DNA of 64,000 nt from Ricordea florida. Lineage: Eukaryota > Cnidaria > Anthozoa > Corallimorpharia > Ricordeidae. The stretch covers positions 32,554,947 through 32,618,946 of the forward strand of contig OX453276.1 of the NCBI GenBank assembly GCA_949710005.1. The letters are read 5' to 3'. Within the stretch, counting starts at the first letter, position 1. Each line of letters opens with the position of its first letter. Below the pieces are notes generated by a model, which worked only from the letters and a program-made list of their open reading frames with translations, was not told the DNA's origin and did no database searches. The translations under genes were made by a program, and so were the position numbers. Of this stretch, positions 1-64,000 are shown piece by piece.

Positions 1-787
1 TTCTTTTCCTCTGCCCACATTCACGCTTCAGTTCCATTATTCCCTCGATCGGCAAAAAGCCAGATAAATTTGCCACGAAAATACCATTTTTTTAAACAAT
101 TTTACAAGATTTCTGTGTATATTAAAATGTAACATTGTAAAAAGGTGAAACGGTTCTCTGTAAATAGTAATGATAATAAAATGGCCAAATCACGAGTTGT
201 TGTCATTTTGGCAAAAGACTGCAGTCGGGCCACGGTATGGGTAACCTTTGGTAGTGGGGAAGGGTGTAGTGTGTCACGCCCCTTTAAATATAACCCCGAC
301 GTTAGATTATTTTCATGCGGCCCACGGCAACGTAGATAATAGCAGTAAGCCGGAAAAAAAAAACAAGTTTTCTGTGTTGTAAGCCTGTTGCTTATAATAC
401 GGGTTTTATACTGTCGCCATTACTGTTCTCGTCTTTTTCTATCCACAGACCAAAGAGCTCCGTGAAATAGACCACGTCGTCAACAGTTCATATAGCGATA
501 AAATGTATGAAGATTGTCATTGAAACTGAAAATACGAGGTTGTACTTCAAGCTTCAAATCCAAAATGATTTATTTTTGACCACGCGAAGAACATTGAAAC
601 ATGAAAGACGCGTAAATATTAAGCGTTTTACTGTAAGAAACAGTTTCACTTATCTAATTTTTACATACGTGTAGTGTTACCATAAAATGAAAGGGTCCTT
701 TCGTTCGGATGTCTTTACTTTGACATGCAAACAAATGTTCTTATTATTTTTCTGGTAGAAAATGAAATAGCGTGATGTCTTTCGGTC
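1..787. other. non-coding flank, no gene recognised
   Basis: AT-rich sequence with no protein or RNA gene that I recognise. The small ORFs here have no domain and no splice context. The only point of interest is an interferon-response-like GAAACTGAAA word near 522. Confidence 0.4.
522..531 (+). promoter_or_regulatory. ISRE/IRF-E-like word
   Basis: GAAACTGAAA matches the GAAANNGAAA core bound by IRF proteins. It lies 256 bp upstream of the possible exon at 788 and about 4.2 kb upstream of the IRF coding start. One word of this length can occur by chance. Confidence 0.2.
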
Positions 788-1018
788 ATGTTTAAGCAGT
801 TCCCTTTCATCGACAAACTTGTAATGATTTGTCTTCTTCGTTGGATGGATTTAGAGTCAGGTTTCAACTTTGCGATGTGCAGTGATGAATACTTCGGAGT
901 CACGTCTAAGTCCAGGAACAAACCAAAATTATTCTTGGTGCCCTTGTGCGCATCACCGGTCGATGAAACTTTTTTGTCTGGTTTTGGAACCTTTGACAAC
1001 TTGAATTTAGAAGTTAAG
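788..1018 (+). CDS. possible first coding exon, unknown protein
   Basis: An ATG at 788 (or the in-frame ATG at 845) opens a frame that ends exactly at a consensus donor (GTTAAG|gtaagt, GT at 1019). The 58-residue part from the second Met starts MDLESGFNF and ends LNLEVK. I recognise no domain and found no matching downstream exon before the IRF promoter. Splicing into the IRF coding exon would not keep frame: this exon ends in phase 0, and the IRF exon has an in-frame stop upstream of its ATG. It may be the start of a small gene, an alternative leader, or chance. Confidence 0.25.
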
Positions 1019-1261
1019 GTAAGTCTTCGCTAGCTTTAATATTTGAAACAATGAAGAGATAAACTTTGTCTGGGCCTTTCGGTAAAAGCCATAGCACGTT
1101 GGTTTCGCGCTTCTGTCTGCATTCAGTTCGCTTGGTTTTAGGTCTGGGTGTGGCTCTGTCAATCGAGATTGAACATGAAATCATAGAAGACATAAAAGAT
1201 GTTTGTCGGTTCTTCATTGAGCTTCTCTTCACATTTTCGATACGACAATTCTAAGTTATAT

Positions 1262-2010
1262 TGTACTGGGATACTGTTTGTTTTACAGTATTCTAGCTTT
1301 TTCACATGTGGATAACAGTGTGATCATTCTTTGGAAAGCTACTGAAAAGTACTGTACTTTGGTACTGTTTGTTTTACTATACAGTGTGGTTCTAATTTTT
1401 TCATCTTTCGATCAAACCATGCAGTGTGACCATTCTTTGTAAAGCTACTGAACAGTACTGTACTGTAGTACTGTTTGTTTTACTATACAGTGTGGTTCTA
1501 ATTTTTTCATCTTTGGATCGACCCATGCAGTGTGACCATTCTTTGTAAAGCTACTGAACAGTACTGTACTGTAGTACTGTTTGTTTTACTATACAGTGTG
1601 GTTCTAATTTTTTCATCTGTGGATCAAACCATACAGCGTAGCCATTCTTTGGAAAGGTACTGAACAGTACTGTACTGTAGTACTGTTTGTTTTACTATAC
1701 AGTGTCGTTCTATCTTTTTCATCTGCAGATCAATCGATGCAGTGTGACCATTCTTTGTAAAGCTACTGAACAGTACTGTACTGTGGTACTGTTTGTTTTA
1801 CTATACAGTGTGGTTCTAATTTTTTCATCTTTGGATCAAACCATGCAGTGTGACCATTCTTTGTAAAGCTACTGAACAGTACTGTACTGTAGTACTGTTT
1901 GTTTTACTATACAGTGTGGTTCTAATTTTTTCATCTGTGGATCAAACCATACAGCGTAGCCATTCTTTGGAAAGGTACTGAACAGAACTGTACTGTGGTA
2001 CGTTTTTACC
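1262..2010 (+). repeat. ~106-bp satellite array (family A), block 1
   Basis: About seven tandem copies of a unit containing CAGTACTGTACTGTGGTACT, then TATACAGTGTGGTTCTAA, then CATGCAGTGTGACCATTC. The recurring word CTACTGAACAG is spaced 105-107 bp apart (near 1447, 1552, 1765, 1870). The same family recurs at 6.34-7.9 kb, and inverted at 38.96-39.85 and 59.96-60.6 kb. Open frames on its reverse strand are by-products of the repeat. Confidence 0.9.
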
Positions 2011-4389
2011 ATAAATGTGGCGCTAGCATTAGCTTGAACAAGTTGGTTTAATAGAGTAGCATTTTGCAATTACATTTTTGGCATAAAATAAGAAGAAAGG
2101 GGATAAGCCCATTTTCGTTTTCAGCGAGACCAATATATGCCACGTTTGAAAAAAAAAACAAACTGAAGCATTTTCCTTCTGGACTGAGCTTTTCTCCTTA
2201 AGCGGATGCAATCGCATCAAAAAATTATATTCCTTTCTTCCTTTGTCATGGCCGCCAATAAATTTCAGCTGAAACGTGGGCCCAATTGACTCAGTGAAGT
2301 TCAAGGCTATAAGAAGCTAGCAGCGGAACTAAAACTAGCGAACAATTGTCGGGTAGCGGTTTTGTTTTAGTTTTACGTCCGACGGGCAAAATGATTTTAA
2401 ACTTATCATCGAGAAGTGAATTATATCTCAAATTGCCCTAAGAAGCTAAAGAATGTTCTGCTAAACAACAACGTAAAGCGACTGTTTTTTAGTCTAGTTT
2501 TCAATAGGACGTTTATACCCGTAAAACGTACTTGGACAACTTGGGGCGAAGGATAACGGCATATCCGTAGCTTTTCCGCAATCTGAATAACAGTGAAAGC
2601 AGATAGAAACTCGGACTCGGACAACCCGAGCCGGCCGGAGTCCTAACGGGAAAAGGAATTTATTGTTCAATTTCCGCTCTCCAGGAAGTTGCCGGCAGTC
2701 GTGTTTGCTTAAGCTTTCTATTGATAACAAACAATATCAATCAAACCATAAGGAAAAGACAAAACCCTCTTGGTGAGATCAATTGCACTGAGAAGTGATT
2801 GGTAACCATTTTCATTTTTACACAAATACACCATATCAAATACAAAGGGAGATCGACTTTGGAAATTATCTGACATAATGGTTCGGTCAGTCCGTCGCTT
2901 ATTCTTGATCGTTCGTCCCATTCGTAGATGAGCATGAACACTTGGGCTTGGAAAAGTAGTAGGTTTATTTTATCCGCAATAGAAATTGAAAAACAAACTG
3001 CAAGTGCTGTTTGTACAGTTAACATGGTACAATAATATTGCCTGTTTGTTTGTAAATAAGACATCTCTCAAACATATTACTTCAGTGAACGTTCCGTTCT
3101 GGACAGATAAACACATTTAACATTGAAACTTAAATTAAGCTTCTTGTTTTAAAAAGAAGAGTAGAATATGTGAGTTTGTCATGACATGTGCAATTAAAAA
3201 CTAGTTTATCACCTACCGCGGGTACCCTTTTTCGTTTCTTGGATTTTCGTCAGTGTGTTTATTTTCTCAATAAGTTTCATTCTCGATTTTAAATTGTACT
3301 ATAAAATACGAGGAGTTGTAAATAATCGAAGAAACTCTGCTCCAACGAGCTATCAGCGCTGGCGGAACTCAAATTCTGTAGATAATTCAAAACATCGTGT
3401 TAAGAATTGTTTGGATTGTGTCGGTTGCTGACGCTTGCTGGCGCGTGCCGCAACTGAAACTCGAATGAAACTGAAAAAAATTCGGCCACTTAACCATCGT
3501 GCAACGTTTCTAACAATGGACTCGCGTCCAACACGCGAATGTCGCGCTTTCGCCAATTACTTCTCACAGTCTTAAGAAAAGACAATAAGTCGATTTGATT
3601 TTTTGATTCTTGCTGAAAGAAAATGAAAGATTTTACCACTTGAAGACGGCTTCCCGAGTTTTAACCGCAGGAATGGACGATTCACTCCTCTATTTTTATC
3701 AAGTGACAAGTTCTTAATGCTCAATTTATCAGGGTTTCTTCCCTTCTTGCGACAAATACTTGTTTATGTGGATATCGTCTTGTTACTTCCTGTGAAAGCG
3801 TGCCCTGTGGCTTACTACAATCACGTGATACCACACCCATGTTTGAATCCCAAGACTCGATCACACTGCCTCGGCAAACTCCGATAAACCGTGCAGGAAA
3901 TACAAAACAAAGCGCTTTTAGTGCTACTTAAAATCTCCTAATTCGTGGATTTAAAATCCCAAACAGTCGCGCAAAACGAGTTAGTTATGCTTCGCTGAAA
4001 GATGCTATAGCTTTTTTGCAAACGCTACAATTTCATGGATGCTCATGGCGTAACGTGTAGTCTTCTTGTATTCGCAGATCTTGCACCAGTTTTCAAATAA
4101 ATAAAATGTGGATTAACTGCATGTTTCTCATTTTTACTGAGCGGTAATTAGTAGCTACAAGCATTCGGTCGCATTGAAATCTGTGACTAAAATTGATCAT
4201 ATTACGTAGTGTCTAGGCATTGGTCAATTGTCTAAAAGCCCAGCTGTCTCTCCATCTCGTTACATTTTTGCTTATTTGGTATTCGTTATAACTAGGGATC
4301 GAAACCTCTGCGTCACAAAATTAATATAACAACGCCATTCAAAGTGAAGCAAATGAAACTTGTTTTTCTACACTCTGTGAACGGGGCGT
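2011..4389. other. intergenic region upstream of the IRF gene
   Basis: No gene recognised. The open frames on both strands lack domains and splice logic. It contains one clear ISRE-type word (3467) and is followed by the CCAAT/TATA promoter of the IRF gene. Confidence 0.4.
3467..3476 (+). promoter_or_regulatory. ISRE/IRF-E-like site upstream of IRF gene
   Basis: A perfect GAAANNGAAA word (GAAACTGAAA), preceded by another GAAACT at 3456, about 1 kb upstream of the TATA box of the IRF gene. This spacing would allow autoregulation or cross-regulation by IRF proteins. The function is inferred from the motif only. Confidence 0.3.
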
Positions 4390-4391
4390 TT

Positions 4392-4470
4392 TGCCAATAG
4401 ACAAACTTGATTAGAATTTGATTGGCCCAGGTCGTATAAAAGAGCATGTCTGGCAGCTTCGAATATTTAC
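4392..4470 (+). promoter_or_regulatory. core promoter of the IRF gene (CCAAT + TATA)
   Basis: A CCAAT word lies in TTGCCAATAG (4391-4400), a reverse CCAAT in GATTGGCCC (about 4420), and a canonical TATAAA at 4435-4440. The predicted start of transcription is about 4465. The transcribed leader would end at a good donor (ATAGG|gtaagt, GT at 4556). It would splice to an acceptor after the pyrimidine tract ending at 4647, or to the weaker AG at 4661, just before the coding exon. Confidence 0.6.
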
Positions 4471-4713
4471 CCCCTCGCAGTCAGTCGTGCCGTTACAGGG
4501 TCTCTGCCGGGCACAGGAAGGCGACACCTACACATTTTTCTTCCTTTGAAATAGGGTAAGTAGTCACTTTATATGTCCTGTTCTTTATCGACCTATTTCC
4601 TTTCTAGGAAATAATTAAAAAAACACCTGTTTCTTTTTCTTCCTAAGCATTCTTAAATTAGATTGAAATTTTCCGAGGCGCGAGTTGTTGTGTTAGCCGG
4701 TTGTTCTTGCACA

Positions 4714-7700
4714 ATGCATACGCGCAAGAGACTTCGCCTGCGAGACTGGTTGGTAAACATGATAAACTCAGGCCGATTTAGTGGCCTCAAATGGGAGGGA
4801 GACCCAGTGGAGAGGGTGTTTCGCGTCCCCTGGAAGCATGGTAGTCGACATGGATGGACTGTCGAGGATGCGTCTTTGTTCCGGGCTTGGGCTGCCTACA
4901 CGGGAAAGTTTAAAGAAGGGAAAGACAAGCCTGATCCGCGAAAGTGGAAAACAAACTTCAGATGCGCTCTGAATGCTCTGCCGGATATCAAAGAAATTCG
5001 TACTAGGAGCTGTCCAAGAGGGAAAAATGCATTTAAGGTTTACCAAATGAAGCCGTGCTCGCGGTACCGAGGTATGAAAATAGCTATCAAAATATCTACG
5101 AGTAAAAGTTCGAGAACTAAGAACAAAGAAAATGTATGAACGACAGCTTTCTTAAGCTTGCCTCTCTGAAGCGATCTTTGCCCATGCACTCTACTAGTGT
5201 AAATGTACTATATAGTTATATATAGTGTGAGTTATAATATTTATGCATAGGTATCCATTGATGGCAGTTAGTTCGTTGCCGGAGAGCCTTAAATGAGCAC
5301 GAAGATACCGGCAGTGCAATTATTGGAGCCACGTGTTGGAAAAGATAAATAAAAGGCATAGAATGTAGTTGTTCTTATTTCGCCCGCAACGACAGCTTTC
5401 CTTTTCTTAATGCGTACTTGTGGCAGCGAGTTTTGATTATGGTGTTAACAAACAACTAGCCAAAAAAACTATTTAATTGTTTTTTGTGTAAATACATAAT
5501 GCCATATAACTGAACGTTTTCTCATAATGTAGGTTGTACATGTCACTAATGTTTGGAAATGTTTCGCTTTCGCGCCGTGCCGGTTCATTGAGATGAAAGT
5601 GCAAGCTCGTTCCTTTAAATTTTCGCTCCAAAAAATAGTGTGCCGCTCCTTATTGTATCATGTTCTTGCTTAAAGATGCTTTTCTTTCATGTATTTGAAC
5701 TTTCTTTTGGCCAAAACGTTAGTTAACCTGAAATTAAGTTTGACCACGACGCACGTAACTGTTAACTTTTCCAAATTGTCGTTTCTTCCTCTTATTTCGC
5801 CACTTTCAAGCTTCTGTCGCCAATAAACTATTCCTCTTTAAACTAAGTCCTCAAAAACTGGTCAAACAACGAAATAATTTGTGGAGGACAATCGACTTTC
5901 AAGCTACAAAGAGAAATTGATCCGGATCGCAGCATTTGACGAAACGCAAAACAGTGGTTCTTCTCCCGGAAGAAATGGAACGGTTTTTTCCCTTTTGCAA
6001 TGAACAGGTTGTTCGCATAATCCATACATTTTAATAAGATACTTTAAGCTCGTCTACTGAAGGATGCTAAAACAAAAAAGACACCTTCAGAAGAAACATT
6101 GAATTGGTAACTTCAATTCCACCTGATTCCGACTCAGAAGAGCAGAACAAAACAGATCTTCTATTTCCACACGACAAAGTTAAAAGTTGAAGCCTTGTAA
6201 GCGGTTGTGACGAAAATCATTCAATTAATATATTGTTCGGAACTTAACGGGCAAGAACTTCTGTCTGTTTACCTCTACAACAATAAAATTTTGAGTTATA
6301 TTCTGTCTATCATATAGGAAAACCATTGGCCCTACCCATTATTTAGAAAGCTGCTGAACAGTACTGTACTGTGATACTGTTTGTTTTACTATACAGTGTG
6401 GTTCTAACTTTTTCATCTGTGAATCATTAAACAATGCAGTGTGACGACCATTCTTTAGAAAGCTACTGAGCATTACTGTACTGTGGTACTGCATGTCTGT
6501 TTTACTATACAAGAGACTGAGTTGTTCTGACTTTTTCGTTTGTAGATCATTGAACCATGAAGTGTGATGACCATTCTTTGAAAAGCTACTGAGCATTACT
6601 GTACTGTGGTACTGCATGTCTGTTTTACTATACAAGAGTTGTTCTGACTTTTTCATTTGTAGATCATTGAACCATGCAGTGTGATGACCATTCTTTGAAA
6701 AGCTACTGAACAGTACTGTACTGTGGTACTGTTTGTTTTACTATACAGTGTGGTTCTAACTTTTTCATCTGTGGATCAAACCATGCAGTGTGACCATTCT
6801 TTGTAAAGCTACTGAACAGTACTGTACTGTGGTACTGTTTGTTTTACTATACAGTGTGGTTCTATCTTTTCCATCTGTGGATCAAACCATGCAGTGTGAC
6901 CAGTCTTTGTAAAGCTACTGAACAGTACTGTACTGTGGTACTGTTTGTTTTACAATACAGTGTGGTTCTAACTTTTTCATCTGAGGATCAAGCCATGCAC
7001 TGTGATGACCATTCTTTGTAAAGCTACTGAACACTACTGTACTGAGGTACTGTTTGTTCTACTATACAGTGTGACTCTAACTTTTTTATCTGTGGATCGT
7101 TAAACCAAGCAATGTAACTATTCTTTGGAAAGCTACTGAACAGTAATACTCAGTCTTGATATTGTCTGATTGTCCATTTACATTCCTTCTTTGAAACATT
7201 TACGATACTGAGTGAAGGGTAGCGTCTGACTTTCTTTGATAAAAGTAGTTAACAGCAACTCCATCTGACACATACAGCCTTGATATTGACTCTTTTCTCA
7301 ATTTTTCTAACCTTTTACGTGGTCACCAGTGGTTGATGACATTGGAATCCTTATTCGTTTTACAGATAATTCTTCTCAGCCCACTAGGCAGATAAGAGAC
7401 ACCCTTGCAAAAACGAAATCTTACGTCCAACCTGTTCTGGCCGAAACACAGTTCCCAATGAGCCAGGTAAGTCTTTTAGTGGAATCTGTGGTATAAACTG
7501 ATGTGTTTTATATGCTCTCAGTTTTGAAGATACCATGCACCTGAAAAGGTCACTCTTAGGAAAACAACTGAATACTGTACTGTGGTATTGTTTGTTTTAC
7601 TATACAGTGTGGTTCTAACTTTTAATTTTTATCTGTGAATCAAATCACGCAGTTTGACCATTCAATGGAAAGCTACTGAACAGTAGTGTAATGTGGAACT

Positions 7701-10700
7701 CTTTAGTTTGCCTTTGCCTTGGTTCTAATTTTCTTCATCTGTGGATCAAACCACTGATGCAGTGTGACCATTGTTTGTAAAGCTACTGAAGAGTACTGTA
7801 CTTTGGTACAGGTTGTTATACTATACCGTGTGGTTCAAATTTACTTCATCTGTGGTCAAACCGTGCAGTGTGACTGTTCTTTAGAAAGCTTCTAAACTGT
7901 GGTGCCCCCAATTCGTTAAAACAAGTACTGAATATATTAAGTATTGCACTACAGAATTAACGGTTATCATGCATAACATTTCGTTACAAGAAACAACAAT
8001 TTCCACCATCGACAACAAAATACCACAGACATATTTTAACAGCTTGTTTTCCAACTAAAATTGATTGAGGCATTTACAAACTCTCAGGCAATACAAACTA
8101 CATCGTTCCGAGAATACTGAAGTTGACGGCGAAGTGTCACTTTTGAGTTTACAGATATTGTATGACTGCAGACATTGCAGCTCTAAGAGATTTGACAAGA
8201 GTGTTTTTATTGTAAACGAAACATTAGGTCAACATTAGCAACTGCTTTCCGGTGCGAACAAAATTTTTATTTCTACAAAGCATTTTGATCTGTTTATGTA
8301 AGCAAGCCTCCAAAATTGTAAATTAATTGAGGTGCGATTTTCGACTCACCTTCCGAGACTGTTTATGAGAAGTGTCAAGAACTTGTCAACTGGTACAGCG
8401 TCGCTAAGCACATGTTTTTCACGCGAACGTGCCTTTGAAACTCTTCCAGTTTCGCGAACAAGGATGTATCGGGGATGAAGGAAACGAGGTGGCAAAGAAG
8501 TTGAATTGATGAGAAATAAAAGAAGCTATTGTCGATGTTCAGATCTCTTGCAGAAATCCTATCAAGTTATAATTAAACTGGATTTGATTCCAAGAAAGAG
8601 AGGAATCGAATTACCAAAATATGAGAACACTAAAGTGATTTGCAATTTCACTGGAAGATCTTTCACAAATGATTTAATTGGTAGTAGTGCGTGATTTATC
8701 AACCATAACGCCAAAAAATTCCCAGGGAAAGGAAAACCGGAAGTCTTGAATATATGTCGTATTTGGGCTCTTACGATTTCTGTTTGGAAGCCATTTCCGG
8801 TGATTGAAAAGCGAGAAAGGCGAGTCGACAAAGTGGTCTGCAGGAGTATATCCCAGTTTTTTTAGTCTTTAAACCGGTGTTCCAGGTCGAAGCATGACAT
8901 CAAACACAGTTAAAAGTAACTTTCTAAAGCTGGCTTAACTGTTTTGCGAGAAAGATAAAGTTAGTTGGTTACGCCACTGCCACCCGCGGCTCTGTGACAG
9001 CCTCAGTTTTTGCTCATAATACGCGGTAAACCACCTACTCTTTTAGAATATAATTTTTAGTTTCGATGTGGAAAACGCATATTTCCAAATCTCATTTTAA
9101 GTCAGTAACTTCTGAATTAAAAACTTGCTGACATGTTGGTAACTCTTCCTGTGATAACTTCATCTCTCTTCCTCTACCTTCTACAGAAAACTTGTTCCAC
9201 CGACATTTTTTTCGAGAACCGGTACACGGGGGACAAAATTAACCCTTGAAAACGCTGTCTGGGTCTAATCATAAATATAAGTCATCCGGTAAAATCGGAA
9301 GACGTTGCTGGTTTTTTCGGAAAGGATATTGCAAAACTTTCAAATTTCTAGGAATTAGAAGCGACTTCACATCTACAGATATCGTGTTAAAAGTCACGCA
9401 AGATCTGTCTTCGAATTCCTCACAACATATTTTATGTAAATACTATCGGAACGAATAAACATAACGAATAAACATAATTTTCTCGAAAGAATTCTGTTAA
9501 GTTTCCTAAATAAGCTCCAGTAGTTGTTCTACTTGCATGGCCGATAACTTAGTGTTCCCTATCTTCAGTTCGTTTTTCTTTTTTCTTTAAATGGCCCATA
9601 TTTACCACTAACGTTGGAATCTCACTGTTTCTAATTCTTTCAGATCACATTTCCTTGTGTGCCCACGGACAGCTGCGGTGACTATTGGCCAACGCAAGGT
9701 ACGTCTGCTAACTTGAATGTTTTTTTCTTTAAACTTAGTCTGTGCCGAATGTGATAAATGTCAAATAACTCCACTAGATTCCAGTGGGGTCCGTTGGAGT
9801 CGTTAAATGCCTCGTCCTGGAAACCATGACCAGAGACAAGCACGCTACACATGTAATATACCTTGTTCTTTCGGCCATAACCAGATACAAGCACACTACG
9901 TATACACATGTAATATACCTTGTTCTTTCAACCATCAGTGATCAGATACAAGCACGCTACACATGTGATATACCTTGTTCTTTCAACCATCAGTGACCAG
10001 AGACAAGCACGCTACACATGTGATATACCTTGTTCTTTCAACCATCAGTGACCAGATACAAGCACGCTACACATGTGATATACCTTGTTCTTTCAACCAT
10101 CAGTGATCAGAGACGAGCACGCTACACATGTAATATACCTCGTTCTTTAAGCCATGACCAGAGACAAGCACGCTACACATGTAATATACCTCGTTCTTTA
10201 AGCCATGACCAGAGACAAGCACACTACACATGTAATATAGCTCGTTCTTTAAGCCATGACCAGAGACATGCATACTACACATGTAATATACCTCGTTTTT
10301 TAAGCCATGACTAGAGACAAACACGCTACACATGTACTGATATAACTCGTTCTTTAAGCCATGACTACTGAGAGACAAGCACGCTACACATGTAATATAC
10401 CTCGTTCTTTAAGCCATGCATGACCAGAGACAAGCACGCTACACATGTAATATACCTCGTTCTTTAAGCCATGACCAGAGACATGCACACTACACATGTA
10501 ATATACCTCGTTCTTTAAGCCATGATCAGAGACAAACACACTACACATGTAATGTACCTCGTTCTTTAAGCCATGACCAGAGACATGCACACTACACATG
10601 TAATATACCTCCGGCGTTTTTTAAGCCATGACTAGAGACATACACGCTACACATGTACTGATATACCTTGTTTTTTAAGCCATCACTAGAGACATGCACC

Positions 10701-13008
10701 CTACTGACACATGTAACGTACCTCATTTTTAAAGCTATGACCAGAGACAAACACGCTGCACGTGCAATATACCTTGTTTTTTAATTTTTTAATTTGTTTG
10801 TAGAAACAAAGAACTTGAATGACTACGATTATGAGATTGTTGAGGTAAGAAAATAAACTGTTTCGGGAACTCGTATTTCAAAATTTTTGGGTACTTAACA
10901 GCTTGTCAAGAAGCAGTTAAATTTACCCATTTTTAAAGAAACCAAATTCATCCTAAAGAATTGAAATCAAGTGGTGGCTTCCCTCAAAACAGTCTAAAAT
11001 GCATCTCAAACAAGCTCGTCCCATTCCCATGCACTAACTCGGAGTACAGGACACTCTTATTTCCAGTACTACTCCCTCTAACTTGACTCCTCGGTCCGTG
11101 CATGCGCAGATTGTCGACAAGATCTTGTGTGACGCAGGCTCGCCGTACGACAGCAGTCCGAGCTCAGCTGGTTTATACCACAGCTTACCCGGAGATCTCG
11201 GTAAGTTGATTGTACTGGAATGCCAGTTACCATCGTAATCACCAACGACTTTCTTCCGTCTGGCCTCGTAGCTCAGTCGGGAGAGCATCGGTAGATCTGT
11301 CCGAGATGTCGTGGGTTTTATTTCCACCGAAGTCAAAGAACTTTTCTTTGTATGGTCTGGTTCTTCTTATTCTGAATAGTAGGGACAACGCTTAGTGGAA
11401 ATATCAGAAAGTCATCTGTAGCACTTGAATTTACACTCAGAGTTACTTTCTTGTTCTACGATTTACCGCTAAATGACAGTCGCTTTTATGTAGACTGCGT
11501 GGAGGATCTTTTTTTAGGGAGGGGGGTATAGGACTGGGAGGGGTAGGGAGTGGGGGTAGGGAGTGGGGGTAGGCAGTGGGGGTAGGGAGTGGGGGAGGGA
11601 GGGGAGGGAAGGGAGGAGGAAGGGGTAAATTCATTGGATATCCACCTTCTAATCATCCTTGAGAAAAAATTCCGCGTCCAAAATCTATATAAGTGAGGAC
11701 GTGAGACCTTTCGATAACCAACGACTTCAATAACAGTTGCAGTGTAGCACTTTGCAAATGGACAGTTTTCCCAGGACGTTTGAATGGAATTTCTTTATTT
11801 TGAGATAAGCAACGCACGTTTTTTCGAAAGGTCTGGGAAAGCGTCTCAACTGATCGGACCAATCGGAACTCAAAGGAATCCCCAAACGCAGGAAAATTTG
11901 TGGCAGGAGATTGGACCAATCCAGGAGCCCATCACCCGGAGCCTCCATCTCCCTTATAAACCCTAGGAGACAACCTTTGCCCGTATCTTTCTATTTTTAG
12001 TCGTTCGAATTCCCACGAATGCATTGTACCGTCCAATCAGAACAAAGTTGTTCTTTTACGTCACACGCAGTCACAAACCCTGAGTGATAGCGTCTCACAA
12101 AATATTCTCTTGAGACTGTTCTAAAAATAAAAAGATACGAGCAAAGGTTGACTCAAGGATATAGTTTGTATGGAGGCTCCGGGTGATGGGCTCCTGACCA
12201 ATCACATATCGTAACAACACAAAGGCAAAGAAATTGCAACATTTCGCGCGCATGAAATTTGATTGAAAGACCGCTGTAGGAAGATTTGTAATTGTAAACA
12301 CTCTTTCACACAGGCGCAAATTCACTCCGCTTCCCTCCTGTGGCTCCGTTTACATGATACCACCAGGAAAGTCGTGAGTCGTACTAGGGCGAGTGCACCC
12401 CGGTTTCTATGCCGCAGTGAAATTCTTAGGCTCGATTACCAGCCGTTTGGGAAAGGAGCCCGCGCTCCTTCCCCGAAGGCAGCATACCAGACACGAGAGA
12501 GCGGTGGAAATCGAGCCTATGAAATTCTCGTTTCGGTACGAAATCTCTGAAATCTCCCACCGGTATCATGTAAACAAATAACGACCACTCGATTCGGCAT
12601 GAAATTGGCTTTTCACTGTATTGAAACGGGTAGCGCATGCCTAATTTAAGGGGACTTCATTGTCTTTTGTATTTGATAGTCATCATGTAAACACGAGACG
12701 AAAATTAGCCCGACAACGTACGTATATAATTCATGGTAGGCCACCGTATAGTCACCAAATATAGTGTTTACAGGGGTATACAAGGGTTTACAAAGGTATA
12801 TCCTTGTAAACCCTTGTATACCCCTGTAAACGGACTATATGGTGGCCTACCATGAATTATATACCGCAACTTAGCTGTCTGTCGTTCCACGTTTAAGCGC
12901 AATTCACCCTTCTTTGCTCTATCCCAATTAATTTGTTATGCATTTTCAGGGATTAATCCACTGTTTCCATTCCCTCATGGCGGAGATGCAAGGTCTCTTT
13001 GTTTTTAA
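4714..13008 (+). CDS. interferon regulatory factor (IRF) transcription factor, seven exons
   Basis: Exons: 4714-5071, 7366-7466, 9644-9698, 10804-10844, 11110-11200, 12950-13008 (plus a non-coding leader exon about 4465-4555). Phases agree at every junction and give 234 residues. Residues about 5-113 form an IRF DNA-binding domain with the tryptophan array W12, W27, W40, W48, W59 and the further W78. They include the PWKHG, RAWAAYTG and KWKTNFRCALNALPDI motifs, closest in my judgement to IRF1/2-type domains. Known IRFs bind GAAANNGAAA elements in the nucleus and control innate immune genes. The ~120-residue tail is polar, with DYDYEIVE and a Ser/Pro/Tyr stretch. No IRF-association domain is visible, so the protein is short for the family. 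The ATG was chosen because it lies nine residues before the domain and an in-frame stop precedes it. Exon 1 can also read through its donor to a stop at 5139. Confidence 0.85.
6338..7142 (+). repeat. satellite family A, block 2 (IRF intron)
   Basis: About seven to eight units of the ~106-bp family in the intron upstream of IRF exon 7366-7466. Some units carry small insertions (for example ATCATTGAACCATG) that lengthen the period to about 116 bp. Family A flanks this exon on both sides. Confidence 0.9.
7555..7905 (+). repeat. satellite family A, block 3 (IRF intron)
   Basis: Three to four diverged units of the ~106-bp family just downstream of IRF exon 7366-7466. Together with block 2 they bracket the exon. 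The same bracketed arrangement reappears inverted at 38.96-39.85 kb. Confidence 0.8.
9824..10780 (+). repeat. ~51-bp minisatellite in IRF intron
   Basis: About 18 tandem units of 51-55 bp. Each has AAGCACGCTACACATGTAA, then TATACC, then CGTTCTTTAAGCCATGACC. The left third carries a longer variant (CAACCATCAGTGACC) and the right third the shorter one, so variants are spatially ordered. It lies between IRF exons 9644-9698 and 10804-10844. Long open frames on both strands are products of the repeat, not genes. Confidence 0.9.
11262..11333 (+). repeat. tRNA-like / SINE head remnant
   Basis: CTCGTAGCTCAGTCGGGAGA resembles an A box with D arm, and GTCGTGGGTTTTATTTCCACC a decayed B box with T arm. 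The cloverleaf is incomplete and the T loop is degraded. It is best read as a SINE head or tRNA pseudogene inside an IRF intron. Confidence 0.5.
11513..11627 (+). repeat. G-rich minisatellite (GGGAGTGGGGGTA)n
   Basis: A purine-rich tract with repeated GGGTAGGGAGTGGGG units on the + strand within the last IRF intron. Several runs of three to five G separated by short spacers would permit G-quadruplex folding in DNA and in the nascent IRF transcript. Confidence 0.75.
11922..12196. mobile_element. 275-bp MITE, TIR CAGGAGCCCATCACCCGGAG
   Basis: It starts CAGGAGCCCATCACCCGGAG and ends with the exact inverse. A 7-bp direct repeat ACCAATC (11915-11921 and 12197-12203) flanks it. It is non-autonomous and lies in the last IRF intron. 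A relative sits at 14690-15076. Confidence 0.8.
12348..12575. mobile_element. 228-bp TIR element, GTTTACATGATACC ends
   Basis: GTTTACATGATACC at 12348-12361 is matched by GGTATCATGTAAAC at 12562-12575. The interior is GC-richer than its surroundings and contains further imperfect inverted stretches. No coding capacity; likely a MITE. Confidence 0.55.
12722..12864. repeat. 143-bp near-perfect palindrome
   Basis: The arm starting GTATATAATTCATGGTAGGC (12722) is mirrored by the arm ending at 12864. The inner part is a second set of inverted repeats (CAGGGGTATACAAGGGTTTA against its complement). A transcript would fold into one long hairpin. It lies 85 bp before the last IRF exon. It is a foldback MITE. 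Confidence 0.8.
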
Positions 13009-14012
13009 GCAGCAAGATATGGGTTTGCTAACACAATGTTAAGCTGCAGTTTCCAAAGGGAATTGAAGGATTCTGAGAGCAAACTTGGTGGAATAAAGGA
13101 AAGTGTTAACGTGATTGCTTTAACTTTAAATATATTTCCTTTTGCGAAGAAAGTAATAAATTCTCAGTGTCCTACAAATGTTCTTCTGGATCTACGCCCA
13201 CATTCTTTCCACAACAGGGCTTGAAAACGAGCACCGAAGGCGCGAGTTTGTAGGGGAAGTCTAGGGGCATCCAATCCCAAAATAGTTTGAAATCTAGAGG
13301 CTGGACTGAATGGTATTTTCAACATTCTCCATGAGATATTTCTTTAAAAAAAAAAACAACCAGAAAAGGTGTAAAATGACAAAAGATGTCATCATCGCAA
13401 AAAGTGGGGGGGGGGGGGAGAGGCTAAAGCCCCCCAGGCCCCCCCAGCTAGGCCGTCCCTGCACAACCCAAACTGACTTTCAGCACCATCCAAACAAGAT
13501 GAGAAGAGGAAGGTAATGCTTTCACAAACAGAAATCGTGACGATCACGCAATATATCGCTTCCTTATAATTACTTTGCTAATTCACTCAGTCCTGAATTT
13601 TATTTCTAAATAAACATTTTACGTGACAATAACCAGTGCTAAGTTTTAAAATAAATTATCATTCAACCTGTTTAAATTTTATATTTACTTTTTCTCAAAG
13701 GATACTTTACTAGGTATGGTTTGTGCATGAGGTACTGCCCCACTAGAACCGTACCTTTTTTTTCTTTTTTTTTTTCGAAGAAAAAGAATTCATTGAATCG
13801 ATAAAAAGCAGAACTCTGGAAAGTGCGACAAAAGAGGAGAATAATCCAGGAAACGACGAGCATCTCTATTGCAACATACATCTGGGCAAACTACAAAGAG
13901 CAAACGTACCAAAATTGTGTTCGAAAGACGCTTTCTCTAGGAAATGTTGTCCAAATGCTTTTTCTTTGTGGTAGTTGTTATAAAGACTGAGAGAAGAGAC
14001 CTAGCGACCGCT

Positions 14013-14089
14013 GACTGGTTAGCTCAGTTAGGGTAAAGCACCCGGCCGGACTACCGTGCAGAAGGTCGGGGTTTGAAACCCCAGCCGGA
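14013..14089 (+). repeat. tRNA-like SINE head
   Basis: CTGGTTAGCTCAGTTAGGGT (A-box/D-arm-like), then CCGGACTACCGTGC, then GGTCGGGGTTTGAAACCCC (T-arm/B-box-like). It is the same tRNA-like head as the SINE at 20871-21332. The D arm is damaged, so it is unlikely to be a functional tRNA. Confidence 0.55.
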
Positions 14090-14689
14090 TTAACACTCAT
14101 GTTCTTAAGGCATAAGGATATTCCCAGGTGCATCACATTCATAGTGATTTCTCTTAATTGCAAAAAGTTCCAAGAAAAAAAATTTATTCTAGACAAAACT
14201 ATAAAAGAAAAACGATTCTATGAATAAATTATCTCTAACTGGAAGTTGTCACGATCAATTTAATTGCCACTACAAGTAAAGTGATAGAGTACCCAGTTCC
14301 AGCCAAGTCGTTAGCAAGGTCTTGTAGCTCCTTCTTTATAAGGCTAGTATTCGCTCTTTTCCTAATATAAGTCTTACGTTTAACGGGCCTTTCTTTCTAA
14401 ATGCCAAATTTACTTCAAATAATACCATGTCGTGGTCTCTTATCCCTGGTTTTACTCCAACATTGTTTATGATCTCAACGTTATTTGTCAGGATACTGGT
14501 CAAGGATGTTACCCTTTCTTGTCGACTTTTCAACCATTTCAACGAATGAGAAGCACGTTTCCAGTTCGTTTACAGCGAGTTTTCATTCTTTTTCGCTGAA
14601 ATTTGGCGAGAATGTTGCCCAATAATGTGGCTAAAGAACTGTGTCGGGGAATTTTGTTTGGCTCCTTCGAAAGTTATATAAACTTTTAT

Positions 14690-15076
14690 CAGGAGCCCAT
14701 TACCCGGAGCGTGCAACTGCTATATGTTTATGCAACGGCGTTTTCACAAGTAAGGTTATTTTTAGAGTGGCTTCTCCCGCGAAAAAAAGTTGTTTCCGCT
14801 GTCTCAGTTATCTCATCGGAGCTACTACTCTCTGTGTAAATATTTTGAATATCGCCAGAAATGCTGTCCGAACACTCCGATGAAGACTCGTGTATGTCGG
14901 CTATGCTCGTTGTCGCTACAGCCGGTTATCATGCTACATATCAATCATGCACTAGCTTGTGATTGGCTCTCCCGAACCAATTCGCGGGAGAGACGATCTA
15001 AAAATAACCTTACTTGTGAAAATGCCGTTTCACAGACATAGTATGGGAGTTGCACGCTCCGGGTAATGGGCTCCTG
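14690..15076. mobile_element. 387-bp MITE, TIR CAGGAGCCCATTACCCGGAG
   Basis: Long terminal inverted repeats (CAGGAGCCCATTACCCGGAG onward, and the inverse ending at 15076) with a 7-bp direct repeat CTTTTAT on both sides. A second inverted pair lies further in (AAGGTTATTTTTAGA and its complement). Same superfamily ends as the 11922 copy, with a different interior. Confidence 0.8.
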
Positions 15077-15240
15077 CTTTTATAAACCCTTAAAGTTTAA
15101 TTGTGTATTAAAAACAAAGCAGACAAGTAATTAAAATTCCCAGACACGGTTTTTTTTAGCTCAACGGTGAAGAAACGTAGCGATGTCGCTAGCTTTCTGG
15201 CTGGAAGCGAATTCAATTTTTGAAACTACATTCTTTTGAG

Positions 15241-15470
15241 AATTACCTGAAAAGGAACCTACCTAGTAAGGGACCTACCTAAGAAGGGACCTACCCAGGT
15301 AATGGCTCCTGACCTACCTAAGGAGGGGCCTACCTAACAGGGACCTACATGAGAAGGGACCTACCTATAAAGGGACTTATCTGAGAAGGGACCTACCTGA
15401 GAAGGGATCTAAGTGAGAAGGATCTATCTGAGAAGGGACCTACATGGGAAAGGAGAAAACTGGGAAAGGA
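15241..15470 (+). repeat. ~19-bp minisatellite (AAGGGACCTACCTGAGA)n
   Basis: About ten imperfect copies of GAAGGGACCTACCTGAG-type units. A GGTAATGGCTCCTGACC word within the array resembles the end of the CAGGAGCC MITE family, possibly a remnant of an insertion. Confidence 0.75.
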
Positions 15471-15520
15471 GATAACTGGGAAACGACTTAATTATCTGAG
15501 CGGAGGCCTTCCTGATAAGA

Positions 15521-15806
15521 GACGGACCATTAGAAAAGTGATGGGGAGGGAGGGGGGGGTGGGGAATTTTCAGCTTGCACAAATTTTTTTTTCGCTCACT
15601 GCTTGTGCAGGAATTTTTTTTTTCAGGTGAACCCCTGTGCACGAATTTTTTTACTTCGTGTGAAAAAGTCACAATTGGACCTTCCTTCTGCATGATTTTT
15701 TTTTTACCTTCTTCTTTGCATGAATTTTTTTTTTGGCATTTTCCCTTGCATGAATTTTTTTGGTTTTTTCCCCACCCCCACCCCATCACTTTTCTAATGG
15801 TCCGTC
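15521..15806. mobile_element. 286-bp TIR element, GACGGACCATTAGAAAAGTG ends
   Basis: GACGGACCATTAGAAAAGTG at 15521 is inverted exactly at the right end (..CACTTTTCTAATGGTCCGTC, 15806). The interior consists of repeated TTGCACGAATTTTTTT-like units. The open frames on both strands (poly-Lys on one, poly-Phe on the other) are compositional artefacts. Confidence 0.75.
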
Positions 15807-15807
15807 C

Positions 15808-16680
15808 CTAAGAAAACAAATAAAATGACCACAGAAAATTCCTATTTTTCCACCTGTCACTAAAATAACCACCAATTAAAGAGCCACTATTTTTCAGCCC
15901 TTAAAATGACCACTAATAGGCATTTACACAAGTTGCTCGGCAACTTTTTGGCAACTTTTGCCTTTTCGAGCAATGTTTTGGCAACTTTTGGATTTGAACA
16001 ACTTTCCGACAACTTCTTTCAAATTTTACACTTTTTTAACAAAAAAAAGCCTTTTTTCCATAATTTTCGTAAATATTAGTGTTTAAATTTGACCCTCCTG
16101 AGCTAATTCTATCTTTGATTGATAGATTTGCTCTTTCTGTGAAGATCACCAAATATCGTTTCTGGGTTCCTGTGTTTCTCAATATACGAATAAGCGATAA
16201 ACGGTCAGCCATATCTTTGTGAACACGTTTTCAAAATGGCGGATAGTCTTAGTTTTAGCGAAACATATTCCATCTCGGAAGACTGCTAGTGAAGAATCAA
16301 GTACCGACCCAATCAAAGTAGCAAAAGAACGAACAGCAAACATAGGCATTAGAGTTTTGTGAGTATGTAATATTCAGAGGTTAAAAATTATTTGTGTGTT
16401 TTTAAAATGTAATTAGAAGCAAATACTACATTTTTGAACTTTAGAAACGAGCAACTTTTGAGCAACGTTTTCGAAAAAGGAGCAACTTTTGAAGATTTTG
16501 TGGGAAACGTTTAGCAGAAATCCGAGCTACTTGTGTAAATGTCTAACCACTAAAAGCCGCCTAAATTTTATGCCCCTTGAATGACCAGAAAAAAACCGCC
16601 TATTTTTGAACCCCTAAAATGACCACGAGAAGCATCCTATTTTTTAAGCCTCTAAATGATAAACAAAGGCGCCTAGAAAT
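15808..16680. repeat. ~38-bp repeat array (AAAATGACCAC...) with inserted TIR element
   Basis: Units with CTAAAATGACCAC and GCCTATTTTT occur at 15822-15917 and again at 16545-16660. They are split by an inserted element at about 15919-16543 whose ends are GGCATTTACACAAGTTGCTC and its inverse. That insert contains repeated GCAACTTTTGG words. It carries no coding sequence. Confidence 0.6.
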
Positions 16681-16773
16681 AGTGTTTTAAAATCTCATTC
16701 GTGACGAAAGTTACGAAGTCGAATTTCGCAAGACACCGCTGACTCCGTTGTGATCGTGAACGACATCGTGACC

Positions 16774-16882
16774 CAACACGGTCTCCCCCTCAAATGGAGA
16801 GTAATCATCATTTGCAAGATATCCTCAAATGAAGCATATCACTTCAATCTGTTGGACCGTGGTGTCATGAATGGACTGGGGA
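16774..16882 (+). repeat. left terminal inverted repeat of the 18-kb element
   Basis: Begins CAACACGGTCTCCCCCTCAA and ends ..GGACTGGGGA. It pairs with 34626-34734. The ATG of the zinc-ribbon gene lies at 16993, so this TIR is in position to act as its promoter or leader. Confidence 0.85.
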
Positions 16883-16992
16883 TAGTATAGGGATGTTGCG
16901 AAAAGCGAAACTATTATTCACGATCAATTTTATTCCCCTTCACTTCGCTTTTATATCTTTGTTTCACTGGATAGGCTTCTTCATTTCTTACC

Positions 16993-19900
16993 ATGGCAAG
17001 CAATTTAGAAGAAGGTGAGTTCAAACGCTTTTATCCCCTCGCTTTAATGAGGGAGAACACACGATTTAGTCATGAATATTCATCAAGATCAAGACGTGAC
17101 CAGTGATCTATAAAGGAAAGGTATGCAAATAAGTGAAATAAGGCTTACTCTCCGATCGAGATTTCTTCAAGCTTTTGCCTAAAACTGAATCATATTCTTA
17201 GTATTTTGTAAAGTTAGATTGTTGTAAAATTGGATGTGCTACAGTTGCGATACATTGTCTCCATCTTCTACATTAATCAAGCTTTGAAGAATTTGTATTC
17301 TTGTTTCATGTCATGCATCGTTTTGCCGTGGCCATTAGCGGAATCCCGCACTATGGTTATGATTAATTTCTTTCTCGTTTTATATTTATTGTAATGTTAT
17401 AGACATTTGCATTTCCCCCAGTGTTCGTTTTTACCAGGATCTACTGAGAGCTATATAATTTTGCAGTTTCAGCGGGGATCACACCGCAACTGATGCATAT
17501 TTTGGCGCTCTTTTTGCTATCTCGATCAATACTGCAGATTTTAGATGTTGTCACGATCGCCATGTTCGTGCCGCTCGCTAACAAAATGCAAGCCTCAAGT
17601 TTATAACATGTTGTCAGCGTTCCAGAAATAAGAGAAGTATCTCCTCTTCTCAGTCATTCAACAAATATATAAAGGAAGGGCACATTCAAGAAGTTATAAG
17701 GATTCAATGTTTCCTTTATTAAAACAATGCACTTAAAAAGTATTATTTTATTTTTAATTAGTATTTTTATCGCAATACCGTTTTTCCAAGGCAGACTTAC
17801 TATTCTACCTCCATCCTCCCCAAGGCATTTTTTCCCAAAGTTAGTATTGCTCAAGTCTGCCCTCCTTAAGCCTCAAGGTTGATACATGTCCCGTCACTGT
17901 AACTTGTAATTGTGTAACTTGTGTCTATATGTCCGACAACCGGACAGAATTTTCAAAATACTCGGTGACCGGCAGTCGAAATTTTCTCGTGTTATGATTT
18001 TAATATCGGTGATTACCTTATATATACATCCATATTCCTTGTCTCCTAGCCGTAATCCTTAACCTAATTGGCACAATCTACGCGGAAAGCAAAGAAAATC
18101 AGACTGCCGGACACAGAGTATTTTAAAGTTATGCCTCCTACAGCTCCAGTAAAGAGTGAAATATGAACTGTCGGACACAGAGTTTCATTGTAACCTCAGC
18201 CTACTGTCGGACACGGAGACACTTCGTTTAATTAAATGCATTGATAATTCTTAGACTTCACTTAAACCAAAGAGGGACTGCCATTGATTGACTCTTAATT
18301 AGTTACATTGCCTTTACTAAATTCATTTTGTATTCCAAGCGCTTAGTTCAGTCCTAATACTCTGCTTAGGTTGGGATGTTGCAAATTATGTGATTCAAGC
18401 ATAGTGGAAAGTCTCTAGAGGCCTGCAAGGTTTCAGAAGGAAATTTTCATTTTTACACCAACTCTCAACTGTGTATAGTAATTCCTCACACCTGACATCC
18501 TAGAATACATATTCCAAAATATGGCAACATAGGAAGCACGAAAAAAATATAATGAACCATCATGTTGGTTATGGTACTTCCTCTAAATTTCTTCTAAGTT
18601 TTAAGGGAAAAGCACTGCAATTACAGCTTTCAGGAACTTCGGATAGTTTGACTAAACCTTTGGAAGCCCTATTAAACAGTGCAGAACAACCTGCACATCT
18701 TCAGAATTGCTTACGTCACTTTCAGAAAACGTGGCCACTAACTAGAAAAGCTCTCATGCCTTTTGTTTGGGAAAAATTGGCAGTGTGTTACAAGAAAATG
18801 GGAAAAACACCAGCTGCCAGCTTTTAGTATTTGCATGAAGCAGCTAGGGATTGGTAAACAGTAGTCCAGGCAAGGCCTTTTTAGAAACTAAAGGAAGTAT
18901 AATATTTTCATTGTTGCACATTTGCTTCTATCTAGGTTGAGCATTGAAACACTATCCCTTGTACAATCTGCTTTGTTGAACATTTTAATAATTAAAAAGT
19001 CAAGGGAGTCCTAGTAAAGCTTTTGTTGTTCTCCTTTTTCCATGTACAGCCACTAGCAGTATTTCCCTCTATAGCCTTTCATTTTCAGATCCACTTCCAC
19101 TATTACATGTTACATGCAATTGCAGACATGTAACAATGAAATCAAAGCTATGTGTTCAATCACTCAACCCAGCCCTTTGATGTGGTAATAAAATTTCAAG
19201 GCAATACAACCCTACAGGTAAAACATTTTCCAACATTAAATGATCTATGTATCTGTTGAGGCTTAAAATGCCAAATATTTATTTATAAAGGAATTAAAGC
19301 TAAAACAATTCAGAATTTATGAAGAGAATTTCTAAATCCATATCTTTTGGACTTTTTTATTAGGTACACATAATGAAGCAATATATATTATTGCATTGCA
19401 ATATTAAATGCAGTCATTAAATGGATATGCTTCTATGTAGAAGACTACTTGCATGGCAGTCATGGATACAGCAATTTATTTGTAAGGGCATTTTTACCAA
19501 GAAAGGTGAAACAGCCCATCAGAGTTACAGACTGTTACATAGTAAGCAAATTTTATATGATGTGCCCACCAAATAATATATTTTAAGGAACAATGCCAAA
19601 TAACATTATTGTTGTAATATTTATATACTAGAGATGGTTTGCATTTTTTTCCCATTTTCAAACTTTCATAAACCACAAAACCCTGCATCTACTACAGCTT
19701 TGCAAGCTTAAAGAATAATAAATAAACCCAGCAAAGGTACAATAATTCTTTCAAGATGTCAATTAATAAAAGTATATTTATTTAAACCTATAAAAATTTA
19801 TTGACTGCTTTATTTATAAAAGTTAGCTTTGCAGCAAGAATATAGATGTTGCAATAAACACCGTTATTACTAGTTTGAACATGAGTTTGACTTGTGTCAG

Positions 19901-21204
19901 TTCCATTTGACCACAGTCAAAATGTTATATTCTTCTACTAATGAAGCAAAGTGAAGAAGGTAAAAGAGTACATGATGTTGTTCAATTGGTGATACAGAAT
20001 TATTTGATTTCTGTTATCATGGGTGATAAATTACTCCTTAATTTTGCCTCGAAATTTCAGCATTGTTCGCTAATTTCACATGTGAAATTAGAATGTTATA
20101 TGTAATTTGTCACCCATGACATTTATAGGTAATCAAATGGTATACTTGTGGGATTAGGGAATAATTTCACTTGTATTCACGTGCATGAAATTACTTATTT
20201 CACTCATCATCATTTGATTACTCAGACAAATTGCATAGAGCAGGTAGGAGCTTTTAGATAATGCTCTGATTCAATCTTGCAAAGAGGAACAGTGATGATG
20301 TGACAGCTTGATAGCTCAGTGGTAGAGCATTTGCACCAGTGGTGCAAAAGTCATGGGTTCAAATCCCATTCAAGCCTTTAATTCTCCTGTTTTCTTTGCT
20401 TTACCTTTGTTGAACCTTCCTGAAGTATGGGATATTTCTTAAGCTTCCTATTTCCAGGGACTTACTGGTACTAGTTTCTCTTTTTTTATTCTTTTCCAAG
20501 TTCCTTTACTTTCTGATGCATTGGGACCTGATTTGCAGTCAGTTCAAGTGCCAAAGACAGGATATTCTAAGGTACTTGATAAAGTATTATTTATTACTGT
20601 TTTGGGTTTTAATGTTTTAAGGTTTTGGCCCAAGCCAGTGAGAATTCATTTTTTATTACCAGAAAATGGTGCAGATTTCAAACTTCCAGTACTTAGATTC
20701 CCTTACGGCGTTCACAAAAGTTATTTCTGTAAAATAGCATAGTGAGTGTGTTTTTCACTATTTTAGGCCATCATTGAGGTTTTAGGAAGCCAGTCTCTTT
20801 GGAAAAGTGGCCAGTCATTTATAACACAACTATAACGGCTTTATTTGTTGTGTTTCACTCATTTTAAAGTTATGATGATTATGATTATGATTCAGGATTT
20901 ATATAGCGCTTTATCCCAAGGCTCAAAGCGCTTTACAACACTTTTTGTGGGGGACTTTGTCAGACTGCTTATTAAGGCGCAAATTGCAGCCACGCAGTTC
21001 ACAATCTTATCAGAGTGAATAGTAGGATACACAGGTGCCCCCATAACAGAATAAGTGATAGACCATCACACCGGGGACTACGTCCCCTACTCTTTCCGAA
21101 CAGTGTGTGGGTTCTTTAACGTCCCACACCAGTACTGTGAGACGGGACCTACGTTTATCGTCCTTATCCGAGAAGACTAGAAAGTCTAACCATTTGGAGG
21201 TGTC

Positions 21205-21237
<33 letters not shown>

Positions 21238-23314
21238 AAAGACCCTGAGTGTTGGTCCGATCGAGGATTTGAACCCACGACCTCCCGCACGGTAGTCCGG
21301 TGCTCTACCGACTGAGCTAACTGGTTGCGGTTGTTGAAGTATCTGGTTGATTTTACTGTAGCCAGCTATAAGAGCTAGTTGCTGGCTTGTAATGACATTG
21401 AGCCTTCTGTCAATGTTCAAAATATAATATATTTGAAATGTGCTGTACATTACGTGTCTCACCTTATGCTTTTCTCCTAGGAGTAAATATTAATTTGTAT
21501 TATTTTATCTCACAAAACAAGAACCAAGGAATATGTAATATTCATGAACAAAACCTGGAAACTAATATCTAAATGCATCCCACCAGGGGATGTTGGTGGT
21601 AGCTTTCCAGTTGAATGATTGACCTACCCCATAGTAATTTTAAAACAGCTTACATGAGTCTTTTTATGTCATCTTAATCCAGATGGAATGGAACAGTGTT
21701 AATATGACCACCAGTGGGCCATGAAAATCTGACTGGTATTAATATAATAGCTGTATTAATGAGGACTGCAGAAAGAGGAGATGACATTTAAGTTTTAGTC
21801 AAATAACATTGCTGACAGTGGCTTGACAGAAAGCTGCTGTAATGTATTTTTCAGCCAGAAAATGGTAAAATGTAAACTTACACAGGTTTATTTTCAGTGG
21901 CAAATGTAAGGAATATTTTTATGGCATTTGGAATTGTATTTGTAGTCATTCATGCAGCAGGTTTGTTTAACCAAATTGAAGTCTTCTTCCCTCAGTGTCT
22001 GACATTTATTGGGTGATTGATACTGACTGTACTGACAGTAAAGTTTGTTGAATTGGGGGACTTGAACTTGGTATTTTCATCCTATTAGTTCCAGGAGCAG
22101 CTAGTTATGGGGATGTGTTCATCCAGAAAAAAAAACTAGCTATTGTAGCTACTAATCTTGGGTGTGTAGAGTTCATTCAGGTCAAGCCAACGACACAAGC
22201 TTGTGGTACCTTTTTAATGGCAATTTTGAAACTTTTGTATGAGCACCCCTGTTATTTTATAGGAGAAAAATCCTCCAGATGGCGGTGCAACTATTATAAG
22301 TTTGTCGTTCAGCTTCAAAAAAGTCCAGTTGTATGATATACGCTCTCCTTTGAGGTCTGTGAGGATGTTGTGTACCAGTGATGCTGCACTGTTTTTGTGT
22401 GTGTTTTGTTTCTTTACAGAAGTGCACTTCATGTGGTTCATCTGTTCCAAACGCGAGCAAAAGATGTAAGAGTTGTGGGGAGGACATTAAAGTAAAAACA
22501 TTTAATTGGGAAAATCTAAAACAAAAGAAGAAAACACATCCTACGCAACAAAGGAAAATACTTGAATCTCAAGGGTAAATTTTACCTTCATCCTGACATT
22601 TCTTTTGTGAGCTCATGTTTCCATTTGAATTAAGTTATCATTGAAACCGAGAGCCTTTTCCAAAGTAGATTGGGCAAGACTGCACTTTCTAAAGTAATTA
22701 CGCTGCAGTTTTGCAAAGTTGAAATAAGTGTTTACAGTTTACATTTTGCAATGTTTTTTGCTTGACAAGTCAGAAACTCGTTAGTATAAAACAATAACGA
22801 TTTTATTTCCATATTTGGGCGCTTTGCAAGCAATACCAGATAATATAGTTTTAAAAACCAATAGATTTTGTCAAAATGAAAATTGTTTACCATGTGACTG
22901 TGCTGAACACAGCTTGTGAAACCTTGTATTATAACCGATCAGAGTACGATGGCTAAGTATTTATACTCATATTTATTTAATTACCGGTATACTTATCTTT
23001 TTTATTTATGATTAAACGTTTTGAAATCTACACATTCTTCTATTTGTCTCGCTTTTTAAATGTGTCATAGTCCATTTTTGCTTTTCGTGTCTCTGCAGGC
23101 CAATATTCTTAATTATCAACACGGGTGGCATGTAGTCATTCTTGCTTACCATCAACATAGCAGAGGCCATTCACTGTACACGTACGGGACACGCGGGGTT
23201 GGCGAGAGTTTTATCGGAACGACAAAAGCTAAGGCATCCAAGGAGGGCCGTGTTTGTGTCAGCGTTTTTAAAGAGTTCGCTGCAAGTAAGAATCCTTTTC
23301 GGCGAGGTGGTTAG
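16993..23314 (+). CDS. zinc-ribbon protein of the 18-kb element, multi-exon, 3' end uncertain
   Basis: Exons: 16993-17014 (MASNLEE), 20501-20571, 22420-22574, and 23099 onward (donor at 23286 or stop at 23312-23314). The first three join in phase and give a C-x2-C-x10-C-x2-C zinc ribbon (CTSC..CKSC) followed by a basic stretch. The last exon encodes a globular-looking segment (WHVVILAYHQ, then YTYGTRGVGESFIG). Its frame does not fit the exon-3 donor: CAAGG|gtaaat leaves two bases, but the exon reads in phase 0, and the phase-2 reading stops after about a dozen residues. Either a small exon is missed or the gene is damaged. A consensus donor (GCAA|gtaaga) inside the last exon suggests further exons that are now gone. 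Function unknown; the zinc ribbon could be a DNA- or protein-binding accessory of transposition. Confidence 0.55.
17930..18213. mobile_element. TIR element, GCCGGACA-type ends (copy 1)
   Basis: CCGGACAGAATTTTCAAAAT followed by CTCGGTGACCGGCAGT on the left, with ACTGCCGGACACAGAGTATT (inverse type) and ACTGTCGGACACAGAG on the right. Shares its ends with the element at 35168-35385. Imperfect and non-coding. Confidence 0.6.
18552..18830 (+). pseudogene. 91-codon ORF, possible gene-fragment relic
   Basis: An ATG-initiated frame of 91 residues with protein-like composition (PLEALLNSAEQPAHLQNCLR, then PFVWEKLAVCYKKMGKTPAA). In-frame readable residues continue briefly past the stop. I do not recognise the family. 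It lies in the first intron of the zinc-ribbon gene inside the 18-kb element, with no flanking splice sites of note. It could be a captured host exon or chance. Confidence 0.25.
20000..20140. repeat. foldback element
   Basis: CATGGGTGATAAATTAC at 20018-20034 is inverted at 20102-20118 (GTAATTTGTCACCCATG). An inner palindrome TTTCACATGTGAAA lies between. A small foldback MITE in an intron of the zinc-ribbon gene. Confidence 0.6.
20305..20376 (+). repeat. 72-nt tRNA-like sequence, extended anticodon hairpin
   Basis: An acceptor-like GCTTGA/TCAAGC pair, a D arm (GCTCAGTGGTAGAGC) and a T arm (ATGGG TTCAAAT CCCAT) are all present. The anticodon arm is an 8-bp perfect stem TTTGCACC/GGTGCAAA with a 3-nt loop, not a 7-nt anticodon loop, so it should not act as an ordinary tRNA. 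A relative sits at 32536-32607 on the other strand. Confidence 0.65.
20871..21332 (-). mobile_element. tRNA-derived SINE, ~460 bp
   Basis: On the - strand it starts with a tRNA-like head (CAGTTAGCTCAGTCGGTAGA, then GTCGTGGGTTCAAATCC, about 21332-21260). It continues through a body with CGTCCCACACCAGTACTGTG-type sequence (+ strand near 21120). It ends with a tail containing ATATAGCGCTTTATCC and AAAGCGCTTTACA, then an ATCATAATCATAA-like terminus. A and B boxes are intact enough for RNA polymerase III. It lies in the intron after zinc-ribbon exon 20501-20571. Confidence 0.8.
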
Positions 23315-23360
23315 TGAGTTGGCACTTCTACATAATACGTTTCCAGTTTAAATATTTGAA

Positions 23361-24575
23361 CAGCGGGTGTCGTGTAGGCCTGTCACAACTATTTTTAAAT
23401 CTGTGATTGATACCAGACAGTGCTCCGTCCTGCGTCGCACAAGAAAACCTAACTAACAGCATGTACAAGATCTACGAGCACAAAGATTTTTGAGCTCGAA
23501 AGCCACAGATAAGCAATTCCAATACTTAGAGAAACTATCTGTGCAAAAAGGAAACTAAACATGCTCTAGAAATCCAAATAAGGCCTTTATAAGAAACACA
23601 ACCCAACCCTCGGATCGAAACCACACTTACACCATTGGTTTACATAAGCCAATAAGAAGCCAGGATTTTCGATCCTCCCTACGAGTATAACAACGGCAAA
23701 AGAACTCACTTCCTACGGAGAGAATCAGAAATTCCTCTGTCACTCCACGTCAGCTAGAGAAACAACATAGGAGCAACTGACGAGGTTCACTATAGAACCG
23801 AAACTGCAGTATTGCTTGAGAATTACTATGGAGAACAAACTAAATAGCGATAGTAACCTCTTGCCGGATCCATCACCAACAAAAAGTAGCGATGGCGATA
23901 TAGAACTGAGCGAGGAAGAGACGAACATGCCAGGCACGCCTCATTCAGAAATGATCCAAAGTTCTCAAGGAAGAACCACTAATACTCAAACGCCAAGAGA
24001 AAGCCGTAAACGTAACCGCGAAACGCGGAAAGAAAAAGCTCACATACGTGACAGTAGCAACGGCAATTACGGTAGAGCCAGAAAGCGTTAACGCTCTGAC
24101 GAAAAGGCTGCCATGTAGATGTTAGTAAAAAAATCTGAGGAATCTATTGCCATACTACAGGCATTGAGACAAACATACTTGCCCTAGAACACTGAGATAT
24201 AGTGCACGGGCAAAGATCAGACCAGATCCAGAATTTCAATCTGACATCTATAAGATAAGAAAAGACGCAGAGCATCAACTGCTAGGAGCGTTAAAGAAAT
24301 TTCACTACCGTAGCGTAGAGATAAACAAACTGGAACTTAGAGAACTTGAGCGAAAGTATTCTAAAGAAAACCTTATTGAGCAAATGGCATTTAATACAGA
24401 ATCAACCTCTACTGAGTGAGATATACAAAGAGCCTCCCATCATATTGTACAAAAGAGGAAAATCGCTCAAAGACATACTCGTGAGATTCAAACTCTAAAG
24501 GCAAAGAAACCACACTTGCGAACAGCGGGAGTCGTGTAGGCCTGTCACAACTATTTTTAAATCTTTAATTGACTA
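23361..24575 (+). mobile_element. truncated Penelope-like element flanked by ~45-bp direct repeats
   Basis: The word GTCGTGTAGGCCTGTCACAA, extended to about 45 bp, occurs at both ends (about 23361-23410 and 24521-24570), like the repeated ends of Penelope elements. Between them a + strand ORF begins at 23826 (MENKLNSDSNLLPDPSP). It runs 88 codons of acidic then basic sequence to 24091, and continues as broken frames with EFQSDIYKIRKDAEHQLLGA. This resembles the N-terminal region upstream of Penelope reverse transcriptases. No RT lies between the repeats, so the copy is internally deleted. It sits exactly where the two convergent genes of the 18-kb element lose their 3' parts. Confidence 0.5.
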
Positions 24576-24622
24576 CAAAAGAGATACAGTGCAGAATGAA
24601 GTGTTACAAAAAGATGACATAC

Positions 24623-27600
24623 TTTCTTGAGGAATGATAACGATACAATTTCATGTTTCCATCCACATGACATGAGTGCTGTTCTAAAGAGCATGCTGGG
24701 CATTCCATCCAAGAAATACCCTGTGCAACTTGCACTTCATGCATGCAAAACTTCCATTCCTTAAAAGATCTGCTAAAAGTGGGTGCTGTGATTGTTGGTG
24801 CCTAGAAGCACAGGATCATGTGTACTATAGGTGGACTCGGTAGTCGACCGACAGGCGGTCGACTATCGACCGACAGTCGGTCGATAGTCGACCGACATAT
24901 CGGTCGATAGTCGACCGACATATCGGTCGACCGATATAGTCTTAATCCATCGATACTCGACCGATACATGACCGATACATGCCCGTTACTTGATCAATAC
25001 TTCACCGATATGTGACCGACACTTGACCGATACTTTCCGCCGTGTCATTATTTTTTAGTAGGAGGTAGCAAGCCGTGACAGGCCGCACAATCTCTACCAG
25101 TGTGAAACATTTGAAGAACCTTTTATATTTTTGCTCTAACGAGCATATCTTTTAAAGATTTTCCTTTTTTAAAATATATGATGGGTGGATCTTTGAATAC
25201 TTTTTTGAGTAGTCGTTATCCCTGTATGATGTGCCATTTTTTAATTAAAATTTGTTTGATGTTTGGCACTGCTGGTTCAAATTGTTTGACAAAAGGCAAA
25301 ATATCTTTCGTATCTTTTTTGTTCTGTTTGAGCGCTGACTTTCTTTCTGTGAAGTTAATTTCTGATAGGTGTTTATCTACCAGATTTAGTGGGTAGCCCC
25401 ATGCGACCAAGCGTACTCTGAAGTTTAGTGGTTCTTGAAGGATTTGTTCTTAGGAGTCTAAGAGCTTCGCCCTTTATTTCCTTTATGAAACCTTTTTTCC
25501 GATGAATCTTTCGATAACTGTTTGGCTGGTGTCCCACAGTGAAAATATATCGTCAATGTAACGTTTCCAGACTGTAGGTTTTTTGACAGTTTTGCTTAGG
25601 ATTTGTGTCTCAATTTTAGACACGAATATGTTGGCAAAAGCGACAGCCATATTCGTGCCCATCGCAGTGCCGTGAATTTGAAGATAGTTCCTTCCATTAA
25701 ATTGGAAGGAGTTTTCTTTAAGTATGAGACTAAGCATTTCTCTGAGGTAGTGTGTAGGTAACGGAGGGCTATTATTGTGGAACTTGTCGTATGCTTCGCA
25801 TACTGCTTTGATACCCTCTTCTTGTGGTATATTTGTATATAGGCTCGTTACGTCCATCGAAACAAGAAATGTTTGTTTATTTACGCTGGTTCTCTTAATG
25901 ACATTTATGAAATCGGTGGTGTCTTTTAGATACGACTCCTGTGATTTCGATATAGGTTAGAGCAGTGTATCAACAAAAGATGATATTATTTCTGTTGGCC
26001 CATCACAACCGGAGATTATTGGTCTACCTGTGATGGTTGGGTTGTGAATTTTTGTAAGAGTATAGAATTCTGGTATTCTAGGTGGATTTGGTGTTCGGGA
26101 TAGCCATTTCCATTGGTTGAATTTGGTTGAATAAAAACAAAGTTTTGTCAAGTTATAACCAATTGAATTTCCCCTAGCACTGCTTGGTCGAAGTTCTCGT
26201 TGCTTTACGCAATAGAGGGAGATAGCATGAGCACGCATGTTCATGGATTCTCCTTCCTTCTGGCTACAGCTGTGAGCTTCGATCAAACAAAGGCAAACAA
26301 CCGTTACCCACACAAACTTTCGGTATTGTAGCGTACTGTCTTGTACGACAACCTTTATTGAATTCGCCATAATTATGAGTGTCTTTTTTTCTTCTTTTGA
26401 AAACATCTGCCTATCGTAGTTAACATATCTTGGGCGACACGACCCGTTTAATGTGTTATGTAAGCCATTCAAGTTGAGCACGAGTCTTTCTTACGGAAGG
26501 GTCTTTGTTATAAATACGTGTCATACCTAAGTGCTCGGTCGTTTACCCTATCTAGTTTTTCAAGTTTATTTAACCTACATATCTTTTTCAATAGATTGTT
26601 AATTGATTTATTTTCTATATATCTTTTTCAAGTAAATTCAACCTATATATCTCTTGTTTAAACCTCTCCCTTCTTTATTCCCCAGACTCCCACTGCGCTT
26701 TCCTTTCTCTCTCCCAGCCTCCCAGTGGCACAAATAAGCCTCTGCGGAGGACAGGGTTTTACAAGCACGAATTATAGGTACTGCAAGATTTGTGCGTTAC
26801 AATAGACACGGCTACGTGAATCGCACTAAGAGCGTGGAAACGTGGAAAAAGAAATGAATTCTGGAGCAAAACAATGTCATCCGAAAAAATGATATTCCGA
26901 AATTCAAATGAAAATTGTTTTTGAAAGCATGCATTTTAACAAAAGTTTAATTGGCTTTCTTTCCTTTGTATGAAAAATGAGGCTAAACCAAAAATTGCTT
27001 GCAGCTCGAAAATCCACCTCAGCCATCTCCTCCCCATCTCCCATTCAATTTTCTAATTTCCATCCATTACAAATAATGATGATAATGGTGATTAACAATA
27101 ATTGCTTCACATTGCTTGACATCTTTCAGTAATTAAATTTATTTCATCATTTGTTAAGGTTTTGTACCATATAAAATTGGATGTGTAATTAATAATTGTC
27201 AACAGTTTACTAATAGTTACGAAGTTCGTTCCAAAAACATTAAGTGCAACAACCTTATTACATAACATTCTGCTATAACGATGATGTACATTTAAGGCCT
27301 AAAAGCTAAACGTAGAGTAATGTAACAAGAAATCAAAAGTGTTCACAAACTTAGTGATCTAAAACATTTTTTTGGCACAAATTAAAAAAAGGCCTTTTTA
27401 CTCTATATCATAACTGCAATTATTTGCCATAGTTTTAATCTATCTTAAAATAGCACATTGCTAAAGTACAGACTATCCGTGGAGACGGACATAATTAGGG
27501 ATTGTGCAGTAATTACCTGGCAGGCGGGGTTGGAAACCAGAGGGGGGGAGGCATGGCGGAATATCGTAACTAGAGAGAAGGGGTTTGGATGTAATATTTA

Positions 27601-30600
27601 ATACATACGGGAGGCATTACTATTTTTCAATTTTTTTCACAATCTGAAAAAGTGGTAGAAGAGCTATTAGAGTTGCTTACACTGGAATTTAACTGTGAAA
27701 ATGTTTACTACGATTTTTTTGGACCTCCGTACGCTTCTTCGTCGGTGATTCTTCGTTCCCAGATGTCAATAAAGTCCCTGAGGGTGTTGCGAGGGACACC
27801 GAAACGTCGCATGTCCTCCGCAGGGGAGCACCGGTTATCTTTCATTATTTCGAGAACGCCTAAATACTTGCCATGAATTACCGCATAACATACACCTACT
27901 TTGATTCACGGAGATGGAGAAAGGCAAGTAAAATAAAACCCAAAGATAATATAACTGAAAATGACGGATTTCTAGTTACATACGCGCGAGACATCGTGGT
28001 TTACTAGGATCCTTATTAAGTTTACTGAACATTTATTAATGCACCTTAACGTTCATTGCCGTAGCTTTGCCAGGAGAGGTCAGACGGTCATTTCTTTTAA
28101 ATATTTCCGGCTATTGAATTATCAACCTTACTCTTATTCTGTCATGTCTCTTGTTTATCTTATTTTTGATATGTATTCAAATTTTTACAAGTTGTCATGG
28201 TAATGGTCAGAAGTACCTTCATCTAATCATGGATATTTTTTATCAAAAAATTGAAAAATGTGAAGAGATAGATAAAATCGAATGGGCACAAAGATCAAAA
28301 TAGAACCAGTTTTTGACCTCAGGGCGTTGCCAAGGCAATAATTATCTATGATTTCAAGCTCAAAAGGTCGGGCATTATCATCTACTGAACACCGGAAAGC
28401 ATCGAATAATTCAAGCGAGTAACACCTAATAACAACAGACGTTCCAGGGGTCACAACCAATAAGAAAAAATAAATAAAACTGACAATAATAGAAAAATCA
28501 ATAAGATCACCGTATTTACTCTTTTGAGCCCCACCCAAAATAAGTGCCGCATCTAACTTTGAGGCACTTATTTGCGGAAACTACAGTACAGTCTTATTCA
28601 GTTTGAAAAGGCTATTGTTATCAATTCCTTACCTATCAATGTTCTTTTTTTTAAGTAGTATGACGGTTGTTGAATAGGCTCCCCTCTCTAAGGAGCGTCC
28701 CGCACCCAAAGAAGGACGAAATGAATAAAACTTGGAGCTTGAGAGAGTAAATACGGTAAATGAAGATAATTGATGAATAAATTAAATTCTTTTTTTAAAA
28801 TTGTTTTCCCAAATAGAAATCATCCTGTGGGTAAAAAGGGAGAAGCTTTCCTTCGTTTTTTTAACCTATTTGATTGGGCGCGATAATCACTTAGCGCTTC
28901 CCTACATTTTGATTCGATTAATTTTACCGACGTCTTACCCGTCTTTTCCGTAACAAATTGGACCACCCTCTCGTACTTTTCTTCGTCGAGGACCTTTAAT
29001 TCGCAAATGCCAATGAAGTCCCTGAGGGTGTTTCGAGGGACACCGAAACGTCGCATGGCCTCCGCAAGGGGGCACTGGTTTTCTTTCATTATTTCGAGAA
29101 CCCCTAGATATCTGTCGTGGATCCCTTGTAAATTGTATCCTGTGACCAATCCTGGAATATTAGAAAGAAAAAGTCCTAATTCAGAATTCATTACCGTTCG
29201 TTACACCAATTTATGAAATATTGAAACTTTACCTACACTAAGTGAGATGTTCGGCAGATATTTGTCAAATTACCAGTTACATCAGTTTTCTTCTAGAATT
29301 AGTAGGCGCGGTCGTATACTTAGTCGTTTAAATTCAGGCGCTATCGCGCGGTAGCGCCTTAGAAAGCTCTAAGTATTACCAAACCTTATCCCTTTTCACA
29401 TAAAGTTTCTAGTATTTTATATTTGAGGAGCTTAAATTAGTTCTAGATAACTGCTAAGAGGGTAACAGAGGGCTTATGCGTGACGAGTGATAAGGACAAA
29501 AATTAGAGAGTGACGCGTGAAAATAGCGAGAACAGGAACGGAATTCGTTAATTTTTTACATAATCTGCTGTTTCAAGTAAACGTGAGACTCGTCAGTCTC
29601 GTTAAAAGTTGTGCGTGACCAGGACCCCATTCGCACCCCGCCCCTTTCTTACCCTATTGTAAAAGAGGTACTATCTCAGCCGTTCCCCACTGTGACGATG
29701 TGGGATAGTAAAGTTAAGGAGACAATATATTCAGTGAAAGTTCCAACAAACCTCGGCAATTCTTTGAGTCATTGTCTTTTTCTGGCTCCTTGGGGTTTTC
29801 GGTTTCACTCAATTCATTATCTTCGTCCTCAACATCTCCGTCTTTGCCCGGAATAGTCGCCCGCGCCCATACGGTTCTTGAGGTTATTAGGAATTTCAGA
29901 TGATTTTGTCATTTAAACCGTATATTTATGTAAAATATTATTTAGCCTTATATTGTGTAATAACTAGTCAATGTATTTCAATTCGTTTCGAGTTAGTTTG
30001 TTACTGTTGTTCTGTTCTGTTAGTCTGTTCGTCATATCCCCACCATATGCGGATCGACATTAAAGTATATGTGCACACTGTTTTCATGACGGCACAATAT
30101 GAAGCTAGAATAACTCTAGAATATTGTGCCTGAGGCAATTCGCTGTGTTCTATACCACATAATAAAAAATATAATGCTTAAACAAAACATACTTTGTCGT
30201 GACTTCACTCGCATAAGGTAATAACGAGTTGTTAATAATGTAACGACTTTCTAAATCCATGTCTGAAAACGGGTGTATATTTTCAATGTCAGGTCTGAAA
30301 ACGAGTATGGATTTTTGTGGCCAGGTCTGAAAACGGGTGGGAAAAATGGCAGGTTTTGGTCTGAAATTGGGTCTGGATTTTGAGATGCGGGCGGCACACC
30401 CCCACCAAAAATTCCAAAGAGTACCCCCCCCCCCCCGGGTTACAATCTAAGTTCTTTACACGGGTTTATACTGTACCTATGAATGAAATAGATTGAAACA
30501 TCGTTAATGAAATGGCCTAGCACACTCGTAAAGCAAAATTGCTCCAACAATAATTGGCTTTCTGATGTAGACAGTTTTGCTGTGCTGAAGTTAATTTTAC

Positions 30601-33600
30601 TTATGTGTTATTTAATCTATGAGACGGCTGCTCGTAGACGCTACAATGAGTGGTTAAAGAGTCAGTGCGACACCTTATTTTCCTTAAACCTTTATTAAAA
30701 AAAATTACAAATTATGTTAGAAAGATACTACCGATACTAGACCGATACTCGAGCGAGACTTGACTGATACTTGACCGATACATCATCGGTAGGCGATCGC
30801 TCCATACCGACCGATATGTCGGTTGATAGTCGACCGATAGTTCGGGCGACAATCAATGGAATGTCGGTGGACTATCGACCAACAGTCGGTCAACTGTCGA
30901 CCGACAGTCGGTTGATAGTTGACCGTCTGTCGGTCGATAGTCGACCGAGTCCACCTATAGTACACATGATCCGAAGCACATACAGTAAAAAATATTAAAT
31001 TTAAGTATTTCATACAGTACTTCATGTGCAATGAAGAAGGGATTTGGAATTATGACTTTTTGGCTTTGTGTTGGGATAAAGAAAGCTGATCTTAAAAACA
31101 CTACAACAAAATAGTTCTTGAACCCTTGATTCTGATGAAGTCTAAAAAAGCCTAATGACCAGTGTCAATAAGAGCACAGACAGTGGAAATGATGTCAAGC
31201 TCACGCCTCTGTGACTTTCAGTATCTAAAAAATATATGGTTGTTCACCAGCAATCGTGTTTTTATTAAGCAAAGAAATAATAAAAAATGTTCAAAACTTT
31301 GCAATGAAACCACTCGCCTACAGCTCCTGGTTCCACTTGAGTTTTGAACATTATGTGATAGCATTTCTATGATTGATAAGAGTACAAAAATGAAGTAAAT
31401 TCGTTTAAGTAACAATAAAAAGCTGGATAAACCAACCCTTCCTCGTGATTGTGAAAAATCTCCTAGAGATCTTAAAAATGAAATCTCAGATGTCCCTGGA
31501 AGTCTCTTTTGCAGAAAATCCCACTGTCTGAAAAGATCCTGGTGGAAGAAATAAGTGCTGTCTTTTGGACTGCCTGGCCAATATCCAGCAGACAGGATGT
31601 TATTCAAAGACAATGGGTTTATTTGGTGGCTGCACTTACTGCAATTTACTACATAGTTGGTGAAGTCAAATCGTCCTTGGAAAAGAAGCACATAAAAAAT
31701 GACAATAACATCAGTATGCTCATCAACACAACATTCACATGTACCGTATCACTATGTAAGTTAAAATAAAATCCAGACAAGTTTGGATTTCAGACATATA
31801 TGTAAACTTATTTCTGGCATTCATGTAAAATAAGACTGACAAATAATTTTACTGATTTTGTGTTAAAGGTTACTGCAAAAGTTGATGCTCATTTGGATAT
31901 GACAATGTGGAAGTATGTGATTTACAACAATATAATGTGGGTGCTTTACTAAGAATAAACAAAAAATTAATTGTCCTAAATAATTCTTTAATAACAAGTC
32001 AATAATCAATAATCCTTCCACCCCAAGACTGAATAGTAAGATAATTTCTCATACCAATATCAAAACAGGCAGAAAATGAAACTGTTCGGATGACCAAATT
32101 CTTATGTATTCAGAATTTTTCCCCCAGATTATAAAAAAAAATTGGAATTTTGGAAATTTTTGAGTACTGGTATTTTTACTCCTTGGCATGAATAGGAGTA
32201 AAAGGGTAAACACAACCATCACATAGTAGCTCCGTACCTCTTTGATTGATAACAATAACAGAGCCAGGTAATGGAGTAGGTGACATAGAATTTCCCTCTT
32301 GACAAAGTGGACAACATTCTGGCAAAGGTTTATATAAGAAATATTTTCCTGGAATGAACAATATTTATATTATATATCAAAGTAGAATTCTTAAAACAAG
32401 ATTTCTTTTTCAGCAGAAGCATAGCACGCATAATTCTTGTGACAAAAAATAAATCTCTGGGTTTAACATCGGTGAAGTAGTAGAACCCATAAAAACGGTG
32501 TCTAACAAAATTGAAAAAGGGCACAGAACAAAACTGGCTTGAATGGGATTTGAACCCATGACCTTTCCACCATGGGTGAAAATGCTCTCCCACTGAGCTA
32601 TCAAGCCATCACTTCAATGCCTATTTGTTATTTGGTACAACTATACATTTCTCTACCTTGGACAAATAATCACACGGTTTGCGGTCAATTCGCTAACGCG
32701 TCATTTCGCTAACGTCCAATTCGCTAACGTCTTAGGTCGTTTCGCTAACGTCTTATAAATCGGTAAGTTCGATATCGGTAATTAATTAAACTAGCGCAAT
32801 TGTTGGATTGGAACATACTTTAAGTTTTCAGAAAAAACTTTTGATGATTACTTCAAGTTAAGGAGTAGTTAGTTTAGCGCGATCTCACAGTGGTATACCG
32901 ATATCGGACATTTCGAGCGTTAACCGTTCGCTGACCGTGACGTTATAAGACCGCAATATGATGTTTACCGATATCGGCGATACTACGAAACTGGTAATCA
33001 ACTAAAACTTATTGCAAAAGAACTTTAATACTCAATATTGCAAGGTAAACCATCTACACATGCTTCCAATTTACCGATTTATGAGACGTTAGCGAAACGA
33101 CCTAAGACGTTAGCGAATTGGACGTTAGCGAAATGACGCGTTAGCGAATTGACCGGTTACCAATCACACAAGTACTTTGAAAAGTGCTGTTGTTTCATTT
33201 ACTAAGAAGTAAGGATACTGAATGGTGTTGAAACCAAGGTATTCAGGCTGCAAGTGCCTTACAGGCAATATATTTAAGAAAAACAAAACAAAATATTGGT
33301 GTACAAGTAAGTTGCAATACCCCAACCTTTCTAATATAACTTTAATTTCGATAATCATAAAGATATGTTACTAACTAGTCATTTCCAGTTGTCTATCTTC
33401 ACTTATTTGAACAGCTGGTGGTATGTGCCTGAATGCACCATCAACAAAAGCTTCTCTGTCATGAAAAACCAGCTGTTCATGAACTGTGGCATCACATTCA
33501 GGGCACACCCTCCTGCCACCACAGTCAACACAGCGAACCAACCATGGCTTACGATCACAAAGTCCACACAGTGTTGAACCCGAGTTGGGCCCTTCAGAAA

Positions 33601-34597
33601 TGAGAATGGCTTTGAAAATCAAAGGCCTTGATGCCTCCCAATTTTCATTCAAGTTAACCATCCGCTTTTCCCAATTTAGTTCCACTGACTGCAGTGACTC
33701 AAGCATTGCCTGACATTTTGACAGCAGCACCTCAAGTGATTGTTCTGTGTAAAATAAAGAGAAATAAAAACAAGATGGGTGATTTTCCGCTTTACCCTTT
33801 TCCTCACTGTGCATAATGAAGTAACATGTATAATTTTTGTTCGCTATTGAGAAACAAAATTATACTAGAAAATACACCTACACAATGCATAAAGAAGTAT
33901 GGGGTGATACTGAAATCTACCCAAAACGCAATTTCTCCCAATCGTCCTACAGGAATTTTTCCATCAATTCAGACTGTGAATGCCTAACCATGTTCTTGGT
34001 CTGTGTCTTCGTGTTCCAACAAAGTACTATGTCCATCACAACAGACGACCTCTGGAGGCTCTAAATACAAGAATTTAAGAAAAACCACAGCTTAATAATT
34101 AAATTTACACACAGAGAGGATGCAATGTTAAATAAATATGACCTAGTCTAATCCCGGTCTATTATAAATAAAATGTGCTCGGATAATAGAAAGTCTAAAT
34201 TAATTCAAGGCAACGTAGTTCTTAGTTGAAGAAGGTTACACGTGCACAGAAAAAAGTAACCTTACGTGACTCTAAAAAATTAAGATTTTTCACCTTCCAA
34301 ACATGTAGCGGCACTTTCCTGGTTGACTGGTTTGTTCTCTCTGAAACGCGGGCGGTATTTGTGTTTGTATTCTCTAAGCCCCGTACATGGATCACGATGG
34401 AATTCGTACTCGACTTTTTTTTTTTTTTTGGTTGTCTTTTCTTCGTCTAAAAACGCTTGCAACTGATCTACAAGCTCCTCGAGAGTTTCCCTCTTGGAAT
34501 CTTTTCCTTGTTTTCTTTTACATTGCTTCCCTTCACCAGAAGAGGAGGATTGCTCTTGTTCACCGAGTTTCACGCGGTTTTCATCCTCAGACGCCAT
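24623..34597 (-). CDS. CxC/KDZ-like transposase-type gene, six exons kept, 3' part missing
   Basis: Exons, transcript order: 34597-34294, 34060-33989, 33744-~33373, 32348-32238, 31675-~31437, 24801-24623. Phases are compatible throughout. The ATG (34597) opens an acidic/basic N-terminus (SSSSGEGKQCKRKQGKDSKR). Exon 3 has a cysteine cluster (CGLCDRKPWLVRCVDCGG, CPECDATVHEQ). Exon 4 has CCPLC. Exon 5 has CSKC followed by AGYWPGSPKDSTYFFHQDLF and KRLPGTSEISF. Exon 6 has FKEWKFCMHEV and CPACSLEQHSCHVDGNMKLY. This order matches what I recall of CxC cysteine-cluster proteins of KDZ transposons. The exon 3 donor is weak. The catalytic C-terminal part expected after exon 6 is absent, so the gene is probably inactive. 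The 6.16-kb element sits in the last intron. Confidence 0.65.
24840..25030. repeat. left subterminal palindromic array (TCGACCGA family)
   Basis: Repeated GTCGACCGACAGTCGGTCGA-like palindromes followed by looser ACCGATACTTGACCGATAC repeats. The mirror array is at 30725-30958. Such subterminal arrays in TIR transposons are usually transposase binding sites. That role is inferred here. Confidence 0.8.
25095..26140 (-). pseudogene. dead Penelope-like reverse transcriptase
   Basis: The - strand reads PEFYTLTKIHNP, RPIISGCDGPTE, then MDVTSLYTNIPQEEGI, HGTAMGTNMAVAFAN and RYIDDIF. These are the reverse-transcriptase blocks typical of Penelope-like elements, with the YIDD active site. A downstream block (KHLSEINFTERKSALKQN, KKGKSLKDML) follows in another frame. 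An in-frame TAA at about 25963-25965, between the first two parts, and a frameshift near 25490 break it. No GIY-YIG endonuclease was found. It lies inside the 6.16-kb element. Confidence 0.85.
27718..27890 (-). pseudogene. truncated second copy of the helix-turn-helix segment
   Basis: The - strand encodes GKYLGVLEIMKDNRCSPAED, then MRRFGVPRNTLRDFIDI and a stop at KKS. It aligns residue by residue with the core of the ORF at 28820-29191. Upstream and downstream parts are missing. It marks an old internal duplication within the 6.16-kb element. Confidence 0.6.
28509..28757. mobile_element. 249-bp MITE, ACCGTATTTACTC ends
   Basis: ACCGTATTTACTC on the left is inverted at the right end (GAGTAAATACGGT). 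TA-rich surroundings suggest a mariner-like or hAT-like non-autonomous element. It is nested in the 6.16-kb element, downstream of the helix-turn-helix gene. Confidence 0.6.
28820..29880 (-). CDS. psq-like helix-turn-helix protein of the 6.16-kb element
   Basis: The main exon runs 29151-28820. Upstream of it a strong acceptor (TTTCTTTCTAATATTCCAG|GA) matches in phase the donor CGAG|gtttgt of an acidic exon ending at 29752 (GDVEDEDNELSETENPKEPE), whose start I could not fix. An unspliced reading would instead start at the ATG at 29191 (124 codons). The core is DRYLGVLEIMKENQCPLAEA, MRRFGVPRNTLRDFIGI, then CELKVLDEEKYERV. This looks like a helix-turn-helix of the pipsqueak type followed by helices and a basic tail (NRLKKRRK). 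Expected role: DNA binding, perhaps at the subterminal arrays. I recall similar unnamed repeats in cnidarian and sponge proteins, but know no described function. Alternative: a domesticated or hitchhiking host exon. Confidence 0.5.
30250..30400 (+). repeat. ~33-bp minisatellite (GTCTGAAAACGGGTG)
   Basis: Four to five imperfect units beginning GTCTGAAAACGGGTG and ending GGATTTTGTGGCAG. A run of 14 C lies just after it at about 30424. Non-coding. Confidence 0.7.
30725..30958. repeat. right subterminal palindromic array (TCGACCGA family)
   Basis: It mirrors the left array: loose CCGATACTTGACCGATAC repeats outside, then dense GTCGGTCGATAGTCGACCGA palindromes up to the TIR. The array orientation is reversed relative to the left one, as expected for the two ends of one element. 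Confidence 0.8.
32536..32607 (-). repeat. 72-nt tRNA-like sequence, copy 2
   Basis: On the - strand it has a 7-bp acceptor GGCTTGA/TCAAGCC, a D arm, and a T arm identical to that of the 20305 copy. Its anticodon position is again an 8-bp stem (TTTTCACC/GGTGGAAA) with a 3-nt loop. It lies in a KDZ-gene intron. Confidence 0.65.
32676..33161. mobile_element. 486-bp MITE with TTCGCTAACG arrays in its TIRs
   Basis: It is flanked by a perfect 8-bp direct repeat AATCACAC (32668-32675, 33162-33169). Each ~85-bp TIR begins GGT.. and contains four spaced CGCTAACG words. The interior has ACCGATATCGG palindromes. No coding capacity. It sits in the intron between KDZ exons 33744-33373 and 32348-32238. 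Confidence 0.85.
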
Positions 34598-34625
34598 TTT
34601 GTTTTTCAAAGCTCTCTTGTAACTC

Positions 34626-34734
34626 TTCCCCACTCCATTTATGACACCACGGTCTACAGATTGAAGTGATATGCTTCATTTGAGGATATCCTGCAAATGA
34701 TGATTACTCTCCATTTGAGGGGGAGATCGTGTTG
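34626..34734 (-). repeat. right terminal inverted repeat of the 18-kb element
   Basis: The inverse of 16774-16882, ending at the 7-bp duplication 34735-34741. The KDZ-like ATG (34597) is 28 bp inside it, so the TIR must hold the promoter or 5' leader of that gene. Confidence 0.85.
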
Positions 34735-34825
34735 CGTGACCTCACACCCTGCTTCACCTCCCTAACTTCGTGACGCTTATATCAAAATCCTGAGCCCTGA
34801 TCGCTGACCACGCTATAGACAAAAC

Positions 34826-37800
34826 ATGGCTGCGTATCTTCTTCAAGGGAGCAAAACGGTCTTTCCACAGTCCATTCCCTTTGAAAATAGTGTAATGAGA
34901 TCTGAACCTTCTGTTGCTTCATTTGATCAGACAAGGACTGGCCTGGTATTTCCTAGAGGTGTCAAGCGTAAGGGGTCGTATCAAAAGCCTAACATTCCTC
35001 CTAAACAACATGCTCAACAGTTTTTTTGCGAATTGTGTCACATTCAGCTAAACTCGTCTTATCAAGCGGAACAGCACAAATCCGGCAAGATCCATCGAGC
35101 AAAGATCAAGCTATTGGGAAAGATAACTGAGGTATTTAAGACTATAGTGTTTGCGTTGCATTCAAAGGGCAGCCGGACAGAATTTTCAAAATACTCGGTG
35201 TCCGGCAGTCTGGTTTTCTTCGCTTTCAGGGTAGATTATGCCAGTTAGGTTAAGGATTAGGGCTAGGAGACAAGGATTATGGATGTTTACATTAGGTTAT
35301 CACCAATATTAAAATCACAAGACGAGAAAATTTCAACTGCCGGACATCGAGCATTTTAAAAATTCTGTCCGACTGCCGGACAGATAGACACAGCGATTTA
35401 AATTAAAAGCTATTAACAAGTTCTCTTTAACTCTCTTTTTCTTTAGCTGAAATACCGAGCGTCGATTGAATTTTCAATTCTTGTTTTTTTAGTTTTATTG
35501 TGTGGCTTGCGACACTTAAATTGTTATTCTTCTCTGTCGAATTTAAGATTGTAACAAAACGTGAAGATGTTGCTGTAACAAGTTTGCTCATCTCCGGTGT
35601 AATATAATTCATTCATTTTCTTTGTTAGTTAGGGTTAGGTACATTGTTAAGAATGCTTTGTGTCCTTTGTTTTACGTCAGTTGTGTGAATAAATTATATT
35701 ACACCGGAGATGAACCACAAGTTTTAACCACATGTGCGCGCTGCATTTTAATTTTGTATCAGGGCGTGAGTCAGAATACCCATCCACTTAATTACATACT
35801 GATGAATAACGAAAGAGACATTATTATATGCCTGGTTTTTCAAGAGCCTCCGACACATGTAAATGAAGTGGACGGGTATTCTGAAATCGCTTCTTAAATT
35901 GTGGCAAAAATGTGCGTGCTTGCTGTTGTGATAACTTTTATGAAACTTTCTTTCTTGTTAGATTTTCTGTGCCTTTTTTACTATCGTATCAGGGAAAATC
36001 GACGTTAACACGGCGGCAATAACATACAGTCATATCATACATGTATAATAATAGCGACTGTATGTGTTATGGTTCAATTGTATCCTTGATTCAAATTTGG
36101 TTTTCCTTTGTTTCAAACTCATTATTATTGAATTACCATAAACTAAACAAAGAAATGTTTCAAATGCATGTGAAAACATTTCCTGGTGTCGGAGAGTGGA
36201 ACAATAATTCAGTTACACATGCATTCGGAGGTATGGGGTGATTTGGGAATAATAGCATATGTAGCTGTTGAGGTGTGTTCTTACTGTAGTATAGTCATTT
36301 TCAGGTGGACTCATGATGAATAATAATAATTATTTTAAGACAATTGTCTATTGCATGTAGTACCGCAAGGCTTGTTCAATTTCCTAATATCCTTTACAGT
36401 CATTTTAATAATTACTGGAATCAGTTTGAATTTTTCCTTACTAAAATGTGTTTAAAAGTTTAAGTGTAACATTTTACTTCTTTTCTAAAATTTCTCATGT
36501 TTGTGAACAATATCATTGTTTTGGTTGTTGCAGTTTTTGTTGAAGATCTTCACATCAACCTCAATCTTGAATTACCTAGTTGCCATTTATAAACACCGCA
36601 GGTGAAGAAAATAAAATACAAAATCTATGCAATTGTTATGGAATCAGTACCATAATATGTTTTTATTTTCATGAGAAAACAGCTTGTTCTCTCTTAAAAA
36701 TAGCTTGTTATCTCATAGGAGACCTTACTTTTTTATATGTCAAGGTGATGAGAGCACTAAAAGTCTCTTAGGGTGCTTTCCTTTGGTATGATCCAGATTT
36801 GGATTTGTGATCTGAGATCTCACGGATCATGACGTATCAAAGGAACTTATGAATCCTTTTTCCAATGTGAATTTATCAGCTCTGTGTGATCTCAGATCAT
36901 AAATCCAAATTCAGATTGTACCAAAGTAACATATACTTAGATTTCCTTATCTAACATAAGAAAAAGTGTTTCGTTTTATTTTCATGTCTTTTGTTTTAGA
37001 ATGACACAGACTCAGGTGCTGGGAACACCCGTGCAGAGACAGCAAGTCCGCCCGTACAGCTCGCCCTTTCTGCCTCTGTCAATCCAATTGTTAGTGCTAC
37101 AGACAAAATGTCTGCTGTAAGTCTGGTCTGTCTTGTTTGCCAGAAGATTTTTAATTCCAAAATTCAGGCTGAACAACACTTTAATAGCCTTGTGCATCAG
37201 CGCAAGAGTAAGGGAACTTTGGAAAGTTGTACGATACCAACAGCAGCAAAAATTTCACCTTCATTCAAGGGAACAGTAGTAAATTCTTCTGCAGAACAGT
37301 CAATGTTACCAAACTCAGAGGGTACAGTAGCATCTGCAACCACAGCTTTACAGACCCCAGGAGGGGAAGCAGTGCCAGTGGGAGCAACAGTTGACAGTCA
37401 AAGAACCAAAGATCCAGGTGGGTGCTTTGTAATTCTTTAATGTTCAATAATGTTCCAGTCATTGCTAGACCAGGAAAGTTATAATCTTTTGTCCATTAGC
37501 ACAGGTACTGCCAAGAGAAAATGAGGTAAGAGAACGCATCTTCCATACTGGGTTCTCTTACTATGATAAGGGGACAGAATCTATTTTTAGATCCAGAAAC
37601 TATTTTAGCTGACCAACGGCTGATATCCTTCTTGTCGCGCTGGTTGTAATTTCAATGCGCCATGGGGACCTTGACTTTCCACTTGCAGTATTGGGAAACC
37701 ATGCAGACATGGAACGAGACAGAAATAGGTTCTGCGCTAAAAATAGGTTCTGTCCCCTTATCATATCAGATGGGGTTATATTCTCTTTCTTCATTTTCTC

Positions 37801-40650
37801 TTGGTACTGCTAAGTGGTTAGTTTATGTTCTAAGCCATACTTAGCTTTCAGTCAAAATGTCTGGTTTTGAAAGCAAGAAGCTAAGAATTTTAAGATTCAG
37901 TACATGTATGCAATTAATATCTCCTTTTCTTTTCTTTTACATTGTCTGTTAAAGTTTGTTTTTAGCTTAGGTTATTGATATTTGGTGGGTAAAGAAATAC
38001 ATACTTACAATAAATACTTAAGGAATCAAATTAAGTTCTTGTATTAGATTGTAATCAGGACCTCCTTAAAAATCCTTTAAAAACTATCTAAGTTAACCCT
38101 TTAAGCCCTGAGAGTGACTTTATAGATTTTATTCTGGCTAATACCAAACGATTTTACTTGTCACAGGGAGACCACTTAGTTTGGGTTAAGTGGAGCCTTC
38201 CATCAAAATACCATAATAATATTAATAAAGAAAATGATGATGATAACGATGACAATGATGATAACAATGACAATGATAGTGATGGTGGTGGTGGTGGTGG
38301 TGGTGATGATGTTGTCATCATCAAAGTTGTAATAATTATTGTTGTCATTGTCACCACATATACTTTTATTCTACGCTGTAATTTAGTTCAGACCGTATTT
38401 TGTTGAACTCTTCCTTTATACCATGCAGGTAACTTGGTTGGCAGGCCAAATGTATGCACCAAATCTGCTCCTAGCTGTGAGGCATGTGGATTAAACTTCA
38501 ATTCTGAAAAACAATCTGAACAGCACATTTCCAGTCGAAAGCACTCAAGAAGGATTGCAGAACTGTCCAAGAGCTATTTACCTGTGAATACTGCTGTTAG
38601 TGGTCCAACCGAATCGAAGAGTTTATCAGATGTTTCGTTGTTGTACTGTCAGAGCTGTGACATCACTTTCAACTCCGGAAAGCAGCTTTTACAGCACATG
38701 AACAGTCCCAAACATACAAGGGCTGAACAAAGAAAGCAGCAGGGACCTACACCTGTGCCTGGTGTACAAGGAAGCCAGCAAAGAGGAGGAAGGGGTAGGG
38801 GACAAGGCAGAGGCCACAGCAGGGGAGGTATGATGTCTGATCTTTGGATTAGGATAGTTAACCAGAGTAACATTGTTAATGTTATGTCTGGTCAAAGGCA
38901 TGATATGAAACTCCTTAGTGTTTCCAAAAAATGGTCAGTGGTTTGATTTAGAGGTGAAAATGATATGATTTTATTACTGATCTATGGTTTTCCAAAGAAT
39001 GGTCACATGGTTTGATCCAGATTAAAAAGATAGAACCACACTGTATAGTAAAACAAACAGTACCACAGTACAATACTGATCAGTAGGTTTAAAGAGAATG
39101 GTCACACTGCATGGTTTGATACACAGATGAAAAAGTTAGAACCACACTGTATAGTAAAACAAACAGTACCACAGTACAATACTGATCAGTAGCTTTACAA
39201 AGAATGGTCACACTGCATGGTTTGATCCACAGATGAAAAAGTTAGAACCACACTGTATAGTAAAACAAACAGTACCACAGTACAGTATTCAGTTGTTTTG
39301 CTAAGAGTGACCCTTTCAGGTGCATGGTATCTTCAAAAGAGGATAAAAAACATTCATATTTTTACCACAGATTTCACCAAACCTGGGAACTGCATTTCGG
39401 GCAGAACAGGTTGGAAGTGAGATTTCGTTTTTGCAGTGGTGTCTCTTTTCTGCCTAGTGGGCTGAGAAGAATTATCTGTAAAACAACTGAATAAGAATTC
39501 CAATGTCAACACCACTGATGACCAAGTAAAAGGTTAGAAAAATTGATAAAAGAGTCTGTCAATATAAAGGCTGTATGTGTCAGATGGAGGTACTGCTCAC
39601 TCCTTTTATCAAAGAAAGTCAGGCTGTGATACCCTTCACTCAGTATGGTAACTGATTCTTCAAAGAAGGACTGTAAATGGACAATCAGACAATATCAAGA
39701 CTGAGTATTACTGTTCAGTAGCTTTTCAATGAATGGTTCCTCTGCATGGTTTTATACACAGATGAACAAGTTAGAGCCACACTGTGAAGTAAAATATACA
39801 ATACCACAGTACACTACTTTCCAAAGAGTTGTCACACTGCATATTTAATTAATTCAATGGATGAACAAATAACTGTAACACTGTTAACATCATCCAGAAC
39901 CACAAATTGTATAATGTAGTTAAGTACGAGGTGCATTGGCCGTCGGTGTTTGTTATTAGCATTACTGGCTAAAAGGCTGGTGTGGTACATGTATTGTGCC
40001 ATCAGGTCTTGTTTATGAGCTTTCTGTCAGCTGGGGCCATGCAGCTAGGTCAGTGCTCCAGTTGCATCTTTGATGAAAGTCCAGTGCTGTCTTTGCTGCT
40101 GGTGGTGCTTATGTGCTGTCTCGTCCCTTCTTTGTTTTTCTCCCAGTATTTCCCCTGAACTTTGGTCAGTGTGATGGGTGCTCAGGGTGGCGTGGGGGCA
40201 CATGGCTGGGTTATTGGTGCTGGCAGCCATGCCAGGTCATCCATCTTGGAGCCAGTGGCCTCTCTACCGGCCCTGGGATGTTTCCCGGGCACCCATCCCC
40301 AACATGCGAGGCAGTAATTAACTGGGTAAAACAAATCCCCTACTTTGTTCATTAGTCACATGGCAAGCTTATATGATTTACACTTATCAGACTTGTATCA
40401 CTATTAAAGTTAGATTGTTTTTCTTGCAGCTTTTAGAGGCAGACCTTACATGGCTGGGGTAGCTTCTCGAGGAATTCCTGGAAAATCACATTTACAACAT
40501 CCACCTCTTTTTTCAAGTTTTGTCAAAGCAGGAACAAGCAACTTCCAAGTGCCTGCTGGTCCAACATACCCATCATCATTGCATCCTACTTCTGGGCACT
40601 CACAACAGTTGTATGGACTCAGTACTCCCTTGTATCAGCCATTTGCATAA
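34826..40650 (+). CDS. four-finger U1/JAZ-type C2H2 zinc-finger protein
   Basis: Exons 34826-35131, 37000-37417, 38429-38827, 40430-40650 join in phase to give 447 residues. Four fingers of the U1/JAZ type each follow C-x2-C-x12-H-x5-H: FCELCHIQLNSSYQAEQHKS, LVCLVCQKIFNSKIQAEQHF, CEACGLNFNSEKQSEQHISS and YCQSCDITFNSGKQLLQHMN. After the last finger comes an RG-rich stretch (RGGRGRGQGRGHSRGG), then a Pro/Ser/Gln-rich tail. The layout resembles the ZNF346/ZNF385 group, which binds double-stranded or structured RNA in the nucleus. No one-to-one orthologue is claimed. The ATG is 84 bp after the target duplication of the 18-kb element, so the original upstream promoter has been displaced. The third intron contains satellite A and a copied IRF exon. 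Confidence 0.8.
35168..35385. mobile_element. ~218-bp TIR element, GCCGGACA-type ends (copy 2)
   Basis: AGCCGGACAGAATTTTCAAA followed by TGTCCGGCAGT on the left, and ACTGCCGGACATCGAG with TCCGACTGCCGGACAG on the right, inverted to each other. Same family as 17930-18213. It lies in intron 1 of the zinc-finger gene, just after its first donor. Confidence 0.7.
35588..35890. repeat. two adjoining foldback repeats
   Basis: CATCTCCGGTGTAATATAAT (35591) is inverted at about 35693-35714 (TTATATTACACCGGAGATG). A second pair, CAGAATACCCATCCACTTAA near 35772, is inverted near 35865-35884. Both are in intron 1 of the zinc-finger gene and non-coding. Confidence 0.65.
36774..36930. mobile_element. ~157-bp MITE
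   Basis: CCTTTGGTATGATCCAGATT, then GATCTGAGATCTCA, is inverted as TGATCTCAGATCATAAATCC..GTACCAAAG at the right end. It lies 70 bp before exon 2 of the zinc-finger gene. Confidence 0.65.
37503..37815. mobile_element. nested TIR element, GATAAGGGGACAGAA ends
   Basis: GATAAGGGGACAGAATCTAT at 37565 is inverted at 37741-37765. An outer inverted pair (GGTACTGCCAAGAGAAAATG against TTTTCTCTTGGTACTGC) surrounds it, suggesting a longer TIR element of about 310 bp. Intron 2 of the zinc-finger gene. Confidence 0.65.
38235..38320 (+). repeat. GAT/GGT microsatellite
   Basis: Imperfect (GATAAC/GATGAT)n passing into (GGT)7 and GATGAT. Open frames giving poly-Asp or poly-Ser here are compositional. It lies in intron 2 of the zinc-finger gene, 110 bp before exon 3. 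Confidence 0.85.
38960..39850 (-). repeat. satellite family A, block 4, with embedded IRF segment
   Basis: Inverted relative to the IRF locus. Three satellite units (38985-39300), then about 400 bp homologous to the IRF intron-exon-intron region 7140-7560, then one more degenerate unit. The order is the mirror of 6.9-7.9 kb. It lies in intron 3 of the zinc-finger gene. Confidence 0.85.
39381..39475 (-). pseudogene. decayed copy of IRF exon 3
   Basis: The - strand sequence starting ATAATTCTTCTCAGCCCACT matches IRF exon 7366-7466 over about 95 bp, with an intact preceding acceptor (TTTTACAG). The 3' end has lost about seven bases and the donor. Most substitutions would change amino acids (I to K, L to T, Y to H), as expected for an unconstrained copy. 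Confidence 0.85.
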
Positions 40651-43600
40651 AAGAACCTCTGTCCATTGGTGAACTTGTCCTCAAGGTTTCAGGCTATTTT
40701 ATTGTATATCATCATCTTAAAAACATTCGATTTGATGTCATGTGTTACATTGAAAACAGTATGTGAAGAGGGAGGTAAAAATAAATTATTGGTACAGATG
40801 TCATTTCAAATGTATTTTTTACTCTTGACCGTGAGGATGTCTTTAATATAAAACAGATCTTATTTACTTTCTTAGCAATACCATGTGTTCTTCTTACTTT
40901 TTCTAAAGATGTTGTTTTATTTCGTCCATGTGGCCTGAAAATGTGTAGGAATAAACCTTTATGTTGATACCTACATTTACTGTGCTGCAGTAGATATAAT
41001 GCACGTATTTATATGGGTAAAGTTAAGTAATTGAAACTTTATCAACTGCTGTTTAACACTGTATGAACCTTTTGTCACCGTTGTATCAAGCTATTAAATG
41101 TTGTGTTTAACTTTGCAACTGGTTTATGACACTTAGGGGAGCAGGGTTGGCGCAGTGGTGAGAGCGCTCGCCTTCCACCAATGTGGCCCGGGTTCGATTC
41201 CCGGCCCCGGCGTCATATGTGGGCTGAGTTTGTTGGTTCTCTACTCTGCTCTGAGAGGTTTTTCTCCGGGTACTCCGGTTTTCCCCTCTCCACAAAAACC
41301 AACATTTGATTTGATTTAATTTAATTTATTTCATTTGTGCTTTACAGTGTCCCCAATTAGTACAGCAGTGCTAAATACACTTGACACTCAAATAAAGTTC
41401 ATTATTATTATTATTATTGCCTGAAAGGACCACACATGTGGCTGGCCTCCCGTGTATCACTCGACTACTCACGGGAAGAGTTGCGGTAACCTAAACGTTG
41501 TCATTCACAAGAATAACTGCTGGACGACTTGTCTTTACACTTTCTTTAATGATCTTGAGATAACAATCTGTAGGGTGCGTACACAAAATATGACTACGAG
41601 TAGAATAGGCCAGAAATAACGAAGAAAATGGCACCTTAGGGTTTCACTGAAAAGTTCTTACCGTTTAGGCCTTAAAACGTTGGTCCTGAAGATCCGATGG
41701 GCATTGATTACATGGATACAAACTCAAAAAACTACTTGACATAAAACGAACTGTAAAAAAAGGCAAACAACATGGCCGCATGCAAATCTGGCGTGGCTGC
41801 TTATGCGGTATCCACCGCTGACCAACTTTTCTGCATAAAGCTGCAGTAACAACACAAATCTCACTTTCCTTGAATATTTCTGGGCAATCAGTACAATGAA
41901 AAATATTATTTATTAGAGATTAAACTCAGTTTACTAATCCATAATTGCTACTAGTTATATGGGTAAAGTTCAGTAACCCATACATACTTACTTGCATAGA
42001 GGATAATGGAACACTTAAGTTGGAGACAATCTTTATTCCAAAATTTCATCAAATAAATCTCTAACTGAAGTCTAGCACTGACAGGAAATTTATAATTGCA
42101 CATCACTGTAAATAGTTTCAATATTCTGTGCCAAGAGAGTTCAAGGCTATTTTCAGAAAAAAAATTCAAAACAGCTCCTTTCTGGAGTAAAATCTACGTA
42201 TTACAAAAATTCAAAGTAACCTAAGGGATGTCATTTAGTGCTCAATCTGTAATAATTACAGTACAGTACCAAGAATAGTTTGTTTATCAAACGGTTGAAT
42301 TGTTTTCTTAACACCTCATGTGACTCTTATAACAACAACTACTGGAAAGAATATTTCTCTCTGAGCTTATTTCTTCCAGATCTACTTATATTTATTGATA
42401 TCATACAAAATAAAATTAAGAGGAATTTCCCATCTTCAATTAACTAACTCCTGCATTCTAATTAATTTATTTTGTTGCGCAGACAGTTTTGTCCATTACT
42501 GGATACAGATAACCAATTTCCTGAAATTAATTCCACTAATTAATCTACCATATATTTTTCTCAGTTCTGTAACTTTCTGGGCTTGATCAAAATACTTTTT
42601 TTCTAATCAAAATGTCATTTCTTGTTCTTTCTTCTTTCCTTTACTTTTCAAAAGTTAATAATATTATTATAGTCTGTAATATTACAAAAAAACCTTGAAG
42701 GAACCTTAAAAAAACATTACACTGAAATGAAAAATGAATACCAAAACTACACTGTACTCATGCAACCAAAGCTATCTTTAACACAATAAATACTTGAAAG
42801 CAAACATGTTAGGCACTACTTTCTGACAGAAAAACCCAACAGATAAGCTGGGAGCAGAATAATTAATATTGCAGTGAAATACTGGTAAAGGAATTATATC
42901 TATAAAAAAGAATTTTGGCAATAACTGACCACACTCGGGTGTGGAGAAAATTGTTGCCCAGACCTTTGACACCCATCCAACTCATTTCTTTTCCCCCTTT
43001 CAACAGAATGAAATGCCTCAAAATATATAGCATTCTACCAACTGGTAGATTTTAGACATCAGGACAACTATTTTGCCCAACTGCTTCATAAAAATGAATG
43101 CTTAATTGTAACATTGGATTTACAAACTCCTGAAATTATGAAAATGAGACTTCAGTATTTGAATCTCCTCAAGACAAAATATTGTTTGCCAACATCCTTG
43201 CCAACTCTAACAATAATCTACACAAGGAGCATTACAAACCAAGTTCAATCACAAATCCATAAATGTATATCTGCTTAAAAACTCTATCCTTTGATTTTCC
43301 ACCTGCGTTTACCCAGTTTTTCACACAGGCTCTTCTTGATCACATAAAACTGACTTTTCAACAACTCAGCAGAAATCTTAACTGCAAATTCTGAATTAAA
43401 CAGGCTGGAAAAAATTATATTGCAGTTGAATATATAGTAATGGTCACATGAACGAGATGTTTTTTATACCAAAATTAAAGGTATTGCTTGGGAAAACCCT
43501 AGTCAACTGAAAGATTGTGCCTATGATGAAGATCGTAAGGTACTAATATTATTGTCCTTAAACAAGGCAAGATTCCACCAAACGTGCAATGCTATGAAAG

Positions 43601-43873
43601 TACTTGAAGACTCCACTGCATTCCACTACCACACTGTTATAAACCAGGCTGTAAAACCTTGTGGCAAACAGATGTTAAAAGTGAAACCTTTAATCCAATC
43701 TACATGTAGCCAAAGGTTGGAGGTCAGAGCTAATAGAGCCACCATGTCACAGGACAGGTAATGTACGTCAGATGACCGATGGCGAAATCGGGGATGAAGA
43801 GAGCCACCTTAAGCTTTACCATCACCAGTGGAATTTGCACCATCCATTAACACCCATGGTAAGGCAATACGGC
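40651..43873. other. 3' flank of zinc-finger gene, SINE, and 3' side of CREBL2-like gene
   Basis: AATAAA-type words near 40780 and 40951 probably end the zinc-finger transcript. A SINE follows. The region from about 41.9 to 43.87 kb is AT-rich without a recognisable gene. It is probably 3' UTR or downstream flank of the - strand bZIP gene. Confidence 0.4.
41143..41421 (+). mobile_element. tRNA-derived SINE with (ATT)n tail
   Basis: The tRNA-like head GGTTGGCGCAGTGGTGAGAG (A box), then CGGGTTCGATTCCCGGCCCC (B box/T arm). A short body with TTTTTCTCCGGGTACTCCGG follows, then AATTTAATTT-type repeats and a terminal (ATT)n at about 41400-41420. Both promoter boxes look intact. Confidence 0.85.
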
Positions 43874-45287
43874 TTAATTTCCAGATTGGTCATGATCATC
43901 AATAAACTGTAACAGCTCTGTAGGATAAGTCCCCTTATCAACAGCTTTGCACCACTGACGATACTATTGAGGCAAACAACAGACTTGATAGTAATTAAGC
44001 CTTACTTATAACTACAATGTTGACTCAACAAACTGTATTTCCTGGATCTTAATTGTGAATACCCGTAATTATTTTCCAGTGACAATAATTTCCCCATAAA
44101 ATACTTTCAACAGTGTATCAATAAGAGTCACTTATTGCATCATAATATACATAATTATTGAATGATCCTGAGTTGTGCTATATTTGGAGGTAAACTGACG
44201 AACAGTCAGACATAAACATATATTATGTAAGTAAAAAATTTGACAGGGAGAGAGCTACAATCCAGGCCAAAAAACAGCATTGTATTGCAAGTGTACATTC
44301 TACATATCTATAGCCAGTCTCCATAACATTATTCAAGCTCTCACTGCCATTTGTAAAAAGCTCCCTCTCCCCCCAGCAATGTTGATAGCAACTGGAATCT
44401 TTCGGACTGTACACATTATACACAACAGCATAACAACATTGCTTGGAGGAAGGGAAGTAAAGAAAGAGTTTCTTATGAATGTATAGCTTGCAAAGCAGGC
44501 GTTCCAAGAACTGCGGCGAGAGGCGTTACATAATGTAAGATCAAAAGGTTGTAAGCACTCGTGAAGATCACCCTTCGTTCTGGCTTTTCCTACAAAGAGA
44601 CTGAATAGCTTTGTAGAGACATATGCTCTGAATTAGTATCCAGCTGGGAAGGGGAAGGATATTTCTTCATCATTGCTATTAGAGGAAAAACAACACATTG
44701 AGGCAAATTTCACCTCGATTCGAATGCTACTCATTGTGATCGAGTTAATTCCATTACTCTTAAATCCAGGGGGTAAAACAGCAAAGAGAAAAAGATTTTC
44801 TTTTTACCATTTCCAGCTCTTCCCGCAGCTTGTAAACATATCTCTCTTTATCGGCTATCATGTCCTCCAAACATTTGTACCGTAACTTTTTCCTTGCTCG
44901 GCACTCTCTCGCCGATTGCCTGCTTCGCTCAAGTTTTGCTTCAAGATCGATTTTCGAGGGCCTTCGACCCCTTTTCCTTCCAGATTGTCTCTTTGTAGAG
45001 TAAGCACTAGTAGAATCTGACAAAGGAGAATCGGCAGAAGAGTTGCTTTCAACAGAAGAAATACTATCATGCTTCGTTCGACGGACTCCGGTCCACGACT
45101 TCATTGCACTTTGCTCTTCTTTACTGTTGAATTCGTCGAGTATTTCCTCTTCGTAAGATTTCTCCTTTTCAAACTTTGAAGGGGAAAAAGCCATGCAAGG
45201 CTTTGAGTCAGCAGGAAATACGACAAAATTCTTCAAATCCTTTCTAGAATTCTCTCCTCCCTTGCGGTCGTACGTGGTAAGATTCAC
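43874..45287 (-). CDS. CREBL2: CREBL2-type bZIP transcription factor
   Basis: Two exons, 45287-44808 and 43963-43874, join in phase (ELEM|YRQWC) to give 189 residues. Residues about 112-160 hold the basic region (KLERSRQSARECRARKKLRY) and the start of a leucine zipper. The last exon supplies YRQWCKAVDKGTYPTELLQF. This closely matches CREBL2 of vertebrates and REPTOR-BP of flies, small bZIP partners acting in the nucleus in metabolic/TOR-responsive transcription. The N-terminal ~110 residues (MNLTTYDRKGG.., Ser-rich, and RKRGRRPSKIDLEAK just before the basic region) extend well beyond the ~120-residue vertebrate protein. Internal Met codons could be alternative starts. The gene diverges from CAMSAP. 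Confidence 0.85.
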
Positions 45288-46023
45288 TTCCCTCTATCAA
45301 AACATTGTGATGTAATGTTTCCCTCGTATGATTGACAGTAAATAAGCTTGAACTCAGTACGCGGTTGGACAGAATTTTGATAACGTTGGCAACAGGCGCC
45401 AAAACAAAAACTTATACAACCAATCAGATTGCTCGATAAAAGGGTATTGTCCAATCTGTGACCCTTTTTGGCGCGAAACAAGACCTGTGACAATCACATG
45501 ACAATGACACTGCAAATGCAAGACGTCCTTCCTCCTAATATGGTTAGGCCCAAAAGGGAACTTGGAAAATAGCTCTTCACCATATATAGTAAAAAGGTGG
45601 GCTCTTTTGTGACTCAAAGAGAGGGTCTAAAAAGGGGACAAAACTATTTTCAGAGGTGAAGTGGTAACGAGAGGTTTTGCGCAGGCGTGGAGGCTAATTT
45701 GAATGGTTCGATTCTTGTGAATTGAAAGCAGAAGTTAACAAAAACAAATGATTTGAAAGCATTTTTGCGCCCATTTCCTACTGCACTGTTGTTTGCACGG
45801 AATCTAAGTGGCGTGTAATGCATTGCTACCGAGATGGAATTTCAAATTGTTGCAAGAGAGGTGAATAACTGAGAATTTTCGTTGACTTTTTGGTGATAGA
45901 TTTGACATCTGTCCAATCGCCGAAACGCGTTAGTTTAGCCATGAGGCAGGTTCGTAAAGCATTGGAGATACAATACTGGTCATCTCCATTTTACTAAAGC
46001 TGTGAGAAGTCAAATTATCACTG
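45288..46023. promoter_or_regulatory. divergent promoter region, CREBL2-like / CAMSAP
   Basis: 736 bp separate the two divergent start codons. It contains ACCAATCAGATTG (CCAAT word, about 45419) and a reverse CCAAT-type GTCCAATCGCC (45912). There is no TATA box at an obvious position for either gene. The open frames here have no domain. Assignment as a shared promoter rests on geometry only. Confidence 0.45.
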
Positions 46024-49000
46024 ATGGATGACTTAAATGTGGAAAATGTCGCCTACAACGTAATCCCAGTAACCGAATATGATCCTTTCGAGGTAAGTCT
46101 TATAGTGAAGTTTGTGAAGTTCATCACGCACTTGCCATCTGTCAAATAATTTATTATGCATGAGGGATTTTACTCAAAAACCACGGCGCATTCTCTTGTA
46201 ATTAAGTCATTCAATCCAAATTTGTTTTTTTATGCGATTTAATCTGTTTAAAGCATGTGCTTTTCTCAATACACAACTGTGTACTTGACGTGACGATTGT
46301 ACATTACACGCTATTTAATTCAACATACAGTAGAGCTACCAGCTCTAAACAAATTGTGTAGAACTTTGTATGTAGCTCTTTTAAAAATCAAACGAATTAT
46401 TGGTTACGTTGGCTCTTATTCAAAACATACTATATATTGAAGAGCAATGATATTTCTAATATTGTTTTTCAGATTTATAAAATAACTCGAGTACTATGCG
46501 TGCACTGATTGGTCGCAAACGTATGGGTTATTGTGCCAGTGAACCCATAGAAAAGAGAAACATTTTCTGTTTTTATTTAAAGTTTATAAAAGCAATAAAC
46601 CACAATTTATATGGGTTTACCAGTGTAGGAGAACACGAGAAGAGCTTGCAAATCACAAGCCACATAGAAACTACGGTTTATTGCTAAATTGTTAAAACAT
46701 TTTTTCCTGTGACCTAGGCCAAGTTTGCAGCATCATTATATTGGCTGGTGTTCCGTGCAACTGAGGATGGCACTTTTGAGGATATTCCATCCCAAGTGAC
46801 GAGCCCTGTTCAACGAGATTCTGAGGTATTAGAACGATAATGCTGTTCCATATACTTCTCTAAAGTGATTAATTTATTCAGCATTTACATGTTGTAGCTC
46901 TTTTGCTTTCAGGGCTAGGGTACTTTTTCTGTTCACAAGAAACTGGGATTATCATATAAGTTGATAAAGTAAGTTATACCACCGTAAAGGACAAAAAGGA
47001 GGACGCTGATGTTACAAGTGTTTGCCCTTCATCAGAGCATTAGCACAACGTCCTTTCCTCTGATGAAGGGCTAATGCTCGAAAGTTTAACACCTGCCTCT
47101 ATTTACCTTATGTTGTTATAACTTACTTTATCAACTTGTTTGATTATCCCAAATTCTTGTGTTTCAAATCCCCACTGACATAGATTCCAAGTCTCCAGCT
47201 TTCGGCTGGAGACTCCAGCTTTCAGACTCAATCTCCAGCTCTCCAGCCGAGCAAGCGAAATCTCCAGCTAAGCTTGGGTTAACAAATTTTGTAAAACATG
47301 TATCACATAAATTATTGTTCCACAAACGTAAAACTGTTCATGTTCTGAGAAATTGTGAAATCGACGAGAAATTGGCGGCAAATTGACGAGAAATCAAGAA
47401 ATTCTAGACCCCAGAGCCCTTTTCTTCTCACTGCTCGTGTTTGTTTTCCCGAAATGACCTGGGTTTGACTTGTTTTTGCGCATGTCTTAGTCTAGCGTGA
47501 CAAGTGACGCTCTCTCTCTCCAAGCGTTCGCCATCTTTGTTCTGTCTTCTGATCTGTCAAATATGTCACTGTCAGAACTTTCTAGTAGTAAAGAGTGTAT
47601 ATTTGCTGCTTCTGCTGGACCTTCGGCATCCAAGAAATCAAAGAAGGAAAAGAAAAAGAAGTACAAATGCACTCCATTAAATCTCCAGCAAGCCTCTCCC
47701 TACAACTTGGAATCTATGCACTGATGCAGCACCAGTTTCTTTAGAAACTACTGTGCCCCCACAATACTCATTATTTGTTTTGGTGTGATCTAATGTTATT
47801 TTGATTAATTATTAACACCAAACATTGTAAAACTGTCTACTGCCCTGGTGGAACAAGTCATGCTTAATATCAGTATCTCAAATTTGAAGTTTTTGTATAG
47901 AAACTTCCTAACAGTATCTAGGTATAATTCTCTCAAAGTTTTGGTATTTCACCAAACTAAGTCAATTCCTTCTCTGTGAGCTGTGCTACTTCAAGGACAG
48001 AGTAGTTGAGATTGTGTTTCCAGTAAAAGTATATTTTTTCAAGGTCACATGTGCATTATAGTTTCTGAATGTTGAATTTTTATTAGTTTAAAATTACATG
48101 ATAATGCTTAGTTTCTATAAGTAACTGATGATGAACTAAGTATGTGTCATTTCTTCATTGTTAATTATTTCTTCTTAGAAGCGCATCACAGTTCGCCCAG
48201 AAGTAACAGAGTTCCTTACAAATGGTGAAATATACTGTAAAGTGTTTAACAGCATCTTCCATGCAGAGGATCCAGTGGTTGGACAGTGGGCCATTCTTCA
48301 CGGTCTGTCGCGACATGGGTTCTATGTTGTTGAAGAAGGAGATTTGGCGGTCACTGACTCTGCACTGCAGCAAAAGAGACCTTTTAGAAAGGTAAAATAC
48401 ACTGCAGCACTCTTTGGAGAGTTTTCTCTTGATTTGTGTCAGTGGTTTAGAGAGCTATAAAAAATAGTACAAAAAATACACTCCATTTAAGTTGTAATAG
48501 ACCTACAATAATCCATGTATAATATCTACTTCAAATGCATATGTTGTAGTTCAGTTTTATCCTTGGTTCAAATTTTATTTCCCTGTTTCAAACTCATTAT
48601 CATACATTATTACCATACCAGAAAACAAAGGAAAATAAAATTTGAACCAGGTAAAAAATTGAACTACAACACATACATGTACATTTATGTTATTCATGGA
48701 TGATCAGTTGTACATGTACAAGCCATGTTTGGATTTCTAACTCTGATGAAGTTGGATATTGGCCACCAAAAATTTGTTTTACAATGATAGGTTTATAAGT
48801 AACACTAGAAAGAAGCTAAAAAATAAGTTTATACTTTTTAGCAGTTACATTCAATACAGGGTTTTTCAGTGCTTTAAGATAGAGAGAAAGTTGAAATTGC
48901 TTAGTCTACTGCATGTAGTTACAATGGTCAATAATCAATATTAATATTTGGTATTTAACCAAAATAAATATTATTTATTCATTGCCTTCAAATCACCACA

Positions 49001-52000
49001 ATTGTTGAAACTGTTTTACATGCCTTGTTTCATGATTGATTTTATGCACTGTTAACAAATTGAAAGTAGAATATATTTACAGTACAGGGCGTTGGTATTG
49101 CCGCATTAAAAGCATATAGAATGAGTGTAAACCACCATATTACAAGCAATTTATTTGCATCTCTAACGCATGTAAATTGCGTGTAAAATTACACAGTCGG
49201 GTAAATACTGATTACAGCAGGTTTGGATGTTTGATATTTGGGACAGTATTGACCTACTGAACATTACACTTTACTCTGTCTTTAGTCTACCCATCTTGCC
49301 CTCATGGACTGTCTGATGAATGCCTATTCATCTCAAGTGGTGACAGTGGAACAAGTGGTAGCCAGTGTTAGGTTTGTGTATCTAGTATAAAACAGAGTAT
49401 TATCAGAATTTCCTGGCTCTGCTTGCTCCTTTGGTTATTTTGGGCGGCATGTACTCAAAACCTGTTTCAAGTGAATTGTAAACAAATGTAGAGATATATA
49501 TGTAAGGCAAATAAGAGTACAAATAAAGATTGTTGTTGTTGTTAGAATTTAACAATGTTAATGATACATTTATACAGTTGCAAGATAGCCATGACTACTG
49601 TGATTTTTTTTCTCCTGGATAACTAATGATAGTGCAGGGTTTGTTTTTATTTATCAAGAAAATAGTTTTTGTGAAGGATGTTTTTTCAGAACTGTCGCAG
49701 GCAAACTCTGGGAAAAAAAGCTGAGTTCTCTCTATAGGAGTTGAACCTTTATCCTCCCGATTACTTGTGCAGATGCTCTAGGAAGGTTGTAGGTCTGACT
49801 CCATATGAATTTCCTTTTTTTTGTCTGTGATAGTGTTGAAAGAAAAATACATCTTCACTGATTTGTTTTAAATTTTTTTACAGCAAGTTTTCATCATTTA
49901 ATGCCTCTAAAGAGCTTCCCTTTGATCTGGAAGATGCTGTGCTTCTGTGGATCAACAAGGTTTGCTCAGCACTGAATGAGGATCAACATAAAAAGCAAAG
50001 GCAGCATGCAGAACAACTTCTTCAGAATCAGGACAAAGCCAAAAGATTCAGGTTCCGTCGTGACCAACTGCAGCCAAAGGTTCAAACAATGTTTCCAGTT
50101 ATAGATGAGCTGCTAAAAGATATAAGTGATGGACAGAGCTTGCTAGGGATTTTGATGTTTTATCATCCATCAGTTATCAAACTTGAAGGTGAATATCAGT
50201 ATATTTTGTATATAACACGTTGTCATGGGTTGTTTGTTGAGGTCACTCATATGGGTGAAAGTTGGGAAAGCAAGCACTAGGATTGGCTAATACACGTGAT
50301 CCATTTGCCCATGGGTTGCATGCTGACGTCAGATTGTGAAGTTGTGAAGTCTTATGTTATAAAAGAAATGGTAAACATAGCAGCTGTATAACCATCGAGT
50401 TATGGATGCACTTAGGAGTTTGTTAAGCACTCAAGAAGCTACAGATGCTCTGGACTGCACCTTGAGCTTTTCTTACTCTTCTTTCATGCTTAGCAACCTC
50501 CCACATGTGTTTATGACTCAATGGTTGCATGCTGCACGTTTACCATTTCTTCACTATAGTTCTGTTAAGAATGAATTGTTGACAACGGCTGTTTTTTTTT
50601 AGCGGAAATCAATTCCAAAGTGATGACAGCTCAAGTACACGTACACTCCTGCAATTAATGATAATTATTATTCATTTCTTCACTATAGTTCTGTTAAGAA
50701 TGAATTGTTGACAACGGCTGTTTTTTTTTAGCGGAAATCAATTCCAAAGTGATGACAGCTCAAGTACACGTACGCTACTGCAATTAATGATAATTATTAT
50801 TGCTACTGGTACTAATGATTAACTGTTCTTTGGCTTTTTTTGTCGCAGACATACGCTTTGGAAACGATCTGTCCACAAAAGATTCCATTCACAACTTGGA
50901 TTTGTTCCGTTCACTATGTAGTCAGTTTATCTGTACCTCTGTTCTCGCACTTAAACTTGAAGATCTCTTATATGGATCACTTGCCATGAAACCCAATGTG
51001 GTTGCACTTTTATCAGAAATGTTTTACAAATGCGAGGAGGAAATATTGTCAGAAAATGGAATGGATGAAATACAAACTTCAAAATCGGACTTGCATCTCA
51101 AATGCCTTAGTGCTAACAAAGAGAATTTGATGGACAATGGAAGTTCTAGTGTTCCAACTTTGAGCTCAGGGGAAAGAATTGAGAACTCTGAATATGATGA
51201 TTCAAGAGATGTTACAAAGGCTAGAAGTGAGAGATCATCGTCATTGTCTGGACAGTTTGTGAACTCAGATCTATACAATGTAGGAGATCAAGGTAAATAC
51301 AAGAGATCAAGAAGTGAGAGCCATATGATTGCAAACAGGCAGTCAGAATTCAAATCTCCATTTCAGTTGGACTTTACTGCTGATCCAGATTTTCAGCAAC
51401 CACTGCAAAATACTCCTACACCAAAACAAGTTCTAGAAACTGAGAAAAATAAAAAAAAAGAAAATCCTTTCAGTGGAATATTTCAGAGGCCAGTTCTTGC
51501 AGGGGAATCGAGAAAATGCAGTTTACCCAATATGCTTGGAGGAGGAGGCAGTCCAAGGAGCACACCCAGGCAGGAGAGCCCTCTTCTGTTACGACGCACA
51601 AAACAGAAGCAGAGAACTCTTGATCTTGAGGAATGGGACATGCAACAAGAAGAAGTGGAAGGTGAGGCTAGGTTTTCACATTTATCAATAAATAGTTTTA
51701 TGGTACCAATAGGCAGGGTTTTAGCTAAGAAAACTGTCTACTAGTTGAGGCACCCATTCAGCTGGCTGACAATAGATTTAGATAGACTTTGGTCGCTCCC
51801 ATAAGTTGAACAATGGCAAAAATTCAGCCAGCAATCACGTTTTTCTCATACAGCGCTTATGGACAAGCCTGGATATGATTATTTTCTGTAAGTGACTGTA
51901 GTGCAAAATGTGCTACGTAAGATAGCTGAGCCCTAAATCAGCATATTTATGAGGCAGTTCCTCGTTGACTTCCAAATACTAATTTAAAAAAAAAGGTTTG

Positions 52001-55000
52001 CTTGCTATAAGATTTTCGCATTGTACAAATGGTAATAGTTATTGTAATGAGTGAAATGTAATCCTAACTTACATGATGCCTGTTTTCCAATATGTCCAAC
52101 TGTCTTGGTCTGCAGACACTGTGTACTGTATTTACCCGTGTATAACATGTGCCCGTTTATAATACGCACCCTATATTTTTTTATCATAATTTGGAAAAAA
52201 AAAATGTTTTTGCACAAACAAAACCAGTAGTTGATCTTTGTTTAATAAATCATGTATTGAAAGAAAAATGGCTTGTGTCCTTATTTGAACATAGCCTATA
52301 GAGCAGGCGTTTTGTGGTGTGCAAATACTAGTGCTTGTAACAAAGTTCAATCGTGCTTGGCTGCCATGTTAGAAATGCGGCAAATAGTGCTTGTCCTAAT
52401 CCACTCTATGTAATATCATCCAAGATGGCAACTGATCGATGATCTGGTTTGAACAACACTGTCAGGATTGCCTGGGACGCGTAACAAAAAGGCAGGTTTT
52501 TGGTTAAAAATCATAATTGATTTTAAGTTGTCCATCTTCTCAGCACACCACCTACTGTCACTTGGTTCTTCTCATTCCTTAAACTTTTGATTGCTCAAGA
52601 TAGACATGTTGTTTTGTTGTTCTTGTTATTCTTGTTAGATGTTTCGTTTCAAGTCCTTTAAGTTCCTTCACAGACCAAAATGGAAAACGTTTTAGTCATC
52701 GTAACTTGAATTGTAGTCATTAACAAACAATTACATTTAAGCTTTTGTTGTGTTCTTTAGAATATGCTGATATGAAAATTTCTAAACAGTGGGTTCTGTG
52801 TATAATACGCATTGCAAATTCGAGCTATAATTTCTCGGTAAAAAAGTACGTATTATACACGGGTAAATACGGTAAAATAGCAAAACACTTTACTAATACT
52901 ACCTTTCAATGTATGCAGCTACTCAGATAATAATTACCTGTATGATAATGATGCTGTGAGCCTAGAAAATTTATTTGAATTTCTGGCTTTCATAAACCAA
53001 ATGACAACTTGGAAGAACGTACTTGTTAGAGTAGCAACAACAAAATAACGCATACACAGGTTCAAGAAAGAGGTTTCAACACAATCACTTTTTTTTCTAT
53101 ATTCTTTCCTTCTTTTTCAGATCTACAGTAATTTTTCTTACAGAATTCAAAATTTTTTAAATTTTATATTTATTTCCAGAGGCAAAACAAAATCTCATTT
53201 CCTCTTTTACTGGATGTCATATTTCAATTTTTTTAATGATCTTACTGCTTTATTCTTGCATGCTTTGAATTTAATTTGTAGTGAGAACACTATGTTTTAA
53301 AGAAACAAGAAATTTCAAAAGCCCACGGATTCTTAGTGTGGTGACCACTGCAAAGAACCAACCAACCATTTTGTTAGGAAGAACACTATTAATTGTAAGC
53401 TCTTTTGAGAGCATATTAAGATTGCCTGTATTTATGCTATGATATTCAGAAACAGCTGTTTTTTAGGCTTCAATATTTTATCGTCAAGACTGTAGACAGG
53501 CAAGGCAGGAATAAAAAGTTAAAACATCTAGCAGCAAAAAATGACTCATGGTTGTCCTAGTTTATAATCTAATTCTTTCCTACTGCAGTTTTATTTAAGT
53601 TATATTTGTGATGAATGACTTAAATTTCAGGCATATTGACATGCCAACTGAAGTGAAACCTCACTTTTGTGCATGCATAATTTACACCAGGACTAATTGG
53701 GCTAGTCTACTGACATTTTTAAAATTGATAAGCATGAACTTTCCAGCAACAAAATACAAACACTATGAATTTTCTCATGGACAATTTCGAGGAATAATTG
53801 GAGTAATGCTTTAAAATAATTTGAATGCCTGATATTGAGTTCTAGTGGTTGAAATAATTATTTTAATTTTTGCTTGTAATATTGAATTTTGAATTCAAAG
53901 TACAGTATAATGGTTTACACAGTGTGAATACATAGTATTTTTGGTATTATAAAAGCTTCAAAAATTGTTTGGGCTTTGTTAAAAATTTTTGGATTCGACC
54001 TAAAACTGAATGAAATGATAAATATTAGCTGTAATACTAGATACTTATTGCATTGGGCCCAGTATTTTACAGATATGTTTGTGGTAAACTTTTACATTGT
54101 TAACACTAAAATCTCAAACTTAAGCTGACCTAAACTGGACTGGAAATGCAACACAAGTCATAGATTGTGAGGCTGAAACCCAATTAAATATCTAACTTTT
54201 CAGATAAAAGCATACTTCAAAGATTTCTTCAAGGTATGTTTACTGTTAATTCAAGTACTATATAATGTCTTTGTGAATTTGTAATTCCTCCTAACGTCAC
54301 AGGGAATGTAATTTTGTTGTTCTTTTGGCTTGAATGTATGTTATGCTACTATTTAAGTCAGGCTTACTGCTAAAAGGCCCATTTTGAGCTGTTAAAGCTA
54401 CTGTATCTGTACAACTTTGTAAAATAAGTGAAATCTTTTACTGGTAATGCAACAGTATTTGACCTTAAATCTAAAGTACGGTATGATGTATTAATTTTAA
54501 TCAATGCTTTGATTTACTTTTGAAAAATAACCTCTAACAGTTACTGCCAGATGTTTGAATGATAACAGCTACATATAATATGCCATATGTAACTGTACCA
54601 ACCTTTTCTTAAAATCCACTTGGCTCGCATACAATGAACTTGTAGAGTTTTCAGGAAATATTTATTTATTTTGTTCTGGGAATCCTGGGGTAATTGGCTG
54701 CTTGCATTCGTGTTTTACTCAATTTTTTGCTTATGAGGAGTCATGAGCAAGTCAAGGGAAACATTGAGATTTGAGTGATATAGCAAGACAAATGGGTCAA
54801 ACTGGTGGAAAACAAAATAAATAATCCCTTTATTGGCATGTTCAAGTGCAACAGGGGTCAACATTTGTATAGGTAATCACATGATTTGTCTAGTGCAATT
54901 TGGGATAAATCAGCAGGAGTAAATTTTTCAAAAGCTAACCAAATTTGTAGTCTTTGAAAAATTTTCGAGGGCTGATTTATCCCAAATTGTACGAGACAAA

Positions 55001-55045
55001 TCATGTGATTACTTGTTAATAATAATATACATGAAAAAATTACTC

Positions 55046-55078
<33 letters not shown>

Positions 55079-58000
55079 TGTAACACCAGTGCAAGAAGTG
55101 TAATACCAGTGCAAAAAGTGTAACACCAGTGCAAATTACACATCGATTTTCTCGATTATGATATTCTTTATTTTTGAACGACCAGCTTTGAGTTCGTAGC
55201 GTTATCAGTTGATCTTCATCAGCCAATCAGTAAATAAAGTGTCAAATCCGCGTCAAATGCTTACTTCCTGTCCGTCCGCAATGAGATCTTCCGGTACTTC
55301 TTCCAGGCGAATTTTTTCATGTTTATATTATTAATAAGTAATCATACGGCTTTTCTCGTTCAATTTGGAATTAATTTGTACTTGTGAGTTTTTCAAAAAG
55401 CTGAAATTGCACTCGCCGAAGCGGCTCGTGCAATTTCAGCTTTTTGAAAAACTCACTCGTGCAAATTAATTCCAAATTGAACTCGAAACCGTATGATTAC
55501 CTTTACTAATATACATGCAAAAATTTGATTTCAACTTTCTGCACTCAATTTCAACTTTTTGCATTCAATTTCAATTTTCTGCACCGTTTGGGATTAATTG
55601 ACGTGCTCTCAGCCAATGAGCATGCTGAAATTTTTGCATGTATATTATTACACGGGTAACAGTGAACTGTTTTCCGTTTGAAGCCACAGGCTATAATTAT
55701 AACAATATAAATTATTATATGTACAGGTAACAATAACTTGCCTTCAACCCCTCATTTTGACATTCCTGTCTAGTGTCTTCTTCAGGGGTGATTGGGCAAG
55801 GCTCTGAAGTGTAATTTAGGAATTCTTGTGTCTGCCCTTCAGAACTGCACCTCAGGGATGCACAGCGGTCCCAGTCCCTGACAGGACTTGATAAGGCCAG
55901 ACTGGAACCCAGGCAGTCATTCCATGCCTGGCAAGAAAACACTGGAGCGAGTTTGTCGGACACCAATCTTGCATCTAGTAGAATTGAAAAGATATCACTG
56001 GATTTTAAGTATGTATCTACTGTATGTTTCTTTTCTTCTACATATGAACAATGTGTAACTCTGTTAATCTTTGTTTTAGTCTCTAACCCTAATTATGCAA
56101 TTTTAGCTTACAATTTAGCCTGGTAAAAGAGGTTGGAATGGGATTTGAACTTGGAACCTTGGCAGCTCAGCTAAACTGGTGGGCTATGCTGGGAGCAGGC
56201 AACCGCAGTACAGATATTTTATTTATTTTATATTGCTCAAATAGTTCCTTTTAGTAGTTGTAATACTGTAAATCTTTTTCACATTACCAAACAAGTATTT
56301 TGGATCCATCTATGGATGGTCAAATTGCATTGGCACATTGCATCTGAGCCACAACCACACTATATACTTGTAGTGTTGTTGTTGTCTCAGAGTCCTTGAT
56401 GACAGTTTTTTGTCTTGTCACACATTGCGGATGACTGATCACTAAGAAGCAAAATGGCAGCTGGGAAAGAGTCAAGGTGACTCTGAGAGAAACATTCAAT
56501 TTTAAACTTAGAACCACATTAGTAACACAAGCTTTACTTTACTGGTAAAAGTTGTAGAAGTCAACATTGAATTAATTCTTTGGCTGTTAACGTTTGCATA
56601 ACAGACCAGACTCAAGCAAAAGTGCTCCCCAGAGAGAGGGGGAAGGTGTCTATGCCTCCGTGAGATCGTCAAACCTGAGACCATCGTCAAAGTCTCAAGA
56701 GGAACATGTTTCTCAGGACAGTCTGAGCTCTAGTCCAAAGACAACAGACAATCAGCTTATTAGAACATCAGGAAACTTTAAAATGGAAACGAAAGAGTCC
56801 TTTGTGTCAGGTAACAGCGTGATCGCTCTGTTCTGTGTTCAGATCGTTCCGTGTCTCTCAATATGAAAAGCGATGTTTCTTTAGGCTTTACATTAACCAC
56901 AATAATCTTCATTTCGTTTGCTTACTTTTTCTGTAACAATTGGCCTGGCCCGCAGATAGCTAAAGCTAGTCTGGACGGGGAGGCTATCAAAATAGGGTCT
57001 TCCAGTTGGGGGGAGGGGCGGGGAGGGGTTCCCTCTTCCCTTTCTCCCTTCCAAAATTACCCTGTGTTCTCATGTTCCCGCTGTTTTTCCTTATTTGTTC
57101 CCCATAACATATCTGCTTGCCACATACCCCCTACGCTCAATTCAGCCCCTTTTGTTCCCGTGTTCCCTAACACTTGAGTCATGTTCCCTTGTTTTCTACG
57201 ATATTTTACCTTCGTTCCCTTGTTCCCCAAAACCCCTGGGAGACCCTCACTTATAACCCCCGTGTTCCCTAAAACAGGAGTCATGTTCCCTTGTTCCCTA
57301 CGCTATTTTACCTTCGTTCCCTTGTTCTCCAAAACCCCTGGGAGACCCTCACTTATAACCCCCGTGTTCCCTAAAACAGGAGTCATGTTCCCTACGATAT
57401 TTTACCTTCGTTCCCTTGTCCTCCAAAACCCCCGGGAGATTCTCACCTATAACCCCCTGAGTTCCCTAAAACAGAAGTCATGTTCCCTTGTTCCCTACGA
57501 TATTTTACCTTCGTTCCCTTGTTCTCCAAAACCCCTGGGAGATCCTCACCTATAACCACGTCTAATTTACAAGAAATTGGGTAAATCAAATGAATTCGCT
57601 CCGACGAAGGGCTAACGCTCGAAACGTCAGTACCTCACTTTTACCTTACGGTGGTATAACTTACTTTATCGATTCGTTTGATTTACCCAGTTTCTTGTGT
57701 TTCAATTCCCCACCGATGCAGCACCAGTTTCTTTAGAAACTATCCTCACCTATAGTCACGTCTGTCTCCGTATTCTTTTTTACCATCGTCTTGTTTGATT
57801 CCCGAGGTCCCCGTGACAGTTGCAGAAGCGACATTTCTGCAAAGGAACTGAGTCAATTCGAGGAAATAGAAGCCATGGTTTTGGCGGGAAGGAGTGTGGA
57901 AACTCCGCGCAGGTTTGTTAAGGGGAGCAAAACCTCAAGCAGTGACAACGCCCAAGAGGACGAGGACGAACTGGACACTAGTGTCAGCAGTGACGACATG

Positions 58001-60831
58001 AGCAAGTTTCGACTGGAAGTCTTGCAGCGGCTCACAAAGGACAAGTTACGACAGATCCCGGATGGAGCGGAAATGGAAGACGATGATGACCCTATTTTAC
58101 TGGCGCGCAACAACGCGGTCAGCAGTCCTAGAGATCCCCAACAGTGCACGCGCTTGGAGGTCCAGGAGAATGCACCAAACAGTGTCTCAGTTGATCAGTT
58201 ATCGCCCATCACAGAAACTACTGAACCATTTTCATCGGCGGCTTCTATCCGTAACTCGGTTTCCTCGCCAAATTCCACCGCACCAAGCAGCCCGTGTTCT
58301 CCGCTTGATGTCGCCCCGTTTATGCCAGAGTTTTTCACTACCTCACCTGCCAACACGCTTGACAGACAGAAACAGAGAGGAAGCTCCGTAAGCAAGGAAG
58401 AAGGCGATAGAACTGTTACAGCGGATCTCAGTGATCCAACTATGTGTCAGACACCCAGAAATCAGAGAGGAAAAACCGCGGACAATTCGCCGAAAAGTCG
58501 CTCTTTTGAACAGCTTGCACGTGGGAGCTATACGGTTGGTCACGTGTCTGTGGAGTCGGCCAAAGCCGCCGGCATTCCCGTCATAACAGAGTTGACTTCG
58601 GAGGAATTCGGTAGAATGACCGACTCACGGACGAGTTCTTCCGATGATGTTTTTGGAGATAGGAAGTTCAGCGCAAAGAGTAGCCAATCGAGTCGTGATC
58701 TGTCGGGTATCAGAGAGCTCTTCTTGACTAGCGCGAGTGTGGAATCCGAGGAGATTCCCGTCGAAACTAACCGGCGAGACTCTCTCGATTGTACACCCCC
58801 TCAGTCACCTTCGTTGACTCGCGATCAAGAGACTCGGGAATCGATTGATCATCGTCATTCATCGTCGATTACTATCGGTAGCTTACGAGCCTTAGACAGC
58901 CCTGGTGATGTTGTTATTTATGAGCGGGCATCGTTATCCTCAGCGTCACATGTTAACGAGCAAGACAGCGCGGTAAGAGATCGCGGGGGTCATGCGGTTG
59001 ACCACGCCCCGGGTGGTGGGAAAACTGTGATCCGACCCAAGAAATCCGATGCGTTTGTGTTTGATTTTAACCAGCATGCTGTTAATGAGTACCATGGGGC
59101 TGACGCTCCTGATTATAGAACTTATAGGAAAGGAAGCAAGCAGATACCACAGGTTACCCAGGGTAAGGATTCTGTAGAACCGATAAGGCGTGGTCTTGGC
59201 GAAGAACCAAACTCGATAGATCATGCAAGCAACTTGGTGGACGAACAGTCGCAGCAGAGAACATCCGATCAACACCGAACGGGTGAAAATCACGAGTTTG
59301 TCGTAGATGCCGACGTACCTGATGCTAAAACTAGGCGTTTTCAGGTTAGCGGCGCTAAGACAACCGCGTTGGACGTGCGACGGTCGGACGGTTTTACGAC
59401 ATACAGAAAAGGCGCCGCGCCGACAACAACGGACGAGCTACTGGCGCAGTTTTCCGAACCCTCGATAAAAGCGGATCGCTTCCATACGATTGTTAAGTCG
59501 TCGACTTCACAAGGCGGAATGCGTTATGGCGATACAGCGGTACAGCGGCATTCTAGTCATGCACAAAGTTCGCACGAACGCGATATATCTGTAAGACCGT
59601 TCCCCAGTAGTGGAGGAGAAGGGAGGTGTGTTGACTCCTCTGGGAGGAAGGGAGCTGACGAGGGTGACATTCCCGTATCGGGTTCTTCAAACATCGTGAG
59701 GTCACGAACTTTCCGAAAGAAACCCGACGGTCAAATTATCGACGAAGATGTCCGAAACAGTAGCACTTCGGGTTACGACGGAGAGACACCATCGACGCAA
59801 AACGCCATCGATGTTTCGGGTCAGCAGACTACTGTCACGCACGTCCGTGGAAGTCCTGAAGGGGCAGGTTGTGAACATCCACAAAGAATAAGTTGGTCAG
59901 ACGATTCAGGATCACAGGACACAAGACACCTCCGACAAATCCAGGCAGAGCGAACGGTAGGAATACACAGTACCACAGTACAGTACTGTTCAGTAGCTTT
60001 ACAAAGAATGGTCACACTGCATGGTTTGATCCACAGATGAAAACGTTAGAACCACACTGTATAGTAAAACAAACCGTACCACAGTACAGTACTGTTAAGT
60101 AGCTTTACAAAGAATGGTCACACTGCATGGTTTGATCCACAGATGAAAACGTTAGAACCACACTGTATAGTAAAACAAACAGTACCACAGTACAGTACTG
60201 TTCAGTAGCTTTACAAAGAATGGTCACACTGCATGGTTTGATCCACAGATGAAAACGTTAGAACCACACTGTATAGTAAAACAAACAGTACCACAGTACA
60301 GTACTGTTCAGTAGCTTTACAAAGAATGGTCACACTGCATGGTTTGATCCACAGATGAAAAAGATAGAACCACACTGTATAGTAAAACAAACAGTACCAC
60401 AGTACAGTACTGTTCAGTAGCTTTACAAAGAATGGTCACACTGCATGGTTTGATCCACAGATGGAAAAGTTAGAACCACACTGTATAGTAAAACAAACCG
60501 TACCACAGTACAGTACTGTTCAGTAGCTTTACAAAGAATGGCCACACTGCATGGTTTGATACACAGATAAAAAAGTTAGAACCACACTGTATAGTAACTA
60601 CTATGAGTGTCTCTCATTTTATTTTAAACTGTTGAAGTATTGGAATTGTGGAAAATGTAACATTCAAAATGGTTACCTCTTTCTTTAACCAGAGTGATGT
60701 AATAACCCCAGTCAGTCCTAGGAGAACAGGCAGCCCGAGACAAACAGGCCGCGGCAGTCCTGGTGCGAGAATCAGTTGGCTTACTGCGGCAAAGAGTGGC
60801 GTAGGAGGTCAGGTGATCTTGAACGAGAAAG
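46024..60831 (+). CDS. CAMSAP: CAMSAP microtubule minus-end-binding protein (5' part, runs off window)
   Basis: Exons 46024-46092, 46718-46825, 48179-48391, 49286-49371, 49884-50188, 50849-51661, 56610-56810, 57807-59956, 60693-60831 connect in phase for 1,361 codons. The N-terminus (YDPFEAKFAASLYWLVFR), VGQWAILHGLSRHGFYVVEE, the region STHLALMDCLMNAYSSQVVT and the CH domain (FDLEDAVLLWINKV, then DGQSLLGILMFYHPSVIKLE, KLEDLLYGSLAMKPNVVALL) match CAMSAP1/2/3. A long Ser-rich linker follows, including FEEIEAMVLAGRSVETPRR. The coiled coils and the C-terminal CKK domain are not in the window and must lie downstream. CAMSAPs cap and stabilise microtubule minus ends in the cytoplasm. The exon 7 acceptor is taken at 56609 because only that AG keeps phase. 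The terminal donor at 60832 is a consensus GTAAAT. Confidence 0.9.
46937..47750. mobile_element. TIR element split by a nested 540-bp element
   Basis: ACAAGAAACTGGGATTATCA, then AAGTTGATAAAGTAAGTTAT, on the left is inverted near 47117-47162. The right flank, TTTCAAATCCCCACTGA, resumes after the nested insert as TGCAGCACCAGTTTCTTTAG. The same right flank is uninterrupted at 57699-57740, which confirms the insertion. It contains the hairpin motif CTGATGAAGGGCTAATGCTC. CAMSAP intron 2. Confidence 0.65.
47179..47718. mobile_element. 540-bp TIR element with a small basic ORF
   Basis: The ends CATAGATTCCAAG and CTTGGAATCTATG are exact inverses. A 6-bp direct repeat CACTGA (47173-47178, 47719-47724) flanks it. 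The left part has CTCCAGCTTTC repeats. The right part has a + strand ORF from the ATG at 47563 (MSLSELSSSKECIFAASAGP, then KKSKKEKKKK), which runs through the TIR and ends just beyond it. It may be a deletion derivative of a larger element that kept its first exon. Confidence 0.7.
48505..48720. mobile_element. MITE (TTGTAGTTCA / TGAACTACAA ends)
   Basis: TTGTAGTTCAGTTTTATCCT, then GGTTCAAATTTTATTT, is inverted at 48631-48672 (AAATAAAATTTGAACC, then TTGAACTACAA). The related sequence near 36060-36150 shares the same words. CAMSAP intron 3. Confidence 0.65.
50544..50801 (+). repeat. 129-bp tandem duplication
   Basis: The segment beginning CATTTCTTCACTATAGTTCT at 50544 repeats at 50673 with only a few differences (for example CACTCC against CGCTAC), including the same poly-T run. 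This points to a recent duplication. It ends about 48 bp before CAMSAP exon 50849-51661. Confidence 0.85.
52127..52876. mobile_element. ~750-bp TIR element, TGTATTTACCCGTGTATAA ends
   Basis: CTGTATTTACCCGTGTATAA is inverted at the right as TTATACACGGGTAAATACGG, with TA at both margins. The subterminal word AATACGCA also occurs on both sides. No transposase reading frame is visible. CAMSAP intron 6. Confidence 0.7.
54204..54233 (+). other. possible 30-nt CAMSAP cassette microexon
   Basis: TTTTCAG|..|GTATGT frames 30 nt that would insert in phase between CAMSAP exons ending 51661 and starting 56610, adding DKSILQRFLQ. Both flanking exons already join in phase without it, so it would be optional. 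It is supported only by splice words and phase. Confidence 0.3.
54872..55648. mobile_element. cluster of foldback MITEs in CAMSAP intron
   Basis: Three foldback elements are clear. 54872-55012 has GGTAATCACATGATTTGTC arms. 55338-55500 has GTAATCATACGG arms and an inner AGCTGAAATTGCAC palindrome. 55507-55648 has TAATATACATGCAAAAATT arms. Between the first two are repeated GTGTAACACCAGTGCAA words (55078-55140). No coding content. Confidence 0.75.
57172..57555 (+). repeat. ~100-bp minisatellite (TTCCCTTGTTCCCTACGATA)
   Basis: Four units of about 95-103 bp. Each has GTCATGTTCCCTTGTTCCCT, TATTTTACCTTCGTTCCC, and AAAACCCCTGGGAGACCCTC. It lies in the CAMSAP intron between exons 56610-56810 and 57807-59956. 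Open frames on either strand are repeat artefacts. Confidence 0.85.
57560..57747. mobile_element. TIR element carrying the GACGAAGGGC hairpin
   Basis: ACAAGAAATTGGGTAAATCA is inverted near 57677-57700. Within it TCCGACGAAGGGCTAACGCT, then CGAAACGTCAG, forms a hairpin. The right margin CACCGATGCAGCACCAGTTT matches the right margin of the 46937-47750 element. Intron before CAMSAP exon 57807. Confidence 0.65.
59957..60600 (-). repeat. satellite family A, block 5 (CAMSAP intron)
   Basis: Six well-conserved ~106-bp units in inverse orientation, starting within about a dozen bases of the donor of CAMSAP exon 57807-59956. The units are more alike here than at 1.3-2.0 kb, suggesting recent expansion. 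The exon frame runs on into the satellite but the splice donor CGAACG|gtagga precedes it. Confidence 0.9.
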
Positions 60832-63800
60832 GTAAATTGATAGGGAGGGAAGGGTGTGGCGGCATTGTCTCCGGGCTGGTGCTGAACAGTGAAGGGAAAG
60901 CTAACACTGGGTTAATAACTTCAAGACGGAAGGCTGACATTTTCCATTACGGCCTTCGCGTGCAGTCTGTAAGAACTCATCATTAATATCACAATTAAAG
61001 TAACTTAAAATTTGCATAAATTGAGGATTAAGGATTACAGAGCGTACTGCGCTAATGTTGCGCTTACATATAATATTTACAAAACAGTTTAGCAAGACAA
61101 TTATTGGCAGGTTAGAACAACTTCCTTCCTTGGCTTCCAAAAAAGTTGATATTTTAAGAAACATTTTAACCCTTAAAGGCTTAATAGTTGTAGTCGAATG
61201 GCGTGTCGGGTTTTCTACCTAAAATAAACCAATCACACAGACAAATTGTTTAAAACCGACCATGAAATACGAAGTTTAAAAGTCTGGTCCTTGGCCAGCG
61301 ATTGGCCGGCGTTTCATATGTGATGTTTTTTTCTGTAGCAAGTCAGACAATAATATTCGTATTGTCTCCCAGTTGTTTTGATATTAGATTCCTTGTTTTG
61401 TTCATGTATATATTTGGATACTTCTCATGTCACTGGTTCAAAAAAATTATTTTTATCATTATTTCACGTCTAATTGAATTTTAAGCTTTCCCAAGTTCTT
61501 GAAAAATTTCAAATTTCGGTTTTATTTCAAAACCGAACGCTTTCCATAAAAAATGCATTTTGTTTCGGTTGTTTATGTTTCGTTTTTTTATGCATGCATC
61601 ATGTATTTAAACAATCCTCTTGTAAAGGTTTAAAAAAATTCTTATTCCTATTTCACGTCTGATTGCTTTTGCGTTTTTTCACTTTATCCAAGGCCGAGTT
61701 TAAATGTTTCAGTGCAAACTGAGCGTTTCCTATAAAAGGTTCGTTTCCTTTCTCCTTTCGGTTGTTGTTATCTATCTTTCAGTGCAGCGAGGAAGCCATA
61801 TCTGTACAGTTAAAATCCACGTTTGGAAGAATTTCGAGAATTTGTGTTATACGATGGTTTTTTGAGTCGTTGGATTATTGCATTTTCCGCCGTGATTTCG
61901 ACCCTCAAATCGTCTTATTCTGTTTTTCTTCCGTCTTCATGGGCGCGGCCTAAGTAATTTATTTTCCCTTGACAGGGAGCAGCATCTCTTCGTCTAACGA
62001 CCAGCGAAATTTACATACTTTTATCAGCTATAATTTTGGCAAAATTTCTACTCAAAATTTTTAGCTTCTCGTATCAAGCGAGCGTTTGACGTCCACGTGA
62101 TTCTTGTGTCTGCAGTGTTGCGTTTCAGTGGCACTTAATCGTCGCGTGGCTACATCGGTCACTTAGACACGCTTGACTGCACACGACCCCGACTGGAATA
62201 CAAGAAAGTGGCTTTGAAAGTTTGAGATCTTTCGCATCTCTTTTTGAGAAAAGAAACGCTTTTCCACCCGCCTAAACACAAGGTGAGTCTATCAGGAGTC
62301 TTTCGTTTACCGCACTGATAAATTATGCATGCGAACCAGGTTTGTAATTGTTGACACTTCACAACTCGCATCCACCGTAATTTGCATGTCAGAACCGGAA
62401 TACGTTATGTCGTGGCACTGTGTATTTTTGTGACTTTTTCTCGTGTGTTTTCACTCTCTGCCCCTGATCAGTCGATCGCCAAACCCTTCGCGCGTCTCGC
62501 GCAAAACTCTGAGCCAGATGGAAAGCACGCTGTTGTAGATACTGCGAACAGCGCTCAGCTATTCAAATGTGCTGTTGATCGTGGTAGTACTGTGGAGCAG
62601 GATAGAATTGTGTGTGTGTGGGTTGAAGCAGTTTTTAAGCAGTTTCGTGTGATGTCATGTTCTAGGAACGTGTCAGTCGGCGCTGAAGTCACTCGTCACT
62701 GCCTTGAAATAGACTGAGTCCATCTTGGCATGTGGATACGACAAAAGTTAAACCCCCCAGCAGCGCGAACCTTATGACGGGCGAACGATGTAATGTTATG
62801 GCGGCGGTATACAACCGCACTTGATCTACGTTATCATTGTGATCTGTCTATTCTAACTCTTGGCGGAATTCGTGTTTAAAAAGACTTCACAAAGAACGAT
62901 CCAAGCGAACGAGTATGTGAATTTCATGGTGGATTTATTCCTCGTGATTGCCACCGGAAACCGGCGCGTTTCATTGGGATATTTTCATCCTTGACTGTGT
63001 CTAAGCATACGTGACTCAATGCTTGTGGGAAAACTCTTAAAATTCAAGGTAAACTCAGCAGAATTGCTTCTGATCTATTGACACGTTTCTAAGCAAGGTT
63101 GTCACTTGTAGTTCGCGAACCTTACCAATACACATGTATATTTTCCGAAGCCAAATTCTAAATTCTGCGCCGTGTTGTGATACTTTTGTTATTATTCAGG
63201 ATATATTGTTCGATTCTGAATTGTCGTAAGTGTTTTCCTTGGAATTCTATCACAAAGCTATTTCTAAGTTCGATTTTTTGGTCATGTTTTACTATTTTAC
63301 TGCCTTTTCATGATCAGTTGGTGCATCCCTCCTGTGGATATTGGCCATTTTATCTTTTCACAAGTGTTTTTAAAATATATGTATTCGTGTTCATGTATTT
63401 TTTTTCTCGTATGTATGTTATTCGAACCATCGTTCATATTCGTCTCGGCTTGTCGACTAAATGATTTTTTAAAATGTCGTGACATAACGAGGTAATAGTA
63501 ATTTGTCTGCGATGTTTACATTCGATGCATTTTTCTTTCACTGACGACTATTTCTTCACCTACATGTAAACACAGCTACGATTAATTATGGTTTTAATTT
63601 CCATCGGCAAATATATTTAGCAATATTGAATATACGGCTTGGTATGCATGTTGTTACTCAGTTTAAAGACCGAAGTTACCAGATAATTCACACGTTAGTC
63701 AGTGATTGGAAACAAATTTATTTCCCTAGACTTTTGAGGAGCAAAAGCGATTACCAGGCATCAATTTCAGTCCTGTTTTCCTCTGTAGATTAAAAGGTCA

Positions 63801-64000
63801 CGTAGTTTGACAATTATCCCAAATGGATGTTTCAATTACAAGACATTGAACACTAAGGAATTAGGTTAAACCAACAAGCGAATCCATTGTTTCATGATTC
63901 AACTTTTCTTTCCCTCTGTGCAAGTCAACTATGTAAATTAGAGGATGATTTTGAAGCTTAAGCATTTATAATCTAGCTATTGAAAAATACTACTTTCCTG
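60832..64000. other. start of a long CAMSAP intron, no exon recognised
   Basis: No CAMSAP exon is visible after 60831. A consensus donor (CACAAG|gtgagt, GT at 62282) ends a GC-richer stretch at about 62.1-62.28 kb and could mark a non-coding first exon of an alternative promoter. The hydrophobic ORF at 62382-62717 begins with TTG and lacks an upstream ATG in frame, so it is not called as a gene. Confidence 0.35.

Follow-up and report, generated by a model that had tools for sequence, protein, structure and literature searches.

The long inverted repeats at this locus of the corallimorpharian Ricordea florida raise the question of whether the DNA between them is a single transposon and, if so, how much of that transposon remains. 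An earlier note on the same DNA had proposed an intact-ended transposon of about 18 kb carrying two genes. We analysed the locus within a window, the whole stretch of 64,000 nucleotides from contig OX453276.1 in which all positions below are counted. We estimate with a probability of roughly 78% that it holds one insertion of a cut-and-paste transposon of the KDZ superfamily, with the transposase gene on the right, on the minus strand, and a zinc-ribbon gene on the left, on the plus strand. The proposed ends are real, whereas the intact 18-kb element is not: at least three mobile pieces are nested inside it, the greater part of the transposase core escaped detection, and the reading frame of the plus-strand gene is broken.

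The terminal inverted repeats lie at 16774–16882 (plus strand) and 34626–34734 (minus strand). They share 103 of 108 aligned bases, with five mismatches and two 1-base gaps, in agreement with the about six differences in 109 bp claimed before, and they pair in a blastn self-comparison over 115 bp at 93% identity (E 5e-42). The left repeat begins with the tip CAACACGGTCTCCCCC and contains two direct CCTCAAATG motifs. Directly outside each tip stands an exact copy of the heptamer CGTGACC (16767–16773 and 34735–34741), just as the note had described; an 8-bp target duplication was not found at the outer tips, where exact identity extends no further than 7 bp. The element starts with CA and finishes with TG. 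We attribute the two ends to one insertion. Paired ends with target duplications of 7–8 bp are a feature of the KDZ superfamily, represented here by the 109-bp repeats and the 7-bp duplication, and these observations support the idea of a KDZ-like DNA transposon that has long inverted ends and duplicated its target. Pieces of the end, 28 and 27 bases long, were scanned for exactly and returned 0 loci in IMG/VR and 0 loci in GTDB, neither of which is a collection of eukaryotes.

Outside the element, an ATG at 34826, 92 bp past the right tip, opens a frame with a zf-met zinc finger (34826–35245) that probably belongs to a host gene, and a second zinc-finger frame occupies 38407–38943; zf-met and zf-C2H2_jaz are the families matched by these two frames. 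Since the first frame opens so near the right tip, a host promoter may lie at or close to the site of the transposon. The self-comparison of the window also detected a tandem repeat with a unit of about 106 bp at six sites, three per strand (1258–2020, 6336–7145, 7551–7900, 38975–39309, 39709–39842 and 59967–60597), and, at 9807–10784, an array of tandem units that repeat every 55 bp or so.

Much of the length between the ends is due to later arrivals. The largest is a complete DNA transposon of 6160 bp (24813–30972) between transposase exons 5 and 6, with inverted ends of 113 bp at 87% identity and an exact 8-bp target duplication, GAAGCACA, at 24805–24812 and 30973–30980. A MITE-like insert of 486 bp (32676–33161), with 91-bp inverted ends at 97% identity and the 8-bp duplication AATCACAC, lies in a transposase intron. 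The third piece (23358–24572, plus strand) is enclosed by 53-bp direct repeats at 94% identity; it is a probable fragment of a Penelope-like retroelement, and its open frames resemble the N-terminal part of such elements. Removing these three pieces leaves 10,084 bp, so the 18-kb size was inflated by nested insertions. The inverted ends of the 6160-bp transposon hold tandem subrepeats of 22–23 bp, and its interior contains a reverse-transcriptase frame (RVT_1, 25486–25956) and a CCDC106-like frame under the cut-off (28823–29200). Two tRNA-like repeats on opposite strands (20305–20377 and 32534–32608; 89% alike over 81 bp) are probably derived from SINEs, and a 208-bp repeat inside the element is also present outside it at 35185–35392.

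The earlier description of two inward-pointing genes that start next to the repeats is supported by presumed starts read from the sequence at 16993 on the plus strand and 34597 on the minus strand. In our model, the transposase gene on the minus strand has six exons. The presumed exon 1 (MASEDENR..., 34294–34597) is open, its ATG being 28 bases inward of the repeat. It is followed by exon 2 (33989–34060), which is phase-compatible with a weak donor, by exon 3 (33403–33744) with a B-box-like cysteine cluster (zf-B_box, E 4.5e-4, under the cut-off), and by exon 4 (32238–32348), to which the CxC3 match on the spliced model reaches back and which therefore carries the first part of this cluster. 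Exon 5 (31437–31675) contains the CxC3 cluster, and exon 6 (24623–24759) is phase-compatible with a weak acceptor and encodes the stretch CPAC...HVDGN. The model remains open over 1205 bases, or 401 codons, and stops shortly after the presumed first catalytic Asp; the start phases are 0, 1, 1, 1, 1 and 0, and this openness is a result biased by the picking of the exons by eye. Splice scores are weak for the donors of exons 2, 3 and 5 and for the acceptor of exon 6.

Exons 4 and 5 are independently supported, both by the CxC3 match and exon 5 also by its relatives. CxC3 (PF18804, cut-off 26.6) reaches 71.7 bits when the frame is left unspliced and 91.1 bits in the spliced model; it is one of the CxC cysteine clusters that accompany KDZ transposases upstream of their core, and the transposase is grouped with KDZ because of it. 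In the protein database, all nine candidate relatives of exon 5 matched (E 5e-40 to 8e-24) in a search with a short query that admitted shorter candidates. The right limit of the exon is common to 9/9 relatives and the left limit (G-R/Q-FDF) to six, P0008, P0009 and P0010 differing there. At 38 positions, disregarding two inserted columns, all the relatives have one residue in common, and the window copy has it at 37 of them; exon 5 is therefore not visibly decayed. Weak matches of the model to DUF4404 and DUF4723 both fall under the cut-off. NCBIfam yielded only matches far under theirs. No relative turned up in IMG/VR in scans with the CxC3 exon, with exon 4 of the zinc-ribbon gene or with the alignments of both, which is unsurprising for an element of eukaryotes.

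The zinc-ribbon gene on the plus strand was modelled with four exons. The presumed exon 1 (MASNLEE, 16993–17014) was read from the sequence; it has a donor score of 8.1 and no homolog. A possible exon 2 (20501–20571), chosen by eye, is phase-compatible with weak splice scores. Exon 3 (22420–22574) carries the CxxC...CxxC pattern and matches the double zinc ribbon (DZR) at E 2e-4 with 21.9 bits, under the cut-off of 27.3. What stands of the zinc-ribbon gene proposed between the ends is thereby a zinc-ribbon-like exon with a match below threshold. No homolog of exon 3 was found in the protein search, and a comparison of the zinc-ribbon part with solved structures gave weak matches, mostly to ribosomal eL37 (best E 0.0025). 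Exon 4 (23099–23285) has one match among 16 candidates, the unnamed 98-aa protein P0001, at 72% identity. Upstream of the exon 4 acceptor, the window frame and P0001 have in common, by eye, the adjoining Gln alone, and the likeness fades just past the CAA|GTAAG donor, suggesting that the true zinc-ribbon protein probably runs beyond exon 4. In GTDB the alignment of exon 4 found no relative, and a structure prediction of this exon from 2 sequences was too poor for use (mean pLDDT 50.6). Between exons 3 and 4 the frame breaks in the window copy, and no bridging exon between them, nor any later exon after exon 4, scored above the limits of the scan; the gene is consequently either broken or partly understood.

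Most simply, the zinc-ribbon protein would be the product of an accessory gene of the transposon family. Some 110 bp separate the left repeat from its presumed exon 1, which mirrors the arrangement of the transposase gene, and a search for repeats of at least 25 bp across 16000–35600 detected no strong inverted pair around the zinc-ribbon gene alone. Both observations speak against the most serious competing account, in which the gene belonged to the host or to another mobile element and was caught by nested insertion or capture. We give that account a little less than an even chance, since the first intron contains a tRNA-like repeat together with a repeat of which another copy lies outside the element, the gene has a single known relative exon, and exons 3 and 4 do not join in frame. 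That the zinc-ribbon protein is required for transposition is a tentative proposal, which we would bet against rather than for.

The zinc-ribbon gene and the transposase gene both lack a recognised 3' end, and for the transposase the part not found is the one that defines its superfamily, the transposase core of PF18758 with three acidic residues. The CPAC...HVDGN stretch of exon 6 is presumably the start of this core with the first catalytic Asp. PF18758 gave no match in six frames, on the spliced model or on exon 6, and no KDZ exon past exon 6 was recognised by Pfam, motif or exon scans, which may miss single exons. A scan for core-like motifs on both strands returned many chance matches, among which exon 6 alone was KDZ-like; the other core scans failed to flag even exon 6, and absence of the core is unproven. 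The scan for missing exons used approximate splice matrices, and the four weak sites of our own model would fail its limits. Two candidates after exon 6, at 24179–24240 and 23631–23678, were set aside as weak, located inside the nested fragment and, by eye, devoid of KDZ-like residues. In the available excerpt on Pristionchus, Zisupton-type proteins reach up to 1400 aa, and two families have 18 and 31 exons; by these lengths, more than half of the transposase should follow exon 6. Where exon 6 ends, only about 122 bases outside the nested fragment separate it from the end of plus-strand exon 4, so that any further transposase exons must overlap the plus-strand gene. Further minus-strand exons within the introns of that gene could have been missed by the scans.

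The failure to find the core could also be read as original rather than acquired: the element would be a non-autonomous composite that never had a full transposase here and was mobilised only by a transposase from elsewhere. Several giant families of Ectocarpus bear only genes without homology to transposases, according to the available part of PMC12477816. We regard such an origin as unlikely, because exons 1–6 of the transposase are open and in phase, albeit chosen by eye, and because exon 5 is conserved, which is what a piece recently derived from a functional gene should show.

Still less can be said for two inverted repeats from different insertions with a coincidental duplication, which we judge highly improbable: CGTGACC does occur 8 times and CGTGAC 30 times on both strands of the window, but an exact 7-mer abuts both tips, something seen for a single pair when 2000 pairs of positions were drawn at random, and the 28-bp end piece, allowing at most 3 mismatches, matches the two ends alone within the window and none of 100 shuffles.

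The single KDZ-type insertion that we favour would have had the following history. The transposase would have bound the ends via its zinc clusters, perhaps at the repeated CCTCAAATG motifs, excised the element and inserted it into a target cut with a 7-bp stagger. Later the centre, where the two convergent genes had their 3' parts, would have been lost, perhaps together with the insertion of the 23358–24572 fragment, and other transposons would have landed in the introns. For both genes no 3' end was recognised, and they are last seen flanking the region of 23.3–24.6 kb, from which we infer one central deletion. The window copy probably no longer makes a working transposase, but a transposase from another copy could still mobilise its ends.

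A wider proposal, which we consider rather doubtful, is that the locus represents an animal KDZ lineage characterized by 7-bp duplications, long inverted repeats and a regular convergent zinc-ribbon gene acting with the transposase, of which the window copy is a centrally deleted member. By analogy with RAG2 beside RAG1, the zinc-ribbon protein of such a lineage may serve in end recognition or targeting. Two convergent genes per element are likewise found in Harbinger and RAG-like transposons, as the available excerpts on them describe. The transposases of Harbinger and RAG-like transposons are unrelated to KDZ, and their target duplications are shorter.

The platyfish Zisupton is 11 kb long with 99-bp repeats. 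It resembles the present element in having extra domains and differs from it in bearing CxC7 instead of CxC3, as far as the available excerpt goes. The multi-exon transposase between inverted repeats is a further likeness to Zisupton, as seen in the excerpt on Pristionchus. Zisupton and Dileera have 8-bp duplications, as given in the accessible part of PMC12730594, whereas the window element has 7 bp. According to that part of the same paper, published in 2025, two fungal Kyakuja families have 7-bp duplications and CA..TG ends without inverted repeats. The window element has the same duplication length and the same termini, and its CxC cluster places it in the same superfamily; the 109-bp inverted repeats and the zinc-ribbon gene set it apart. 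Being Kyakuja-like in its 7-bp duplication and CA..TG ends but having inverted repeats, it is most likely a KDZ-type transposon, to which we assign no subgroup.

Neither the size nor the cargo of the element is unusual in itself, contrary to what had been suggested. KDZ1 of Cryptococcus neoformans is about 11 kb long with 241-bp inverted repeats, a length comparable to the 10,084 bp of our element after removal of the three nested pieces; it differs by 8-bp duplications and a CxC1 cluster, and the available excerpt of its description mentions no zinc-ribbon gene (PMC12810828). In Ectocarpus, the giant DNA transposons, a class to which KDZ elements belong, in general bear extra genes and pseudogenised transposases, and KDZ-1_Ec32 contains nested transposons; their accessory genes are mostly of unknown function, and no zinc ribbon is named among them in the accessible part of the paper (PMC12477816). 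Because other KDZ elements have similar repeats, length, nesting and extra genes, size and cargo alone do not single out the present one. No report of a zinc-ribbon companion of a KDZ element was found in the open-access literature, among the matches listed.

In our view, few DNA transposons have received as little study as the KDZ elements. The partner gene named in the excerpts of the KDZ literature examined is the fungal TET/JBP gene, borne by Kyakuja-1_LB and -2_LB of Laccaria (PMC12730594). If animals do have a KDZ family in which a second gene is conserved, it would provide a testable two-protein system. The locus suggests how an element of about 10 kb could grow to 18 kb by nesting and, with both of its ends retained, lose its transposase. 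The combination of a 7-bp duplication with long inverted repeats blurs the boundary between Kyakuja and Zisupton.
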